Assembly (NCBI RefSeq): GCF_012932915.1
Contig: NZ_VCQU01000004.1
Coordinates: forward strand, 310,001 to 374,000
DNA length: 64,000 nucleotides
Source: Antrihabitans stalactiti
GTDB lineage: Bacteria; Actinomycetota; Actinomycetes; Mycobacteriales; Mycobacteriaceae
Direction of reading: 5' to 3'
The position numbers and the translations under genes were made by a program. Position 1 is the stretch's first letter. Every line of letters starts with the position of its first letter. This document shows, one piece after another, positions 1 to 64,000 of this stretch. The notes under the pieces were generated by a model. That model worked only from the letters and a program-made list of their open reading frames with translations. It was not told the origin of the DNA and made no database searches.

Positions 1-643
1 GCGCTTTTGCCGTAGGGGTCAACCTGGCCAGGCACAGTTCGGGTTCGACGAACGGGTGCAGGCTGGCGGTGAACGCGCCAGGCGTTCCCGCTCGGTCCAG
101 AATCTCGCGCATCAGTCCGAGATGGACGCCACAGACCACTTCTGAATGGGTGCGCGCAAGGTCGCGGAGCGGACATGCGGTGAGCCTGATCGTCGCGCTG
201 GTGGCGTTGTGCGGGAGCTCTGCGGACCGGTCCGGCGCGAATCCGAGCTCGGCCAGCAACGTCGTCGCAACCTCGCGCGCTTCGTCGAGATTTCGAACCG
301 GACGGTCGACGTCGTCGATCTTCGCGGCCCACGCACGCCCAGCAGTGACGGACGCGTCGAGTCGGCGCTTGGGGTCGGCGCCTAGCTGATCGGCGAGCAC
401 CTGCGCAAGGTCCTGATATCCGACCGACCGCTGGACCGCCATGTAGCCGATGCGAGGACGCCCCCGCCCACGTGGCGGCTGCTGCACCTGCGAAACCAGC
501 GATTCCCGCGTGAGCACGTCGAGATGAAAGCGCACGGTAGTGATGTGCTGGCCTGTCTGCTGTGCGAGGGCTTGGGCGTCCATAGGCTCGCCGGCCTGAC
601 GAAGGAGTGTCAGCAAACGACGTCGGGGCCACGAGTCGGACAT
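1..643 (-). CDS. HTH transcriptional regulator, ArsR/SufR-like (COG2345 type), 3' end outside window
   Basis: The reading frame is open from the ATG at 643 to the window edge (214 codons seen), so the protein is partial at its C-terminus. Residues 5-65 form a winged helix-turn-helix with a basic wing (RGRGRPR). Further on there are three cysteines, C157, C171 (C-x13-C) and C204, with H174 and H196 between, recalling the metal or Fe-S ligand arrangement of SufR-type members of this family. It is divergent from a rhodanese and a SufE-like gene, so a role in sulfur or Fe-S homeostasis is plausible but inferred. Only about 86 bp separate its start from the rhodanese start. Confidence 0.75.
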
Positions 644-729
644 GGCGAAACCCCCTTTCGGGAGTGACTTTAACGGATCGCCCTGGTGTTGCCGATACCA
701 TCGGATGTGTCGATGACAGGAGATCACCA

Positions 730-1617
730 ATGCCAGTTCCCCGCGACCCAGATCGCGCGTTCGAGGCGTATGCACATCCGGAGCGGCTCGTATCGACCCA
801 ATGGCTTTCGTCGAAGCTCGGCAATCGTGATGTGAAGATCGTCGAATCCGACGAAGACGTGCTGCTCTACGACGTCGGCCACATCCCCGGCGCACAGAAG
901 ATCGACTGGCACCTCGATCTCAACGACCCGGTGACTCGCGATTACATCGACGGCGAACAGTTCGCAAAGTTGATGAGCCGCAAGGGAATCAAGCGCGACG
1001 ACACCGTCGTCATCTACGGCGACAAGAGCAACTGGTGGGCCGCGTACGCGCTGTGGGTGTTCACGCTGTTCGGACACGAGGATGTTCGCCTCCTCGACGG
1101 CGGGCGCGATGCCTGGTTCAGCGAAGAGCGCGATGCCAGCTACGACGTCCCGGTGGTTACGCCGAGCGAATATCCCGTCGTGCAACGCGACGATTCGCTG
1201 ATCCGCGCCTTCAAGGACGACGTGGCTGCCCATATCGGAAAAGGGCCGCTGATCGACGTCCGATCGCTTCCGGAGTACACGGGTGAGCGCACTCACATGC
1301 CCGATTATCCGGAGGAAGGCGCGCTGCGCGGAGGCCACATTCCGACCGCGGTCAGCATTCCGTGGGCGCAGGCCGCAGGCCAGGGTGGCCGATTCAAATC
1401 ACGCCAGCAGTTGGACGAGATCTACGGCCGGTTCGCGTCGGACGAGGACGTCGTCACCTACTGCCGAATCGGCGAGCGGTCGAGCCACACGTGGTTCGTG
1501 CTGACCTACTTGCTCGGCTTCACAAAGGTCCGTAACTACGACGGGTCGTGGACCGAGTGGGGCAACGCGGTCCGTGCGCCGATCACGAAGGGCGAATTGC
1601 CAGGCGACGCGCCATGA
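730..1617 (+). CDS. sseA: Thiosulfate/3-mercaptopyruvate sulfurtransferase (SseA-like, tandem rhodanese)
   Basis: A 295-aa cytoplasmic sulfur-transfer enzyme made of two rhodanese domains. The N-terminal one (about 20-140) has the family phrase DVGHIPGA, and the C-terminal one (about 160-285) carries the catalytic Cys245 in the loop CRIGERSS. It should carry a persulfide on Cys245 and transfer sulfane sulfur to an acceptor such as cyanide or thiols. The ATG at 730 is chosen because AGGAG lies 8-9 nt upstream; an in-frame start at 607 would add 41 unconserved residues and overlap the divergent regulator. It is translationally coupled by ATGA to the SufE-like gene. From memory this pair corresponds to M. 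tuberculosis Rv3283/Rv3284. Confidence 0.9.
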
Positions 1618-2030
1618 CTGCTCTGCCCGCACCCCTGGCCGAGATCGTCGACGACTTCGCCGCCGTCGACGGTCAGGACAAGCTGGCATTGCTGCTGGAG
1701 TTCAGTCGGGAACTCGCCGACTTACCGCCCGAGTTGAGCGCCGACGCGATGGAGCCGGTGCCCGAATGCCAGTCGCCGCTGTTTCTTTCGGTCGATGCTG
1801 CTGACCGCGATCGGGTCCGGCTGTACTTCAGCGCACCGCCCGAGGCGCCGACGACGCGTGGCTTCGCTTCGATCCTGCAGCAGGGACTCGATGGGCTGCC
1901 TGCCGACGAGATCCTTGCTGTACCCGACGACTTCTACAACGCACTCGGACTGGCTGAGTCCGTCAGTCTGCTGCGGTTACGCGGGATGTCGGCGATGCTC
2001 GCGCGAATCAAGCGCAGATTACGGTCGTAG
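1614..2030 (+). CDS. SufE-family protein
   Basis: A 138-aa SufE-like protein. The core [17 protein letters not shown] is the typical SufE start, and PECQSPLF contains the cysteine (about residue 50) that in SufE proteins accepts sulfur from a cysteine desulfurase. The ATGA overlap with the upstream rhodanese implies coupled translation and a shared sulfur-relay role. SufE proteins act with SufS; no SufS/SufBCD gene lies in this window, so the partner may instead be the neighbouring rhodanese, which is an inference. Confidence 0.88.
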
Positions 2031-2145
2031 TCAGTTACTTGCGAGTAGGCCTGACGGAGCAAAAGCGCTCGTATGCCGTGACATACACTCCGATGTGGTG
2101 CGCGGGTAGGCAACGCGCAATAAGTAGTCGATCACAGGAGGCTCA

Positions 2146-3939
2146 GTGCCAAGTCATGCCAGCGCGCACATCACCAAAGTGCTCGTAGCGAACCGTGGCG
2201 AAATCGCCGTTCGCGTGATCCGAGCTGCGGCAGACGCGGGCCTGAAAAGTGTGGCTGTGTACGCCGAGCCGGATGCGAATGCACCATTTGTCCGGTTGGC
2301 CGACGAAGCGTTCGCGCTCGGCGGTCAGACGTCCGCCGAGTCCTACCTGGTGTTCGACAAGATCCTCGACGCCGCAGCCAAGTCCGGCGCCGACGCGATC
2401 CACCCGGGCTACGGCTTCCTCTCGGAGAACGCCGACTTCGCGCAGGCTGTGATCGACGCGGGTCTCATCTGGATCGGACCGTCACCGCAGTCGATCCGCG
2501 ACCTCGGCGACAAAGTCACCGCACGCCACATCGCCGAGCGCGCGAAGGCACCGATGGCTGCTGGAACAAAGGATCCCGTCAAGAACGCTGACGAGGTCGT
2601 CGCCTTCGCCAAGGAGTACGGCGTCCCGGTTGCGATCAAGGCAGCGTTCGGCGGTGGTGGCCGCGGCATGAAGGTCGCGCAGACCATCGAGGAGATCCCC
2701 GAGCTGTTCGATTCCGCCACGCGTGAAGCTGTGGCCGCATTCGGTCGCGGCGAATGCTTCGTCGAGCAGTACCTCGACAAGGCGCGCCACGTCGAGGCGC
2801 AGGTCATCGCCGATCAGCACGGCAACGTCATCGTGGCAGGCACTCGCGACTGCTCACTGCAGCGCCGCTTCCAGAAGCTCGTCGAGGAGGCGCCCGCCCC
2901 CTTCCTCACCGACGACCAGCGCGCGCGTATTCACGCATCCGCCAAGGCCATCTGCCGGGAAGCCAAGTACTACGGTGCAGGCACTGTCGAATACCTGGTC
3001 CAGGGCGACACGGTGTCGTTCCTCGAGGTGAACACCCGACTGCAGGTCGAGCATCCCGTCACCGAGGAAACCTCCGGTATCGACCTCGTCCGTCAGCAAT
3101 TCCGCATCGCCAACGGCGAGAAGCTGGACATCACCGAGGACCCGACACCGCGTGGGCACTCGTTCGAATTCCGTATCAACGGCGAAGACGCCGGTCGTGG
3201 CTTCCTCCCCGCTCCCGGACCTGTCACGAAGTTCGAAGCACCGAGCGGTCCAGGCGTGCGCGTCGATTCCGGTGTCGAGTCCGGCAGCGTCATCGGTGGC
3301 CAATTCGACTCCATGCTGGCGAAGCTCATCGTCACCGGCGCGACTCGTACCGAGGCACTGGAGCGTTCGCGCCGCGCATTGGCGGAATTCAACGTCGAGG
3401 GCCTGGCAACGGTCATCCCGTTCCACCGCCACATCGTGTCCAACCCTGCGTTCATTGGGGACGGCGAAAAGTTCGACATCTACACCAAGTGGATCGAAAC
3501 CGACTGGGAAAACACCATCGAGCCGTTCACCGGAGGTGAGGCGCTCGATGACGACGAAGAACTGCCACGGCAGAAGGTGGTCGTCGAGGTCGGCGGTCGA
3601 CGTGTCGAGGTGTCGCTTCCCGGTCAGTTCTCCTTCAGCGGTGGCGGTCCGGCTGCGAGCAACGGCGTCGTGCGCAAGAAGCCGAAGCCGCGCAAGCGCG
3701 GTGGCGCAGGCGCTGGCGCCGCGTCCGGTGACGCCGTCACGGCTCCGATGCAGGGCACGGTCGTAAAGGTCGCTGTCGAAGAAGGCCAGGAAGTCGCCGC
3801 CGGCGACCTGATCGTGGTTCTCGAGGCCATGAAGATGGAGAACCCTGTCAATGCTCACAAGGCGGGCGTTGTCACCGGATTGTCTGTCGAGCCGGGTGCT
3901 GCGATCACCCAGGGCACGGTCCTCGCAGAGTTGAAGTAA
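2146..3939 (+). CDS. accA3: Acyl-CoA carboxylase alpha subunit: biotin carboxylase + BCCP (AccA3-like)
   Basis: A 597-aa bifunctional subunit that carboxylates biotin with ATP and bicarbonate and presents carboxybiotin to AccD-type carboxyltransferases for malonyl-CoA, methylmalonyl-CoA and long-chain acyl-CoA synthesis (mycolic acid precursors). The biotin carboxylase domain begins with [16 protein letters not shown] (about 10-455) and contains the glycine-rich ATP-grasp loop [11 protein letters not shown] and [16 protein letters not shown] basic Ala/Gly linker (about 505-520) precedes the biotinyl domain, whose EAMKMEN motif has the biotinylated Lys563. GTG at 2146 is the start, with CAGGAG about 5 nt upstream. 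Carboxyltransferase partners are not in the window. Length is near the 600 aa known for AccA3. Confidence 0.96.
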
Positions 3940-3943
3940 GCGA

Positions 3944-3949
3944 TAGCCT
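3944..3949 (+). promoter_or_regulatory. Candidate -10 (TAGCCT) for a leaderless DUF1707 gene
   Basis: TAGCCT fits TANNNT and ends 6 nt before the GTG at 3956, the leaderless arrangement common in mycobacteria-like actinobacteria. No Shine-Dalgarno is visible for that GTG. Confidence 0.45.
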
Positions 3950-3955
3950 TTTCTT

Positions 3956-4324
3956 GTGGCCGACCTACCTGAGATTCGTGTTGGGACCGCTGAACGCGAG
4001 GAAGCGCTGAGCCGACTCGGTGAGCATTTCAGCGCAGGTCGGCTGAGTGTCGCCGAGTTCGACGAGCGCAGCGCGATCGTCGCGGCGGCGGCGACGAAGG
4101 GGCAGATCGACGCCGTCTTCAGCGACTTACCTGCGGCCGTCGCGGACGATGTTCCGGCGAAACGACAGCTGAATTGGGACTGGGCCGGCTCGGTGATGGC
4201 GCTGACGCCGATCATCGCGCTGGTGCTGTTCTTCGTCCTCGGTAGTTGGCTGTGGTTCTTGCTGATCCCAGCGGTCCCTGCTGTGCTCGAAGGTGGCCGC
4301 CGGGTCATCAAGTCAGGGTCGTAA
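3956..4324 (+). CDS. DUF1707 (SHOCT-like) membrane protein
   Basis: A 122-aa protein. Residues 5-60 match DUF1707: RVGTAEREEALSRLGEHF, then LSVAEFDERSAIV and a short helical tail. This small module is found at the N-terminus of many actinobacterial membrane proteins. Residues about 80-110 form a hydrophobic stretch (MALTPIIALVLFFVL, then WLWFLLIPAVPAV), giving one or two membrane segments. The role is unknown. It starts 16 nt after accA3 and may be partly co-transcribed, but it has its own likely leaderless promoter. Confidence 0.8.
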   Translation: MADLPEIRVGTAEREEALSRLGEHFSAGRLSVAEFDERSAIVAAAATKGQIDAVFSDLPAAVADDVPAKRQLNWDWAGSVMALTPIIALVLFFVLGSWLWFLLIPAVPAVLEGGRRVIKSGS

Positions 4325-4330
4325 TCAGCC

Positions 4331-4666
4331 ATGGAACCTGTCGAAATCAATGCTGGCGCATGGTATTTGCGTGCTCTGCGAGCCGACGAACGCGTCGACG
4401 ACCGGCCGGCGCTGCTCGACGCCGGCATCGAGGACCCAGGTCACGTCGCCCGCCGCACGGAACAATGGGCCGACGACACCCACTATTCGTGGGCTGTGTG
4501 CGAACCGTCGACCGGGGAGTTGCTCGGCGAAATCGGCGTGACCCCACTGTCGGAGACCACCGGACGACTGACCGGGCTAGCCCGACCTGGCTACGACGAC
4601 GCGCTCGAAACCGGCAAGAACGCGGTCCGACGTTTCGCCGAAGGCGCGCTCGGCCTGACGCTTTAG
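4331..4666 (+). CDS. GNAT-like protein with degenerate acetyl-CoA loop (possible relic)
   Basis: A 111-aa protein. Its N-terminal two thirds resemble RimJ/RimL-type GNAT acetyltransferases: the opening strand (YLRALRADERVDDRP), then the SWAVCEPSTGELLGEIGV beta hairpin. A normal family member is about 160-180 aa and carries a Q/RxxGxG/A acetyl-CoA loop. Here the equivalent region reads ARPGYDDALETGKNAV, without that loop, before the usual RRFAEGALGL helix. I therefore expect it to lack acetyltransferase activity. Frame and codon use look intact, so it may be expressed. No strong Shine-Dalgarno is seen; it follows the DUF1707 gene by 6 nt. Confidence 0.6.
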   Translation: MEPVEINAGAWYLRALRADERVDDRPALLDAGIEDPGHVARRTEQWADDTHYSWAVCEPSTGELLGEIGVTPLSETTGRLTGLARPGYDDALETGKNAVRRFAEGALGLTL

Positions 4667-4678
4667 GTTCGAATCAAC

Positions 4679-4712
4679 AAGAGCGGGACTGGTTTCCAGT
4701 CCCGCTCTTTTC
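4679..4712 (+). terminator. Strong rho-independent-type terminator
   Basis: A perfect 14-bp stem (4679-4692 with 4696-4709) and a 3-nt loop are followed by a short T run. It ends the accA3-DUF1707-GNAT transcription unit just before the SDR gene. Confidence 0.88.
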
Positions 4713-4714
4713 GT

Positions 4715-4720
4715 TAGCGT
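4715..4720 (+). promoter_or_regulatory. Candidate -10 (TAGCGT) for leaderless SDR mRNA
   Basis: TAGCGT lies 7 nt before the GTG at 4728 and directly after the terminator. It supports the shorter start over the GTG at 4719, which would lie inside the hexamer. Confidence 0.45.
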
Positions 4721-4727
4721 GGGACGA

Positions 4728-5525
4728 GTGAACTTGGATTTGAACGGAAAACGCGCAATCGTGACCGGCGGCAGTCAAGGAATCGGTCTGGCCATCGCTC
4801 ACGGACTCGCCGCCGAAGGGGTCGACGTGGTGATCGCGGCGCGCTCGGCCGAACCACTCGAGGCTGCAGCCCGAGAAGTCGCTCAGGCATCGGGTCGGCG
4901 AGTCATCGCGGTCCCGACCGACACGGGCGACGATGACGCCGTGCAAGAGCTCGTCCGGCGCACGATTGCCGAATTTGGTGGGATCGACATCCTGGTGAAT
5001 TCCGCCGCGACGCCGTGGAGCGCAGGTGCGACCAAGGATTTGAGCGCGACCACCGACGACGTCGTTCGCCGTGAGGTCGAGATCAAGGTGCTCGGCTATC
5101 TGCGCACCGCGCGTGCAGTCGCACCACATCTCGTCGCGCAAGGCTGGGGCCGGATCATCAACATCAGCGGACTCGGTGCACGGCAAGCCAATTCGATCGC
5201 CCAGACCGTGCGCAACGTCAGTGTGTCTGCCTTGACCAAGAACTTGGCTGACGAACTCGGTCCGTATGGCGTCAACGTCACCGTCGTGCATCCGGGGTTG
5301 ACTCGCACCGAGCGCCTCACGAAGCGGCTGGCCGAGCAGTCTGCGGCGTCGGGTCGATCGGTCGCCGAGTTGGAGGCGGAGCTCGCCAAGAACTCGGTCC
5401 GTCGGGTCATCGATGCCCGCGAGGTCGCTGACGTAGTCACCTTCCTCGCATCGCCCCGCAGCATCGGTATCACCGGCGACGCCATCGCTGTTGGTGGCGG
5501 AGTCCCCGGCCCGGTGTATTACTAG
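4728..5525 (+). CDS. SDR-family oxidoreductase lacking the canonical YxxxK pair
   Basis: A 265-aa Rossmann-fold short-chain dehydrogenase/reductase. The cofactor motif TGGSQGIG is at about 14-21, NSAA at the usual NAG position, and RIINIS supplies the structural/catalytic serine region. Where the catalytic YxxxK is expected (about 13 residues after that Ser) the sequence is AQTVRNVSVSALTK, with no Tyr or Lys at the active positions, so the standard proton-relay chemistry is doubtful. The C-terminal DAIAVGGG is typical of the family. Substrate is unknown. GTG 4728 is preferred over GTG 4719 on promoter spacing. It ends convergently with the DUF222 gene (4-bp overlap). Confidence 0.85.
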   Translation: MNLDLNGKRAIVTGGSQGIGLAIAHGLAAEGVDVVIAARSAEPLEAAAREVAQASGRRVIAVPTDTGDDDAVQELVRRTIAEFGGIDILVNSAATPWSAGATKDLSATTDDVVRREVEIKVLGYLRTARAVAPHLVAQGWGRIINISGLGARQANSIAQTVRNVSVSALTKNLADELGPYGVNVTVVHPGLTRTERLTKRLAEQSAASGRSVAELEAELAKNSVRRVIDAREVADVVTFLASPRSIGITGDAIAVGGGVPGPVYY

Positions 5526-7108
5526 AACGGGCATGGTTCGTCGGGGTCGTCGGTGGTGTCGACGATCCGCGACTTAGGTTGTCGGCGTGCCGGTTTCACC
5601 CCACGCGCCTCCAGCAGGAACACCAGCTGCTGCTCGGCCTTGGACCGCCCGAACCGCAACTGCTCCAACATCGACGAACTCGAACACACAATCCCATCAC
5701 CCGGGCGCGGCACATAGACGTGCGGTGGCTGTGGTCGTGGTTTCGGTGCCACTGGGGGTGGCTGCGGCCACAGGAACTTCGCGCCCTCCGGCTCGGTGAC
5801 CACCTGTTCCCCCGTCGGCGTCGTCCACACCAACCGACCACCCCCACACTGACGCACCCGCCACCCGTTGAGCCCGTTCTCCCCCGCCGTCTTGCACCGA
5901 TGATGCCGCCGACACAACTTCGCGGCGTTCTCTTTCACGGTGCGGCCGCCTCGACGTGGATCGTCATGGTCATACCGCTCGACATGATCGGTATCCGCCT
6001 CCACCGCCGGCCGCACACACCCCGGAAACCGGCACGTCCCATCCCGCGCCCCCACCCACCCCGACACCTTCGCCGTCCACGCATACCGCAACGCCTCAGC
6101 ATCATCAGCCGGGTCATCGGCATCATCGGGATCGTCGTCGGTCACCTCGGCAACTGCCGCCGCGTCGGTTTCGGTTTCGGTGTCGGCGACCGCTTTCTCG
6201 ACCGCGGCCATGATCCACTCCCACCGACCATCCACCGCCAACGACCGAGCCAGATCCGCATCGATCGCCCCATACCCCGCCAAAAACCCGGGGTGATCAG
6301 CCAACCCGAGCAACGTCTCCGACGACACCCCGACCTGAATCAACGCCCGCCGCGCCAGGCCCGCCGTCGCGTCGGTGTTCGCGGTGCAATCGTCACGACC
6401 GCACTCACACGACAGATGCTCACTGCCGTCGGCCAACGCGACCAACCCGTCCGCCCGGCGTTGGGCGAACGTCCGCGGATCATGAGCACAGACCTGCTTC
6501 GCCAGCTCCGTCAACCGTGCCGCAAGGGCTTGCGCACCCGCGGCCGGGAGCAACCCGTCCAGGTAGCTCATCCCGTCCTGATGCCCCCGGATCCGCACAT
6601 CCCGATCCTCGGTCCGCCGCTGCCTGCGTTCCTTCTCCCCGTCCGGATCCGCCGCGGTGATCCACCGCCGACCACGTTCGCGTAGCTTCGCCGGATTGCA
6701 CGATCCCGCCACCCCGGCGAGCCGTTTCTCCAGCTCGGCGACCAACTCCGGATCGAGGTTCACCAGCAGATCGGCGATCACCTTCGCCCGCGCGAAGTCG
6801 ATATCCCCGACCGCGAACGCCGCCCGCGTGCGCGGCAACGATTCCAACGCCAACCCCAGATCGAGGCATGCATTCGCCACCGCCTCGCTCACCCGCAACG
6901 CTGCCGCCGCTTCCACCGCGGCCCACTGCCCGGCGACCGACCCGTTGAGCCCGCGTGCGGTGTCCTCATCGAACCGGCGCCGGTACAGCTCGGTCAAGGC
7001 GAACACCTCGGCGGCTTGGTCCACCGCGACCGCGCGGTGGCGCGCCCGCAGGGCCTCGACCAACCCGATCTCGGTGACGCCGACCCACTCGGCACGGTGC
7101 TCGCTCAT
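5522..7108 (-). CDS. DUF222/13E12-repeat family protein with C-terminal HNH nuclease domain
   Basis: A 528-aa protein. The helical DUF222 region spans about 1-330. The HNH motif is near 410-460: GTCRFPGCVRP, then DTDHVERYDHDD and KLCRRHHRCK, carrying the paired metal-binding and catalytic histidines. Members are abundant in mycolata, often multicopy, and several mycobacterial ones are LexA-regulated. The function is unproven, probably DNA cleavage or repair. ATG 7108 is chosen because the family begins at this MSEHRAEW-like point; an upstream in-frame ATG at 7306 would add 66 low-complexity residues. An Asp/Ala-rich linker (about 355-385) separates the domains. Confidence 0.85.
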   Translation of the reverse strand: MSEHRAEWVGVTEIGLVEALRARHRAVAVDQAAEVFALTELYRRRFDEDTARGLNGSVAGQWAAVEAAAALRVSEAVANACLDLGLALESLPRTRAAFAVGDIDFARAKVIADLLVNLDPELVAELEKRLAGVAGSCNPAKLRERGRRWITAADPDGEKERRQRRTEDRDVRIRGHQDGMSYLDGLLPAAGAQALAARLTELAKQVCAHDPRTFAQRRADGLVALADGSEHLSCECGRDDCTANTDATAGLARRALIQVGVSSETLLGLADHPGFLAGYGAIDADLARSLAVDGRWEWIMAAVEKAVADTETETDAAAVAEVTDDDPDDADDPADDAEALRYAWTAKVSGWVGARDGTCRFPGCVRPAVEADTDHVERYDHDDPRRGGRTVKENAAKLCRRHHRCKTAGENGLNGWRVRQCGGGRLVWTTPTGEQVVTEPEGAKFLWPQPPPVAPKPRPQPPHVYVPRPGDGIVCSSSSMLEQLRFGRSKAEQQLVFLLEARGVKPARRQPKSRIVDTTDDPDEPCPF

Positions 7109-7116
7109 ACGTTCTA
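7101..7116 (-). promoter_or_regulatory. SOS-box-like (LexA) site over the start of the DUF222-HNH gene
   Basis: Read on the minus strand, TAGAACGTATGAGCGA matches the mycobacterial SOS consensus TCGAAC-N4-GTTCGA at 9 of 12 positions; the left half is good and the right half weak. It overlaps the ATG at 7108. A -10-like TCTAAT sits 7 nt upstream of that ATG. Confidence 0.4.
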
Positions 7117-7413
7117 TTAGATCAGACGGGTCCGACAAGAAATGAAGCGATGAGACCCCCAACGACTGTGAGTGAATTTCACCCCTGGGCGGGTAAGACG
7201 CGCGCACGGGGCTCGATACTTCTTCAGCCACTGGCGTCCACACGGGCGGGCGTGTCGGAGCCGGTCGATTCTGAACGTATGCCGCCAGCACTTGGTTCAA
7301 CTGCATTCCCGCAGGTCACATTGCCTTCTTAAGCGCGCGATAAGAGTTGAACAAGCGGAGTCGAGCATTCTCATTTCCAACACAGCAAGTCCCACACTGC
7401 GAAGGAACTGAGA
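7117..7413. other. Intergenic region between divergent DUF222 and DUF4189 genes
   Basis: About 300 bp without a supported gene. The part near 7109-7306 is in frame with the DUF222 protein but rich in Pro, Arg and Ser and looks non-coding. The part before 7414 is locally AT-richer and should hold the DUF4189 promoter, with GAAGGAACTG as ribosome-binding site. No repeat or RNA was recognised. Confidence 0.5.
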
Positions 7414-7797
7414 ATGAACAAGATCGTCGCCCGCACCGCCGTCATCGCCGCCACCGCCGGAGCTGCAATCGCAATCGCAACCGGACCGGCCAGCGCGTCT
7501 GCCGACAACTACGGTTCGATCGCCATCTCGACCAGCACCGGCAACATCGGCTGGTCCTACGACTACGCATCTCGTGCGACTGCCGAGTCCGTCGCGCTCA
7601 GCAACTGCAACGCCTCCGATTGTTCGGCGGTGGTGTGGTTCGCGAACGGCTGCGGCGCAGTTTCCAAGGCACCCAACGGCGCTTGGGGTTGGGGCTACGC
7701 GGCCTCCCGTGAAGGCGCAGAGGCGCAGGCACTCAGCCACACCCAGGGCGCCAACGCGGAGATCGTCCGCTGGGTGTGCACCACAGGCCACCAGTAA
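7414..7797 (+). CDS. Secreted DUF4189 domain protein
   Basis: A 127-aa protein with a classical signal peptide: MNKIVARTAV, a hydrophobic Ala-rich core, and likely cleavage after GPASASA near residue 30. The mature part is a DUF4189-type module with repeated aromatic/Gly stretches (YGSIAIS, GNIGWSYDY, GAWGWGYA) and four cysteines (in LSNCNASDCS, NGCGAV and WVCTTG) likely to form two disulfides outside the cell. Function unknown. GAAGGA 6-7 nt upstream gives a strong ribosome-binding site. It is convergent with the metallopeptidase operon, separated by a shared terminator. Confidence 0.85.
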   Translation: MNKIVARTAVIAATAGAAIAIATGPASASADNYGSIAISTSTGNIGWSYDYASRATAESVALSNCNASDCSAVVWFANGCGAVSKAPNGAWGWGYAASREGAEAQALSHTQGANAEIVRWVCTTGHQ

Positions 7798-7808
7798 GAG
7801 CGAGGGGT

Positions 7809-7845
7809 GAATGCCCCCGAGTCCACTGCGGACTCGGGGGCATTC
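7809..7845. terminator. Bidirectional terminator hairpin
   Basis: A perfect 16-bp stem (7809-7824 with 7830-7845) with loop ACTGC lies in the gap between the convergent DUF4189 gene and the metallopeptidase operon. T-rich sequence follows on the plus side (TTCTTCGTTT). Confidence 0.85.
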
Positions 7846-7861
7846 TTCGTTTGCGCGGACC

Positions 7862-8875
7862 TCAGCTGATGATCGTGTGCACGAACCGCATCTTGTCCAG
7901 AACCTTCTCGGGCAGTACGAACGGGTACAAGTCGGGGTGACCCATGGACCGGTTCATCTGATTGAGCGCCCACGAGAGCGGCAGCCATTGTTCGATGATC
8001 CGATCGAATCCGGACTTGCCGAGGACCGGGTGATCCAGCCCCACCCCGGACGGCGCGAAACCGTTCGCCGCGGCCGTGTCGAGGGTGTCACGAATGTGCA
8101 GGTAATGGGCGAACGTCTCCGCCCAGTCTTCGGCCGGGTGCATGGATGCGTACGACGAGACGAAGGAACGTGCCCAACCCGCTGGCGCGCCGTTCTGGTA
8201 GTGCCTGTCGAGTGCCGCCTGATAGTCGGCATCGGGGTCGCCGAAGAATGACTCGAACTCGCTCCGTTGGTCGGGTCCGATCAGCACGCCGAAATAGTAG
8301 TGGCCGATTTCGTGCCGGAAATGGCCCAACAATGTCCGGTAGGGCTCGGCCATCTCGACGCGCAACTGTTCGCGATGAACGTCGTCGCCTTCGGCTAGAT
8401 CGAGCGTGACGACGCCCTGGAAGTGACCGGTCATCACCTGCTCCCGACCGCTAGAGAGCAGATCGAACGCCACCCCGTTCTCCGGATCGTCTTCTCGCGA
8501 CACAATCGGCAGACCGAGTTCACGCAGCTCGAAGATCAACCTGCGCTTGGCCTGTTCGGCGTCGGCGAAGGCTACGAGGGCCTCGGTGTCCCAATCGGCT
8601 GGACGTGTTCTGGTCAGACGGCAGGACAGGCACAGCCCCTCGGGGTCGTCCATCGCCACCAACCAGTTGCACCTCGCCAAATGCATGTTGTCGCACAAGC
8701 GGAAGTGCTCGCTGTCGACCACCCCGGAGGATTCCGCGTCGCTCGAGGGTGGCGTCCCGATGACGACCAGGGACCGTTGGTCCACCGAAAAACCCAGTGG
8801 GCTTCCACAACTCAGGCACAACGAGTTTTCGAAAGTGAGTTTTTGCCCGCAGTTCGGGCAGACGAAATCGCGCAT
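7862..8875 (-). CDS. Zinc-ribbon putative zinc metallopeptidase (COG4307 type)
   Basis: A 337-aa protein. A zinc ribbon (C6, C9, C20, C23) opens it, followed by further cysteines (C61, C69, C82, C85). The metallopeptidase signature HEIGH is at 188-192, with E253 (in WAETFAHY) as the probable third ligand, as in gluzincin-like enzymes. The family is COG4307; from memory M. tuberculosis Rv2568c. The ATG at 8875 overlaps the stop of the upstream transglutaminase (TGATG), so it is the last gene of the transglutaminase/ATP-grasp operon. An upstream in-frame extension to 9058 is a shadow of that gene. It may cleave or trim the product of the ligase system, which is an inference. Confidence 0.88.
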   Translation of the reverse strand: MRDFVCPNCGQKLTFENSLCLSCGSPLGFSVDQRSLVVIGTPPSSDAESSGVVDSEHFRLCDNMHLARCNWLVAMDDPEGLCLSCRLTRTRPADWDTEALVAFADAEQAKRRLIFELRELGLPIVSREDDPENGVAFDLLSSGREQVMTGHFQGVVTLDLAEGDDVHREQLRVEMAEPYRTLLGHFRHEIGHYYFGVLIGPDQRSEFESFFGDPDADYQAALDRHYQNGAPAGWARSFVSSYASMHPAEDWAETFAHYLHIRDTLDTAAANGFAPSGVGLDHPVLGKSGFDRIIEQWLPLSWALNQMNRSMGHPDLYPFVLPEKVLDKMRFVHTIIS

Positions 8876-9777
8876 CAGCCGACGCCGTCTACGCTCGCGA
8901 GCGGCGCAACGTCGACCGAGACCGCAATCGTGCTTTTTTTCGCATCCGTGTAGATGACTCCGCGCAGCGGCGGAACGTCTGCGTAATCCCGCCCCCACGC
9001 AACGACGATGTATCGCTCGTCGGCCAGCTGATCGTTGGTCGGATCGAAACCCACCCACGCATCTTCGCTGCCCGGTACCCAGACCTCGGCCCAGGCGTGC
9101 GTCGCGTCAGCCCCGATCATTCGCTCTCTGCCTGGCGGCGGGTCGGTCGCCAGGTAGCCCGACACATACCGAGCGGCCAGACCTTGACTGCGCAAGCACG
9201 CGATGGCCAGCCGGGCGAAATCCTGGCACACCCCGGACCGCTCCCTCAGGACTTCGTCGACCTGTGTCGACACCGACGTCGAGCCGGATTCGTAGGTGAA
9301 ATCGGTGTAGATCCGGTGGGTGAGGTCGATGACGACCTCGCTGAGCGGCCGTCCAGGGACGAACGTCTGCGCTGCATATTCTCTTACGGCTGGTGTGATT
9401 TCGGGCGGATTCAGGTCGAGTGCGAACTCGACTGCTCGCGCGCCCGACTCGTCGGATTCGCAATGAGTCGACGGGCGCGCACGCTCCCACGCCACATCGG
9501 CCGCAGCGGGACGGACCGGGTTGTCGACCTCGACGGACGATTCGCCGGTGACGACGAGCTGCTCGTGCGCCGTCGTCACATGAAAAAAGGTATCCGCGTT
9601 GCCATAGACGTCATGGCCGGATGCCTGATCGGCCGGCGCGGGCGCAACTGTGACGCGGTGCTCCAACAACCGCTGCCCGGGCAGTTCGCGGGGGGTGAGA
9701 AACCCACGACCGTACGACGACGACACCGAGTCGGAGTATCGATAGGTTGTGCGATGCGTGATGCGGAAGCGCCTCAT
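8875..9777 (-). CDS. Transglutaminase-like cysteine protease/transamidase domain protein
   Basis: A 300-aa protein starting MRRFRITHRTTYRY. An N-terminal beta-rich transglutaminase-associated domain (1-about 95) precedes the catalytic core with C184 (RSGVCQDFARL), H228 (DATHAWAEVW) and D245 (GFDPTND), a complete papain-like triad. There is no signal peptide, so it should act in the cytoplasm. ATG 9777 overlaps the upstream stop by ATGA; a further-upstream start at 9807 would lie inside that gene. Probably hydrolyses or transamidates a peptide made by the adjacent ATP-grasp protein. From memory the counterpart is M. tuberculosis Rv2569c. Confidence 0.9.
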   Translation of the reverse strand: MRRFRITHRTTYRYSDSVSSSYGRGFLTPRELPGQRLLEHRVTVAPAPADQASGHDVYGNADTFFHVTTAHEQLVVTGESSVEVDNPVRPAAADVAWERARPSTHCESDESGARAVEFALDLNPPEITPAVREYAAQTFVPGRPLSEVVIDLTHRIYTDFTYESGSTSVSTQVDEVLRERSGVCQDFARLAIACLRSQGLAARYVSGYLATDPPPGRERMIGADATHAWAEVWVPGSEDAWVGFDPTNDQLADERYIVVAWGRDYADVPPLRGVIYTDAKKSTIAVSVDVAPLASVDGVG

Positions 9778-12362
9778 GGAACGTACCGCCCTGTCGTCGT
9801 ACCCCACAGCGGCTGCATAGCTGTCGGCACGGCCAGCTTGTCGGTCAAGACGTCGGACAGCTCACGCAGCGACTCATGAATTCCGTCCATGAGTTTACCT
9901 AGGTCCGCGCGGCGACCGTCGGCGTCGACCGCCTCGAGGTCGACGGGATCGGCTCGGCGAAGTCGTGCGCTGATCTCCTCGACGAGACGCTCAGCCCGGC
10001 TCGAGCCAGACGCGTCGGGCAGCGCCCTTAGGTTGCTGCGCAACTTGTCCAACTGGAAGATCAGCGAACGCGGGTTGCCCTCGTCGAACAGCAGCAGCAG
10101 CGCGACTGCGGCAATGCGGACCTGGCCCCGATTTCGCCGCCGATAGGTGACCGACGATTCCGTTGTGGCGAGGACCGATTCCACAACTGCCCGTTCACAA
10201 CTCGGACCATGCTGCGCGGTCAAGGTGTTCGACAGCAACTTCGTCAACGCCAGCGCCCGCTCGACGCGCTTGCCGATATCGGTGTGGTACCAGCCGGCGT
10301 CGTGCACCATCGACTCCGCCGATAGTCCTGACAGCGCCAACATTCCGCCCAGAACAGCCGTTTGTGCGGTGGCGGCGAGCACCGGATCGTCGGTGTCGTC
10401 ATATTGCGCTGCAGCAATCGCCCGGTCGACGCCGCTGAACACCGACCACGTGTCGTTGGACAGCTGATCACGGACCGATCGGCACGCCTGCTGCAGTCGC
10501 TCGACCGAATCGGCAAGTGCGCCTGCGCGATCCGCAGTAACTGTCAACTTGCGGACAGCAGCGTCGGCCTCGTCGGCTCCGAATTCCGCCTCGCTCCAGC
10601 CCGCGTACGCCATGACTGCACTGAACAGCACTGGCAGACAATCACTTCCAGGCAGCCATGGCCTGTGCCGGTAGTCGGCGATCTTGTCCCGCATCGCGAT
10701 CAGTAGCCGGGCCGTGTGCTCGGACCGCTCAGCGTAACGACCGATCCAGAACATGTCGTCGAGAACGCGCGGCGACGAAACCGGTTCTGCCGCAGCGCCT
10801 GCCAACAGCGGAAGCGCCTCCGGCAAGGTCAAAGCGCTCGGCGAGCCCGCCTCCGACGGCTTGACTCGCTCGGCGGCCCGGATCCACACGTCTTTCGCGG
10901 CGGACGACACGACGTTTCCGTCCGGTCCGAGGTGCGAGACGACTGCCCCCAGTCCCCCGTTGAGTGCCGCGTAGCCGCCGCGCTGACTGACCGAGAACAT
11001 CCGAAACTGCACCGGTGCGCTGGCGACACCGTGCAACGATTCGATTGGTGCACTGGAGTATTCGGGTGATTCGGTACCCACCCAGCTACACGGCTCTGCC
11101 TCGATGCGAGCACGCAACGCCTCTCGTTCCTGCTGCGTCAACGATGCTCCGAGGACGGCCGGTTCGCCGGTCGTCCGCTCCAGCACCAACGTGTCCAGAT
11201 GTGCGAGAACGTAGGACCGCTCGGCGGCATCGCCGGCCCAGTACCGCTGGACCGAAGGTAGAGCAAGGTCCTCGTCGAGCAACTCCCGGCACAGGCGTGG
11301 GAGCAGCCGTGGCAGAGCAGGGTTCTCCAACACACCGCTGCCCAAGGTATTGACGACGGTGACTTTGCCCCTGCGCATCACCTCGACCAAGCCCACGACA
11401 CCGAGACGGGAGTCCGGCCGCAGGTCGAGCGGATCGGAGAACAATGCGTCGACGCGCCGCAGCACCACGTCGACCCGCTTGAGCGTGCCCAGCGAACGCA
11501 TCCACAGATGTCCGTCTCGCACGACGAGGTCCGCGCTTTCGACGAGCGGAAAACCCAGCACGGTCGCGAGATGCGCTTGGTCGAAGGAGGTTTCGGAATG
11601 GGCGCCGGGGCTGAGCACGACGACGACAGGGTCTTCGGCTCCTTCCGGGGCCGCATCGATCAGTGCCAGGCGCATCGCTTGCGTGAAGCCGGACAGCGGT
11701 CGTGGCCGGACGTCACCGAACACGGTCGGCAAGGCCCGCGAGATGACGCGGCGGTCGGCGAGGGCATAACCGACGCCCGAAGGCGCCTGGGTGCGATCGG
11801 CGATCACTCTGAATTCGCCGTCACTACTCCGTGAGATGTCGGCGCCGTGCAGGAAAAGCTGATGCCTGCCGGGAATCGAGATCCCGTGTGCCGCTCGCAC
11901 GTAACCTGGGTCAGCGAAGACCAACTCGGGTGGGATCAGCCCGCGCCGGACCGTCTGCATCGGACCGTACAGATCGGCGAGCACCGCATCGAGCACACGA
12001 GTGCGTTGCAAGAGACCCGCCTCCAGCGGATCCCAATCGGGTGCTGCCAGTACCAGCGGCAACCCGTCGAGCAACCACGGACTCGGCGCCGAGACCGGCG
12101 CGCCGTCCTTCGTGTCGGTGATCTCGTTGTAGGTGATGCCGTCGTTCTCGACGAGGTGGGCGACCCGGTCACGCAACGGCTCCCGGCCATGCGCATCGTT
12201 GACGGCGACACCGTCGGCGACCTCACGCCAATGACCACGAATGCTGCCCTCGGCGTCGATTAGCTCGTCGTATGCGGACGGCCTCCCACCAACTCTGTAC
12301 GCGCTGATGACATCGTCGAGGACGCTTTCCACAACTGATTTCGACACCCTGTGGGCCGTCAT
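9774..12362 (-). CDS. Circularly permuted ATP-grasp ligase fused to alpha-E domain
   Basis: An 862-aa fusion. Residues about 30-480 are the circularly permuted ATP-grasp type (formerly DUF404/407), seen in QRTRVLDAVLADLYGP, FADPGYVRAAHG, VVNTLGSGVLENPAL and VWIRAAERV. Residues about 530-855 are the all-helical alpha-E domain (formerly DUF403), opened by MFWIGRYAERSEHTARLL. In many bacteria these are separate neighbouring genes; the fusion fixes their stoichiometry. ATP-grasp enzymes make acyl-phosphate intermediates for C-N ligation, so a peptide or amide ligase is expected, but substrate and product are unknown. From memory it matches M. tuberculosis Rv2567. It starts 7 bp after the DUF2126 gene. 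Confidence 0.92.
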   Translation of the reverse strand: MTAHRVSKSVVESVLDDVISAYRVGGRPSAYDELIDAEGSIRGHWREVADGVAVNDAHGREPLRDRVAHLVENDGITYNEITDTKDGAPVSAPSPWLLDGLPLVLAAPDWDPLEAGLLQRTRVLDAVLADLYGPMQTVRRGLIPPELVFADPGYVRAAHGISIPGRHQLFLHGADISRSSDGEFRVIADRTQAPSGVGYALADRRVISRALPTVFGDVRPRPLSGFTQAMRLALIDAAPEGAEDPVVVVLSPGAHSETSFDQAHLATVLGFPLVESADLVVRDGHLWMRSLGTLKRVDVVLRRVDALFSDPLDLRPDSRLGVVGLVEVMRRGKVTVVNTLGSGVLENPALPRLLPRLCRELLDEDLALPSVQRYWAGDAAERSYVLAHLDTLVLERTTGEPAVLGASLTQQEREALRARIEAEPCSWVGTESPEYSSAPIESLHGVASAPVQFRMFSVSQRGGYAALNGGLGAVVSHLGPDGNVVSSAAKDVWIRAAERVKPSEAGSPSALTLPEALPLLAGAAAEPVSSPRVLDDMFWIGRYAERSEHTARLLIAMRDKIADYRHRPWLPGSDCLPVLFSAVMAYAGWSEAEFGADEADAAVRKLTVTADRAGALADSVERLQQACRSVRDQLSNDTWSVFSGVDRAIAAAQYDDTDDPVLAATAQTAVLGGMLALSGLSAESMVHDAGWYHTDIGKRVERALALTKLLSNTLTAQHGPSCERAVVESVLATTESSVTYRRRNRGQVRIAAVALLLLFDEGNPRSLIFQLDKLRSNLRALPDASGSSRAERLVEEISARLRRADPVDLEAVDADGRRADLGKLMDGIHESLRELSDVLTDKLAVPTAMQPLWGTTTGRYVP

Positions 12363-12369
12363 CCTCCCG

Positions 12370-15300
12370 TCACCGCAGTACCGAACTCACCCGTCGAAGG
12401 TCAAGGATGCCAGGCGCTCCGACGTCTGTGGCGATACGGGCTCGAATTTCCCGCAACACAGCAGTGTCCATGACGCCCGACGAGTACCCGATCTCCTCGA
12501 AACGCCTGTTCCGGCGGCTTTCGGCGGCAACGGCGTTGACCGGCGCATCGTCGTACGAGCGACCGCCCGGATGAACGACGTGATAGGTGCAGCCCCCACG
12601 CGATTGGCCCGCGGCCACGTCGACGAGATCGAACACCAACGGGCTGTGCACCTCGATCGTCGGGTGCAGTGCGCTCGGCGGTTGCCAGGCCCGGTAGCGA
12701 ATCCCTGCGACTTGCACGTCGGCGATGTCGGTTCGCTGCAGCGGCACCGGAATGCCGTTGACCGTGAGCATGTGCCGTTCCCGGTCGGCACCGACCACCC
12801 GAACCTGCAGCCGCTCTACGGACGAGTCCACATACCTCGCGGTTCCGGTGGCCGTCGACTCTTCGCCGAGCACGTTCCACGGCTCGATCGCGCCGCGAAG
12901 CTCGATCTCGACTCCGCTGTGTACGACCGTGCCGATCCGCGGGAACCTGAACTCGGTGAACGGTTCCAGCCAGCTCGTGTCGAAATCGATTCCGTTCCTG
13001 CGTAAGTCCGCAGCGACCTCGGCGATGTCGTTGATCACGTAGTGCGGCAACAGGTACCGGCCATGCAAGTTCTCACCGTGCCGAATCAATGGTGCCTGCA
13101 ACGGCTTGTCCCAGAAGCGAGCCACCAGGGACCGCACCAGTAGCGATTGCACCATGGCCATCTGGTGATGCGGCGGCATTTCGAACCCACGCAACTCCAG
13201 CAGACCGAGCCTGCCCCGAGCCGAGTCCGGACTGTAGAGCTTGTCGATGCAGAACTCCGCGCGATGGGTATTGCCGGTCAGATCGGTAAGCAGGTGCCGC
13301 AGCGCGCGGTCGACGAGCCACGGCTTCGACGTCTCGGCGCCGATGTCGTCACCCACCATTTCACCGACCCGTGCGATCTCGGCGAACGCGATCTCGAGCT
13401 CGTAGAGCGACTCGATCCGCCCCTCGTCGACGCGCGGTGCCTGCGACGTCGGACCGATGAATCGGCCCGAGAAGAGGTAGGACAGAGAGGGGTGGCGCTG
13501 CCAGTACGTCAGCAGTGAGACGAGCAGGTCAGGGCGTCGCAGCAGCGGCGAATCCTGAGGTGTGACACCGCCGAGCGTGATGTGGTTCCCACCTCCCGTG
13601 CCGCCGTGGGTGCCGTCGTTGTCGAACGATTCGGTGCTCAACCGTGCCAGTCGCGCCTGCTCGTAGAGCGTGTCCAGCAGCGCGGACTGTTCGGCAAACG
13701 ACGCGGTGGGCTGCACATTCACCTCGATCACGCCAGGGTCGGGAGTGACCGAAAGCGATTGCAGCCGTGGGTCGATGGGCGGTCCGTAGCCCTCGATGAC
13801 CACCGGAGTGCCACCATCGGATGCCGCGACTTCGATCTGGCCCAGCAACTCGGCGAAACTGTCGAGGTCTGGCAGCGGCGGCATGAAGACATACAGCACA
13901 CCGTCGCGGACCTCGGCGACGAGAGCCGTGGTCGGAACGAAATCCTCCGGCGCCGTCACGAACGCAGGCGATCCGGCAGGCACCGCCTTCGAGGCCAGCG
14001 GCAGCGGACCTTTGTCTTCGGTCGGGTCCGATTCCGGATCAGGCTCGGGCGGACGCCACGAGATCGAATCCAGCGGCAGGCGCAAGCCTGCTGGAGAGTC
14101 TCCCTCCAACAACACGATTCGTCCGCGCCGCAATCGCCAGTCGGCGCTCTCCCACGCTGTGCCGTCTTCGCTCCGATTGAGCGGAAGGACGAAAGCCGTT
14201 GGTTCGGCGGTCGGGTCGTCGAGTCGCGCGAGCAGGTCGGCGCGCGCCGCTGCGGAATCCTCCTCCGGTTCGATGTCCGGCGTCGAGGTCGGATCGATCG
14301 GCGTCCCTGCGGGCATCCGGACCTTGGTGTGGAGTCGTCCCAACGCGTCTTCGTAAGCCGGACGGACCTGACTCAACGGCAAACCGAACTGTGCCGCAAC
14401 GGATTCGACGAGCTCCTGCGCGTAATGCGGCTTGGCAGGTGCCTTGCGGCCGGGGGCCCAGGGATCCGCCAAGAGCTTCGGGTCGGTCCACAGTGCCTCG
14501 CCGTCGGTGCGCCAATACAGGCCGATCTGCCACCTCGGCAGCGGTTCACCCGGGTACCACTTGCCCTGACTGCGCTGCACGAAACCCGTTGGGGCGTAGA
14601 TCCTTCGCAATCGCTCCGCGAGGTCGCTCGCCCGCTCGCGCTTGTGCGGTCCGTCGGCGTCGGTGGTCCATTCGGGCGACTCCTGATCGTCCACGGAGAC
14701 GAAGGTTGGTTCGCCGCCCATCGTCAGCCGAACGTCGGCGTCCGCGCAGCGCTTGTCGACCTCCGCGCCGAGTGCTGTGATCGCTTGCCACTGGGTTTCC
14801 GTGTACGGCAGCGTCACCCGCGGATCTTCGTGGATCCGCCGGACCGTGTTCGAGAAGTCCAGCGTGGCTTTGCACTTGCCGGTGGCACCGGTGATCGGCG
14901 CCGCCGAGGCCGGGTGCGGGGTCGCCGAAAGCGGAATATGGCCCTCACCGGCGAACAGCCCCGAGGTGGGGTCGAGACCGATCCAACCCGCGCCAGGCAA
15001 GTACACCTCTGCCCAGGCATGTAGATCGGTGAAGTCCGCAGTCGGACCCGAGGGACCGTCCAAAGCAGGAACATCCGACGTCAGCTGAATCAAATAGCCC
15101 GACACGAACCGCGCGGCCAAACCGAGCTGCCGCAGGATGGACACGAGCAGCCAGGCGGAATCACGGCACGAACCAATCCCGGTCGTGAGGGTGTGGTCCG
15201 GCGTCTGCACACCTGCCTCGAGCCGGACGGTGTACGAAACGTCTCGCAGCACGGCGTAATTGAGCGCGACGAGCAAGTCGATGGTCCGAATCTTGTCCGG

Positions 15301-15729
15301 AATCTCGAACTTGCTCACCCAATTGGTGACCTCCTCACCCGGTCCACTGCCTTCGCCTGCTTCGTCGACAGGGCGCAGGTACGGGTCCAGGTCCAGCGCG
15401 AGGTCCTTGGGGTAGGCGAACCCGAAGTATTCGGCAAAGTCCTCGATGAAGAAGTCGAGCGGGTTGACAGCCTCCATGTCGGCGATCAGTCCGACCGTGA
15501 TCGACAACGATGTTGTGCGTTCCGGAAAGACGAGGCGCGCCATGAAATTTCCGAACGCGTCCTGCTGCCAGTTGAGGAAATGGTCCGCTGGTTCGACTTT
15601 CAGCGAGAACGCCTCGATCGGCGTTCGCGAATGCGGCGCGGGCCGCAATCTGACGACGTGTGGATATATTTCGACCAACCGGTCGAACTCGTAGCTGGTT
15701 CGATGTTCCAGCGCGACCTTGATGCCCAT
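12370..15729 (-). CDS. DUF2126 protein with N-terminal transglutaminase domain
   Basis: A very large 1119-aa protein. Residues 1-about 290 form a transglutaminase module with C188 (GSCRDSAWLL), H237 (DLHAWAEVYLPG) and D253 (GLDPTSG). The rest is DUF2126: an LTMGGEPTFV segment near 340, and further C-terminal a Gly-rich GGTGGGNHITLGG that resembles the ATP/glutamate loop of glutamine-synthetase-fold ligases, which is my own observation from the motif. GGAAGG 7 nt upstream supports ATG 15729. It heads the four-gene operon. From memory Rv2566 is the M. tuberculosis counterpart. Function has not been established; no signal peptide is visible. Confidence 0.92.
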   Translation of the reverse strand: MGIKVALEHRTSYEFDRLVEIYPHVVRLRPAPHSRTPIEAFSLKVEPADHFLNWQQDAFGNFMARLVFPERTTSLSITVGLIADMEAVNPLDFFIEDFAEYFGFAYPKDLALDLDPYLRPVDEAGEGSGPGEEVTNWVSKFEIPDKIRTIDLLVALNYAVLRDVSYTVRLEAGVQTPDHTLTTGIGSCRDSAWLLVSILRQLGLAARFVSGYLIQLTSDVPALDGPSGPTADFTDLHAWAEVYLPGAGWIGLDPTSGLFAGEGHIPLSATPHPASAAPITGATGKCKATLDFSNTVRRIHEDPRVTLPYTETQWQAITALGAEVDKRCADADVRLTMGGEPTFVSVDDQESPEWTTDADGPHKRERASDLAERLRRIYAPTGFVQRSQGKWYPGEPLPRWQIGLYWRTDGEALWTDPKLLADPWAPGRKAPAKPHYAQELVESVAAQFGLPLSQVRPAYEDALGRLHTKVRMPAGTPIDPTSTPDIEPEEDSAAARADLLARLDDPTAEPTAFVLPLNRSEDGTAWESADWRLRRGRIVLLEGDSPAGLRLPLDSISWRPPEPDPESDPTEDKGPLPLASKAVPAGSPAFVTAPEDFVPTTALVAEVRDGVLYVFMPPLPDLDSFAELLGQIEVAASDGGTPVVIEGYGPPIDPRLQSLSVTPDPGVIEVNVQPTASFAEQSALLDTLYEQARLARLSTESFDNDGTHGGTGGGNHITLGGVTPQDSPLLRRPDLLVSLLTYWQRHPSLSYLFSGRFIGPTSQAPRVDEGRIESLYELEIAFAEIARVGEMVGDDIGAETSKPWLVDRALRHLLTDLTGNTHRAEFCIDKLYSPDSARGRLGLLELRGFEMPPHHQMAMVQSLLVRSLVARFWDKPLQAPLIRHGENLHGRYLLPHYVINDIAEVAADLRRNGIDFDTSWLEPFTEFRFPRIGTVVHSGVEIELRGAIEPWNVLGEESTATGTARYVDSSVERLQVRVVGADRERHMLTVNGIPVPLQRTDIADVQVAGIRYRAWQPPSALHPTIEVHSPLVFDLVDVAAGQSRGGCTYHVVHPGGRSYDDAPVNAVAAESRRNRRFEEIGYSSGVMDTAVLREIRARIATDVGAPGILDLRRVSSVLR

Positions 15730-15802
15730 GTACCGACCTTCCGCGCGGTGATGAGCAAACGTTACCGGCGATGGTCCAGGTCAGCAGCGCGGGCGGATGC
15801 GC

Positions 15803-17134
15803 CTATCGTGCGGTCAGCACTCGATCGAGCGCATTGACAGCCTGATCGAGTTCCGATCGCACCACGGTCAGCGAGGGGCGGAACCGAATTCCCCGCTCAC
15901 CGGTGCCAAGGATCAAGACGCGCTCGTCGTCGCGCATACCTGCGACGACGCTGTCGCGTAGTTCGGGAGTTGCCAGCGTGATCGCGCACATCAGCCCGCG
16001 CCCGCGCGCATCGGAAACGGCCTCGTGCCTGTCTTCCAGCCACCGCAGTCGCGCGAGTAGATGGTCGCCCAACTCGCGTGCCCGCTCGATCAGTCCGTCT
16101 CGCTCGATCACTTCGAGAATTCGCCGGGAGCGCACCATGTCGGTGAGATTGCCGCCCCAGGTCGAGTTCAGACGCGATGCCACGTGGAAGACATTGTCGG
16201 CGACCTCGTCGACGCGACCGCCCGCCATGATGCCGCACACCTGAGTCTTCTTGCCGAATGCGACGACGTCGGGCGTCACGCCCAATTGCTGGTAGGCCCA
16301 TGCGGTCCCGGTCAGACCACACCCGGTCTGCACCTCGTCCAAGACGAACAGCGCGTCGTTCGCATGGCACAACGCCTGCATAGCCTGCAGGAATTGGGGG
16401 CGAAGGTGGCGGTCGCCGCCTTCACCCTGGATGGGCTCGGCTATGAAGCAGGCGATGTCGTGTGGATGTGCGGTGAACATCGCGCGTGCCTGGGCCAGGG
16501 CATGCTCTTCATCCGCCACCACGTCACGCCCGTGCGTCAGATAGGGCGAATCGATTCGCGGCCAGTCGAACTTCGGGAACCGGGCAACTTTGTTCGGATC
16601 GGTGTTCGTCAATGACATCGTGTAACCCGTCCGGCCGTGGAACGCACCGGTCAGATGCAGAACTTTCGTTCCCAGTGCCGGATCGACGCCGATCGACTCG
16701 TTATGCCTGCTCTTCCAGTCGAACGCGACTTTCAGCGCGTTCTCGACAGCAAGTGCACCGCCGTCGACGAAGAACAGATGGGGCAGGTCGGGGTCACCGA
16801 GCACTCGCGCGAAGGTATCGACGAACCGCGCCATCGGCACCGTATAGATGTCGGAATTACTCGGCTTGTTCACCGCCACCGTCGCGAGTTCGTGCAGGAA
16901 ATCTGGGTCGTCGGTCAGCGAGACATGATTCATCCCCAGCGCAGACGACGCGAAGAACCCGAACATGTCGAGGTAGGTCGTCCCGTTGCGTTGATCGACG
17001 AGGTGTGCTCCGATCGAGCGCTCGAGGTCGAGGACCAGGTCGAACCCGTCGACGAGGATGTTCGCGGCGAGTACCTGATGAACCTGGGCAGCAGTGATCT
17101 CCTGCGGGGCGGGGTACAACGGTTCTGCGGTCAT
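15803..17134 (-). CDS. lat: L-lysine 6-aminotransferase
   Basis: A 443-aa class-III PLP aminotransferase that transfers the epsilon-amino group of lysine to 2-oxoglutarate, giving allysine/piperideine-6-carboxylate. Visible signatures: FFVDGGALAVENALKVAF (PLP phosphate and lysine recognition), AEPIQGEGG, DEVQTG (D266 holds the PLP ring) and FGKKTQVCG with the Schiff-base lysine at 295 or 296. It lies downstream of the Lrp regulator and near the ALDH that oxidises its product, the same set as M. tuberculosis Rv3290c-Rv3291c-Rv3293 (from memory). A leaderless promoter and a perfect inverted repeat sit immediately upstream. In M. tuberculosis lat is strongly starvation-induced. Confidence 0.95.
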   Translation of the reverse strand: MTAEPLYPAPQEITAAQVHQVLAANILVDGFDLVLDLERSIGAHLVDQRNGTTYLDMFGFFASSALGMNHVSLTDDPDFLHELATVAVNKPSNSDIYTVPMARFVDTFARVLGDPDLPHLFFVDGGALAVENALKVAFDWKSRHNESIGVDPALGTKVLHLTGAFHGRTGYTMSLTNTDPNKVARFPKFDWPRIDSPYLTHGRDVVADEEHALAQARAMFTAHPHDIACFIAEPIQGEGGDRHLRPQFLQAMQALCHANDALFVLDEVQTGCGLTGTAWAYQQLGVTPDVVAFGKKTQVCGIMAGGRVDEVADNVFHVASRLNSTWGGNLTDMVRSRRILEVIERDGLIERARELGDHLLARLRWLEDRHEAVSDARGRGLMCAITLATPELRDSVVAGMRDDERVLILGTGERGIRFRPSLTVVRSELDQAVNALDRVLTAR

Positions 17135-17141
17135 GAGACCG

Positions 17142-17147
17142 AGGATA
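17142..17147 (-). promoter_or_regulatory. Candidate -10 (TATCCT) of lat
   Basis: On the minus strand TATCCT is followed by 7 nt and then the lat ATG at 17134, the spacing of a leaderless transcript. No Shine-Dalgarno is visible. Confidence 0.45.
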
Positions 17148-17168
17148 CGACAATTATTAACGGAAATT

Positions 17169-17185
17169 TTCCTGTCTTACAGGAA
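17169..17185. promoter_or_regulatory. Perfect inverted repeat, probable Lrp-type operator of lat
   Basis: TTCCTGT-CTT-ACAGGAA (7-bp arms, 3-nt spacer) is centred about 43 bp before the lat start, in an AT-rich patch between lrp and lat. Position and symmetry suit an Lrp/AsnC operator overlapping the -35 zone. Confidence 0.5.
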
Positions 17186-17202
17186 CAATTCCGCCCTGGA
17201 AG

Positions 17203-17712
17203 TCACTTATCGTAAAATGTCTGCAGGATGATCGTGCTCCGCGTGTTCACATTCGCCGTCTGCCGGATTTCGTGCAGCAACTGCTCGAGATGGCGGGGCG
17301 ATCCGACTCGCACCATCAGGACGTAGCTGTCGTCGCCCGCAACGGAGTGACACGACTCGATCGCGGAGATGTGCTGCAGTCGGCTCGGGGCGTCGTCGGG
17401 AGCAGACGGATCGAGAGGAGTGATGGCTACGAATGCCGAAAGCATCTGGCCGAGCGCTTCCGGGTCCACGTTCGCGGTATATCCCCGAATCACGCCTCGC
17501 GACTCGAGCCGGCGGACCCGCGACTGCACTGCCGATACAGAAAGACTTGCCTTCTCAGCCAAAGTCGACAAAGTTGCTCGCCCGTCCGCGACCAATTCGC
17601 GGATCAGCAATCGATCGATATCGTCGATTGCGAGCTTTGCCGGCTCCGTTCGGGTTGCTTGCCCTCGCGGCGCCAGTGCGCCCGCCAACGCGGGCCTGGG
17701 TGTTTGCGCCAT
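17203..17712 (-). CDS. lrpA: Lrp/AsnC-family regulator
   Basis: A 169-aa feast/famine regulator. The HTH is at about 35-80 (LAEKASLSVSAVQSRVRRLESRGVI is the recognition unit, shown in part), followed by an AsnC ligand-sensing (RAM) domain with HSVAGDDSYVLMVRV and a C-terminal STIILQTFYDK. It lies directly upstream of lat on the same strand and divergent from the aldehyde dehydrogenase, so it probably controls both in response to an amino acid such as lysine. ATG 17712 is preferred over the TTG at 17718 because TAGCCT ends 6 nt before it. From memory it corresponds to M. tuberculosis LrpA (Rv3291c), with a somewhat longer N-terminus. Confidence 0.92.
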   Translation of the reverse strand: MAQTPRPALAGALAPRGQATRTEPAKLAIDDIDRLLIRELVADGRATLSTLAEKASLSVSAVQSRVRRLESRGVIRGYTANVDPEALGQMLSAFVAITPLDPSAPDDAPSRLQHISAIESCHSVAGDDSYVLMVRVGSPRHLEQLLHEIRQTANVNTRSTIILQTFYDK

Positions 17713-17718
17713 CGGCAA

Positions 17719-17724
17719 AGGCTA
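17719..17724 (-). promoter_or_regulatory. Candidate -10 (TAGCCT) for leaderless lrp mRNA
   Basis: Minus-strand TAGCCT is 6 nt from ATG 17712 and contains the TTG alternative's upstream edge, so it argues for the ATG. Confidence 0.45.
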
Positions 17725-17901
17725 CTGTAGAAGGGCTGATTCTTGGCTGAAACTCGAGACCTCTGGGTGTGTTTTACCAGGCCGCTCATACGGGTGTTCA
17801 TCCCTTGTCCAAGCCCCCGCGTTGGTCCGCCGTCGCCAACCCCGCTACTAGCCAGCGATCCAACTTGCAGCCCCCAGGTTGGTTTATGAAGGGAAAAGCC
17901 G

Positions 17902-19404
17902 ATGTCAGCGCTTGAAACGAGAGCACGCCAGGCACTTGCCAGATTGGGTGCATCCACCCCCGACGACGGCGATTTGGCCGCGCGAACGCCGATCACCGGC
18001 GAAGTTTTGGGGCGTGTGAAAACGAGCACTCCGGACGACGTCGACGCGGCAATTTCTCGTGCACATGCTTCGTTTCGGGCGTGGCGATCGGTCCCTGCGC
18101 CGGTCCGCGCGGCGGTGGTGCGCCGGCTCGGCCAGTTGTTGACTGAACACAAGTCCGACCTCGCTGACCTCGTCACGCTCGAGGCAGGAAAAATTTCGTC
18201 GGAAGCCCTGGGCGAGGTCCAGGAGATGATCGACATCTGTGAGTTCGCCGTCGGAATCTCCCGCCAGCTGTACGGGAAGACGATGGCCTCCGAGCGGCCA
18301 GGCCACCGTTTGTCGGAGACGTGGCACCCGTTGGGCGTCGTCGGAGTGATCTCGGCTTTCAACTTCCCCGTCGCTGTGTGGTCGTGGAATACGGCCCTCG
18401 CGTTGGTGTGCGGTGACACCGTCGTCTGGAAGCCCTCGGAAGCGACTCCCCTCACCGCGGTCGCGTGTGACGCGCTGTTGCGCCGCGCCTGTGTCGACGT
18501 CGGCGCAGATCCAGCTGTGCACCAGCTCGTCCAAGGGTCCGCAGCCGTTGGCGAGCAACTCGTCGACGACGCGAGGGTCGCTCTGCTCAGCGCGACCGGT
18601 TCGGTCCGGATGGGTCGCGCCGTCGCCCCGCGGGTTGCTGCGCGGTTCGGCAAGGCGCTGCTCGAGCTCGGCGGCAACAACGGCGCCATCGTGACGCCGT
18701 CGGCCGACCTGGACCTCGCGGTCCGCGGGATCGTGTTCGCCGCCGCGGGAACGGCGGGCCAGCGGTGCACTTCATTGCGCCGCGTGATCGTTCACGCCTC
18801 CATCGCCGACGATCTCGTCGGCCGCATTGCCGACGCCTACCGCCAACTGCCGATTGGCGATCCGTTCGACGACTCGACACTCGTAGGTCCGCTGATCAAC
18901 CGCGCGGCCTTCGAGGCCATGCAGACCAGTTTGCAGCAGGCCCGGGCCGACGGCGCGACCGTGGTGCTCGGCGGCGACCGCGTCGACGTGGCCGGTCCCG
19001 ATTCGTACTACGTCTCCCCCGCGATCGTCCGGATGGCGAGTCAGACGTCGGTTGTGCGCGAAGAAACCTTCGCGCCGATCCTCTACGTGTTGACCTACAC
19101 CACGCTCGACGAAGCGATCGAGTTGCACAACGCTGTGCCGCAAGGGCTCTCATCGTCGATCTTCACCACCGATCAACGCGAAGCCGAGCGATTCCTCGCC
19201 GCCGACGGCTCCGACTGCGGCATTGCCAATGTCAATATCGGGACATCGGGCGCCGAGATCGGCGGTGCATTCGGCGGTGAGAAGGAGACCGGCGGTGGCC
19301 GTGAATCCGGCTCCGACTCCTGGCAGGCCTACATGCGACGAGCAACGAACACGATCAACTACTCCGACCAGCTACCGCTGGCTCAAGGCGTCAACTTCGG
19401 ATAG
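17902..19404 (+). CDS. pcd: Aldehyde dehydrogenase, ALDH7/piperideine-6-carboxylate dehydrogenase type
   Basis: A 500-aa NAD(P)-dependent dehydrogenase expected to oxidise alpha-aminoadipate semialdehyde/piperideine-6-carboxylate, the Lat product, to alpha-aminoadipate. Catalytic residues: N154 (SAFNFPVAVW), general base E255 (LELGGNN) and nucleophile C289 (GQRCTSLRR). The FNFPVAVW phrase and ELGGNN are typical of the ALDH7 (antiquitin) branch. GAAGGG about 8 nt upstream supports ATG 17902. The 189-bp divergent gap to lrp should carry its promoter. Its 3' end overlaps the convergent phosphatase gene by 22 bp. Confidence 0.9.
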   Translation: MSALETRARQALARLGASTPDDGDLAARTPITGEVLGRVKTSTPDDVDAAISRAHASFRAWRSVPAPVRAAVVRRLGQLLTEHKSDLADLVTLEAGKISSEALGEVQEMIDICEFAVGISRQLYGKTMASERPGHRLSETWHPLGVVGVISAFNFPVAVWSWNTALALVCGDTVVWKPSEATPLTAVACDALLRRACVDVGADPAVHQLVQGSAAVGEQLVDDARVALLSATGSVRMGRAVAPRVAARFGKALLELGGNNGAIVTPSADLDLAVRGIVFAAAGTAGQRCTSLRRVIVHASIADDLVGRIADAYRQLPIGDPFDDSTLVGPLINRAAFEAMQTSLQQARADGATVVLGGDRVDVAGPDSYYVSPAIVRMASQTSVVREETFAPILYVLTYTTLDEAIELHNAVPQGLSSSIFTTDQREAERFLAADGSDCGIANVNIGTSGAEIGGAFGGEKETGGGRESGSDSWQAYMRRATNTINYSDQLPLAQGVNFG

Positions 19405-19946
19405 TCGTATCCCGTCGACCGCAGGGTCCAGACCCCTCGGTAGTGGAAGCGGGTCACGCTCAGCGGCGGAATGTCTATGCGCCAGAACGCCGTCGCCGGG
19501 GCATCGAGGGCGGTGACGATCGCCGCTCTGATCACCGCTGGATGGGTGACGGCGATCGTGTGCTGCTTTGCCGCTGCTGTTGTGAAGAGCCAGGCCGAAA
19601 CTCGTTGGATCAGTTCGACGATCGATTCGACCCCTTCGGTTTTGAACTCCGGATCGGTCAACCACGCCATGAAGTCGTCCGGCGGCAACTGGTCCGTCTC
19701 GAGGCCACGCCACGGTCCGTAGTCGATTTCGCTCAGTCCGGCGTCGGTCTCGCCGACAAGGCCGAGAGCCTGCGCCGTCTCTATTGCCCGGAGTTCCGGA
19801 GCAATTCGCACTCGCTCTGCCGACATCTGCTCGCGGCGGCCACATTCGCGCCGCCCGACCTCGTTCAGTGGCTCATCGGCCGGAATTCGGGCCAGCCGAA
19901 GGGCATCGGTGCTGGCATGGCTGACGAACGCGACTCGCAAACTCAC
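19383..19946 (-). CDS. Histidine phosphatase superfamily protein, non-canonical RHG
   Basis: A 187-aa protein of the phosphoglycerate-mutase-like/histidine phosphatase fold: VSHAST at the N-terminus replaces the usual RHGE/T, with the His kept but the preceding Arg changed to Ser. DEPLNEVGRRE, an IAPELRAIETAQAL signature, EIDYGPWRGLE, and the second catalytic His in AVTHPAVIRA follow. Substrate is unknown. The missing Arg may alter phosphate binding. GTG start; no Shine-Dalgarno, but a TAGCTT hexamer lies 6 nt upstream. It diverges from the HD-domain gene across only 24 bp. Confidence 0.8.
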   Translation of the reverse strand: MSLRVAFVSHASTDALRLARIPADEPLNEVGRRECGRREQMSAERVRIAPELRAIETAQALGLVGETDAGLSEIDYGPWRGLETDQLPPDDFMAWLTDPEFKTEGVESIVELIQRVSAWLFTTAAAKQHTIAVTHPAVIRAAIVTALDAPATAFWRIDIPPLSVTRFHYRGVWTLRSTGYDYPKLTP

Positions 19947-19952
19947 TCAGCC

Positions 19953-19962
19953 AAGCTACAGT
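19953..19962. promoter_or_regulatory. Two overlapping divergent -10 hexamers
   Basis: TAGCTT on the minus strand (19958-19953, 6 nt from GTG 19946) and TACAGT on the plus strand (19957-19962, 8 nt from ATG 19971) share two bases. Both fit leaderless promoters, so polymerase could not occupy both at once. Confidence 0.4.
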
Positions 19963-19970
19963 CTGCGAAC

Positions 19971-20396
19971 ATGAGCTCAGAAGTCATTGCCGCTGCGCGC
20001 GCGATCGCGTCGATCGCCCATCGCGGTCAGACCGACAAGTCCGGCGAGCCATACATCGACCACCCTCGGCGGATCGCCGAGCGACTGAACGACCCGTCAC
20101 AGGTCGCCGCAGCCTGGCTGCACGACGTCATCGAGGACTGCGGCATTTCCGCCCAAGACCTTGCCGCCGCAGGCATTCCGGGCGACGTGATCGATGCCGT
20201 CGTGCTGCTGACGCGCTCGGACGAGTACACCAGCGACCACTATTACGCCTCGATTCGCGAGAACCCCATCGCACTTGCCGTGAAGCTGGCCGACATCGAC
20301 GACAACACCGACGAAGAACGTCTCGCCAAGCTCGACACCGAAACCCAGGAACGGCTTCGAGAGAAGTACCGCGCCGCGATTCGTGCCCTGACCTAG
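19971..20396 (+). CDS. Small HD-domain hydrolase related to RelA/SpoT hydrolase (MESH1/SAH-like)
   Basis: A 141-aa stand-alone HD protein. It follows the ppGpp-hydrolase core of SpoT/MESH1: AHRGQTDKSGEPYIDHPRR, WLHDVIEDC (the HD metal pair plus ED) and AVKLADIDDNTD where SpoT has KLADRLHNMR. There is no synthetase or regulatory domain. It may hydrolyse an alarmone or other pyrophosphorylated nucleotide, but the altered RLHN segment makes the substrate uncertain. Its stop overlaps the convergent VOC gene by 4 bp. Confidence 0.8.
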   Translation: MSSEVIAAARAIASIAHRGQTDKSGEPYIDHPRRIAERLNDPSQVAAAWLHDVIEDCGISAQDLAAAGIPGDVIDAVVLLTRSDEYTSDHYYASIRENPIALAVKLADIDDNTDEERLAKLDTETQERLREKYRAAIRALT

Positions 20397-20803
20397 GGAC
20401 GCGACGTAATCTGCTGAACCGCCCAGCTGTTGCCGTCGGGATCGCTGAGGAAGATGAATCCGACGTTGTTGAGGTCTTCATCACCTTTGCTCGGCACCGG
20501 ACCGTCCGGTCCGAACACCATGACCTCGCCCACCTCGACGCCGCGCTCGACCAACTCGGCACGGGCGGCGCGAACGTCGTTGACCACCAACTGCAGGCCC
20601 TCCAGCGACCCCGGCACCATCTTCGACATGCCCGTTCCGATGACGATCGAGCAGCCCGAACCAGGCGGGGTCAGCTGGACGAAGTGCACGCCGTCGCTGG
20701 TTTTCGTGTTGTGGTCGACATTGAAGCCGAGCTTCTTGTAGAACTCGACTGACCGGTCGACGTCAGAGACCGGTACCACTACGACCTCGAGTGTCCAGTT
20801 CAT
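20393..20803 (-). CDS. VOC-superfamily (glyoxalase/bleomycin resistance-like) protein
   Basis: A 136-aa protein made of two beta-alpha-beta-beta-beta modules: VVVPVSDVDRSVEFYKKLGF at the start and GFIFLSDPDGNSWAVQQI at the end are standard VOC phrases. Members include glyoxalases, dioxygenases and resistance proteins; substrate cannot be assigned. ATG 20803 is chosen over the TTG three bases upstream. No operon partner. Confidence 0.85.
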   Translation of the reverse strand: MNWTLEVVVVPVSDVDRSVEFYKKLGFNVDHNTKTSDGVHFVQLTPPGSGCSIVIGTGMSKMVPGSLEGLQLVVNDVRAARAELVERGVEVGEVMVFGPDGPVPSKGDEDLNNVGFIFLSDPDGNSWAVQQITSRP

Positions 20804-20829
20804 CAACTCTCCGATTGTGGTGTCGGGAT

Positions 20830-20835
20830 TAGGGT
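20830..20835 (+). promoter_or_regulatory. Candidate -10 (TAGGGT) for leaderless kinase gene
   Basis: TAGGGT ends 6 nt before the ATG at 20842; no ribosome-binding site is seen. Confidence 0.45.
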
Positions 20836-20841
20836 ATCGGG

Positions 20842-22182
20842 ATGGAAAACCGATCGGCCGCCAAGGCGGTGTTACGGAAAGTACCTGTCACGACTGAAGT
20901 CGCTCGCATCGGTGCCACTGCTTGGCAGGCGGCGCTCGGAACCGGTCACGTCGTGGGCGCGAAGATTCGTCGGAAGCAGACGGCAGCCGCTATCGCACAC
21001 GAGACCCGGGACCGCTTCGCCGCACTCGGGCCCACCTATGTGAAGCTCGGCCAGTTGATCGCCTCCAGTCCTGGCGTGTTTCCCGAGGTGCTGTCGAACG
21101 AGTTCCGGACCTTGCTGGACCGGGTTCCGCCCGCCGCGCCTGACGACATTCGCGAGCTGATCACCGACCAACTCGGCGCACCGCCGGAAGACATCTTCGC
21201 AACCTTCGATCACACCCCGGCCGCCTCGGCGTCGATCGCCCAAGTTCATTTCGCGACCTTGAAGACGGGCGAGAAGGTCGTCGTCAAAATCCAACGTCCG
21301 GGGATCAAAGCGCGGTTGGCGGCAGACCTACAGATCCTCGACCGCGTCGCCTCGGTCCTGGAGTGGTCGCGCTACGGTCGCATGCTCAATCCCACCGAAG
21401 TTGTCGCCGACTTCGCGGGAAACCTCCACGACGAGCTCGACTTCCGGACCGAAGCGAAGTCGATGCAGGAATGGCTCGCCAGCCTCGGCTCCTCTCGATT
21501 CGCTGCCCAGGTCCGCGTACCCAAGGTCTATTGGGAGTTCACCACCGGCAGAGTGCTGACGATGGAGCACATCGATGCTGTCCGGATCGATGATGTGGCG
21601 GCAGTGCGCGCCGGCGGACACGACGGTGTTGCCGTACTCCGCACGCTGCTGCTGTCGTTGCTCGAGTCCGCTTTTCGCGGCGGGATATTCCACGGTGACC
21701 TGCACGCGGGCAACGTCTTGGTCGACAGCGCGGGTCGCGTCGTGTTTCTGGATTTCGGCATCGTCGGTCGCTTCGAGGACCGCACGCGGGTCATCTTGCG
21801 TCAGCTCCTTGTCGACCTGATGTTGCGCAACGACCTCGACGCCGCAGGGCGCGCGCTGTTCGAACTCGGCGCGACAGGCACAGCGACATCGCGACCGAAG
21901 GGCGCGGCGCAGATGGGAGCCATCTCGGCCGAACTCGGCACCGCAGAACTCGGCGAGGTCTCCTATCTACAACTCGGCAAGAAGCTCGCCGACCTCGCGA
22001 AAGCGTACGACGCGAAGCTGCCGCGCGAGCTGGTGCTGGTCGGCAAGCAACTGCTCTACGTCGAGCGCTACATGAAGTTGCTTGCGCCCCGCTGGAAGCC
22101 GTTCGAGGACCCCGCCGTGGTCGACTTCACGTTCGGCCTGCTCGCCCAAGCCACCCGGGAATCGAGGGCAGCCGGGCAGTAG
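20842..22182 (+). CDS. ABC1/AarF/UbiB-family atypical kinase
   Basis: A 446-aa ADCK-type protein kinase-like ATPase. The family-specific KxGQ motif appears as GPTYVKLGQL, an Ala-rich nucleotide loop as AASASIAQVH, then the VVKIQRPG lysine, HGDLHAGNV catalytic loop and LDFGIVGRF. UbiB proteins support quinone or isoprenoid lipid metabolism; in mycobacteria-like organisms the lipid would be menaquinone-related, which is an inference. No C-terminal membrane helix is obvious. Located between small enzymes and lhr with no clear operon. Confidence 0.88.
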   Translation: MENRSAAKAVLRKVPVTTEVARIGATAWQAALGTGHVVGAKIRRKQTAAAIAHETRDRFAALGPTYVKLGQLIASSPGVFPEVLSNEFRTLLDRVPPAAPDDIRELITDQLGAPPEDIFATFDHTPAASASIAQVHFATLKTGEKVVVKIQRPGIKARLAADLQILDRVASVLEWSRYGRMLNPTEVVADFAGNLHDELDFRTEAKSMQEWLASLGSSRFAAQVRVPKVYWEFTTGRVLTMEHIDAVRIDDVAAVRAGGHDGVAVLRTLLLSLLESAFRGGIFHGDLHAGNVLVDSAGRVVFLDFGIVGRFEDRTRVILRQLLVDLMLRNDLDAAGRALFELGATGTATSRPKGAAQMGAISAELGTAELGEVSYLQLGKKLADLAKAYDAKLPRELVLVGKQLLYVERYMKLLAPRWKPFEDPAVVDFTFGLLAQATRESRAAGQ

Positions 22183-22211
22183 TTGTCGGTGCCCGGGTGC
22201 ACTATGAGGGC

Positions 22212-25200
22212 ATGCAATTCTCACCTCCGACACAAGCGTGGTTCGACGGTGCGTTCAGCGCACCGACGGCCGCGCAGCTCGGTGCGTGGAATTCGATCGC
22301 GGCAGGCAAACACACACTGGTTGTCGCGCCGACCGGCTCGGGCAAGACGCTGTCGGCGTTTCTGTGGGCGATCGATCAGCTGGCCGCCGGGGGTAGCAGC
22401 GGCAAGACGAAGGTCCTCTATGTCTCCCCGCTGAAGGCTTTGGCGGTCGACGTCGAGCGCAACCTGCGTTCACCGCTGGTGGGCATCACTCAGACCGCCA
22501 AGCGGATGGGCCTCGAGCCGCCCGAAATATCCGTCGGCGTCCGGTCTGGCGATACGAGCCCGGCCGATCGGCGCCTGCTGGTCCGCAAGCCACCCGACAT
22601 CCTGATCACGACGCCGGAATCACTGTTCCTGATGCTGACGTCGTCGGCGCGCGAATCGCTGGACGAGGTCGACACCGTGATCGTCGACGAGGTGCACGCG
22701 GTGTGCGCGACCAAGCGCGGGGCCCATCTCGCGCTCTCGCTCGAACGGCTCGACCAATTGCTTCCGAAACCAGCTCAGCGGATCGGCCTTTCCGCGACGG
22801 TCCGGCCACACGAGGAGGTCGGCCGCTTCCTCACCGGTAGTGCGCCCATCAACATTGTCGCGCCGCCGTCGCCGAAGACGTTCGATCTCTCGGTCCGGGT
22901 TCCGGTCGAAGACATGACAGAACTCGGCGATTCCGACGGCGTGCCAGGTTCGATCTGGCCGCACGTGGAAGAACAGATCGTCGACCTCGTCCTGGAACAC
23001 AAGTCCTCGATCGTGTTCGCGAACTCGCGCCGCTTGTCCGAACGGCTGACAGCACGGCTCAACGAGATCTACTCCGAACGGCTCGGCCAGGGGGTGGTGC
23101 TCGAACACAAACCTGCCTCGCAGATCGGCACACCGAGCGAGGTCAATCACGGCGCCGAGCCGCTGCTGGCCCGCGCCCATCATGGCTCCGTCAGCAAAGA
23201 CCAACGGGCGTTGATCGAAGACGACTTGAAGTCCGGCAGGCTGCGCTGTGTCGTCGCGACGAGCAGCCTCGAGCTCGGAATCGACATGGGTGCAGTCGAT
23301 CTCGTGATCCAGGTCGAGGCGCCGCCTTCGGTGTCCAGCGGCCTGCAACGAGTCGGCCGGGCTGGCCATCAAGTCGGCGAGATTTCCCGTGGCGTGATCT
23401 TTCCCAAGCACCGGACCGATGTCATTCACTGCACGGTGACGTCTATGCGCATGACTGCCGGGCAGATCGAAGCGATGAAGGTGCTCACCAATCCGCTCGA
23501 CATCTTGGCTCAGCAAACCGTCGCAGCCTGCGCGCTGGAGCCCATCGACGCGGCCGATTGGTTCGACGCGGTCCGGCGGACCGGCAACTTCGCCACCCTG
23601 CCGCGGTCCGCGTACGAGTCGACGCTCGACCTGTTGTCCGGGCGCTACCCATCCGACGAGTTTGCAGAACTGCGCCCGCGCCTGGTGTGGGACCGCGACG
23701 CCGGCACGCTGACTGGTCGGCCGGGTTCGCAGCGGCTCGCCGTCACCTCCGGTGGAGCGATCCCAGACCGCGGCCTGTTCGCGGTGTTCATGGTGGGTGA
23801 AAAGCAATCGCGCGTCGGTGAACTCGACGAAGAGATGGTCTACGAATCGCGCGTCGGCGACGTTTTCGCGCTCGGCGCGACCAGCTGGCGCATCGAAGAG
23901 ATCACCTTCGATCGAGTGCTCGTCAGTCCTGCGTACGGCCAGCCGGGCCGGCTCCCGTTCTGGCACGGCGACGGGCTCGGCAGGCCTGCCGAACTCGGCG
24001 AAGCGCTCGGCGGTTTCCTGCGGCAAGCGGTAACCAAAGCCCGCCCCGAAATGGAACAGCAATGCCGCGACGCTGGTCTCGACGACAATGCGGTCGGCAA
24101 TCTGTTCGCGCTGATCGACGAACAACGCACCGCGACCGGCAACGTGCCCACCGATCGCACGCTCGTGGTCGAGCGCTTCCGCGACGAACTCGGCGACTGG
24201 CGCCTGGTCTTGCACTCGCCGTATGGGATGCCGGTCCACGCGCCGTGGGCGCTGGCGATCGGGGCGCGGCTGCAGGAACGCTACGGGGTCGACGCCGCGC
24301 CCAGCGCCAGCGACGACGGCATCATCGTCCGCCTTCCCGACACCGAGGATCAGCCACCCGGTGCCGAGTTGTTCGCATTCGAGCAGGACGAGATCGACGA
24401 CATCGTCACCGAACAGGTCGGCGGCTCATCGCTGTTCGCCTCCCGCTTCCGGGAATGCGCCGCGCGGGCGTTGCTGCTCCCTCGTCGCGATCCAGGCAAG
24501 CGCGCTCCCCTCTGGCAGCAACGCCAGCGGTCCGCCCAGCTGCTTGACGTCGCCCGCAAGTACCCGACCTTTCCGATCCTCCTCGAGACCGTCCGCGAGT
24601 GTCTGCAAGATGTCTACGATCTGCCGGCTCTGAAGGAACTGTTCGGCAGATTGGGCCGTCGACAGATTCGGATTGTCGAGGTCGAAACGGCGTCGCCGTC
24701 GCCGTTCGCGAACTCGCTGCTCTTCAGTTACGTCGGTGCGTTCATGTACGAAGGCGACAGTCCGCTCGCCGAACGCCGGGCGGCAGCACTCTCGCTCGAC
24801 TCCACGTTGCTGGCCGAGCTTCTCGGTCGGGTTGAATTGCGAGAGTTGCTCGACGCCAAGGTCATTGCCGACACCGAGGCCGAGCTGCAGCGGCTCGTCC
24901 CGGACCGGCACGCCCGAGATGTCGAGGGCATCGCCGATTTGTTGCGCCTGCTCGGTCCGATGACGACTTCCGAGGTCGCCGAGCGGTCCGATGCGCCCGC
25001 CGCCGAAGCGCTCGCCCAACTCGCCAGTGCTCGGCGCGCGCTCCAGGTTTCCTACCTCGGCCAGCTTTGGTGGATCGCGATCGAAGACGCGAGTCGCATG
25101 CGTGACGCGCTGGGCGTACCGCTCCCGATCGGTACACCGACCGCATTCATCGAGCCGGTCGCCGATCCGTTGGGCGATCTGATCGGCCGATTCGCCCGCA

Positions 25201-26690
25201 GCCACGGACCGTTCACGACCATCCAGGTCGCCGAGCGGTTCGGTCTTGGGACGGCGGTAGTGCTGACCGTCCTGCGTCGGCTCGCCAGCGAAAAACGCGT
25301 CGTCGAAGGCGAATTCCGGCCGGGCACGACGGGCAGTGAGTGGTGCGACGCCGAGGTCCTTCGCCGATTGCGGCGCAGATCGCTGGCCGCGGCACGTCAG
25401 GAAGTCGAACCGGTCCCGACTGCCGCGCTCGGCCGGTTCTTGCCGTCCTGGCAGCACTGCGATGGACTGTTGCGCGGGATCGACGGCGTCGCGACCGTCG
25501 TGGAACAGCTTGCCGGCGTGCCCATTCCGGCATCTGCGTGGGAACCGCTCATTCTGTCGACGCGAGTGGCCGACTACTCCCCCGCCATGCTCGACGAGCT
25601 CATGTCGACCGGCGAAGTGGTCTGGTCGGGGCATGGTGCGATCACCGGTAAAGACGGCTGGATCTGCATGCATCTCGCCGACCAAGCACCACTCACGCTC
25701 CCACCGGCGACCGAGATCGACCTGTCGGAGATTCAGGTCCAGCTGCTGTCGACGCTGAGTGGCGGCGGAGCCTTCTTCTTTCGTCAGTTGTCGGATTCCA
25801 TCGGATCGGCAATCGGCACTGTGGACGATGCAGCCCTCACCGACGCACTGTGGCAACTGGTGTGGGCAGGATTCCTCGGCGGCGACACCTTCGCGCCGGT
25901 CCGGGCGTTGATGTCGGGTACCACCCGCACCACCACAACGGCTCATCGTGCCCCGCGCGCAGTTCCACGCTCCCGTGGTTACCGACGGCTGCCCCGCCCT
26001 ACGATGCCCACCCGTACCGGACCGCCGACGGTCGCCGGCCGGTGGGCATTGCTCCCGCAACCGGAGACCGACCCGACAATTCGCGCCCATGCCGCGGCCG
26101 AGATCTTTCTCGAGCGCTACGGCGTCGTCACCCGAGGCTCGGTTGTCAACGAAGGGACCGTGGGCGGCTTCGCCTCTATGTACAAGGTGCTCACCGGTTT
26201 CGAGGACAGCGGTCGCTGTAGGCGCGGCTATTTCGTCAACACGCTTGGCGGAGCACAATTCTCGACCTCAGATGTCGTCGACCGGCTGCGCGAACACGGC
26301 AAGGCCTTCGAGACTCGGTCCGGTGTCGGTGCCGCCCTCGCGCTCGCTGCCACCGATCCCGCCAATCCGTATGGTGCGGCACTCCCCTGGCCTGCTGGCG
26401 ATGAGGGGCATCGCCCCGGCCGCAAGGCGGGTGCGTTGGTGGCACTCGTCGACGGCGAACTGACGCTGTTCGTCGAGCGCGGCGGAAAGACGGTGCTGAC
26501 CTTCACTGACGATCCGGAGGTACTCGACGCTGCCGCACACGCGCTCGCCGGATTGGTGAAACATCGCCGGGTCGACAAGTTGATGATCGAGCGGGTCGAC
26601 GGTGAAACGATTCACGGCAGCCCGCTGGCTCCCGTGCTGGTCGCCGCCGGGTTCGCGCCAACGCCACGCGGCCTGCGGCTGCGCCACTGA
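22212..26690 (+). CDS. lhr: Lhr-family large ATP-dependent DNA helicase
   Basis: About 1492 aa. The superfamily-2 helicase core (Lhr-Core) has Walker A APTGSGKT (about 39-46), VDEVHAV (DEVH box), a LSATVRPHEEV motif III, and motif VI QRVGRAGHQ. After this come the WH, domain 4 and a long C-terminal region (about 850-1492) ending in the Lhr-CTD, with an AlkZ-like part described for E. coli Lhr. It is a 3'-5' translocase implicated in repair of damaged DNA in mycobacteria. ATG 22212 is preferred; GTG 22197 in frame is possible. The TGATG overlap couples it to the Nei2 glycosylase gene. M. tuberculosis Rv3296 has similar length. Confidence 0.93.
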   Translation: MQFSPPTQAWFDGAFSAPTAAQLGAWNSIAAGKHTLVVAPTGSGKTLSAFLWAIDQLAAGGSSGKTKVLYVSPLKALAVDVERNLRSPLVGITQTAKRMGLEPPEISVGVRSGDTSPADRRLLVRKPPDILITTPESLFLMLTSSARESLDEVDTVIVDEVHAVCATKRGAHLALSLERLDQLLPKPAQRIGLSATVRPHEEVGRFLTGSAPINIVAPPSPKTFDLSVRVPVEDMTELGDSDGVPGSIWPHVEEQIVDLVLEHKSSIVFANSRRLSERLTARLNEIYSERLGQGVVLEHKPASQIGTPSEVNHGAEPLLARAHHGSVSKDQRALIEDDLKSGRLRCVVATSSLELGIDMGAVDLVIQVEAPPSVSSGLQRVGRAGHQVGEISRGVIFPKHRTDVIHCTVTSMRMTAGQIEAMKVLTNPLDILAQQTVAACALEPIDAADWFDAVRRTGNFATLPRSAYESTLDLLSGRYPSDEFAELRPRLVWDRDAGTLTGRPGSQRLAVTSGGAIPDRGLFAVFMVGEKQSRVGELDEEMVYESRVGDVFALGATSWRIEEITFDRVLVSPAYGQPGRLPFWHGDGLGRPAELGEALGGFLRQAVTKARPEMEQQCRDAGLDDNAVGNLFALIDEQRTATGNVPTDRTLVVERFRDELGDWRLVLHSPYGMPVHAPWALAIGARLQERYGVDAAPSASDDGIIVRLPDTEDQPPGAELFAFEQDEIDDIVTEQVGGSSLFASRFRECAARALLLPRRDPGKRAPLWQQRQRSAQLLDVARKYPTFPILLETVRECLQDVYDLPALKELFGRLGRRQIRIVEVETASPSPFANSLLFSYVGAFMYEGDSPLAERRAAALSLDSTLLAELLGRVELRELLDAKVIADTEAELQRLVPDRHARDVEGIADLLRLLGPMTTSEVAERSDAPAAEALAQLASARRALQVSYLGQLWWIAIEDASRMRDALGVPLPIGTPTAFIEPVADPLGDLIGRFARSHGPFTTIQVAERFGLGTAVVLTVLRRLASEKRVVEGEFRPGTTGSEWCDAEVLRRLRRRSLAAARQEVEPVPTAALGRFLPSWQHCDGLLRGIDGVATVVEQLAGVPIPASAWEPLILSTRVADYSPAMLDELMSTGEVVWSGHGAITGKDGWICMHLADQAPLTLPPATEIDLSEIQVQLLSTLSGGGAFFFRQLSDSIGSAIGTVDDAALTDALWQLVWAGFLGGDTFAPVRALMSGTTRTTTTAHRAPRAVPRSRGYRRLPRPTMPTRTGPPTVAGRWALLPQPETDPTIRAHAAAEIFLERYGVVTRGSVVNEGTVGGFASMYKVLTGFEDSGRCRRGYFVNTLGGAQFSTSDVVDRLREHGKAFETRSGVGAALALAATDPANPYGAALPWPAGDEGHRPGRKAGALVALVDGELTLFVERGGKTVLTFTDDPEVLDAAAHALAGLVKHRRVDKLMIERVDGETIHGSPLAPVLVAAGFAPTPRGLRLRH

Positions 26691-27439
26691 TGCCCGAGGG
26701 TGATTCGGTCTGGCGTGCCGCGCATCGGCTACACGAAGCGCTGGCCGGAAAGACGTTGACGCGCTGCGATATCCGAGTCCCGCGCTACGCAACCATCGAT
26801 TTCACCGGGCATACGGTCGACGAGGTGGTCCCACGCGGAAAGCACCTACTCACGCGAATCGGCGCCGCCACCATCCACACCCACCTCAAAATGGAGGGCT
26901 CCTGGCACGTCTACCGAAACGGTCAGCGGTGGCGCGAACCCGCCTTTCGCGCACGGATCGTCCTCGCGACGGAAGATGCTGAGGCCGTAGGGTTTTCGCT
27001 CGGCAAGGTCGAAGTGCTCGCCCGCAACGAAGAAGACAAGGCGGTCGGGCACCTCGGGCCAGACCTGCTCGGGGCCGATTGGGACGCCGACGAAGCGGTC
27101 CGGCGGTTGCTGCAGGATCCGCAGCGCCCCATAGGTTTAGCGCTGCTCGACCAGCGCAACCTCGCAGGCATAGGCAACATTTTCCGTAGCGAGGCGTGCT
27201 TCGTACGACGCGTCGACCCACGCACACCGACCGGCGAGATCGAGGACCTCCACGCCCTCGTCGAGGAATCCCGACGCCTTCTGACGATGTCGATCTCCAA
27301 ACGGCGGCATCAGTCCCTCATCTACGGCCGGGCCCGAATGCCCTGCCCCCGTTGCGGAGCCAACATCATTTCGTTTCAGCTCGGCGACGACCCGAACCAG
27401 GACCGTCGCGCATACTTGTGCCCACGATGCCAGGGCTAG
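26690..27439 (+). CDS. nei: Formamidopyrimidine/endonuclease VIII-type DNA glycosylase (Nei2)
   Basis: A 249-aa bifunctional base-excision enzyme. It begins MPEGDSVW: Pro2 is the Schiff-base nucleophile and Glu3 the catalytic acid. The conserved Lys lies in PRGKHLLTR. The helix-two-turn-helix contains NLAGIGNIFRSEACF and a C-terminal zinc finger has CPRCGAN and CPRCQG. It removes oxidised pyrimidines and nicks the abasic site. The start codon shares its A with the lhr stop, suggesting co-translation and a shared repair role. In M. tuberculosis the counterpart is Rv3297. Confidence 0.93.
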   Translation: MPEGDSVWRAAHRLHEALAGKTLTRCDIRVPRYATIDFTGHTVDEVVPRGKHLLTRIGAATIHTHLKMEGSWHVYRNGQRWREPAFRARIVLATEDAEAVGFSLGKVEVLARNEEDKAVGHLGPDLLGADWDADEAVRRLLQDPQRPIGLALLDQRNLAGIGNIFRSEACFVRRVDPRTPTGEIEDLHALVEESRRLLTMSISKRRHQSLIYGRARMPCPRCGANIISFQLGDDPNQDRRAYLCPRCQG

Positions 27440-27442
27440 AGT
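27437..27442 (+). promoter_or_regulatory. Candidate -10 (TAGAGT) embedded in the nei stop codon
   Basis: TAGAGT overlaps the TAG stop of nei and lies 7 nt before ATG 27450, giving a possible leaderless promoter for the dehydrogenase. Confidence 0.4.
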
Positions 27443-27449
27443 TCGCACC

Positions 27450-28598
27450 ATGAAGGCCGTCATCTGCAACGAAAGCCGCCTGCGAGTAGCCGACATTCCG
27501 GCGCCGAAGCCAGGCAAGGGACAGCTATTGCTCGACGTTTTGCGCTGCGGCATCTGCGGCTCGGACCTGCACGCGCGCGTGCACGCCGATGCGGTCGCCG
27601 ACCTGACCGCCCAAAGCGGCTACGACGCCTTCATGCGTTCCGACCAGGAGGTCGTGTTCGGCCACGAGTTCTGCGGCTCGGTCGCCGAATACGGTCCGGG
27701 GTGTCACGAGCGCTGGCAGACCGGCACTGCGGTGGTCGCCTTGCCGATTGTTCGTAACGGCACCGACGTTCACTTGACCGGGCTGTCGGCGTCGGCACCA
27801 GGCGCCTATGCCGAGCAAGTGATCGTGCAGGAGTCGATGACGATGGCCGTGCCGAACGGTCTCTCGGCTGAGCATGCCGCGCTCACCGAACCGATGGCAG
27901 TCGCCTTGCATGCGGTCCGCCGCGGCGATGTAGGCAAGGGGCAGACGGCGATCGTGATCGGTTGCGGGCCGATCGGTCTCGCCGTCATCAGCATGTTGAA
28001 GGCAACGGGTGTGCGGACCGTCGTCGCCAGCGACTTCTCGCCGCGCCGGCGCGCACTGGCCGAGCGCTGCGGAGCCGACGTCGTCGTCGATCCCGCCGAG
28101 CAGTCACCATGGACGTCCTACCCTCAGGGCAGCGAACTGCGGCGCGCGACCGAGTTGCTCAACCTCGGCTTCGACACGATGGACAGACTGCGGGCGGTGC
28201 CGAAACTGCCGTGGTGGCACGTCTTCCGGATCGCCAACTCGTTGGGCGCAACCCCGGCGGGCCCGGTCATCTTCGAATGTGTCGGCGTGCCCGGCATCAT
28301 CGACCAGATCATCGCGAGCGCGCCGTTGTTGTCGCGCGTCGTGGTGGTCGGTGTGTGCATGGAGGCGGACCGAATCCGTCCAGCGTTGGCGATCAACAAG
28401 GAGATCGACCTTCGCTTCGTGCTCGGCTACGACCCGGGTGAATTCCAGGACACGCTGCACTTGATCGCCGACGGCAAGGTCGATCCGGCGCCGCTCATCA
28501 CCGGAACGGTCGGACTCGACGGCGTTGACGATGCATTCACTGCGCTCGGGAATCCCGACGAGCACGCGAAAATTCTGATCGACCCGGCCCTGGTCTAG
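27450..28598 (+). CDS. Zinc-binding alcohol dehydrogenase family protein
   Basis: A 382-aa MDR-type dehydrogenase. The catalytic zinc site is CGICGSDLH with VFGHEFCG; the cofactor fold is VIGCGPIGLAVISM. The four-cysteine structural zinc lobe found in many alcohol dehydrogenases is not visible; the corresponding region (about 85-110) has only one Cys. Substrate is unknown. It is followed convergently by a TetR gene (4-bp overlap). Confidence 0.85.
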   Translation: MKAVICNESRLRVADIPAPKPGKGQLLLDVLRCGICGSDLHARVHADAVADLTAQSGYDAFMRSDQEVVFGHEFCGSVAEYGPGCHERWQTGTAVVALPIVRNGTDVHLTGLSASAPGAYAEQVIVQESMTMAVPNGLSAEHAALTEPMAVALHAVRRGDVGKGQTAIVIGCGPIGLAVISMLKATGVRTVVASDFSPRRRALAERCGADVVVDPAEQSPWTSYPQGSELRRATELLNLGFDTMDRLRAVPKLPWWHVFRIANSLGATPAGPVIFECVGVPGIIDQIIASAPLLSRVVVVGVCMEADRIRPALAINKEIDLRFVLGYDPGEFQDTLHLIADGKVDPAPLITGTVGLDGVDDAFTALGNPDEHAKILIDPALV

Positions 28599-29203
28599 CG
28601 CCGCCGGTTGGCCGTCACGAGCAGTCGGACGCAATGCTGGACGAACTTCTCGCGGTCGACCTTGATCCCGCCGTCGAGGTAGGCGACATGCAGCGTGACC
28701 AGCGCGCCCACGAGTCCGACAGCGGTCATCTGCCGCTCTTCGGGATCGTCGATCTCCGATAGCTGAGCCTCGATGAGTAGTCCGAAACCCGGCGCGTGTT
28801 GCTTGCCACGCTCGGCCAGCGCTGTGTCGGCCATCGGCGCGATCAACAAGACCCGTCCGATCGCGGGGTGGTCGACGATCAATTCCACGAACGCCCGGAC
28901 CGCAGACTCGGCCAGGTCGGCAGGCGACGTCGCGCTCGCGACTGCGTCGACGAGGACATCGCGTGCTTGCTCCGCGACGTGCTCGTACACGGCCAGGACG
29001 AACTGATCGCGATCGGGGAAGCTCTCGTAGAAATAGCGCTCGGTCAGGCCCGCGGCCTTGCACACCGCACGAACGTTGACCGCAGGACCGTCTGGGGCAC
29101 CGAGCAATTCGACTCCGACGCGCAAGAGTTCGGTGCGTCTGATCTCCTGCCTCTCGGCAAGTCCGACACCTGCCCAGCTTCGCGGCGACACGCTCGAGCT
29201 CAT
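28595..29203 (-). CDS. TetR-family transcriptional regulator, divergent from MpaB gene
   Basis: A 202-aa regulator. The HTH is at about 15-62: LLRVGVELLGAPDGPAVNVRAVCKAAGLTERYFYESFPDRD (shown in full only to the family core: AGLTERYFYESF), followed by a helical ligand domain. AAAGGA is 5-6 nt upstream of ATG 29203. It is divergent from the MpaB-like gene over 47 bp, and a palindrome overlaps that gene's promoter and start, so it probably represses it. Confidence 0.88.
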   Translation of the reverse strand: MSSSVSPRSWAGVGLAERQEIRRTELLRVGVELLGAPDGPAVNVRAVCKAAGLTERYFYESFPDRDQFVLAVYEHVAEQARDVLVDAVASATSPADLAESAVRAFVELIVDHPAIGRVLLIAPMADTALAERGKQHAPGFGLLIEAQLSEIDDPEERQMTAVGLVGALVTLHVAYLDGGIKVDREKFVQHCVRLLVTANRRR

Positions 29204-29238
29204 TTCATCCTTTCCTTGACTGCAGACGTTGCCAATCG

Positions 29239-29263
29239 TAGTCTGACAACATGCGTAGTCAGA
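29239..29263. promoter_or_regulatory. -10 element plus TetR-type palindrome over the MpaB gene start
   Basis: TAGTCT (29239-29244) ends 6 nt before ATG 29251. TCTGAC-N10-GTCAGA (29242-29263) is a perfect inverted repeat that overlaps the -10 and the start codon, and GTAGTC occurs twice. Binding here would block transcription start. Confidence 0.5.
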
Positions 29264-30258
29264 GCAGTGCCGCTCGTGATCTCGACGCCCGCCCGGTCCC
29301 CTTGGGGCCCGATTCCCTCACCTGGAAATACGGCGGTGACAACCGGGGATTCTTCATCGCGCTGTGGAGCGGCGCGATTCAGAACATGCACCCCAAGCTG
29401 GGCGCCGCCGTCGAAGAACACTCCGAGTTCTTCAAGGAGCGCTGGGAACGGCTGATGCGGTCGGTGTATCCGATTGTCGGCGTGACCTTCGATGGCGACC
29501 GCGCACCGCAGACCGGCGCCGAGGTTCGCGACTACCACCGCAACATCAAGGGTGTCGACCGCAACGGCAACCGGTACCACGCACTGGACCCGGACGTCTT
29601 CTACTGGGCCCACGCGACCTTCTTCATGGGGATCATCATCGTGGCCGAGAAATTCGGCGGCGGTCTCACCGACGCCGAAAAGCGGCAACTCTTCGACGAG
29701 CACGTCGAGTGGTACCGGATGTACGGCGTGAGCATGCGGCCGGTCCCGGAGTCGTGGGAGGACTTCCTCGTCTACTGGGACCACATGTGCCGCGACGTCC
29801 TGGAGGACAACAAGGCGACGCGCGATGTGCTCGATGTGAACGGCCTGCCGAACCCGCCCTTCCTGCCGATTCCGGACCTAGCCTGGCGGCACGTCATTCG
29901 GCCGATGGTCGCGGTCGGCTACACGTGGATCACCGTCGGCCTGTTCGACGAACCGATCCGAAAGCGCATGGGCTTCAAGTGGAGCCGCACGGACGAGTTG
30001 TTGTTCAAGGGCTTCGCCAAGCTCGCCACCGTCGCCCTGGCTCCGGTTCCCGTGCGGTACATGAAGCACCCACGCGCGTTGGCCGGTATGGACCGAGCCG
30101 CAGGCCGCATCCCCGCCGACACCCCGTTGCTGGAGGCGCCGCGCATGTTCGCGCCGCCCGTCGACGAGTGGGACGATCCGAAGCACTACAACCCTTACCG
30201 CGGTGAGTGCCCGGTGCATCGCGGTCAGCGACCGATCGGCACCGGCTCCAAGAGTTGA
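29251..30258 (+). CDS. Oxygenase MpaB-family (DUF2236) protein
   Basis: A 335-aa DUF2236 protein related to MpaB/latex-clearing-type oxygenases. It has the family's GFFIALWSGAIQNMHPKLG opening, HALDPDVFYWAHATFF with the likely heme-ligand-region histidines, and EWYRMYGVSMRPVPESW. Members act on lipid or isoprenoid substrates, but many are uncharacterised. The 3' end overlaps glpD's 3' end by 34 bp, tail to tail. Confidence 0.85.
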   Translation: MRSQSSAARDLDARPVPLGPDSLTWKYGGDNRGFFIALWSGAIQNMHPKLGAAVEEHSEFFKERWERLMRSVYPIVGVTFDGDRAPQTGAEVRDYHRNIKGVDRNGNRYHALDPDVFYWAHATFFMGIIIVAEKFGGGLTDAEKRQLFDEHVEWYRMYGVSMRPVPESWEDFLVYWDHMCRDVLEDNKATRDVLDVNGLPNPPFLPIPDLAWRHVIRPMVAVGYTWITVGLFDEPIRKRMGFKWSRTDELLFKGFAKLATVALAPVPVRYMKHPRALAGMDRAAGRIPADTPLLEAPRMFAPPVDEWDDPKHYNPYRGECPVHRGQRPIGTGSKS

Positions 30259-31958
30259 CCGCGCGCCTCTGGTGCAGCAGCCCGCAGCGCGTCGGCTGAT
30301 TCGTCGTCCGGTTGCGCCTGCGACCGGACTTCGGCGTCGACCCGAGCGAAGTACAACCGGACCTCACGGTCGATGTCGCGCGAATCCCAACCAAGCACCG
30401 GCGCAACCAAATTCGCGACCTGCTCGGCACAGTTCGCGCCACGATGCGGGTACTCGATCGCGATGCGAGTGCGCCTGGCGAGGATGTCCTCCAAATGCAG
30501 CGCGCCCTCCGCTACCACCGCGTAGACCACCTCGACCGCCAGATACGACGGCGCATCGGTCAACGGCTGCAACAACTCCGGCTGGCTCGCCGTCAGCTCC
30601 ATCACCTCGTCGATGAGCGAGCCGTACCGGTCGAGCAGGTGTTTGATCCGGTATGGGTGCAGTCCGTAGATCTCACCAAGATGCAAGGTTTGATTGACGA
30701 GCGCGAAGTAGCCGTCCGCGCCGACGAGCGGAACCTTCTCTGTGATCGACGGCGATACCCGCGCCGGAATGTCTTCGACCGCAGCTTCCACCGCATCCTC
30801 GGCCATCACACGGTAGGTCGTGTATTTGCCGCCGGCGATCGCGATCAAGCCTGGCGCGACCCGCGCGACCGCATGCTCGCGCGACAGCTTCGAGGTCTCG
30901 TCGCTCTCACCGGCGAGCAACGGGCGAAGGCCCGCGTACACGCCGTCGATATCGGCGTGGGTCAACGGCGTGACCAGCACCTGGTTCACCCTGGTCAGGA
31001 TGTAATCGATGTCGGCTTTCGTCGCAGCGGGGTGGGCGAGGTCGAGGTTCCAGTCCGTATCGGTCGTCCCGATGATCCAATGCGTCCCCCAGGGGATGAC
31101 GAACAGCACCGACGTGGCGGTACGAAGGATGATCGCCGCTTCACTGACGATGCGGTCCCGCGGAACGACGATATGGACGCCCTTCGACGCGCGAACCCGG
31201 AATCGGCCACGTTGCCGCGACATAGCCTGAATCTCGTCGGTCCACACTCCGGTCGCGTTGATGACGACATGAGCCCGAATCTCGGCCGCACGACCGTCCT
31301 CCGAATCGTGGACGCGCACACCGGATACCCGGTCGGCCTCGCGCAAGAAACCGACCACCTGCGTCGACGTTCGCACCACCGCACCGTAGAACGCCGCCGT
31401 GCGAGCGACCGTCATGGTGTGCCGGGCGTCGTCGACGACGGTGTCGTAGAACCGAATTCCCCCGATCAACGCATTTCGCTTGAGTCCGGGAGCGAGGCGC
31501 AGCGCACCAGATCTGGTGAGATGTTTTTGCGCCGGTACCGATTTGGCGCCGCCGAGTTGGTCGTACAAGAACATTCCCGCCGCGACGTACGGGCGCTCCC
31601 AGCCGCGATGCGTCAACGGGAAGAGGAACTGCAGCGGTTTGACCAGATGGGGCGCGAGTGTGGTCAAGGACAGTTCGCGCTCACGCAACGCCTCCCTGAC
31701 CAGGCCGAACTCCAACTGCTCTAGGTACCGCAGGCCGCCGTGGAACATCTTCGACGACCGGCTCGACGTGCCCGACGCGAAATCACGCGCCTCGACGAGC
31801 GCAACTTTCAGACCGCGTGTCGCCGCATCGAGCGCTACACCGGCACCGACGACACCGGCGCCGATCACGACAACATCGAACTGTTGTTTCTGCAGTTCGT
31901 CCCATGCCTGCTCGCGCTGGTCCGGGCCGAGGAACTGCGCGCCTGGCTGTTTCGTCAA
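30225..31958 (-). CDS. glpD: Glycerol-3-phosphate dehydrogenase, FAD-dependent
   Basis: A 577-aa membrane-peripheral enzyme that oxidises glycerol-3-phosphate to dihydroxyacetone phosphate and passes electrons to menaquinone. The FAD Rossmann motif is VVVIGAGVVGAGVALDAATR, then ASGTSSRSSKMFHGGLRYLE (FAD/substrate), INATGVWTDEI and GGKYTTYR. The C-terminal helical DAO-C domain follows. A TTG start is chosen because CAGGAG lies 6 nt upstream. It is divergent from glpK across 55 bp. From memory it matches M. tuberculosis GlpD2. Confidence 0.94.
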   Translation of the reverse strand: MTKQPGAQFLGPDQREQAWDELQKQQFDVVVIGAGVVGAGVALDAATRGLKVALVEARDFASGTSSRSSKMFHGGLRYLEQLEFGLVREALRERELSLTTLAPHLVKPLQFLFPLTHRGWERPYVAAGMFLYDQLGGAKSVPAQKHLTRSGALRLAPGLKRNALIGGIRFYDTVVDDARHTMTVARTAAFYGAVVRTSTQVVGFLREADRVSGVRVHDSEDGRAAEIRAHVVINATGVWTDEIQAMSRQRGRFRVRASKGVHIVVPRDRIVSEAAIILRTATSVLFVIPWGTHWIIGTTDTDWNLDLAHPAATKADIDYILTRVNQVLVTPLTHADIDGVYAGLRPLLAGESDETSKLSREHAVARVAPGLIAIAGGKYTTYRVMAEDAVEAAVEDIPARVSPSITEKVPLVGADGYFALVNQTLHLGEIYGLHPYRIKHLLDRYGSLIDEVMELTASQPELLQPLTDAPSYLAVEVVYAVVAEGALHLEDILARRTRIAIEYPHRGANCAEQVANLVAPVLGWDSRDIDREVRLYFARVDAEVRSQAQPDDESADALRAAAPEARGQLLEPVPIGR

Positions 31959-31966
31959 CGCGAACT

Positions 31967-31997
31967 CCTGTCAATAGGTGACGGGTCGATTGTCAGG
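31967..31997. promoter_or_regulatory. Imperfect inverted repeat between glpD and glpK
   Basis: CCTGTCAAT (31967-31975) faces ATTGTCAGG (31989-31997), 8 of 9 positions complementary, 13-nt spacer. It covers the glpD ribosome-binding site and lies just before the glpK -10, so it could be a shared glycerol-responsive operator. No regulator gene is adjacent. Confidence 0.35.
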
Positions 31998-32001
31998 CTA
32001 G

Positions 32002-32007
32002 TAGCTT
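32002..32007 (+). promoter_or_regulatory. Candidate -10 (TAGCTT) of glpK
   Basis: TAGCTT ends 6 nt before GTG 32014; leaderless arrangement. Confidence 0.45.
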
Positions 32008-32013
32008 GCCTGT

Positions 32014-33501
32014 GTGAACGACTACATCGCCGCGATCGATCAAGGCACCACCTCGAGTCGATGCATCATCTTCGACCACGGTGGCCGAGTTGTCGGCTCC
32101 GGTCAACGTGAGCACGAACAGATCTTTCCGCGCGCCGGCTGGGTCGAGCACGATGCCGAGACGTTGTGGCGCAATACGAGTGACGTCATCGGCGACGCCC
32201 TCGAAAGAACGGGCCTCGATTCGAGCGACATTGCCGCCGTCGGCATCACCAATCAGCGCGAAACGACGGTCGTCTGGGACCGCTCCACCGGGAAGCCTAT
32301 CCACAACGCCATCGTCTGGCAGGACACCCGAACCGACCTCGTGTGCACCGAACTCGCCGGCGACGTCGGCGTCGACCGATACAAGGCGAAGACCGGTTTG
32401 CCGCTGTCGACCTACTTCGCTGGTCCGAAGGTGCGCTGGATTCTCGACAACGTCGACGGTGCGCGCTCGATGGCCGAAGCGGGCGACCTGTGCTTCGGGA
32501 CGGTCGACAGTTGGGTGCTGTGGAATCTCACCGGCGGCTCGCACATCACCGACGTCACGAATGCCTCACGAACCATGCTGATGGACTTGCGCACGCTCGA
32601 CTGGGATCGCGACATCTGCGCGGACTTCGACATCCCGATGTCGATGCTGCCGGAGATTCGCAGCTCGTCGGAGGTGTACGGCGAGGTCGCTTCCGGTCCG
32701 CTCGCCGGAGTGCCCATCGCCGGAGTTCTCGGCGATCAACAGGCCGCCACGTTCGGCCAAGCATGCCTCTCCCCCGGCGAGGCGAAGAACACTTACGGCA
32801 CCGGAAATTTCTTGCTGCTCAACACGGGGACCGATCCGGTCAGCAGCGAGCACGGTCTCCTCACGACGGTCTGCTACCGGATCGGTTCTGCCGCAGCGGT
32901 GTACGCGCTCGAAGGTGCCGTCGCCGTGACGGGATCGCTGGTCCAATGGCTGCGCGACAATCTGGGCGTCATCTCGTCGGCGGACGAGATCGAAACGCTG
33001 GCAGCCACAGTCGACGACAACGGCGGCGCGTACTTCGTGCCCGCATTCTCCGGATTGTTCGCTCCCCGTTGGCGTTCGGACGCACGTGGTGTCATCGCAG
33101 GCCTGACCAGGTTCGTCAACAAAGGCCACCTCGCACGAGCAGCACTGGAGGCCACGGCATTTCAGACCCGCGAGGTGATCGAAGCAATGCGCGCCGACTC
33201 GGGCGTCGAGCTGAAGACTCTGAAGGTCGACGGCGGAATGGTCGTCAACGAGATGCTGATGCAATTCCAGTCCGACATCCTCGACGTCCCCGTCATCCGA
33301 CCGGTCGTCAGCGAAACCACTGCGCTCGGTGCCGCGTATGCCGCCGGCCTCGCTGTCGGCTTCTGGGCCGGCGAGGACGACATCCGCCGCAACTGGGCCG
33401 AAGACAAGCGCTGGCAGCCACAAATGGACTCCGCCCGGCGCGAGTACCTCTACCGGAAATGGAACAAGGCGGTCGAGCGAACCTACGACTGGTCGACGTA
33501 G
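32014..33501 (+). CDS. glpK: Glycerol kinase
   Basis: A 495-aa FGGY-family kinase that phosphorylates glycerol to glycerol-3-phosphate, the GlpD substrate. [15 protein letters not shown] is the phosphate-1 motif; [16 protein letters not shown] is diagnostic for glycerol kinases; [10 protein letters not shown] and [18 protein letters not shown] (substrate/adenosine motif) follow. Full length. Divergent from glpD, so uptake-kinase and dehydrogenase steps can be co-regulated; no glycerol facilitator gene is in the window. The end is 12 bp from the convergent aminotransferase gene. Confidence 0.95.
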
Positions 33502-33513
33502 TCGCGCCAACGG

Positions 33514-34701
33514 CTACTGCGGGTGGAGGCGGGCGTGCGCGCGGGCGAGGCGGTCCACGGCCTGCTCGAGCACCGGACCGGACGACGAGGTGAAGCACAG
33601 CCGCATCGAGTTCTCGTAACCGTCGGTGACTGCGAAAGCGGAGCCGGGAACGAAGGCGACGCCCTCTTCTAGAGCCAACGGCAACAGTGCGCGAGTGTCG
33701 GTGCCATCGCGGAAATCGACCCAGGAGAACATTCCGCCGGACACCTCGGTCCGCGTCGATACCTCACCGAATGCGCGATCGACCGCCGCGCAGAGCACCT
33801 TCGCCCGACCCCGGTACGCATCCCGAATGATCGCGATGTGACCGTCGAGCCAATTGGTGTCCGCGAGCAATTCGGCGGCGATCTGTTGCGTCAGTGCCGA
33901 CCCACAGAGGTCAGCACCTTGTTTGACCAGCTCGACCGCTCGGCACACATGCTGCGGACCGTGCAGCCAACCGGTGCGCAACGCGGGCGCCAGGATCTTC
34001 GACGCGCTCGACAGCCGAATGACGTGGTCGGAGTACGACGCGACGGGAGCTGCCGACGGCTCGTCGAACCAGATCTCGCCGTACGGATCGTCTTCGATCA
34101 CCCAGAAGCCGTGCCGATCTGCCAACTCAGCAAGTCGTACCCGACGCTCGACCGACAGCGACCGGCTGCCCGGGTTGTGGAAATTGGGCACCGAATGGAC
34201 CACGGTCGGGCGCGTGCCACTGGCGATCACCGATTCGAGCGCGTCGATGTCCATGCCGTCGCCGTCCATCGGAACCGCGACGATCTTCGCATCGACGGCG
34301 CGGAATACCTGCAGCGCACCGATATACGCGGGATCTTCCACGACGACGACCGCACCTGGATCGAGCAGGACCTGTGCGAGCAGACTGAGCGCCTGCTGCG
34401 ATCCGTGCGTCACCACGATCTCGTCGACGGAAATCGGTCGGCCACATTTCGCCGATTCCCGCTCGGCCAGTACAGTGCGCAAACCACCCCAGCCGGGTGT
34501 CTCGGTGTACTGGACAGATTCGACACCCGCCAACGCCGTGGCCGCCGCCTGGGCCATCCGTTCCCGCGGCGCCAGCTCTGGATCGGGCAGGCCGCCTGCG
34601 AGGCTGATGATCTCGGGGCGAGCCGTGATTTTCAGCAGATCGCGGATCGCGGAGCTCGGCATGCCGTTCAGTCGGCTGGCTAAGGCTGGTGTAGCAGACA
34701 C
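33514..34701 (-). CDS. PLP-dependent aminotransferase, class I/II (LysN/2-aminoadipate-like)
   Basis: A 395-aa fold-type I aminotransferase. It starts LKITARPEIISLAGGLPDPEL, typical of the 2-aminoadipate/MocR-domain-like aminotransferase group; HSVPNFHNPGS binds PLP, and SSASKILAPALRTGW carries the Schiff-base lysine. Because the lysine route (lat-pcd) ends in alpha-aminoadipate, this enzyme could act next, but that is inferred only from family resemblance. GTG 34701 lies 4 bp after the lpdA stop, so the two form an operon. Confidence 0.85.
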   Translation of the reverse strand: MSATPALASRLNGMPSSAIRDLLKITARPEIISLAGGLPDPELAPRERMAQAAATALAGVESVQYTETPGWGGLRTVLAERESAKCGRPISVDEIVVTHGSQQALSLLAQVLLDPGAVVVVEDPAYIGALQVFRAVDAKIVAVPMDGDGMDIDALESVIASGTRPTVVHSVPNFHNPGSRSLSVERRVRLAELADRHGFWVIEDDPYGEIWFDEPSAAPVASYSDHVIRLSSASKILAPALRTGWLHGPQHVCRAVELVKQGADLCGSALTQQIAAELLADTNWLDGHIAIIRDAYRGRAKVLCAAVDRAFGEVSTRTEVSGGMFSWVDFRDGTDTRALLPLALEEGVAFVPGSAFAVTDGYENSMRLCFTSSSGPVLEQAVDRLARAHARLHPQ

Positions 34702-34705
34702 CTGT

Positions 34706-36109
34706 TCAGTCTAGGTCGTCGTGTCGCATCAATTGCCGGGCCGCTTCGATGACCGATCCCGACAGCGACGGGTACACCGAGAAGGTCTGCGCCAGATCGT
34801 TCACCGACAGGTTGTTCTGCACTGCCATCGCAATCGGGAGAATCAGTTCCGACGCCACGGGCGCGACGACGACGCCACCGATCACGACCCCGGTGGCAGG
34901 ACGACAGAAGATCTTGACGAAACCGCGTCGCAAACCCAGCATCTTGGCCCGCGGATTGGTGTTCAGCGGCAGCATCACCGTGCGCGCGGGTACGTCCCCA
35001 TTGTCGATCGCAGCCTGGCTCACCCCGACGGTCGCGATCTCGGGTCGCGTGAACACCGCGGACGCGACCGTCTTCAGCTTGATCGGCGTCACACCTTCAC
35101 CGAGCGCGTGATACATCGCGATCCGGCCCTGCATAGCGGCAACCGATGCCAACGGAAGCAACCCGGTGCAGTCGCCGGCTGCATAGATACCCGGCACCAT
35201 CGTCCGAGAGACGCGGTCGACGCGCAGGTAGCCGCCACGGTCCAATTCGATCCCGACCCGCTCCAGCCCGAGCCCTTTGGTGTTCGGCACGGACCCGACC
35301 GTCATCAGCGCGTGCGATCCGGCAACTGTTCGGCCGTCGGCCAACTTGACCACGATCCCGTCATCCGTCCGCTCGACCGCGTCGGCCCTGGCGTCCTTCA
35401 CCAGTTCCACGCCGCGTTCGGCGAGCGTGTCTTCGAGGACCAGTGCTGCATCGGCGTCTTCGTGCGGCAGCACCCGATCACGGCTGGATACCAGCGTCAC
35501 CGCCACACCCATCTCGGTATATGCCGAGACGAACTCCGCGCCGGTCACGCCGGATCCGACGACGACGAGGTGGGTCGGCAATGCATCGAGGTCGTAGAGC
35601 TGGCGCCAGTCGAGAATTCGGTCACCGTCAGGGACGGCGCCCGGCAACACACGCGGGCTCGCTCCGGTCGCGATCAGCACGACGTCGGCGTCGAAAACCT
35701 GCTCTTCGCCATCTGCGAGCACTGCGCGGACCTGGTGCGCGGCGAGGCCCGGATGGGAATCGATCAATTCGCCGTGGCCGGACAAGACAGCGACACCGAC
35801 GGTCTGGAGCCTGGCGCGAATATCGCTGGACTGCGCCGAGGCCAGGCTCTTGACACGCGAATGCACCTGCGGCAGTGAAATCTTGGCCTGTTCGGGATCG
35901 AGGTCGATGCCGAGGTCGTGGGCGCGACGCAGGTCGGTGCGTACGCCGGTGGAAGCGATGAACGTCTTCGACGGCACACAGTCGTACAAGACGCACGCCC
36001 CGCCGAGGCCGTCCGAATCGATGAGAGTGACCGCCGCTCCATGCTGAGCAGCGACGAGTGCAGCCTCATATCCGGCGGGGCCGCCGCCGACAATCACGAT
36101 CCGAGTCAT
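34706..36109 (-). CDS. lpdA: NAD(P)H-quinone dehydrogenase LpdA-like (lipoamide dehydrogenase family)
   Basis: A 467-aa flavoprotein disulfide-reductase homologue. VIVGGGPAGYEAALVAAQHGA binds FAD, GGACVLYDCVPSK holds the paired cysteines in the unusual GGACVLYDCVPS form, and the NAD site is VVGSGVTGAEF. In true lipoamide dehydrogenases the C-terminus has a catalytic HPxxxE; here the matching part reads FSVYPSLSGSVIE, without the His-Glu dyad, as known for M. tuberculosis LpdA (Rv3303c), which reduces quinones. TAGGTT ends 6 nt before the ATG. Confidence 0.92.
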   Translation of the reverse strand: MTRIVIVGGGPAGYEAALVAAQHGAAVTLIDSDGLGGACVLYDCVPSKTFIASTGVRTDLRRAHDLGIDLDPEQAKISLPQVHSRVKSLASAQSSDIRARLQTVGVAVLSGHGELIDSHPGLAAHQVRAVLADGEEQVFDADVVLIATGASPRVLPGAVPDGDRILDWRQLYDLDALPTHLVVVGSGVTGAEFVSAYTEMGVAVTLVSSRDRVLPHEDADAALVLEDTLAERGVELVKDARADAVERTDDGIVVKLADGRTVAGSHALMTVGSVPNTKGLGLERVGIELDRGGYLRVDRVSRTMVPGIYAAGDCTGLLPLASVAAMQGRIAMYHALGEGVTPIKLKTVASAVFTRPEIATVGVSQAAIDNGDVPARTVMLPLNTNPRAKMLGLRRGFVKIFCRPATGVVIGGVVVAPVASELILPIAMAVQNNLSVNDLAQTFSVYPSLSGSVIEAARQLMRHDDLD

Positions 36110-36115
36110 GGGTTA

Positions 36116-36121
36116 AACCTA
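36116..36121 (-). promoter_or_regulatory. Candidate -10 (TAGGTT) of lpdA
   Basis: Minus-strand TAGGTT is 6 nt from ATG 36109, giving a leaderless lpdA-aminotransferase mRNA. Confidence 0.45.
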
Positions 36122-36164
36122 TTCGAGGTAGCCAACCCCTGCACCCGAACAAGGGGGTTACCGA

Positions 36165-36170
36165 TAGGCT
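36165..36170 (+). promoter_or_regulatory. Candidate -10 (TAGGCT) of the cyclotransferase-like gene
   Basis: TAGGCT ends 7 nt before GTG 36178, supporting that start and a leaderless message. Confidence 0.45.
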
Positions 36171-36177
36171 GGCCGTC

Positions 36178-36645
36178 GTGCCGATCTACGCCGCCTACGG
36201 GTCGAACATGGACCCTGAGCAGATGCTCCTGCGCTGTCCGCATTCTCCGATGGCGGGAACCGGCTGGTTGGAGGGCTGGCGACTCACTTTCAGCGGCGGC
36301 GACATCGGCTGGGAAGGCGCGCTCGCCACCGTCGTAGAGGAGCCGGGCTCCCGCGTTTTCGTGGTTTTCTACGACGTGTCCGACGAAGACGAGCAACGCC
36401 TGGACCGCTGGGAAGGCTCGGAACTCGGCATTCACCGCAAGATTCGTCTCCGCGTCGACACCGACGACAATCAGTCGGTTCTCGCGTGGCTGTATGTGAT
36501 GGACGCATACGAAGGCGGCCTACCATCCGCGCGGTACATCGGCGTCATGGCGGACGCGGCCGAAAAAGCCGGCGCGCCAGCCGAATACGTCCACGATCTA
36601 CGCACCCGCAACAGCCGAAACGTTGGTCCCGGACCGTTCAACTAG
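36178..36645 (+). CDS. Gamma-glutamylcyclotransferase-like protein
   Basis: A 155-aa protein opening VPIYAAYGSNMDPEQM, the YGSN substrate-loop motif of the GGCT fold. Later comes DRWEGSELGIHRKIRLRV, which contains the region of the catalytic glutamate, and a beta-strand VLAWLYVMD. It could form 5-oxoproline from gamma-glutamyl amines, though family members are diverse. It lies between lpdA and amiA1 as does M. tuberculosis Rv3304 (from memory). The longer in-frame ATG at 36058 lies inside lpdA and is rejected. Confidence 0.85.
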   Translation: MPIYAAYGSNMDPEQMLLRCPHSPMAGTGWLEGWRLTFSGGDIGWEGALATVVEEPGSRVFVVFYDVSDEDEQRLDRWEGSELGIHRKIRLRVDTDDNQSVLAWLYVMDAYEGGLPSARYIGVMADAAEKAGAPAEYVHDLRTRNSRNVGPGPFN

Positions 36646-36646
36646 C

Positions 36647-37804
36647 TCACACGGCAGAGGCAAGCACCAGGTTCGTCATCACTCGCACGCCGACGGCGAG
36701 CGCGCGTTCGTCGATATCGAACGTGGGTTGATGAATGTCGTGCTGGGCACCCTCGCCCGACCACACGCCGAGCCTCGCCATCGCTCCCGGCACTTCTTCC
36801 AGGTACCAGGAGAAATCCTCGCCACCGCCGGACTGCTGGGTGTCGGCCAACGCGTCGGGCCCGACCGTACGGATCGCCTCTTCGAAAATTCGTGTCGAAT
36901 GTTCGTCGTTGACCACGGGCGGAACGCCTCGTCGGTAATTCAGCTCGTACCGGACTCCAGTCGGGGCGAGCAAGCCGTGGACGATTTCCCGGACCAGTGG
37001 ATCAAGCAGCACCCACGTGTCGTGATGCGCGGTTCGGACCGTGCCGCTCACCATCCCCGTCTGCGGTATCGCATTGGGGGCCTTACCCGCACTGACCGCA
37101 CCCCAGACCATGACCGTGCTCGTTCGCGGATCCACGCGGCGGCTGAGCATTCCGGGTAGTCCCGTGATGACCGTCCCGATCGCGTAGACGAGGTCGGTCG
37201 TGAGGTGCGGACGCGACGTATGGCCACCTGGCGAATCCAGCACGAGTTCGACTGTGTCGGCGGCAGAGGTGATGGCGCCGACGCGAACCCCGACCTTGCC
37301 GACCTCCAGGCGCGGGTCGCAGTGCAACGCGAAAATTCGGGAGACGTCCTTCATCGCACCGGTTGCGACGACATCGAGCGCACCACCGGGAAACACTTCT
37401 TCGGCAGGCTGGAAGACGAGCCGAACGCCGACCGGCAACGCAGCAGCCTTGTTCAAGGCCAACGCCGCACCGAGCAGGATCGTCGTGTGCGCATCGTGAC
37501 CGCATGCGTGCGAGATTCCCGGCACGGTCGACGAATACGGCGCGCCGGTGAATTCTTGCAACGGCAACGCATCCATATCGGCACGCAGTGCGACGCGGGG
37601 ACCCTCTGGCCCGATGTCACACGTCAGGCCCGTTCCTTTCGGTAGCACCTTCGGTGTCAGACCGGCGTCGGTAAGCATGTTGGCAACGAACTGCGTCGTC
37701 GCGTATTCGTTGCGCGCTAGTTCGGGATTGGCGTGAATGTGCCTGCGCCACTTGGATAAGTCCTCGGTGTGCGCGGCAAGCCACGGCTCGACGAAATCGT
37801 TCAT
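36647..37804 (-). CDS. amiA1: M20-family amidohydrolase (AmiA1-like)
   Basis: A 385-aa M20D peptidase/amidohydrolase. It has RRHIHANPEL, RADMDALP, SHACGHDAHTT (metal-binding region) and QPAEEVFPGG (catalytic Glu pair), plus a dimerisation domain inserted at about 180-290. Hydrolyses N-acyl amino acids or similar amides; substrate unassigned. It is the downstream gene of an AmiB1-AmiA1 pair, overlapping amiB1 by ATGA, matching M. tuberculosis Rv3305c-Rv3306c. Confidence 0.9.
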   Translation of the reverse strand: MNDFVEPWLAAHTEDLSKWRRHIHANPELARNEYATTQFVANMLTDAGLTPKVLPKGTGLTCDIGPEGPRVALRADMDALPLQEFTGAPYSSTVPGISHACGHDAHTTILLGAALALNKAAALPVGVRLVFQPAEEVFPGGALDVVATGAMKDVSRIFALHCDPRLEVGKVGVRVGAITSAADTVELVLDSPGGHTSRPHLTTDLVYAIGTVITGLPGMLSRRVDPRTSTVMVWGAVSAGKAPNAIPQTGMVSGTVRTAHHDTWVLLDPLVREIVHGLLAPTGVRYELNYRRGVPPVVNDEHSTRIFEEAIRTVGPDALADTQQSGGGEDFSWYLEEVPGAMARLGVWSGEGAQHDIHQPTFDIDERALAVGVRVMTNLVLASAV

Positions 37805-38997
37805 CGGACCGACCCGACGGCGCTGCGCTGGGCGAGCAACTCCTGCAGGCGGTCGCGCCCGGCAGGGTCGGACGCAACGCGGATTATGGTGCGCGCCAGC
37901 GCAATCGAACCGTCGACAACGGCCGCATCCGCCGACGCGTTGACGCTCGCGGCTGCGAACGCCGGCTGATGCGTCACGGCACCCTGCGAGTCGATCCCGA
38001 TCACTGGGTGGATCCCCGGCACAATATTCGTCACGTTGCCCATATCTGTGCTGCCCAGCGGACGCAACCCTTCCAATTCTCGCGCAACGGGTTTGCGCCC
38101 CATCGCGATGATCTCCTCACGATATGCCGCGACGAGCTCCGCATCAGGCGTTAGCTCGGTATACGTCGGCGCAACTGTGCGGACCTCATGGGTGCAGCCC
38201 GTCGCAAGAGCACCGGCCGCGAAGCATGCATCGGCCCGTTTCCACAGCTCCGCAAGCGATTCCGCCGTGCGGGCGCGCAGGTAGTACAGCAATTCCGCGT
38301 GGGCGGGCACGATGTTCGGCGCAACGCCGCCCGCGCTGACGATCCCGTGCAGCTGCTGACCGGGTGCGAGGTGCTGGCGGAGCAATCCGAGTGCCACTTG
38401 CGTCACCGTCACCGCGTCGCCCGCATTGCGGCCGTATTCGGGCGCGGCCGAGGCGTGCGCTTCCCGCCCGGTGAACGTGATGGCGAGATCGGCAAGAGCC
38501 AGCGAGGTCGCACCCACGATGTCGAACGGTCCTGGGTGGATCATCACTGCGGCAGCGACACCGTCGAACACCCCCCGCTCCAGCAACACGATCTTGCCGC
38601 CGCCACTCTCCTCGGCGGGCGTGCCGATCACGCGGACCGTGATTCCCAATCGATCGGCGACGGCCGCCAACGCGAGGCCCGCACCGACCGCGGACGCGGC
38701 AATGATGTTGTGCCCGCACGCGTGTCCGATTTCCGGCAGCGCGTCGTACTCCGCACACACCGCAACGACGAGGTCGCCGCTGCCGAATCGCGCGTCGAAC
38801 GCGGTCGGGAGCCCGCCGATGCCGGTGTGTATGTCGAATCCGCGTGCTGCGAGAAGGTCGGCGACCTTCGCCGCGCTGCGGAATTCTTCGAACGCGAGCT
38901 CCGGCTCGGCGTGAATGGAATGGGACAAAGCGATCAAATCGGTTGCCGCACCACGAACGACGCTCTCGACCACCGCAGTCGCTTCGTCGTCAGCCAT
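37801..38997 (-). CDS. amiB1: M20-family amidohydrolase (AmiB1-like)
   Basis: A 398-aa M20 amidohydrolase related to AbgB-type enzymes. Signatures: [32 protein letters not shown] (metal ligands) and [11 protein letters not shown] (acid/base Glu). The start is set at ATG 38997, giving MADDEATAV; an upstream in-frame ATG at 39213 would run through the neighbouring hydratase-like gene. Co-translated with amiA1. Together they may process peptide- or folate-type amides, but substrate evidence is lacking. Confidence 0.9.
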
Positions 38998-39010
38998 ACC
39001 GATCAGTGTC

Positions 39011-39712
39011 TCATTTGCCGAACGGAAGATTTTCGGCGTTCGTCTCCGTGGCCAACGCCGCCAGCAACGGACCGTGCAGCCGGGTCTTGATGTTGACCAA
39101 ATTCTGGCCGCGGTTTCCGACCAGCTCGCTTGCCTGCTTGATCGCATGGGCAAGAACAGCGTCGCCATCTGCTGTCGCGTCGACGATCCCGAGTTCCTTG
39201 GCTTCGACGCCACCGACGCGACGCCCGGTCGTCATCAACGACACCGCGGCCTGGTTGGTGAATCGCGACGTGATCAGCGCATTCATCGCGACGGTGAACG
39301 GCATTCCGAGCAGCACCTCGGGCAGGCTGTAGAAGCCGCGGTCCGCGCGCATGACCCGGTGGTCGTGCGAGGTGGCCATCATGGCGCCGGCGCCGAAAGC
39401 GTGGCCGTTGACGGCAGCGACGGTTGCCATGGGGAACGTCAGCAGCCGCGTGAAAATGCTGTGCACGCGGTCGAGGTACCAGTACGCCTTGTCGAAGTTC
39501 GCGAACATCCAGTCGGTGTGCAGACCGTTCGAATAGAACTTGCCGGTCGACGTCGTCACCAACGCGCCAGGCCCCTCGATTGCCTCGACCTCGTCGAAGG
39601 TCGCGTGCAGCTCGTCGATGTAGTCGGGATGGAAGCGATTCTCGTTGTCCACCTCGCCCTTGTTGCCGAGGTAGAGGATGTGCACGTCGCCGTCGCGATC
39701 GAGGTATGGCAT
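39011..39712 (-). CDS. Enoyl-CoA hydratase/isomerase family protein
   Basis: A 233-aa crotonase-fold protein. [24 protein letters not shown] forms the CoA/oxyanion-hole region, preceded by [15 protein letters not shown]. Resembles delta-3,delta-2-enoyl-CoA isomerase-like members; catalytic specificity cannot be set by eye. Start ATG 39712; TATCCT on the minus strand ends 6 nt upstream. It is divergent from deoD across 21 bp, and 14 bp upstream of amiB1's start, so it may lead the amidohydrolase operon. Confidence 0.85.
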
Positions 39713-39718
39713 GGAAGG

Positions 39719-39724
39719 AGGATA
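39719..39724 (-). promoter_or_regulatory. Candidate -10 (TATCCT) of the hydratase-amiB1-amiA1 unit
   Basis: TATCCT on the minus strand, 6-nt spacer to ATG 39712. It overlaps the plus-strand AAGGAGG ribosome-binding site of deoD. Confidence 0.4.
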
Positions 39725-39733
39725 ACTAGGGTG

Positions 39734-40519
39734 ATGACCGTGGTTATCAAACAGGCGGCTGCGACGATTGCATCGAGGTCCGGAATCCGCGAGCACAGCG
39801 TCGCGATAGTTCTCGGTTCCGGCTGGCAGCAAGCTGCGGCCGCGTTCGGCACGCCGACCGCATCGATCCCGATGAGCGCGATTCCTGGATTCGTCCCACC
39901 GTCCGCCGCGGGCCATGTCGGCAGCGTTCTGTCGGTCGAGGTGGCAGGCAAGGCCGTGTTGCTGATGATGGGCCGAGCCCACCTGTACGAGGGTCACGAT
40001 GCCGCCACCGTTGCGCATCCCATTCGGACCGCGTGCGCCGCAGGCGCGGAAACCGTCATCCTCACCAATGCCGCGGGCGGCATTCGAGACGGGATGAAGG
40101 TCGGCGAGGCAGTGTTGATCAGCGATCACTTGAACCTCACCGGCCGCTCACCGCTGCATGGCGCCGAATTCGTCGACCTGGTCGATGCCTATGCCCCTGA
40201 GCTGCGCGAACTCGCGGTGGCGGTCGACCCGACATTGCAGGAAGGCGTCTACGCGGGCGTCACGGGCCCGCAGTACGAGACGCCTGCCGAAATCAGGATG
40301 TTGCGCACGATCGGAGCCGATCTCGTCGGCATGTCGACGGTTCACGAGACGATCGCCGCGCGGTCGGTCGGTGCCCGCGTGCTCGGCGTTTCGCTCGTCA
40401 CCAACCTCGCCGCGGGAGTGACCGGTGCGCCGTTGAATCATGCGGAAGTTCTCGCAGAAGGCCAGGCCGCTGCTGCCCGCATCGGGCGCTTGCTGGCCGA
40501 CGTGGTGGCACAGCTGTGA
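39734..40519 (+). CDS. deoD: Purine nucleoside phosphorylase (trimeric PNP)
   Basis: A 261-aa PNP that splits inosine, guanosine and their deoxy forms into base plus (deoxy)ribose-1-phosphate. Family motifs: [16 protein letters not shown] (phosphate/active-site), TNAAGGI and [20 protein letters not shown] is about 13 nt before ATG 39734 and 10 before an in-frame GTG at 39731. Its end overlaps pmmB by 4 bp, so the sugar phosphate product and its mutase are co-translated. Confidence 0.93.
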
Positions 40520-41958
40520 AATTCGGCACAGCGGGCCTGCGAGGTCCGATGAACGACAGACCCGACGGCTTCAACCTCGACGTCGTCGTCCGCACGAGTG
40601 CCGGTCTCGCAGCATGGTTACGCGACCGCAGCCTCGGCGGCGGTGTGGTCGTCGTCGGCCACGATGCGCGGCATCACTCGGCTGAGTTCGCAACCGCGGC
40701 TGCCGAAGTCCTTGCTGCAGCAGGTTTCGCAGTGACGATGTTTCCGGGCCCGCTCCCTACACCGGTCACGGCGTTCGCGGTCAAGGCGCTCGATGCCGTT
40801 GCGGGCGTGCAGATCACGGCATCGCACAACCCGGCGGCCGACAACGGGTACAAGGTGTTCGTCGCAGGCGGCGCGCAGCTCATTGCGCCGGCCGACAGCG
40901 AAATCGAGACGGCGATAACAAAAGTCGGTCCCAGCAGCGAGCTTCCGAGGGCGCCGGTCGAGGCCACCGACGACACGTTGTTGCAGCGGTACATCGCACG
41001 GGTTGCCTCACTCCCCCGTGGTAGCAATCGCGACATTCGCATCGCCTTGACCGCACTGCACGGCGTCGGCGGCGAGACCGTCCGCGCGGTGCTGCACGAG
41101 GCGGGCTTCACCGACATCCATTTCGTCGCAGAGCAATTCGACCCCGACCCGGACTTCCCGACCGTCACCTTCCCCAATCCCGAAGAACCTGGTGCGACCG
41201 ATCTCGTGCTGACCCTCGCCGCACGCGTCGGAGCCGATGTGGCGATCGCGCTCGATCCCGATGCCGACCGTTGCGCCGTCGGCATCCCAGGACCGTCCGG
41301 CTGGCGGATGCTGCGCGGCGACGAAACCGGTGTGCTGCTGGGCGATTACGTCCTCGCCGGTGCGCCGCCGAACTCGCTGGTGGCGAGCACAGTCGTCTCG
41401 TCGCGACTGCTCGCGAAGGTCGCGGCAGCGCGCGGGGCTCGCCATGCCGAAACGCTGACCGGGTTCAAATGGCTGGTCCGCGCTGGGTCCGGCCTGGTCT
41501 ACGCCTACGAAGAGGCAATCGGACATTGTGTCGATCCCGCTGCGGTTCGCGACAAGGACGGGATCTCGGCGGCAGTCCTTGCCGCCGATCTCGTCGCCGA
41601 ACTGAAGGCCGCCGGACGGGGTTTGCAGGACGTCCTCGACCAGTATGCCGCGGAGTTCGGCCGCCACGTGGGCGATCAGGTGTCGCGACGCTTCGACAGC
41701 ATCGACGAGATCACCGAAGCAATGGCACGATTGCGCACAACACCACCGGAAATGCTTGCGGGCGAAGCAGTTACGGTGACCGACCTCTCGACCAGGCGCG
41801 GACCGATGCGGGCCGATGCGGTGATCTTCGAGACCGAGCATTGCCGGGTCGTCGTCCGACCGTCCGGAACGGAACCGAAACTGAAGTGCTACCTAGAAGT
41901 CGTCGACGGTACGGACGAGCAACTCGATGGGTTGCGCTCGTTCGCCAAGACCTTCTAG
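40516..41958 (+). CDS. pmmB: Phospho-sugar mutase (PmmB; phosphomannomutase/phosphopentomutase-like)
   Basis: A 480-aa alpha-D-phosphohexomutase-superfamily enzyme. The phosphoserine loop is [13 protein letters not shown], the metal loop DPDADR, the sugar loop GDETG and the phosphate loop [10 protein letters not shown]. Annotated as phosphomannomutase in M. tuberculosis (Rv3308). Position directly behind deoD (4-bp overlap) and within a nucleoside catabolism region suggests that it converts ribose-1-phosphate to ribose-5-phosphate, as PGM2-type members do; this is inference. Convergent with upp (4-bp overlap). Confidence 0.92.
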
Positions 41959-42578
41959 CGCGGCCCGAACTGACGGTCACCCGCGTCACCGAGTCCCGGA
42001 ACGATGAACGCATCCGCATTGAGTCCGTCATCGATGCTCGCCACGACCAGCTGCACCGGGAAGCCCGACCGTTCCAGCGCCACAACACCTTCCGGCGCGC
42101 CGACGATGCACACCGCGGTGATGTCGGTCGCACCTCTCGCGACGAGCAGCTCGATCGTGTGCAGCATCGATCCGCCGGTGGCGAGCATCGGGTCGAGCAC
42201 GTACACAGGGACACCTGCGAGGTCAGCGGGTAGCGATTCCATGTACGGGACCGGAAGATGCGTCTGCTCGTCACGCGCCATTCCGACGAATCCGACCTGC
42301 GACTGCGGGATCAGCGCGCTCGCTTGGTCGACCATGCCGAGGCCCGCACGCAACACGGGAACGAGCAGCGGCGGATTTGCCAACCGCACACCCCGCGCGA
42401 TGGCGACAGGTGTCGTCACGTCGAACTCGACGGTCGGGGCGTCGCGCGTTGCCTCGTAGATCAGCATGTGGGTCAGTTCGCGCAGTGCTGCCCGGAAGGT
42501 CGCGTTGTCCGATCGCTGATCGCGCATCGTGGTCAACAGGGCCGAAGCGAGCGGATGGTCGACCACGTGGGTGCGCAT
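41955..42578 (-). CDS. upp: Uracil phosphoribosyltransferase
   Basis: A 207-aa enzyme that makes UMP from uracil and PRPP. It starts [20 protein letters not shown], typical of UPRTase. [12 protein letters not shown] and the PRPP loop [13 protein letters not shown] are plain, and the C-terminal [15 protein letters not shown] binds uracil. ATG 42578 is preferred over a longer start at 42638 because TATTGT lies 7 nt upstream and the family begins here. It salvages uracil released by pyrimidine phosphorylase. Confidence 0.95.
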
Positions 42579-42585
42579 ACGTGGA

Positions 42586-42591
42586 ACAATA
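42586..42591 (-). promoter_or_regulatory. Candidate -10 (TATTGT) of upp
   Basis: TATTGT on the minus strand followed by 7 nt and ATG 42578; leaderless arrangement. Confidence 0.45.
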
Positions 42592-42676
42592 ATTGGCGGG
42601 GGATGAATTGGAACCGAACGGGGAGTTCGTGCGTCCAATCATCTGAGCGATCAAATGAACCGGGGGATGTCCGAAC

Positions 42677-42997
42677 ATGGAACTCGAGGCGAAAACCGAC
42701 GAGATCGTCGGCTATGGCGGGGTCGCAGCCGAGATGGCAAGCACCCTGGCCAAGACCGGCGCTGCGGCGGCGGCTGCTGATCCGGCGGTGCTGGGTCCGG
42801 CATTCGGGCTGATCGGGGGCGATTTCGTGGCCGCGTTCACGGCCGCACACGCAACTCACGTTGCGTCGATCAACCAGCTCGCGAGCCTTGTCGAAAGCAT
42901 GGGAACTATCGCGGTGTCGAACGCCGCGAATTATGTCGCCGTCGAAGCCGAGACGATCGCGAACATCGAAACAACGAGCGTCGGGATCGAGGCCTAG
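42677..42997 (+). CDS. ESX-1 secretion-associated EspC-like protein (T7SS substrate)
   Basis: A 106-aa helical protein of the EspC/DUF2580 family: two Ala-rich helices with a turn near IGGDF, and a C-terminal Y86-x3-E90 (YVAVE), the general type VII secretion signal YxxxD/E. No signal peptide. Predicted to dimerise or pair with a partner and be exported through an ESX system encoded elsewhere. It leads a cassette with the NlpC/P60 protein 3 bp downstream. No ESX machinery genes (eccB-E, mycP) are in the window. Confidence 0.82.
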   Translation: MELEAKTDEIVGYGGVAAEMASTLAKTGAAAAAADPAVLGPAFGLIGGDFVAAFTAAHATHVASINQLASLVESMGTIAVSNAANYVAVEAETIANIETTSVGIEA

Positions 42998-43000
42998 CCG

Positions 43001-43984
43001 GTGGTCGACGTCGAGGCTCTTGCCCGGCCGATCGCCACGCTCCTCGCGAGCTTCGGCGACGGCGTTCTGCCGACGAGCGGTCCGGATGCGGCGCTGCGCG
43101 CAGCGTCCACCTCGATCGATGCGGTCCATGCGCTGGGCCGAGCCGGGCTCGACGAGGTCGAGGCCGCGTGGTCCGGGAGCACTGCCGCGAACGCCCTCGC
43201 CAAAGCCGCCGCGGCACAGAACTCGGCACTCGATCTCTCGGACCGTGGCAATTCGATGGCGAAGGTCGTCGCAACCGCCTCGACGGATCTGCACACCGGC
43301 ATGACCAAAGTGCAAGCAATTCTGCAGTCCCTACTCGGTATCGCCGCCGACGCCGGACAGACCTTGTCGACTCCGGCGGGTCAGAAGATGATGCTCGCTG
43401 CTGCGACCGAACATCTCGGCTCAGCAGTGAGCGCCGTATCGACGGTCCGCGCACAGGTCTCGACCCACACGGCGTCGATGAACGAACTGAACTCACCTGT
43501 GTCGATCCCCGCGGCGCCCGTCACAAGTTCCAAGCCGAGCTTCGTCACCGCCTCGACCAAGCCGCGCACGGTTCCCAAGGTCGCCGAGAAGGGCGTCATG
43601 GTCACCTTGCCCGACGGCACGACCGCAGTGGCGCCAAACGAGGCTGCGGCTGCGGCCGTACGCAATGCGCTCAGCGCGCAAGGCACGCCCTGGGTACTCG
43701 GCGGCAACACCCCAGGCGTCGGGATCGACTGCAGTGGTCTGACGCAATGGGCGTACCACGAAGCAGGCATCGACATTCCTCGCACCGCCGACCAGCAAGC
43801 GATCGGAATGCCCGTCGACGCGAGCGATCTGAAGCCCGGTGACCTGGCGGTATGGGACGGTCACGTGGCGATGGTGATCGGAAATGGGCAACTGGTCGAG
43901 GCCGGCGATCCGGTCGAAACCGGTCCGATCAGGACTACGAATTCGGGCATGCAGTTCTACGGCTTCTTCCGGCCCACCGGATGA
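43001..43984 (+). CDS. NlpC/P60 (C40) peptidoglycan endopeptidase with WXG-like N-terminal helices
   Basis: A 327-aa protein without signal peptide. The N-terminal 160 residues are helical with W57-S-G (AAWSGSTAANA), like a WXG100 turn. A Pro/Ser/Thr linker (about 165-190) leads to the C40 domain: nucleophile C244 (IDCSGLTQW), base H288 (WDGHVAMVI) and the usual RTADQQ and LKPGDL phrases. It should cleave D-Glu-mDAP peptide bonds after export by a type VII system. GTG 43001 start. Co-translated by ATGA with the next gene. An alternative is an intracellular hydrolase, but the EspC-like neighbour argues for export. Confidence 0.85.
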   Translation: MVDVEALARPIATLLASFGDGVLPTSGPDAALRAASTSIDAVHALGRAGLDEVEAAWSGSTAANALAKAAAAQNSALDLSDRGNSMAKVVATASTDLHTGMTKVQAILQSLLGIAADAGQTLSTPAGQKMMLAAATEHLGSAVSAVSTVRAQVSTHTASMNELNSPVSIPAAPVTSSKPSFVTASTKPRTVPKVAEKGVMVTLPDGTTAVAPNEAAAAAVRNALSAQGTPWVLGGNTPGVGIDCSGLTQWAYHEAGIDIPRTADQQAIGMPVDASDLKPGDLAVWDGHVAMVIGNGQLVEAGDPVETGPIRTTNSGMQFYGFFRPTG

Positions 43985-44346
43985 CGACACAAGATAGCGA
44001 GGGACCAACGGTGACCGAGGTACCGGGCGTCACGATCGTGACGCGAACCAATCGCGCGGGAACGGTGACTGTCAGCGCGACCGATCAGGGCTTGCCTGTC
44101 GACGTTCAGGTCGCGAAGAGCGAACTGCGCTACGGCGCACAGCCACTGGCCGACGAGATCCTCCGGCTCTGCAAGGCAGCGACCGTCGAGGCCGGTGCGC
44201 GGCGCCGCGATCAGCTCGCGCAGAGCGGTGTTCCGGTGAACATCCTCGACCGTCTCGGCCTGCCGAACCGAAGCCAGGTCGCCGAGCTCGAAGAAGAGCT
44301 CGAAGAGCAGGAAACCGGGCCGTCGTCGTGGCTGAGGCCGGTATGA
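43981..44346 (+). CDS. Hypothetical protein of the T7SS cassette
   Basis: A 121-aa protein of unknown function. It has a beta-rich N-terminal part (VTEVPGVTIVTRTNRAGTVTVSATDQG), a helical centre (LRYGAQPLADEILRLCKAATVEAGARRR, given here only as a region at about 50-80), and an acidic C-terminus (ELEEELEEQE). ATGA overlap with both its neighbours indicates tight coupling. I do not recognise the family; similar small proteins accompany YbaB-like and EspC-like genes in mycolata. Possibly a chaperone or binding partner, unsupported. Confidence 0.7.
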   Translation: MTTQDSEGPTVTEVPGVTIVTRTNRAGTVTVSATDQGLPVDVQVAKSELRYGAQPLADEILRLCKAATVEAGARRRDQLAQSGVPVNILDRLGLPNRSQVAELEEELEEQETGPSSWLRPV

Positions 44347-44639
44347 GCGCCGAGATGGACGCCCTTGTGGCGGGCGTCACGGCAAAGCTGGAGAGCCTAG
44401 AGGAGGCGCTCGACGCGTTCGGCAAGATCTCGGCGCGCTACACCACCGACGATGGCGTGATCACGGCCGAAGTCGACGGCAACGGGGCGCTCACCGGGTT
44501 GTGGCTCGGGGAAGCGATCACGCAATGGCAGGCCAAACAGGCTGGTGAGCAGATCACGGCGGCTTGTCAGCGCGCTGCGCAGCGGGCAGCGCAGGAGCGA
44601 GCCTTGGTGATCGCGCGGCTCAACGAGGCGTTCCGATAG
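44343..44639 (+). CDS. YbaB/EbfC-family-like protein
   Basis: A 98-aa protein: long N-terminal helix (MSAEMDALVAGVTAKLESL), two beta strands (VITAEVDGNGALTGLWLG) and a long C-terminal helix, the YbaB/EbfC fold. In mycobacteria ESX loci encode such proteins (EspL-, EspD-like), so this one probably serves the type VII cassette rather than the nucleoid; it is an inference. The ATG at 44343 overlaps the previous stop (ATGA); a GTG at 44328 is less likely. Confidence 0.75.
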   Translation: MSAEMDALVAGVTAKLESLEEALDAFGKISARYTTDDGVITAEVDGNGALTGLWLGEAITQWQAKQAGEQITAACQRAAQRAAQERALVIARLNEAFR

Positions 44640-44649
44640 GCTTCCGCCC

Positions 44650-45912
44650 ATGGCATCTGGAGACATCGTCCCGATCGAACTCGGTCTGACCGATGGTGAT
44701 CTTGTAACTCTGTGGGCGCCACGCTGGCGCGAGGGCGACGACGAGTGGGAAGCGTTCCTCGGCCACGAAGATGCGCTGTACGGCTTCGCATCGGTCGCCG
44801 AGTTGGCGGCCTTCATCCGCACCGACAACGACAACGACCTCGTCGAACATCCCGCGTGGTCGGTGGTTTCGGCGTTGTCAGCGGCCGAGCTGGAGCCCGA
44901 GGAGAACCACGTCTACGACCTCGTCGGTGTCCCCGAACTCGCCGCCAGTGATCCCGACTCGGAGATCCTCGCCGAACTCGAAGACACCCTGGAGATGGTC
45001 CGCACGATCGGTGAGGTCTGCGAGCTCGACGCGGTCATCAAGTTCTTCGGATCGCACCCGATTCTCGGCGCGCTGCCCGGCGGTATCAATGCTTTCGCTG
45101 GTCGCGAAGGCGAAGCGCTGTGGGACAAGGTCGGCGCCGCGGTGGCGAGGGACTGGGACGCCGTGCTCGACGCCATCGATTCGATCGTCTCCACTCCCAA
45201 GGTCGACGAAGCCGCCGTCGCCGTCGCCGAAGCGGAACTGCTGGCGGCGAACGAAAACACTGTCGATGCAGACGATGCTGCTGACGAAGCGGACGACGAG
45301 ACCGAGTTCGAACCGGTCGACTTGACCAAGGACGACGAGGAAGACGACGAAGAGGAAGAAGACGACTCCTTCTGGCACGCCGTGGGCATCGACCCCGTCA
45401 AGATCATCACCTCGGAGGGTGTGAAGTACACGCTGCGTTGCTACCTCGACGACGATCCGATCTTCCTCGGCACGAATGGCAAGATCACGGTGTTCGACTC
45501 CGAGCGTGCGCTGGCTCGCTACCTCGCCGACAACCACGAGCATGATCTCGCGAAGGTCAGCACCTACGAAGAGGTCCAGACCGCGGCGACCGACGGTTCG
45601 TTGGTCGTCGAGGTCACCGACGAGAACGCCTACGTCCTCACCGGTCTTGCCGAAGATCTGAGTGAAGGCCCGAGCGCGGTCGATGCCGAGCAGCTCGACC
45701 TCGCGGTGGAATTGTTCACCGACGCAGCCGATTACGCCGACGACGACGCCACCGAACGCGCGCTCGCGACGTCCACGCCGCTCGGCTGGTACGTGTCCTA
45801 CGTGCTGAACCCCGACCCGTCGCGCATGGCACCGAGCCCGCCGTTCAGCGCCGAAGCAGACTCGTGGCGTGCATTGGAAGCCGAGTTCGAAGCACGGCTG
45901 AACAACGCTTAG
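44650..45912 (+). CDS. Conserved actinobacterial protein with acidic central linker (Rv3311-like)
   Basis: A 420-aa protein of unknown function, the same length I remember for M. tuberculosis Rv3311, which lies in the same place between upp and add. Two similar alpha/beta segments (about 5-85 and 245-330; each has a TLRCYL/VTLWAP strand and a FxSVAELAAFIR or DSERALARYLADN helix) flank a strongly acidic region at about 215-250 (mostly D and E). The ends are conserved (ALEAEFEARLNNA). Probably cytoplasmic. No catalytic motif was recognised. Confidence 0.82.
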   Translation: MASGDIVPIELGLTDGDLVTLWAPRWREGDDEWEAFLGHEDALYGFASVAELAAFIRTDNDNDLVEHPAWSVVSALSAAELEPEENHVYDLVGVPELAASDPDSEILAELEDTLEMVRTIGEVCELDAVIKFFGSHPILGALPGGINAFAGREGEALWDKVGAAVARDWDAVLDAIDSIVSTPKVDEAAVAVAEAELLAANENTVDADDAADEADDETEFEPVDLTKDDEEDDEEEEDDSFWHAVGIDPVKIITSEGVKYTLRCYLDDDPIFLGTNGKITVFDSERALARYLADNHEHDLAKVSTYEEVQTAATDGSLVVEVTDENAYVLTGLAEDLSEGPSAVDAEQLDLAVELFTDAADYADDDATERALATSTPLGWYVSYVLNPDPSRMAPSPPFSAEADSWRALEAEFEARLNNA

Positions 45913-45914
45913 CG

Positions 45915-47015
45915 TCAGCCGATGAGGACGGCGTAGCCGGGCTTGATCAGGTTGTCGATGAGGTCGAGCCGCTCGGGGAAATGGATGAACGACGACTTCA
46001 TGGCGTTGATCGTGAACCGCTCGAGATCGCTCCAGCCGTAACCGAAAGTCTCGACCAGCGCGAGCATCTCGTTGCTCATCGTCGTGTCACCCATCAACCG
46101 GTTGTCGGTGTTGACGGTGACGCGAAAGCGCAACCGGGCCAATTGTCCGAAGGGGTGCTCCGCCAGCGACGCGACCGCACCGGTCTGCAGGTTCGAGGTG
46201 GGACACATTTCCAATGGAATACGTTGGTCGCGAACGTAGTTCGCGACGCGGCCCAGGGTGGCGTCGCCATCGTCGGCAACTTCTATGTCGTCGATGATCC
46301 GCACTCCGTGACCGAGTCGGTCCGCGCCGCAGAACGCGACGGCCTCGTGGATCGACGGCAAGCCGAACGCCTCGCCCGCATGGATCGTGAACCGCATCGT
46401 GTTCGCGCTCAGGTACTCGAATGCGTCGAGGTGGCGGCTCGGCGGGTACCCCGCTTCAGCGCCGGCGATGTCGAAGCCGACGACTCCGGCGTCGCGGAAA
46501 CGCACTGCCAGCTCTGCGATTTCGCGTGACCGCGCCGCGTGGCGCATCGCGGTCAACAGGCAAACGACGCGGATTCGACGACCCGTCGCCGCGACGGCCT
46601 TCTCCCCCGCTGCGAACCCGTCGAGGGTGTGCTGGACGACCTCGTCGAGCGTGAGCCCAGCTTCGAGATGCTGCTCGGGCGCGAACCGGACCTCCGCGTA
46701 GACGACGCCGTCGTCGGCGAAGTCCTCGACGCATTCGTACGCGACGCGATGCAGCCCCTCTGGGGTCTGCATGACGGCGACCGTGTGGTCGAACGTCTCC
46801 AGGTAGCGCACCAGCGATCCGCTGTTCGCCGATTCGCTGAACCACTTCCGCAGCGATTCCGGATCCTGGGCAGGCAGTTTGTCGTACCCGCACGCGGCAG
46901 CGAGTTCGAGGATGGTGGCCGGGCGTAGTCCGCCGTCGAGATGATCGTGCAGCACCGCCTTCGGCGCCTGGCGCAACGTCGCGAGCGTTATCGGTGACGG
47001 TCCAGTGAGCGACAT
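45915..47015 (-). CDS. add: Adenosine deaminase
   Basis: A 366-aa zinc enzyme that deaminates adenosine and deoxyadenosine to (deoxy)inosine, feeding DeoD. Zinc ligands are in [17 protein letters not shown] and [19 protein letters not shown] gives the catalytic His. ATG 47015 is used; TACCGT ends 6 nt upstream. A longer start at 47216 would run through the 3' end of deoA. The deoA stop is 20 bp upstream, so the cdd-deoA-add genes may be read together as well as from the internal promoter. Confidence 0.94.
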
Positions 47016-47021
47016 AGTGCG

Positions 47022-47027
47022 ACGGTA
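47022..47027 (-). promoter_or_regulatory. Candidate -10 (TACCGT) of add
   Basis: Minus-strand TACCGT, 6-nt spacer to ATG 47015, in the short gap after deoA. Confidence 0.4.
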
Positions 47028-47034
47028 TCGGTTC

Positions 47035-48312
47035 TCACAAGATTCGGTCGAGGACCAGCGGTGTTGGTTCGTAGTCGGAGGCAATCGTCCATGCCCCGGC
47101 CAATGCGGCGGTCGCGTCGTCGAACACCTCGGGGGTGTCGGTGTGCAATGTGAGGATGGGTTGGCCTGGTTGCACCGGATCACCGGGACGGCAATGGATT
47201 TCGACGCCCGCCCCATGCTGAACCGGGTCGCCTTGCTGCGCGCGACCAGCTCCCAACCGCCAGGCTGCTATACCGACCGCCAACGCGTCGAGTCTGGTCA
47301 CGACGCCGCCGGAGGCCGCGGTCACCGTCATTGTGTGCGCGGCACGCGGCAGCGGCGCGTCTGGGTCTCCGCCCTGAGCGGCGATCATCGTTCGCCAACG
47401 GTCCATGGCAGAGCCGTCCGCAAGCCGATCGGCCGGGTCGACGCCGTCGATTCCCGCAGCCGCCAACATCTCTCGCGCCAGCACGAGAGTGAGATCCACC
47501 ACATCGGGCGGGCCGCCACCCGCCAGGACCTCGAGGGATTCGGCAACCTCCAGCGCATTGCCCGCCGTCCGCCCGAGCGGTGTGTCCATCGCCGTCAGCA
47601 GCGCGACCGTCCGCACACCGGCATCGCGACCGATCTCGACCATCGAGGTGGCAAGCTCGCGCGCGTCGGCAATGTCGGTCATGAATGCGCCGGTGCCGAC
47701 TTTGACGTCGAGTACCAGTGCTCCGGTCCCCTCGGCGATCTTCTTGCTCATGATCGAGCTCGCGATCAGCGGGATGGATTCGACCGTTCCCGTGACGTCG
47801 CGCAACGCGTACAACTTGCGGTCGGCTGGAGCGAGATCGGCACCCGCCGCGCTCCACACTGCCCCGACGGCCGGGTCGGCCAGGAGTTCGTGCATCCGCT
47901 CGGCGGACATGCTCGCGGTCCAGCCTCGGATCGATTCGAGTTTGTCGAGCGTGCCGCCCGTGTAGCCGAGTCCGCGTCCCGCAAGCTGTGGCACGGCTGC
48001 GCCGCACGCCGCGACGAGCGGCGCCAGCGGAAGCGTGATCTTGTCCCCGACACCCCCGGTCGAGTGCTTGTCGACGGTCGGGCGCGGCAGGTCGCGAAAG
48101 TCCAATCGTCGGCCGGTCGCGATCATCGCCGCAGTCCATCGTGCAGTCTCGGCTCGCGTCATTCCCTGCAGGACGATCGCCATAGCCAACGCCGACATCT
48201 GCTCGTTGGCGACGACGCCGTCGGTGAACCCCTTGACGACCCAGTCGATCTGTTCGCCGGTGAGCTCGTGACCGTCGCGCTTCGCCCTGATGATGTGGAT
48301 CGCGTCAGGCAC
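47035..48312 (-). CDS. deoA: Thymidine phosphorylase
   Basis: A 425-aa pyrimidine nucleoside phosphorylase producing thymine/uracil and deoxyribose-1-phosphate. [21 protein letters not shown] is the family signature (phosphate/substrate), with the KVGTGAFM and [13 protein letters not shown]-like regions visible ([18 protein letters not shown]). The C-terminal domain ends in [19 protein letters not shown] start overlaps cdd by 8 bp, indicating a cdd-deoA operon. From memory M. tuberculosis Rv3314c. Confidence 0.95.
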
Positions 48313-48709
48313 GCTGACCTGCCGCGATGTCGTCGGGGCCGAATGCGTTGGGCAGCAACGTACTCAACGGAATCGGGCCCGACGTCGCATCCACCAGCAG
48401 GTCCGGGCCTCCGTGTTCGAGCAGCACCTGACGGCAGCGACCGCACGGCGTAAGAATTGCGCCGCGCGAATCGCACACCGAAACCGCGACGAGCGTTCCG
48501 CCCCCGGATGAATGCAGATTCGCGACCAGTCCGCACTCCGCGCAGAGGCCTAAACCATATGAGACATTCTCCACATTGCATCCGGTGACGACGCGGCCAT
48601 CGCGTGCTATTCCGGCCGCGCCGACGGGAAAGTCGGAATATGGGGCGTACGCATGCTGCATCGTGCGATAAGCACTGTCTCGCAATGCTTTCCAGTCAAT
48701 TTCGACCAT
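48305..48709 (-). CDS. cdd: Cytidine deaminase
   Basis: A 134-aa tetrameric-type CDA converting cytidine or deoxycytidine to uridine or deoxyuridine for DeoA. The substrate loop is GCNVENVSYGLGLCAECGL, with the zinc Cys and catalytic Glu in CAECGL-like order, and PCGRCRQVL supplying two zinc cysteines. GGAGGG about 8 nt upstream fits ATG 48709; an earlier in-frame start at 48739 adds ten residues. Confidence 0.95.
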   Translation of the reverse strand: MVEIDWKALRDSAYRTMQHAYAPYSDFPVGAAGIARDGRVVTGCNVENVSYGLGLCAECGLVANLHSSGGGTLVAVSVCDSRGAILTPCGRCRQVLLEHGGPDLLVDATSGPIPLSTLLPNAFGPDDIAAGQRA

Positions 48710-48924
48710 TGGACCAGCCCTCCGCGGAATGTGTGCCACCTATCATTGCACCCGTCTTTGCGCGAGGAAGGTGAACCTAACAAAGGAATTCGCGGCGAAA
48801 CGATTCGCAAGTTCAATTAGTTCCGGGTTCGGGAGAGGATTACAGTTCACACCAGTCGGTCAGGTTCTCGTCGGACGGGACTGTGCCGACGCGTCCATCA
48901 AAGACGTTGGAAGCAGGGCATTCG
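48710..48924. other. Divergent promoter region cdd / sdhC
   Basis: A 215-bp non-coding gap between the divergent cdd operon and the sdh operon. It is AT-richer than its surroundings around 48775-48850, has a possible TACAGT -10 at 48841-48846, and no clear repeat. The long leader (about 75 bp) before sdhC is notable in a genome where many genes appear leaderless. Confidence 0.4.
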
Positions 48925-49338
48925 GTGAGTAGCGCAACGGATATCGAGGCTCCTGACAAGGAGCCCACGCGGTCTTTGTACCGCGGCGACCCAGGCATGT
49001 GGTCATGGGTCATGCATCGCATCAGCGGCGTCACGCTGTTCTTCTTCCTCTTCGTCCACGTGTTGGATACGGCGTTGGTCCGTGTCAGCCCGGAGGCGTA
49101 CGACGAGGTAGTCGGCACGTACAAGAACCCGATCGTCGGGCTGATGGAGATGGCGCTGGTAGCGCTGGTGCTCTTCCACGGCCTCAACGGAGTTCGCGTC
49201 ATGCTGGTGGACTTCTGGAGTGAAGGTCCTCGTCGGCAGAAGCTGATGCTGTGGATCGTTCTCGGCATCTGGTTCGTCGTCATGATTCCCGCAGCCGGGC
49301 GACTGTTCTACAACATGTTCACGGGCGGGGGGCACTGA
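48925..49338 (+). CDS. sdhC: Succinate dehydrogenase, cytochrome b556 subunit
   Basis: A 137-aa membrane anchor. Three hydrophobic helices are visible: MHRISGVTLFFFLFVHVLDTALV (given by its span 36-58), VGLMEMALVALVLFHGLNGV-like and LMLWIVLGIWFVVMIPAA-like segments. The HRISG segment with His44-region and FHGLNG supply the likely heme-ligand/quinone-site histidines. It anchors SdhAB and carries electrons to menaquinone. GTG 48925 start; GCAGGG 6 nt upstream is a weak ribosome-binding site. Confidence 0.93.
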   Translation: MSSATDIEAPDKEPTRSLYRGDPGMWSWVMHRISGVTLFFFLFVHVLDTALVRVSPEAYDEVVGTYKNPIVGLMEMALVALVLFHGLNGVRVMLVDFWSEGPRRQKLMLWIVLGIWFVVMIPAAGRLFYNMFTGGGH

Positions 49339-49339
49339 C

Positions 49340-49786
49340 ATGGCACGTGAAGCAAAAGTCCTGGCCACGTCGCACGACCGCCCGGCCAGTCTCGACAACC
49401 CGCGCTCGCCGCGGAGTGCGAAGAAGAACAACTTCGAGCTGTACGCATGGCTGTTCATGCGGTTCTCTGGGCTCGCGCTGATCGTGCTCGTCTTCGGCCA
49501 CCTGATCATCATGTTGATGGTCGACAACGGGGTGCACCGGATCGACTGGGCGTTCGTCGCCGGCCGCTGGTCCAGCCCGTTCTGGCAGTTCTGGGACCTG
49601 ACGATGTTGTGGCTCGCGCAGCTGCACGGCGGCAACGGCCTGCGGACCGTCATCGCCGACTACTCGCGCAAGGACTCGACGCGGTTCTGGCTCAATACTC
49701 TTCTGGCGCTGTCGATGATCCTCATCATGGGGCTCGGGACGTACGTCATCTTCACGTTCGACCCGACCTTCGTTCCAGGAAAGTAA
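49340..49786 (+). CDS. sdhD: Succinate dehydrogenase, hydrophobic membrane anchor subunit
   Basis: A 148-aa anchor, 1 bp after the sdhC stop region. Three transmembrane helices: FSGLALIVLVFGHLIIMLMV, then QFWDLTMLWLAQLHGGNGL and LNTLLALSMILIMGLGTYVIF. The His in FGHLI and LHGGNG are heme or quinone candidates. N-terminal tail (1-35) is hydrophilic and cytoplasmic. Confidence 0.92.
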   Translation: MAREAKVLATSHDRPASLDNPRSPRSAKKNNFELYAWLFMRFSGLALIVLVFGHLIIMLMVDNGVHRIDWAFVAGRWSSPFWQFWDLTMLWLAQLHGGNGLRTVIADYSRKDSTRFWLNTLLALSMILIMGLGTYVIFTFDPTFVPGK

Positions 49787-49790
49787 GGGC

Positions 49791-51560
49791 ATGCCAGATC
49801 CAATCATCAACGAACACCGCTACGACGTCGTCATCGTCGGCGCAGGTGGCGCGGGTATGCGGGCAGCGATCGAATCCGGACCGCGCGTTCGGACCGCCGT
49901 TCTGACGAAGCTGTACCCGACGCGAAGCCACACCGGTGCCGCACAGGGTGGCATGTGCGCCGCGCTGGCCAATGTCGAGGAAGACAACTGGGAGTGGCAC
50001 ACCTTCGACACCGTCAAGGGTGGCGACTACCTCGCCGACCAGGACGCTGTCGAGATCATGGCGAAAGAAGCCATCGACGCGGTCCTCGACCTCGAGCGGA
50101 TGGGTCTGCCGTTCAACCGCACGCCCGAGGGCAAGATCGACCAGCGTCGATTCGGCGGGCACACGCGTAACCACGGCCAAGCCGCAGTGCGCCGCGCGTG
50201 CTACGCAGCAGACCGCACCGGTCACATGATCCTGCAGACGCTGTACCAGAACTGCGTCAAGCACGACGTCGAGTTCTTCAACGAGTTCTACGTGCTCGAC
50301 ATCGCGATCACCGAGACCGACCGCGGCCCCACCGCGACCGGCGTTATCGCCTACGAGCTCGCGACCGGCGAACTGCACGTCTTCCAGGCGAAGTCGATCA
50401 TCTTCGCGACCGGCGGGTCCGGCCGCATGTACAAGACGACGTCGAACGCCCACACACTTACCGGCGACGGCATGGCGATCGTGTTCCGCAAGGGATTCCC
50501 CTTGGAGGACATGGAATTCCACCAGTTCCATCCGACAGGCCTTGCCGGGCTCGGCATTCTGATCTCCGAAGCCGTGCGCGGTGAGGGTGGCATTCTGCGC
50601 AATGCCGACGGTGAACGTTTCATGGAACGGTACGCACCCACGATCAAGGACCTGGCGCCTCGCGACATCGTGGCGCGATCGATGGTGCTCGAGGTGCTCG
50701 AAGGCCGCGGCGCCGGACCGGACAAGGATTACGTCTACATCGACGTGACCCACCTCGGCGCGGAAGTGCTCGAAGAGAAGCTCCCCGACATCACCGAGTT
50801 CGCTCGCACGTACCTCGGTGTCGACCCGGTGACCGAGTTGGTCCCGGTGTTCCCGACCTGTCACTACGTGATGGGTGGCATCCCGACCCGCATCCGCGGC
50901 GAGGTGTTGCGCAACAACAAGGACATCGTTTTCGGCCTCTACGCCGCTGGCGAATGTGCGTGCGTGTCGGTCCACGGTGCCAACCGGCTGGGAACGAACT
51001 CGCTGCTCGACATCAACGTCTTCGGTCGTCGCGCGGGTATCGCCGCAGCCGAATACGCCGAACGTCGCCCGGATTTCATTCCGCTGCCGGACAACCCAGC
51101 CCAGATGGTCAAGGACTGGATGGCCCAGATTCTTTCCGAGCACGGCAACGAACGCGTCGCCGACATTCGGACCGAACTGCAGAAGACGATGGACAACAAC
51201 GCGTCCGTCTTCCGCACCGAAGACACGCTGAAGCAGGCACTGTCCGACGTCCAGGCGCTCAAGGAGCGTTACGGCCGAATCACAGTGCAGGACAAGGGCA
51301 AGCGCTACAACAGCGACCTGCTCGAAGCCGTCGAACTCGGCATGCTTCTGGAGCTCGCCGAGGTCACCGTTGTCGGTGCGCTCAACCGCAAGGAATCCCG
51401 CGGCGGTCACGCGCGCGAGGACTACCCGAACCGCGACGACGTGAACTTCATGCGGCACACCATGGCGTACAAGGAAGGCAACGAACTGCTTTCCGACATT
51501 CGCCTCGACTTCAAGCCGGTTGTGCAGACTCGCTACGAGCCGATGGAGCGTAAGTACTGA
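49791..51560 (+). CDS. sdhA: Succinate dehydrogenase flavoprotein subunit
   Basis: A 589-aa subunit that oxidises succinate to fumarate. VVIVGAGGAGMRAAIES binds FAD and H47 in RSHTGAAQGGMC is the covalent 8-alpha-N3-histidyl FAD site. EFHQFHPTG (substrate) and GGIPT-type motif follow, and the active-site Arg region RLGTNSLLD-like (HGANRLGTNSL) is complete. Shares its stop with the sdhB start (TGATG). Full length, matches the family. Confidence 0.97.
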   Translation: MPDPIINEHRYDVVIVGAGGAGMRAAIESGPRVRTAVLTKLYPTRSHTGAAQGGMCAALANVEEDNWEWHTFDTVKGGDYLADQDAVEIMAKEAIDAVLDLERMGLPFNRTPEGKIDQRRFGGHTRNHGQAAVRRACYAADRTGHMILQTLYQNCVKHDVEFFNEFYVLDIAITETDRGPTATGVIAYELATGELHVFQAKSIIFATGGSGRMYKTTSNAHTLTGDGMAIVFRKGFPLEDMEFHQFHPTGLAGLGILISEAVRGEGGILRNADGERFMERYAPTIKDLAPRDIVARSMVLEVLEGRGAGPDKDYVYIDVTHLGAEVLEEKLPDITEFARTYLGVDPVTELVPVFPTCHYVMGGIPTRIRGEVLRNNKDIVFGLYAAGECACVSVHGANRLGTNSLLDINVFGRRAGIAAAEYAERRPDFIPLPDNPAQMVKDWMAQILSEHGNERVADIRTELQKTMDNNASVFRTEDTLKQALSDVQALKERYGRITVQDKGKRYNSDLLEAVELGMLLELAEVTVVGALNRKESRGGHAREDYPNRDDVNFMRHTMAYKEGNELLSDIRLDFKPVVQTRYEPMERKY

Positions 51561-52336
51561 TGACCACGACAGTCGACGCCGCAACCTCGTCGCAGAAGCC
51601 TGCGCCCGTGCCCGCGGGCTCGGTCATGGTGACGATGAAGATCGCCCGTTTCAACCCCGAGGACGACAAGGGCGCGCACTGGGACAGCTTCCAGGTGCCG
51701 TGCTTGCCGACCGACCGGCTGCTGAATCTGCTGCTCTACATCAAGTCCTACCTCGACGGAACGCTTACCTTCCGGCGGTCGTGCGCGCATGGTGTGTGCG
51801 GGTCCGACGCGATGCGCATCAACGGCGTGAACCGGTTGGCGTGCAAGGTGCTGATGCGCGACATGCTGCCGAAGAACGGCAAGACGCTCACCATCACGGT
51901 CGAGCCGATCCGCGGTCTGCCGGTCGAGAAGGACCTCATCGTCGACATGGAGCCGTTCTTCGACGCGTTCCGTGCGGTGAAGCCGTACTTGATGACGACG
52001 GGCAACGAGCCGACGCACGAGCGCATTCAGTCCCAGGCGGACCGCGCCCGTTTCGACGACACCACGAAGTGCATTCTGTGTGCGTGCTGCACCACGTCGT
52101 GCCCGGTGTACTGGAGTTCGGGAAGCTACTTCGGTCCGGCTGCAATCGTCAACGCCCACCGATTCATCTTCGACAGCCGTGACGAGGGTGCGCGCGAGCG
52201 CCTCGACATCCTCAACGACACCGAAGGCGTCTGGCGTTGCCGCACGACCTTCAACTGCACCGAAGCCTGCCCGCGTGGCATCGAAGTCACGAAAGCAATT
52301 CAGGAAGTCAAGCGCGCGTTGCTGTTTGCGCGCTAG
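51560..52336 (+). CDS. sdhB: Succinate dehydrogenase iron-sulfur subunit
   Basis: A 258-aa protein with three Fe-S clusters. The [2Fe-2S] plant-type domain has FRRSCAHGVCGSDAM and the fourth Cys in NRLACK. CILCACCTTSCPVYW and CTEACPRGI hold the [4Fe-4S] and [3Fe-4S] ligands. It transfers electrons from SdhA to the membrane anchor. Last gene of the sdhCDAB operon, ending convergently with a TetR gene. Confidence 0.97.
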   Translation: MTTTVDAATSSQKPAPVPAGSVMVTMKIARFNPEDDKGAHWDSFQVPCLPTDRLLNLLLYIKSYLDGTLTFRRSCAHGVCGSDAMRINGVNRLACKVLMRDMLPKNGKTLTITVEPIRGLPVEKDLIVDMEPFFDAFRAVKPYLMTTGNEPTHERIQSQADRARFDDTTKCILCACCTTSCPVYWSSGSYFGPAAIVNAHRFIFDSRDEGARERLDILNDTEGVWRCRTTFNCTEACPRGIEVTKAIQEVKRALLFAR

Positions 52337-53004
52337 CGCGCCCGTGCGTGAGTCTGGCCCCCAGAGGGGCCAAACTCACGCACAGTTGCGATCGAAGCCG
52401 TTGCTGCCTCGCGCGTATCGCCGAGGCCGACAAGCACGTTGATCAGCAACGGCGTCAAGACCTTGTCGACACTGGACGGCGGCCGAACGTAGCCTGCGTT
52501 CTCGAGCATGATGTAACCGTGGATCGCACTCCACCACTGGTGCACTACCACCCACGCGTCTGCGGGGTCGAACCGTCCGACCGTGATCGCGTGCCCGCAC
52601 GTCGCGACGAACTCGTCGAATACTTCGCTGCGCCCGAACTGTAGGTCTTCGGTGCTGGTCCGCCGGAACGGTCCGAGCGACGCGGTGCCGAACATGACCG
52701 CGTAGAGGTTCGGATTCAGTCGGGCGTAGTCGACGAAGGCGTACGTGAGCCCAGCAAGGTTGGCGACCGGGTCGTCGGTTCGTTCGACCACGGCGAGGTG
52801 TTGTGCGAGTCGCGCGAATCCGTCGTCGACGACGGCGCGGACCAGCTCATCGATGGAGCCGAACTGCGTATAGACCGACATCGTCGACGTGCCGGCATCG
52901 GTTGCCACTCGTCTCGTCGTGAGCGCTGACGGTCCTTGCTCGGCGAGCAGCCGGGCGCCGCTGGCAAGCAGCTGTTGGCGCATGTCCGGTCCACTCGCTG
53001 TCAT
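52333..53004 (-). CDS. TetR-family regulator, divergent from the acyl-CoA dehydrogenase
   Basis: A 223-aa regulator. HTH at about 12-58 contains [20 protein letters not shown]. The C-terminal domain includes [18 protein letters not shown], a pattern seen in fatty-acid-linked TetR proteins (WHG domain). The 108-bp divergent gap has three 12-bp-spaced TATT repeats. Expected to repress the fadE5-like gene and respond to an acyl-CoA or fatty acid, which is inferred. The last codons overlap the terminator hairpin. Confidence 0.88.
52344..52383. terminator. Long hairpin at the sdhB / TetR convergent junction
   Basis: A stem of 10 bp and 7 bp separated by one mismatch (52344-52361 with 52366-52383) and a 4-nt loop. 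It has no clear T tract but sits 8 bp after the sdhB stop and inside the TetR 3' end, so it likely works as a bidirectional terminator or mRNA-end stabiliser. Confidence 0.6.
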
Positions 53005-53029
53005 CGCACAAGCTTGCCATCACGTTCGC

Positions 53030-53061
53030 TATTACACTTGGTATTACAGATGTTATTGTGG
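53030..53061. repeat. Three 12-bp-spaced TATT repeats upstream of fadE5-like gene
   Basis: TATTACACTTGG, TATTACAGATGT and TATTGTGG begin at 53030, 53042 and 53054, exactly 12 bp apart. They lie in the TetR/fadE5 divergent gap and look like an operator array or promoter-proximal repeats; TATTGT at 53054 could also be a -10. Confidence 0.45.
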
Positions 53062-53112
53062 CGCGGGTCGCATCGGTCGCGGCCGAATTCGCCCTATCCG
53101 AGAGGCACCGCA

Positions 53113-54945
53113 GTGGGTCATTACAAAGCCAACGTTCGCGATATCGAATTCAACTTGTTCGAGGTTCTCGGGCTGGACGAGGTCCTCCGGACCGGCGCAT
53201 TCGGCGACCTCGACGAGGACACCGTTCGCTCGATGCTCAGCGAAGCAGCGCGTCTGGCCGAGGGCCCGATCAGCGAATCGTTCGCCGACGCGGACCGCCA
53301 TCCGCCGGTGTTCGACCCCGCCACCCACTCGGTCACGCTGCCCGAATCGTTCAAGCGCTCCACGCTGGCATGGCAGGACGCCGGGTGGCACAAGGTCGGC
53401 TTGATCGACGAGGTCCGTGGCGTTCCCGCTCCCGCCGCCGCCAAGTGGGCGATCTGGGAACTCGTGCTCGGAGCCAACCCGGCGACGTACATGTACACCA
53501 ACGGCCCGCAAGGCGCCGAAATCCTCTACAACCTCGGCAACCCCGACCAGAAGCGCTGGGCCGAGCTCGCTGCCGAGCGCGAGTGGGGCGGCACCATGGT
53601 CCTTACCGAACCGGATGCCGGATCGGACGTCGGCGCAGGCCGCACCAAGGCGATCCAACAGCCCGATGGCACCTGGCACATCGAGGGCGTCAAGCGATTC
53701 ATCACCTCTGCGGACTCCGACTTGGCCGAGAACATCATGCACTTGGTGCTCGCGCGTCCCGAAGGTGCCGGACCCGGCACCAAGGGCCTGTCGTTGTTCT
53801 TCGTGCCGAAGTTCCACTTCGATTCGACGACCGGTGAACTGGGCGAACGCAACGGCGTCTATGTCACCGGACTCGAGCACAAGATGGGCCTCAAGGCATC
53901 GGCGACGTGCGAGCTGACCTTCGGCGGGCATGGCACGCCGGCCGTCGGCTGGCTGGTCGGCGACGTGCACGACGGCATCGCCCAGATGTTCAAGGTCATC
54001 GAGAATGCGCGAATGATGGTCGGCACGAAGGCCATTGCGACGCTGTCGACCGGTTACCTGAATGCGCTCGAATATGCGAAGACGCGAATCCAAGGCGCGG
54101 ACCTGACGCAGATGACCGACAAGACGGCGCCGAAGGTGACCATCACCCACCACCCCGACGTTCGCAGGTCGTTGCTGACCCAGAAGGCCTACACGGAAGG
54201 GTTGCGGGCGATCTATCTCTACACGGCCGCCCATCAGGACGACGTAGTCGCGCAGCACGTCTCGGGCGCGGACCGCGACGTCGCATTCCGCGTCAACGAC
54301 CTGCTTCTTCCGATCGTCAAGGGCGTCGGGTCCGAGCGCGCGTACGAGCTGCTGACCGAGTCGTTGCAGTGCTTCGGCGGGTCCGGCTACCTGCAGGACT
54401 ACCCGATCGAGCAGTACATCAGGGACGCCAAGATCGACAGTCTCTACGAGGGCACGACGGCCATTCAGGCGCAGGACTTCTTCTTCCGCAAGATCGCCCG
54501 CGATCGTGGTGTCGCGCTGGCACACATTGCCGGTGCGATTCGCAAGACCGTGGATTCCGACATCGGCAACGGCCGCCTCAAGAAGGACCGGGCACTGCTC
54601 GGCGTGGCGCTCGACGACGTGCAGGCGATGGCCGCAACGCTGACGCAGCATCTCTTCGCAGCCCAGCAACGGCCGACCGAGCTGTACAAGGTCGGCCTCG
54701 GTTCGGTCCGCTTCCTGCTCGCGGTCGGCGACCTGCTGATCGGTTGGCGCCTGCTTGTCGGTGCCGAAACCGCATTGACCGCCCTCGACGCCGGTGCCGA
54801 AGCCAAGGATTCGGCGTTCTACGAAGGAAAGATCGCTGTCGCGTCGTTCTTCGCGAAGAATGTGCTCCCCAACCTCACTGCGGTCCGGGGCGTCCTCGCC
54901 GATATCGACAGCGACATCATGGACTTGGACGAGGCTGCCTTCTAG
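53113..54945 (+). CDS. fadE5: Long-chain acyl-CoA dehydrogenase, FadE5-like
   Basis: A 610-aa FAD enzyme for the first step of beta-oxidation, in the long (about 610 aa) FadE5 branch. It starts [19 protein letters not shown] and has the family's [42 protein letters not shown], and [21 protein letters not shown], which I recognise as near-identical in style to mycobacterial FadE5 (Rv0244c). The catalytic Glu is in the LYEGTT region. GTG 53113; the ribosome-binding site is weak (GAGGC). Regulated probably by the divergent TetR. Confidence 0.93.
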
Positions 54946-54954
54946 GCGAGCTCG

Positions 54955-55566
54955 TCACTCGTCGGCACCGACGGTCAAGCGCTCGGCGACGTACTTCACG
55001 GCGTCCATCACGACTTCGATGTCGCCTTGCGCTTGGTCCATCACCGCGATGACCGGTCCGACCATGGCGCCCGCCAATGCGCGGACGTGGAGGTCGTCAG
55101 GTTGCTTGCCCATGCGTTTGGCAACCATGGCGGCGACCATGTCGATCGTGCGGCTCATTTCCTGCCAGACGGCTCGCTTCAACTCGGGCACCGAGTTCAG
55201 CAGCTTCTGCCGTCGACGTTCGAATTCGAGTTCTTCCGGTTCGAGTAACGAGAACATCCCTTCGGATGCGCGGATGAACGCCGTGAACAAGGGAACGTCG
55301 GCGGGTTGGGATTCGAACACTTCCATCATCAGCGGGTCGAGATCGTCGGCGAGGACCAGCTGTTCCTTGGTCGGGAAGTAGCGAAAGAACGTACTCGGCG
55401 ATACGTCGGCGGCCTCGGCTATCTGCTCGATCGTGGTCTCCGCGTAGCCCTGTTCCTCGAACAAGCGGAACGCCTCGGACCGAATCACGGCCCGAGTGCG
55501 CACCTTTTTCCGTTCCCGTAGACCGGGAGCAACTGGTTCAGCCGACATATACCGATTCTGACTCAT
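54955..55566 (-). CDS. TetR-family regulator downstream of the efflux pump
   Basis: A 203-aa regulator. HTH at about 15-65: LFEEQGYAETTIEQIAEAADVSPSTFFRYF is the DNA-binding unit (core AADVSPSTFFRYFP). A GAGGT 6 nt before ATG 55566 supports that start; ATG 55548 is the alternative and ATG 55587 unlikely. Its start overlaps the MFS gene by about 29 bp, so both are translated from one mRNA and the regulator probably controls the pump. Confidence 0.85.
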   Translation of the reverse strand: MSQNRYMSAEPVAPGLRERKKVRTRAVIRSEAFRLFEEQGYAETTIEQIAEAADVSPSTFFRYFPTKEQLVLADDLDPLMMEVFESQPADVPLFTAFIRASEGMFSLLEPEELEFERRRQKLLNSVPELKRAVWQEMSRTIDMVAAMVAKRMGKQPDDLHVRALAGAMVGPVIAVMDQAQGDIEVVMDAVKYVAERLTVGADE

Positions 55567-57031
55567 CGCGTACCTCAACCACCGCATCCTTGGGCGTGAA
55601 CCGCGCGGCCAACGCCAGTGCGACCGCGCAGATCCCGGCGCACACCCAGAGCATGGCGCCCATGCCGGATACGAACGACGTCTGCACCTCGTGCAGCAGC
55701 CCCGGGTCGCCGACCGACTTCGCTACCGCCACACCAGCGTTGACTCCCTCGCGAATAGGTTCGACGTCGAGTTCACCCAACTCGGACCGGTATTGCGTCG
55801 CCAACACGGTCCCGAGGATCGCGATGCCGATCGTCGCACCGGCTTGCCGCAGCGCCTGCATCAGCGCGGACCCCGACCCGGACCGCTCCTCCGACAGAGC
55901 ACCCAGCGCCATGCCCATCGCGGCAGGCATCACGAAGCCCATGCCCGCACCGACGAGGGTGATCCAGACTGCCGTGAACCAGTAGGGCGACGCGACAGTC
56001 GTGAAGGCACCCAACACCAGTGCACTCGCGAGCAACCCGAATCCGCCGACGAGCACCGTGCGGGTGTCGGTACGACGCTGCAATGGCTCCCCGATTCGCG
56101 TCCCCACGACCAGTCCCCCGATCAACGGGAGCAAGCGGAGTCCGCTGCCTAGCGCATCGGTGCCGAGAACTGCCTGAAAGTACTGCGGGACAGTGAAGAA
56201 CAAACCGAACATCCCGAAGTTGACGAGGGTCATGAACACCGTGCCCCACCGGAAGCCGGCGCTGGCGAACAGCGACAGATCGATGAGCGGGAAGCGGGTC
56301 CGGTTCTGCCACAACAGGAACAGTGCCAATACCGCGATGCCAGTCAGGATCGACGTCCAGGCCAGCTCGTCGCCCCACCCCTGCGACCCTGCCCGAATGA
56401 AACCGTATGTGAGGCTGAGCAATCCGACGCACGAAAGGACGGCGCCGACGAAGTCGGTCGGTGAGCGCAGTGCGCTACGCGATTCGGGGACCAGTAGGGC
56501 AACCGCAACCGCTCCGATCAGCACCAAAGGCACGTTGATCAAAAAGACCGAGCCCCACCACAGCTGGTCCAGCAGCCATCCACCGAGCAGCGGTCCGATC
56601 GGCAGACCGATCGCGGTGGCGGTGACCCAGATCGACAACGCACGGGAACGGTCGGCGGCATCGGGGAACAACACCGGCAAGACCGCCATCGACAGCGGCA
56701 TCATGACTGCTGCACCCAGGCCGAGGGCCGCTCGCGCCGCAATCAGCTGACCAGGCGTAGCCGCATACGCACAGGCGACGGACGCGGCGCCGAACAGTAC
56801 GAGCGCGCCGAGGAGGAGCTTCTTCCGACCGAACCGATCCCCCAGCGCGCCCGCCGGGAGCATCGCCGCGGCAAGTACCAGCGTGTACGCCGTGTTGAAC
56901 CACTGCAGGTCCGAGGTACTTGCGCCGAGATCGACCGACAGGGTCGGCAGCGCGACGGTCAGGACGGTGACGTCAAGACCGATGGTCAGCATGGCGATGG
57001 CCAGCGCGGACAACGCGAGCCAGCGGCGCAT
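55538..57031 (-). CDS. MFS drug:proton antiporter, DHA2 (EmrB/QacA) type, 14 TM
   Basis: A 496-aa efflux pump with about 14 transmembrane segments. Motifs include motif A GDRFGRKKLLLG (about 62-73), motif C-like GLPIGPLLGGWL and TM1 D region LDVTVLTVALP. Expels lipophilic or cationic compounds using the proton gradient. ATG 57031 is chosen, as GGAGG lies 6 nt upstream; ATG 57046 and 57043 are in frame. Forms an operon with a TetR gene and is divergent from another TetR gene. Confidence 0.88.
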   Translation of the reverse strand: MRRWLALSALAIAMLTIGLDVTVLTVALPTLSVDLGASTSDLQWFNTAYTLVLAAAMLPAGALGDRFGRKKLLLGALVLFGAASVACAYAATPGQLIAARAALGLGAAVMMPLSMAVLPVLFPDAADRSRALSIWVTATAIGLPIGPLLGGWLLDQLWWGSVFLINVPLVLIGAVAVALLVPESRSALRSPTDFVGAVLSCVGLLSLTYGFIRAGSQGWGDELAWTSILTGIAVLALFLLWQNRTRFPLIDLSLFASAGFRWGTVFMTLVNFGMFGLFFTVPQYFQAVLGTDALGSGLRLLPLIGGLVVGTRIGEPLQRRTDTRTVLVGGFGLLASALVLGAFTTVASPYWFTAVWITLVGAGMGFVMPAAMGMALGALSEERSGSGSALMQALRQAGATIGIAILGTVLATQYRSELGELDVEPIREGVNAGVAVAKSVGDPGLLHEVQTSFVSGMGAMLWVCAGICAVALALAARFTPKDAVVEVRDESESVYVG

Positions 57032-57054
57032 GGTTGCCTCCATCATGGCATTTC

Positions 57055-57085
57055 CTATCTATTGGCAGTTGCAATTTTTTGATAG
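57055..57085. promoter_or_regulatory. AT-rich divergent region with CTATC/GATAG inverted repeat
   Basis: CTATC (57055-57059) and GATAG (57081-57085) frame an AT-rich tract with TTGCAA. It is the only non-coding stretch between the MFS pump and the 57163 TetR gene and likely holds the pump's promoter and operator. Confidence 0.3.
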
Positions 57086-57148
57086 TAGCTCTCATTTAGT
57101 GGTGACTGTCAAGAGTTGTTTCGACGAGATCGCTGCCCAGCGCTGCCG

Positions 57149-57154
57149 TAGCGT
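57149..57154 (+). promoter_or_regulatory. Candidate -10 (TAGCGT) for leaderless TetR gene
   Basis: TAGCGT ends 8 nt before GTG 57163 and contradicts the TTG at 57154, which lies on its last base. Confidence 0.4.
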
Positions 57155-57162
57155 TGATCGGC

Positions 57163-57861
57163 GTGACCGGTCCGAAACCACAGCGATCCCCTGCCCGCAG
57201 CGTCGATGCGCGCGAAGGAATCATCGACGCGGCAATTCGCCTGATCGACGCAACAGGTCCGAACCCGAGCATGGACGACATCGCTCGCGAGGCCGGCGCA
57301 ACGAAACCACGGTTGTACAGGCAGTTCGCGGACAAGGCGGACCTCTATGCCGCGATCGCCCAACGCAGCACGGACGAGGTCTACAACGCGATCGTCCCGA
57401 AGTTCAACTTCTTCTTGAATACGCCAATCGAAGCGCTGAACCATGCGGTCACCGCGTATGCCGACGCAGTGACCGCGCACCCCAACGTCTTTCGGTTCCT
57501 GCTCCAAGGTCAGCACCGGAGCAGCGACGGCCTGCCACTCTCGCTGGAGATGGAACGCGACCTCGCTCGCCGCCTCGAAGACGTGGCGCGCAACATCTTC
57601 GAGACCATTTCCCTGGATTCCTCGGACCTCGCCTTCGTTGCCCGCGCCGCGGTCGGCGCGATCGTCTCGATCACCGACCTCTGGCTGGAATCGGCGAAAA
57701 CCGAGGACGTGCCAGGCCTGGGCGCCTTCGTCGAACAAGGATCCGCCCTGTTGTGGGGCCTCTTCGACACCTACCTGCGCCGGCTCGGCGTCGAAGTCGA
57801 TGGCAACGAACCCTTGTTCATGTCGATGGCGAAGATCACCGGCGCCGCCGAGGGCAGCTAG
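57163..57861 (+). CDS. TetR-family regulator divergent from the efflux pump
   Basis: A 232-aa regulator. HTH at about 20-66, with IAREAGATKPRLYRQFADKADLYAA (core AGATKPRLYRQF), then an all-helical ligand domain. GTG 57163 is preferred over TTG 57154. Divergent from the MFS gene, whose own operon contains a second TetR, so the pump may be under double control. It ends tail-to-tail with a citrate synthase gene (4-bp overlap). Confidence 0.88.
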   Translation: MTGPKPQRSPARSVDAREGIIDAAIRLIDATGPNPSMDDIAREAGATKPRLYRQFADKADLYAAIAQRSTDEVYNAIVPKFNFFLNTPIEALNHAVTAYADAVTAHPNVFRFLLQGQHRSSDGLPLSLEMERDLARRLEDVARNIFETISLDSSDLAFVARAAVGAIVSITDLWLESAKTEDVPGLGAFVEQGSALLWGLFDTYLRRLGVEVDGNEPLFMSMAKITGAAEGS

Positions 57862-59081
57862 CTACCCCTCATTCCGGTGTAGACACCGGGTACACGGAAG
57901 CGCAGCGCCTTCTCGTTGTATTCCTCGAGCGCATGCGCAACCCAGCCTGCCATCCGCGCGAAGGCGAAGATCGCCTCGGCAGCGTCGGCGGTCATGCCGA
58001 GACTCAGCGCGAGTGCCGCGAGCGCGAAATCCGAATTCGGGAACAGGCCTTTACGATTCGCCAACTCGACGGCCACCGCGTCGGCAGCTGTGAGTATCGG
58101 CGCTGCCTCCGGCAAGGTCCGAAGGCGAGCAAGCAGGTACTCCGCCCGCGGATCGTGGCGCTGGTAGATCGTGTGACCAAAACCTGGAACCCGTTCGCCG
58201 TCGCGAAGTTTCAGCCCGAGTGCACCGAGCGGATCGGCCATCGCCGATGCGAGGAATCGGTGCGCTCCCGAAGTCGCGCCCGCATGGTACGGACCGTCGA
58301 TTCCGCCGAGGCCGGCTGCGACGACCGAGTAGACGTTGGCCCGTGTACTCGCCGCCATTCGCGCAGCCAGCGTCGATGCAGCGAGGTCGTGGTCCGCGAG
58401 CAGAACGAGCGCACTGTTCAGCAGCCGCACCTGGTCCGGAGTCGGGTCCGCGGACGCAAATGCTGGCCACAAGCGTTCTGCAATAGTGGAATTCGGGTCG
58501 ACGACATCACCGAGAGCTGCCGCGACCGTCGCGATCAATCCCCCTGCCGCGCGAATGGCGGACGGTGCCGAGATGTCGAATCGCAGCCGATCGCATGCGC
58601 CTGCGACGTCGACGATCACGCGCATGCGATCGGTCAGCCGGGCGCCTGCGGGCAGTGCGCGCACAGCCGCCTGGGCGTGCGCGACCGTGGCTGTCGGCGC
58701 GACGAAACTCGCCGAATCGGGAAGCGTTCCACCCCAAAGTAACTCGGCTACACATTCGAACGGCCGGTCGGCCAGGTCGGTCACGCGACGACCCCGATAG
58801 TAGAGAATATCGTTGTCCAGCAACGTAATCTGGGTCCGAATCCGCTCGACCGCCCCCGACGCGACCCGTCCTGCGCCGGCCCGATTGCTCAGCGCCTCGA
58901 CTTCGTCGACCGCGAACAAGCTGCCCGGCACACCCTCGATCCGGTTGCTGGCGAGGATCCCTCGGCTCACGTACGCGTAGACGGTCTCGGGCTTGACGCC
59001 GAGACGGCGAGCAGTCTGGGCCGTCGTCAGGTAGTCACGCCCATCGTAGCGCTGCGGCCGCGGCCTTCGCGTCGTCGTCAT
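57858..59081 (-). CDS. Citrate synthase-family protein with N-terminal HTH (excisionase/MerR-like)
   Basis: A 407-aa protein. Residues about 13-60 (LTTAQTARRLGVKPETVYAYVSRGIL) form an excisionase-type HTH. The rest is a citrate synthase domain: catalytic histidines in GIDGPYHAGATSGAHRFL and GFGHTIYQRHDP, Asp in NSDFALAALAL, and Arg in RFRVPGVYTG. Such fusions are common in actinobacteria; the HTH may bind DNA or serve as a structural element. It is divergent from a second citrate synthase over 52 bp containing palindromes, so autoregulation is plausible. Confidence 0.87.
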   Translation of the reverse strand: MTTTRRPRPQRYDGRDYLTTAQTARRLGVKPETVYAYVSRGILASNRIEGVPGSLFAVDEVEALSNRAGAGRVASGAVERIRTQITLLDNDILYYRGRRVTDLADRPFECVAELLWGGTLPDSASFVAPTATVAHAQAAVRALPAGARLTDRMRVIVDVAGACDRLRFDISAPSAIRAAGGLIATVAAALGDVVDPNSTIAERLWPAFASADPTPDQVRLLNSALVLLADHDLAASTLAARMAASTRANVYSVVAAGLGGIDGPYHAGATSGAHRFLASAMADPLGALGLKLRDGERVPGFGHTIYQRHDPRAEYLLARLRTLPEAAPILTAADAVAVELANRKGLFPNSDFALAALALSLGMTADAAEAIFAFARMAGWVAHALEEYNEKALRFRVPGVYTGMRGS

Positions 59082-59082
59082 A

Positions 59083-59112
59083 TTGATTCAATCAACATTG
59101 ACATGGATCAAT
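59083..59112. promoter_or_regulatory. Two TTGA/TCAA palindromes between divergent citrate synthase genes
   Basis: TTGATTCAATCAA (59083-59095) is a perfect 13-bp palindrome adjoining the minus-strand ATG. ATTGA-N6-TCAAT (59097-59112) follows 1 bp later. Both share TTGA..TCAA arms. They sit between the two citrate synthase genes and are good operator candidates for the HTH-bearing protein. Confidence 0.55.
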
Positions 59113-59133
59113 ATTAGCTCGAAAGTGGTTGGC

Positions 59134-60276
59134 ATGGACGTTCTTTACGCCCCACGAGGGCTGAGCAACGTAGTGGTCACGTCAACCGATATCGGCGATG
59201 TGCGGGGCCTGGAAGGCTTCTATCACTACCGTCAGTACTCCGCGATCGACCTGGCGACCAGTCGCTCGCTCGAGGATGTGTGGTTCCTGTTCGTCGAAGG
59301 CCGACTCCCCGATGCGACCGAACGCGACCGTTTCGCTGCGGAGGTTGCGCCGCTGCGCGCGATCCCCGCCGACGTACTACCCGCGCTGCGAGTGACGGCC
59401 ATGGCAGGCGCGACGCCGCATCCCCTAGCCGGTCTGCGCACGATTCTGTCGCTGGTCGCGGCATCGCAAGACATGGCGCCGACCTACGGGTCTTCAGACG
59501 CGCAGCGTCGCGCCGACGCATTGTTGGTCTGCGCCGTGACCCCGACCATCCTCGCCGCACTGCATCGGATTCGCACGGGGCGCGAACCGCTCGAACCGCG
59601 CGACGACCTGTCTGCAGCCGAAAACTGGTTGTACCTCGTGACGGGCACCGCGCCCGAACCCGCGAAAGCGCGCGCCATCGAGCAATACCTCATCGCGACC
59701 ATCGATCACGGCTTCAACGCGTCGACCTTCACAGCGCGGGTCGCTGCCTCGGCAGGTGCCGATGTGGCGTCGGCGGTGTGCGCTGCGATCGGCTCGTTCT
59801 CGGGTCCATTGCACGGCGGCGCCCCGGACCGCGCCCTCGATGCCCTCGACGAAATCGGCAGCCCGGACCGCGCTGCCGAATGGGTGCGAGCGAAAGTGAC
59901 TGCGGGCGGACGAATCATGGGCTTCGGTCATGCTGTGTATCGCACCGACGATCCTCGCGCCGTGCTGTTGCGCTCGATCGCGCAAGAGTTGGGCGGAGAC
60001 CTCGTCGACTTTGCGACCAGCGTCGAACGGATCGTCGTCGACACGCTCGCCGAGCTCAAACCTGACCGGAAGCTGTACGCGAATGTGGAGTTCTACGCCG
60101 GCGTCGTAATGGAGCTCTGCGGCATCCCGAGGTCGATGTTCACACCGACCTTCGCAACGAGTCGAGTGATCGGCTGGTGCGCCAACATCCTCGAGCAGTC
60201 GCACGATCCAAAGATCATTCGCCCAATTGCCCGTTATGCCGGACCTGCCGCGCCGCAGGCGGTTCCCGTCGCCTGA
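59134..60276 (+). CDS. Citrate synthase / 2-methylcitrate synthase-like protein
   Basis: A 380-aa citrate synthase without HTH. The first catalytic His is in FSGPLHGGAPDRALD and the second in MGFGHAVYRTDDP. At the third catalytic position the usual NVDFYSG reads NVEFYAG, so Glu replaces Asp. The TFATSRVIGWCANILEQ tail is normal. It condenses oxaloacetate with acetyl- or propionyl-CoA. ATG 59134 is chosen; the upstream in-frame start at 59083 would run through the palindromes. It starts 21 bp after the second palindrome. Confidence 0.88.
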   Translation: MDVLYAPRGLSNVVVTSTDIGDVRGLEGFYHYRQYSAIDLATSRSLEDVWFLFVEGRLPDATERDRFAAEVAPLRAIPADVLPALRVTAMAGATPHPLAGLRTILSLVAASQDMAPTYGSSDAQRRADALLVCAVTPTILAALHRIRTGREPLEPRDDLSAAENWLYLVTGTAPEPAKARAIEQYLIATIDHGFNASTFTARVAASAGADVASAVCAAIGSFSGPLHGGAPDRALDALDEIGSPDRAAEWVRAKVTAGGRIMGFGHAVYRTDDPRAVLLRSIAQELGGDLVDFATSVERIVVDTLAELKPDRKLYANVEFYAGVVMELCGIPRSMFTPTFATSRVIGWCANILEQSHDPKIIRPIARYAGPAAPQAVPVA

Positions 60277-60299
60277 AAGCCCGGTACTCTGCCTCTGCG

Positions 60300-61595
60300 A
60301 TGAGCGCGCGCGTGAGTGGTGTCCTGGCTATGACGGCTGCAGTCCTTGTGGGGCTGGGGTGTATCTCCGCGACGGCGCAACCGCCCGACAACACGACGAC
60401 GACCACCACGACGACGCCGTTCACCACGCCGAACACGGAGAACTGCCCCAACAAGACGACTCCCCCGAAGCCGATCGACGAATCGGAGGTTCCGGCACCC
60501 GGCCAGCCGACCCCGCAGCCGCTACCGGTCCCCGACAAGCCGGTCGGCGGCGACGATCTCGGCAAGTGCGGCTCGGTGACGCCGTCCGGCGCCCCGGGCC
60601 TGCCGAAGGAAATCTCGGCGACGGCATGGGTGTTGTCCGACCTCGATTCCGGCACCGTCGTCGCTGCCAAGGATCCGCATGGTCGCTATCGACCCGCGAG
60701 CACGATCAAGGTGCTGCTCGCCATCGTGGCGCTCCGAGAACTCGATCTGAGCAGAACTGTCGTCGGCACCACCGAAGACGCGGACGTCGACGGCACCCGA
60801 GTCGGGATCGGTCCGGGTGGTCGCTACACGAATCTGCAACTGATGCAGGCACTGGTCATGGCGTCGGGTAACGACGCGGCGCACGCCATCGCCCGCCAAC
60901 TCGGCGGCGACGAGGCGACCGTCGCGAAAATGAACGAGATGGCAAAGTCGTTGGGCGCCCTCGACACTCGGGCCGCGACACCGTCCGGGCTCGACGGCCC
61001 CGGCATGTCCACGTCGGCGTACGACATGGCGTTGTTCTTTCGTGAAGCGATGACGATCCCGAGGTTCGCCGAGCTGATCCACACCGAGCAGGTGCAGTTC
61101 CCCGGTTTCCCCGCCGACAAGCGAATTCCCGACGACAAGGACCATCCCGCGTTCCCGATCGGGAACGACAACCAGCTGCTGTACAACTACGACGGCGCCC
61201 TCGGTGGCAAGACCGGATACACCGACGACGCGCGACAGACCTTCGTTGCAGGCGCGAAGAGGGATGGCCGTCGACTCGCCGTGACGCTGATGAAGGCAGA
61301 CGTGCTGCCGATCCGACCGTGGGAGCAGGCAGCGCGACTACTCGACTACGGTTTCGCGCTCGACAGCACAAAGTCGGTCGGCACGCTGGTCGAGCCGAAC
61401 GGCAGCGTCAAGGATGACCGCGGGTCGGTGGCCATCGCCACGCCGCCTCGCGCTCCACAGTCCACACCCGACCACGTCGGTGAAGACAGCCACTCGGGCC
61501 TGATCAAAGTCGTCGTCGTTCTGGTCGGTCTGATCCTGATCTTTCTTTGCATCGGTGTCGCCGACTCGATCAATAGGCGACGACAGCGTCGTTGA
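60300..61595 (+). CDS. dacB1: D-alanyl-D-alanine carboxypeptidase (DacB-like), membrane-anchored
   Basis: A 431-aa exported penicillin-binding protein. A signal sequence (1-27) precedes a Thr- and Pro-rich extracellular linker (about 28-90, with a run of eight Thr). The S11 peptidase domain has S134-T-I-K137, S189-G-N191 and K304-T-G. A C-terminal helix (about 397-420: VVVVLVGLILIFLCIGVA) anchors it, followed by basic residues RRRQRR. It trims the terminal D-Ala from peptidoglycan stem peptides. From memory it resembles Rv3330. The TACTCT about 9 nt upstream may be the -10. Confidence 0.92.
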   Translation: MSARVSGVLAMTAAVLVGLGCISATAQPPDNTTTTTTTTPFTTPNTENCPNKTTPPKPIDESEVPAPGQPTPQPLPVPDKPVGGDDLGKCGSVTPSGAPGLPKEISATAWVLSDLDSGTVVAAKDPHGRYRPASTIKVLLAIVALRELDLSRTVVGTTEDADVDGTRVGIGPGGRYTNLQLMQALVMASGNDAAHAIARQLGGDEATVAKMNEMAKSLGALDTRAATPSGLDGPGMSTSAYDMALFFREAMTIPRFAELIHTEQVQFPGFPADKRIPDDKDHPAFPIGNDNQLLYNYDGALGGKTGYTDDARQTFVAGAKRDGRRLAVTLMKADVLPIRPWEQAARLLDYGFALDSTKSVGTLVEPNGSVKDDRGSVAIATPPRAPQSTPDHVGEDSHSGLIKVVVVLVGLILIFLCIGVADSINRRRQRR

Positions 61596-61652
61596 CCAAG
61601 TAGCTAGGCGTTATCTAGGACAAGCGATTGGACTGTCTGCCAGGATTAGCCG

Positions 61653-62915
61653 ATGACGTCGGGTCCGGTCGCAGGAGAGACAAGTCATATTCCGACCGAA
61701 ACGGACGTGCTCGTCGTCGGGGCTGGACCGGCGGGTTCTGCTGCAGCAATATGGGCAGCACGACGCGGCTACGGCGTCGTCCTCGCCGACGCGGCTGTGT
61801 TTCCGCGAGATAAGACGTGCGGCGACGGCCTGACCCCACGCGCGATCGGCGAGCTCGAACTGCTGGGCCTTGGCGATTGGATACGCGAGCGGGGCGTCCA
61901 CCGCGGCGTGCGCCTGTGCGGATGGCGTCGAGAAGTCGAATTCGATTGGCCTGGTGGATCTCTGCCGACCATCAGTAGCGCAGTGCCACGCATCGAACTC
62001 GACGACAAGATCCGCACCACCGCCGTCAAGGTCGGTGCGCACATGGTCGAAGGCGCCAAGGCGGTTCGCGCGAACCGGGTGGACGGTCGCGTGCAGTCGG
62101 TGACCTTTCAGACCGTGGGCGGCGATCGCACGATTGCCTGCAAGACACTGGTCATTGCCGATGGCGTCCGGTCGACCCTCGGCAAACAACTAGGCCGAAC
62201 GTGGCATCGCGACACGCCATATGGAGTTGCTGTGCGTGCGTACGTCAAATCGGGCAGGCACGACGATCCGTTCATCACGACCTACTCGGAGTTGCGCGAT
62301 GATTCCCGCAAGTTGCGGCCCGGCTATGGCTGGGTGTTTCCACTGTCGACGGGCGAGGTCAATATCGGTCTTGGCTACCTCGCGACCGACAAACGGCCCG
62401 CGCATGTCGCACTGAAGCCGCTGCTCGACTCGCTTGTGCGGCAGCGTCGCCAGGATTGGCAGTTCGACGGGCCCGTGCACTCGGTTACGTCGGCACTCCT
62501 GCCACTCGGCGGATCGGTGTCCACCGTGGCGGGGCCCAACTGGGCACTGCTCGGGGACGCTGCGGGCTGCATCAATCCACTCAACGGCGAGGGCATCGAC
62601 TACGGGCTCGAGGCAGGCCGCTTCCTCGCCGACCTTCTCGGGGAATCCGACCTCACCGACGCGTGGCCACATCTGCTACGCGCGCACTACGGCAAAGCGT
62701 TCTCAGTCGGCCGACGCATTGCGTGGCTCTCGATGCTGCCTGGTGTGCTGGCACTCAGCGGACCGCCGTTGCTGTGGTCGAAGATATTGGGACGTATATC
62801 CATTCGAGTCCTGGGTAACCTCGTCACCGACGAAGACGTCGACCTGGTCGCGCGCGCCTGGCGTACAGCTGGACGTGGCTCGTTGGTTCTCGACCGTCGC
62901 GCACCATTCGAGTGA
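61653..62915 (+). CDS. Geranylgeranyl reductase-family flavoprotein (MenJ-like)
   Basis: A 420-aa FAD-dependent reductase. VLVVGAGPAGSAAAIWAARRGY binds FAD; FPRDKTCGDGLTPRAI is the family-specific motif; LGDAAGCINPLNGEGIDYGLEAG is the C-terminal FAD motif. The family reduces polyprenyl chains; in mycobacteria MenJ reduces one isoprene unit of menaquinone. Placed after a D,D-carboxypeptidase gene, with weak ribosome-binding site CAGGA. The stop overlaps the next gene's GTG, so the permease is co-translated. Confidence 0.87.
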   Translation: MTSGPVAGETSHIPTETDVLVVGAGPAGSAAAIWAARRGYGVVLADAAVFPRDKTCGDGLTPRAIGELELLGLGDWIRERGVHRGVRLCGWRREVEFDWPGGSLPTISSAVPRIELDDKIRTTAVKVGAHMVEGAKAVRANRVDGRVQSVTFQTVGGDRTIACKTLVIADGVRSTLGKQLGRTWHRDTPYGVAVRAYVKSGRHDDPFITTYSELRDDSRKLRPGYGWVFPLSTGEVNIGLGYLATDKRPAHVALKPLLDSLVRQRRQDWQFDGPVHSVTSALLPLGGSVSTVAGPNWALLGDAAGCINPLNGEGIDYGLEAGRFLADLLGESDLTDAWPHLLRAHYGKAFSVGRRIAWLSMLPGVLALSGPPLLWSKILGRISIRVLGNLVTDEDVDLVARAWRTAGRGSLVLDRRAPFE

Positions 62916-64000
62916 TCGTGATTCGAGCTGGTCTCAGTCGATTGCGTGTGCTCAACCTTCGCGAGATCGCCGCACACGGTGGCCGCACAGCGGCATCGGT
63001 GATCGTCGTTGCCGTCTCTGCCGCACTGTTGATTGCCGTGATTACGACCTACAGCTCGCTCACCGGATCGGTCACACAGCTCACGAAAAGCATCGCCGGC
63101 GATGCGGATCTCGCTGTTACCGGTTTCACCGATACCGGATTCGAAGAGTCCCTGCTGGGCGCCATCGACGCGACCCCGGGGGTCAAGGCGGCGGTCCCGG
63201 TCGTCCAGCTGCAACGTTCACAACCCGAGCCCTTCATCATGTTGGGCGTTGATTTCCGTGCACTGCAACTTCATTCGAGTCTGCAAACCACGTTGGCGCC
63301 GTATCTGAAGATCGATTCCAAGCTTCTGGCGGTCAAGGACGGCGTGCTGGTCGGCGAACAGATGGGCCTCGCAGAAGGTCAACAGTTCGCAGTGTCCGGG
63401 CAGACGCTGACGGCCGCCGTGGTGGTGCCCGCCGACGTCGCGAAGGGCGTCAACGATGGACATTTCGTCGTTGCGCCGCTCGCTTTGGCCCAGCGTGTCG
63501 CGGGTCGTGACCACCGCGTCGATGCCGCGTTCGTGATAGCCGAGCCGAACACCGACCTCGGTGACCTGACGTCGCGAATCACCGATGCGGTCGGGCATCG
63601 GGCGGTCGTATCGGGAACCGGCTTGCGCGCTGCCCAGGTCGAGAATGCCTTGACCCTGACGCGAAGCCTCACCCTGCTCGTCGCAGCAGTATCGCTGGTC
63701 GTTGCGGCGTTCCTTGTCTTCAATGCAATGAATATGTCGGTGGCGCAACGACGTCCGACCATCGCGCTGGTCCGCTCGATCGGCGCCAAGAGGTCGGTCG
63801 TCGCGACCGACGTTGTCATCGAGGCCGCACTGTCGGGCGTCGTGGCGGGATTGATCGGAATCCCGCTCGGACTGGTTCTCGGGTACTGGGCGATCGACCG
63901 CACACCACCGTTCCTATTGCAGATCGTCTCCGCACCGCTCATCTTCGTCGTTCCGTGGATTGCGATTCCGATCACTCTCGTCGCATGCGTGTTCGCCACC
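62912..64000 (+). CDS. FtsX-like ABC transporter permease, 3' end outside window
   Basis: At least 363 aa, open to the edge. It has a basic start, one transmembrane helix (about 27-48: ASVIVVAVSAALLIAVITTYSS), a periplasmic MacB-like domain (about 50-245), then FtsX-type helices: TLLVAAVSLVVAAFLVFNAM with the following MSVAQRRPTIALVRSIGAKR, the classic permease motif. GTG 62912 overlaps the stop of the previous gene (GTGA); GTG 62918 is the other choice. An ATPase partner is expected beyond the window. Confidence 0.85.
   Translation, partial: MIVIRAGLSRLRVLNLREIAAHGGRTAASVIVVAVSAALLIAVITTYSSLTGSVTQLTKSIAGDADLAVTGFTDTGFEESLLGAIDATPGVKAAVPVVQLQRSQPEPFIMLGVDFRALQLHSSLQTTLAPYLKIDSKLLAVKDGVLVGEQMGLAEGQQFAVSGQTLTAAVVVPADVAKGVNDGHFVVAPLALAQRVAGRDHRVDAAFVIAEPNTDLGDLTSRITDAVGHRAVVSGTGLRAAQVENALTLTRSLTLLVAAVSLVVAAFLVFNAMNMSVAQRRPTIALVRSIGAKRSVVATDVVIEAALSGVVAGLIGIPLGLVLGYWAIDRTPPFLLQIVSAPLIFVVPWIAIPITLVACVFAT

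Follow-up and report, generated by a model that had tools for sequence, protein, structure and literature searches.

The window, that is, the whole stretch of 64,000 nucleotides analysed here from Antrihabitans stalactiti (contig NZ_VCQU01000004.1), contains four adjacent genes on the minus strand that form one predicted operon. Read 5' to 3' along that strand, they encode a DUF2126 protein of 1119 aa (12370..15729), an 862 aa fusion of CP-ATP-grasp (residues 102-474) and alpha-E (531-841) domains with the ER motif FWIGRYAERSE (9774..12362), a second transglutaminase-fold (TG) protein of 300 aa (8875..9777) and a 337 aa peptidase, hereafter Mx (7862..8875). The first two genes lie 7 bp apart, the fusion and TG genes overlap by ATGA at 9774-9777, and TG and Mx overlap by TGATG at 8875. 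All four open reading frames (ORFs) are intact: they begin with ATG and contain no stop codon other than the terminal one. Rechecking of ORFs and junctions confirmed the original prediction of four co-directional genes overlapping or within 7 bp of each other. No membrane-like 19-residue stretch was found in the four proteins (highest Kyte-Doolittle mean 1.45).

The DUF2126 protein combines Bact_transglu_N and Transglut_core domains with a putative amidoligase region (residues 285-1112), and its PF09899 match reaches 1165 bits against a cut-off of 27. CP_ATPgrasp_2 (422 bits), Alpha-E (210 bits), Peptidase_Mx (339 bits) and the two Transglut_core domains (64.5 and 72.9 bits) also score far over the Pfam cut-offs. 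The DUF2126 triad C188/H237/D253 is invariant in 53/53 aligned sequences, and that of the second TG protein, C184/H227/D245, is conserved in all 70 aligned TG sequences (ORFs of 231-429 aa only; alignment numbering one lower). Two complete TG triads are thus present as had been proposed, but the second had been given as C184/H228/D245: its cysteine and aspartate stand, whereas position 228 is an alanine and the histidine is H227. Mx was described as a zinc-ribbon HEIGH metallopeptidase, and this agrees with its Pfam match (zinc-ribbon region PF10005 and zinc peptidase PF15887), with HEIGH at residues 188-192 and with eight cysteines conserved in 24/24 aligned sequences (the same ORF length range; alignment numbering one higher). 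For the ATP-grasp part, the nearest solved relative is 3n6x (E 4.8e-63), whose title reads putative glutathionylspermidine synthase.

When 53 DUF2126 sequences from several phyla are aligned, mean column identity is 56%, yet no known product was found. The C-terminal region is a putative amidoligase with a possible GS-type fold. Fusion proteins of this type (TG plus carboxylate-amine ligase, with Rv2566 as the example) were placed in the carboxylate-amine ligase superfamily and, as here, are accompanied by no Pup-like small ORF in the account given of them (Iyer et al. 2008, PMC2588565), where sigma-54, nitrogen and a zinc peptidase do not come up. This published placement answers the HHpred question that had been raised for the C-terminus. 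A GxExxFxxxD motif common to DUF2126 and GCS2 proteins was spotted by eye; no match of the C-terminus to GCS2, PafA or GS profiles was obtained, in a comparison where positive-control related families also failed to match mutually.

Gene order was compared over 95 labelled loci spanning Actinomycetota, Pseudomonadota, Bacteroidota, Nitrospirota and others; the 80 named loci are the top-ranking 80 out of 591 confirmed ones and are skewed to close relatives, and L127, in which no ORF was labelled, was left out. The next same-strand core gene after DUF2126 is the fused ATP-grasp/alpha-E gene in 60/95 loci, at no more than 300 bp in 57 of these. The full order seen in the window occurs in 14/95, including Nocardioides, Propionibacteriales and Acidimicrobiaceae, and L044 and L045, also actinobacterial, are co-directional in a different order. 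TG and Mx are inverted in six loci, four from Mycobacterium and two from other members of its family. In a tree of 24 chosen loci these six group as a single clade within the co-directional ones (support 100/100). Such copies (for example L056, M. szulgai) hold all four genes together, as in the window. On this topology the co-directional order is ancestral and the mycobacterial split derived, and the proposal that the co-directional placement is itself a rearrangement was not borne out. The position beside lat, which had been part of the same proposal, is lineage-specific, the gene order is not. Conservation of the order across phyla supports the idea of one machine.

It had also been stated that the set of CP-ATP-grasp, alpha-E and TG is known from comparative genomics without an established product, which agrees with the literature; the clustering of these three genes that characterises this peptide-modification system is present in the window. 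The same genome has a classic three-gene copy (L011) with CP-ATP-grasp, alpha-E and TG adjacent and unfused, lying between genes that were named by eye as holA- and lepA-like. Its proteins are 31%, 25% and 35% identical to those of the window, and neither the DUF2126 ligase part nor Mx was found in that 19 kb stretch. A closely related described system is the Anbu operon (ATP-grasp, alpha-E, TG and Anbu), three of whose four components are homologous to families of the window and whose operon logic is the same, as far as it is set out in PMC6376114 and PMC5666114. In contrast, the window has Mx in place of Anbu, a fused ATP-grasp/alpha-E and the extra DUF2126.

Among 296 actinobacterial genomes, DUF2126 was detected in 16, Mx in 23, alpha-E in 61 and Anbu in 5 (E 0.001), after removal of hits below the cut-off (Peptidase_Mx in G003, G133, G168 and G188; alpha-E in G279). 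All DUF2126, Mx and Anbu genomes fall within the 61 alpha-E genomes, and the Mx/alpha-E association has p 3e-18, a value uncorrected for shared ancestry. Fifteen genomes have both Mx and DUF2126, and in 10 of them the two are no more than 7 kb apart. Over the 95 loci, 26 carry Mx only, 17 Anbu only, one both and 51 neither, the last count being inflated by many short contigs and L118 having a weak, uncounted Anbu-like fragment; the two peptidases thus meet in 1 of 44 peptidase-bearing loci. They occupy equal slots, both after unfused ATP-grasp and alpha-E genes and after the fused gene followed by TG. Anbu has no match in the window's genome and is found in 1/16 DUF2126 actinobacterial genomes, where it is unlinked. 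This exchange of Mx and Anbu is noted here and is not claimed as unpublished.

Upstream regions outside Actinobacteria are enriched in sigma-54-type sites. At a score of at least 9 of 11, sites were found in 33/93 non-actinobacterial upstream regions of 150 bases or more (4.3 expected from shuffles), compared with 1/42 in the actinobacterial control (1.5 expected). Within the same loci, 35/91 core upstreams and 15/270 non-core upstreams of at least 300 bases had a site (p 4e-13). One actinobacterium (L070) had wrongly entered the non-actinobacterial set, and L074/L075 and L100/L116 are near-duplicates; after dropping L070, L075 and L116 the count is 30/87, with 15 at a score of at least 10. 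Locus L194 has three further score-9 sites elsewhere in its 17.4 kb.

Published expression data, where they bear on these operons, point the same way for nitrogen. BCAM1233-1236 of B. cenocepacia is NtrC-dependent (PMC5491218), and P. putida genes are up under nitrogen limitation in three studies (PP_2686-2688, PMC7801951; PP_2685-2687, PMC3325844; PP_2685 and PP_2688, PMC8050072). Other observations count against this. Expression of Anbu-operon genes is described as unchanged under various conditions, except in nitrogen-limited P. putida (PMC5666114). Induction of PP_2686-2688 was 14.2, 16.0 and 19.6-fold in an rpoN mutant and 12.6, 11.0 and 14.7-fold in the wild type, with the Anbu gene PP_2685 nearly flat in both strains (1.1 and 1.5), according to Table 2 of PMC7801951, which counts against sigma-54 dependence in P. 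putida. Yet the urt genes, NtrC-controlled according to that paper, show the same pattern. Nitrogen limitation, acting via NtrC, is the most likely trigger of the module outside Actinobacteria. GlnR boxes were not enriched in actinobacterial loci (score of at least 8 in 5/40 core and 11/129 other upstream regions of at least 300 bases), so GlnR control of these loci is unsupported; the one full-score site is in L043. No box above 7 of 9 was found upstream of DUF2126, lat or lrp in the window, and together these counts leave nitrogen control of its operon unproved.

Altogether, our leading but still tentative reading is that the operon encodes one soluble module that builds and cuts amide bonds, perhaps for nitrogen scarcity, with an acceptor encoded outside the operon. 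The CP-ATP-grasp/alpha-E protein and the putative GS-type DUF2126 domain would be two ATP-dependent ligases that couple amino acids or amines to this acceptor by way of activated carboxylates. The two papain-like TG domains may transfer or cleave amides via a cysteine acyl-enzyme, and the peptidase, Mx here and Anbu in many other bacteria, would free or degrade the product. We infer in this way the ligating, transferring and trimming role that had been proposed. Since nitrogen limitation appears to be the switch outside Actinobacteria, the job is probably performed in starving cells, as peptide or protein turnover or as a nitrogen-rich amide store. A more specific and rather unlikely version takes Mx as a non-homologous replacement of Anbu, and the module with either peptidase as an output arm of the bacterial response to nitrogen starvation, a tagless ATP-dependent conjugate-and-degrade pathway present in several phyla and still in Mycobacteriaceae. 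Both readings are rated slightly lower because of the rpoN-mutant data in PMC7801951.

Some biochemical data speak against this scheme. Purified Anbu from Yersinia, Hyphomicrobium and Pseudomonas is described without peptidase activity, and no complex of the Yersinia operon proteins was detected; as regards amide formation, the only activity noted is that the ATP-grasp of Yersinia releases phosphate from ATP (PMC6376114). Rv2569c has been reported as a cell-wall-associated serine protease that AEBSF and PMSF inhibit, whereas E-64 and N-ethylmaleimide do not (PMC11081392). These properties are at odds both with a Cys-His-Asp triad and with a module located in the cytosol. The enzyme set and the DUF2126-type fusion (Iyer et al. 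2008, PMC2588565), and the other three parts in the Anbu papers, were already described in the portions of the literature concerned. Added here are the DUF2126-then-fusion order, the confinement of Mx to alpha-E genomes, the Mx/Anbu slots, the sigma-54 enrichment, the GlnR null result and the ancestral co-directional order. The peptidase slot and, outside Actinobacteria, nitrogen limitation tell which condition and hosts to examine, and the question raised in 2008-2009 becomes testable. In these comparisons, Rv2569c is what we take to be the counterpart of the second TG protein.

Two narrower versions of the amide-bond module differ in whether the acceptor is a protein or a small molecule. Protein tagging, Pup-like but lacking Pup, is possible though doubtful: cellular proteins would receive an amino acid or short peptide from the ligases, the TGs would deconjugate as isopeptidases, and Mx or Anbu would degrade or trim. 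In its favour, two amide ligases cluster with papain-like enzymes and with either a metallopeptidase or a relative of the proteasome, and a tag hypothesis is already printed for the Anbu operon (in the relevant part of PMC6376114). PafA, the pupylation ligase, belongs to the same superfamily (as treated in Iyer et al. 2008, PMC2588565), but the window's operon has no small protein tag; its genes overlap or abut and leave no room for a tag or substrate gene, though a tag might be encoded elsewhere, and two Pup-ligase-family genes lie elsewhere in the genome. Besides Anbu, no recurrent cross-phylum neighbour was recognised among the 40 families listed (in at least 5 loci; most without annotation), unfoldases included; one ClpB-like ORF (by eye) occurs in L046. 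One unannotated protein recurs in 6 loci.

That the module makes, stores and remobilises a nitrogen-rich compound in free form, either a peptide or an amide resembling a polyamine, with proteins left unmodified, is likewise held to be on the unlikely side. It would suit the nitrogen links given above (sigma-54-type enrichment, NtrC dependence in PMC5491218 and nitrogen-limited induction in PMC7801951, each as far as reported there), the glutathionylspermidine synthase name of 3n6x, and the finding from marine metagenomes that these domains correlate with those of urea metabolism, as stated in PMC3597751. Against it, no recurrent transporter or metabolic gene was recognised beside the core among those mostly unannotated families. 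A link to polyamine transport was considered and rejected: the ABC-ATPase family present in 14 loci is generic by eye in the nine inspected, except L067 with its Pot-like set.

The flanks bear on a third, very unlikely explanation, in which the lrp-lat context would direct the operon to lysine-derived compounds as an add-on for lysine catabolism or starvation. Upstream on the minus strand lie lat (L-lysine 6-transaminase, 15803..17134) and an Lrp/AsnC-type regulator gene (17203..17718); no terminator-like site was found on the minus strand in the 73-bp gap between lat and DUF2126 (15730..15802), and lat is possibly co-transcribed with the operon. The arrangement lrp-lat-operon, with a divergent aldehyde dehydrogenase, is found in 3/4 species of the genus, but none of the other 15 stretches (19.9 kb) from actinobacteria contains a lat match, and lat is outside the conserved module. 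Among the loci compared other than the window, L095 alone has a class-III aminotransferase label and L067 alone an lrp label, and a weak terminator-like site (17169-17185) separates lrp from lat. Downstream, a 16-bp hairpin (7809..7845, minus strand; energy z -5.5) starts 16 bp past the Mx stop and is a possible transcription terminator; the T-rich tail required by the terminator scan sits on the plus strand there and the minus-strand tail is not T-rich. Overall, that scan showed no excess of terminators (4 sites against 6.4 expected) and no promoter of the sigma-70 type, and no Rfam element reached its gathering score within 5000-20000. Finally, separate enzymes merely under a common promoter are the least probable: pull-downs with the operon proteins of Yersinia were not specific and showed no detectable complex in the experiments described in PMC6376114, but order and co-occurrence are kept across phyla, and a five-gene set is carried on an Enterobacter plasmid.

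The operon in the window is a member of a system already known but unsolved. Four intact genes lie there in one direction on the minus strand, as the original prediction held: a DUF2126 protein (12370-15729, 1119 aa), a CP-ATP-grasp/alpha-E fusion (9774-12362, 862 aa), a second transglutaminase (TG)-fold protein (8875-9777, 300 aa) and the zinc-ribbon HEIGH peptidase Mx (7862-8875, 337 aa). Their junctions are, in order, a 7 bp gap, an ATGA overlap and a TGATG overlap, and membrane-like stretches were found in none of the four proteins. A 16-bp hairpin whose first base is 16 bp past the stop of Mx, the last gene, may be a terminator, though its T-rich tail is on the opposite strand. The predicted histidine of the second TG exists but is H227, not H228, and the Cys-His-Asp triad is conserved in 70/70 relatives. 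Rv2569c of M. tuberculosis is presumably the counterpart of this protein, as the arrangement of the genes in L056 (M. szulgai) and similar loci suggests. The triad conflicts with a report that describes Rv2569c as a cell-wall-associated serine protease (PMC11081392).

Judged by family alone, two of the encoded enzymes would be ATP-dependent ligases, two domains would carry out cysteine acyl transfer and Mx would be a zinc peptidase. The best account is that the module would form amide bonds, and later cut them, on an acceptor encoded elsewhere, and that this work would fall in times of short nitrogen; a protein and a small molecule are rated equal as the acceptor.

Among 296 actinobacterial genomes (DUF2126, Mx and alpha-E counted over cut-off, Anbu at E 0.001), DUF2126 occurs in 16, Mx in 23 and Anbu in 5, all inside the 61 with alpha-E; p-values for this co-occurrence are inflated by shared ancestry. 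CP-ATP-grasp, alpha-E and TG lie inside the same 19.9 kb in all 15 other DUF2126-positive genomes; in six of these, ATP-grasp and alpha-E are each present twice in that stretch. A DUF2126 alignment was also scanned over genome contigs, giving named loci that are the best 80 of 591; over 53 DUF2126 sequences, mean column identity is 56%. The next same-strand core gene after DUF2126 is the fused ATP-grasp/alpha-E in 60/95 labelled loci, at <=300 bp in 57. The same unannotated protein stands directly upstream of DUF2126 at L077:8463-9788 (441 aa) and L090:8767-9999 (410 aa), and recurs in 6/96 loci; a Pfam search of it gave no match, and inspection by eye suggests a likeness to VOC/HPPD-type dioxygenases. 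An Enterobacter roggenkampii IncFII plasmid carries a five-gene set in the order ATP-grasp, alpha-E, DUF2126, ATP-grasp-alpha-E fusion and TG (L195:9603-18794, NZ_CP116251.1), flanked on both sides by insertion sequences with arsC close by; the set can thus travel on a mobile replicon.

A first useful addition is a peptidase slot common to Mx and Anbu. Mx belongs to the DUF2126/ATP-grasp/alpha-E/TG module: it is present in 15/16 DUF2126 genomes, <=7 kb from DUF2126 in 10 of those 15, and in eight genomes without DUF2126. In G214 and G270, two actinobacterial genomes, Mx is near alpha-E with no DUF2126 match, so Mx tracks alpha-E, not DUF2126. Across the 95 labelled loci (those from the scan being the best 80 of 591), 26 have Mx only, 17 Anbu only, one both (L084) and 51 neither, many of the last being short contigs; the two peptidases take identical positions in these operons. 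Exclusion is weaker at genome level, where 2/5 Anbu genomes of the 296 also carry Mx. The predicted Anbu identity of the labelled ORFs is firm, because they match solved Anbu structures by profile (E 8.7e-87 or better) and the Thr1, Asp17 and Lys32 given in PMC6376114 are invariant (T2, D18 and K33 when the first Met is counted). Loci L122, L126 and L085 each have two Anbu copies.

A second useful addition is a sigma-54-type signal across genera, which one published result opposes (PMC7801951). In B. cenocepacia, loss of ntrC function by mutation lowers BCAM1233-1236 (annotated as DUF404/407, DUF403, TG and a 'large' TG protein) by 6.0 to 9.4-fold (PMC5491218), and a sigma-54 site scan was therefore run. 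In loci L069-L130 (from the best 80 of 591), 33/93 core-operon upstream regions scored >=9 of 11 vs 4.3 expected, and 17 scored >=10 vs 0.6 expected; the actinobacterial control gave 1/42 vs 1.5 expected. Within the same loci, sites were found in 35/91 core vs 15/270 non-core upstream regions. L194, from another B. cenocepacia strain, repeats the order of BCAM1233-1236: ATP-grasp comes first, then alpha-E, a TG match of 50 residues and DUF2126. A site of score 10 lies 75 bp ahead of the ATP-grasp match start; from gene order and description, we infer that BCAM1236 is DUF2126. In other studies, an RpoN site is predicted for a CP-ATP-grasp gene of Bradyrhizobium (PMC13207237), and nitrogen limitation raises P. 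putida PP_2685-2688 genes (PMC7801951, PMC3325844, PMC8050072). Within the first of these three, PP_2686-2688 rise equally in rpoN mutant and wild type and PP_2685 almost not at all in either, which as printed contradicts sigma-54 dependence in P. putida; the urt genes, which that study assigns to NtrC, show the same rpoN-mutant pattern as PP_2686-2688, so its strain or condition may be at issue. The GlnR box was not enriched in actinobacterial loci, and nitrogen control of the window's operon would thus be by analogy only.

The co-directional order had been taken as a rearrangement, but the DUF2126 tree of 24 chosen loci reverses this: six loci with inverted TG-Mx form one clade (support 100/100) nested among co-directional ones, and the window's order is ancestral. 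The upstream lrp-lat neighbour is common to 3/4 species of the genus and absent from all 15 other actinobacterial loci compared. Divergent from lrp-lat, an L-piperidine-6-carboxylate dehydrogenase (17902-19404) is with lat a lysine-to-aminoadipate pair. A DUF222 protein at 5522-7306 has a C-terminus that looks HNH-like by eye.

The window's genome (6.76 Mb) has no Anbu match and two Pup-ligase-family genes. Elsewhere in it, L011 holds an unfused CP-ATP-grasp/alpha-E/TG set and L012 a GCS2-type ligase fused to CP-ATP-grasp, the genome's third (L012:4607-12117), whose neighbours, named by eye, are an M20-like hydrolase and a gene that looks like asparagine synthetase. A second Mx stands alone in L013 (8098-9093), with 64% identity to the window's Mx and a neighbouring ORF that is ECF sigma factor-like by eye.
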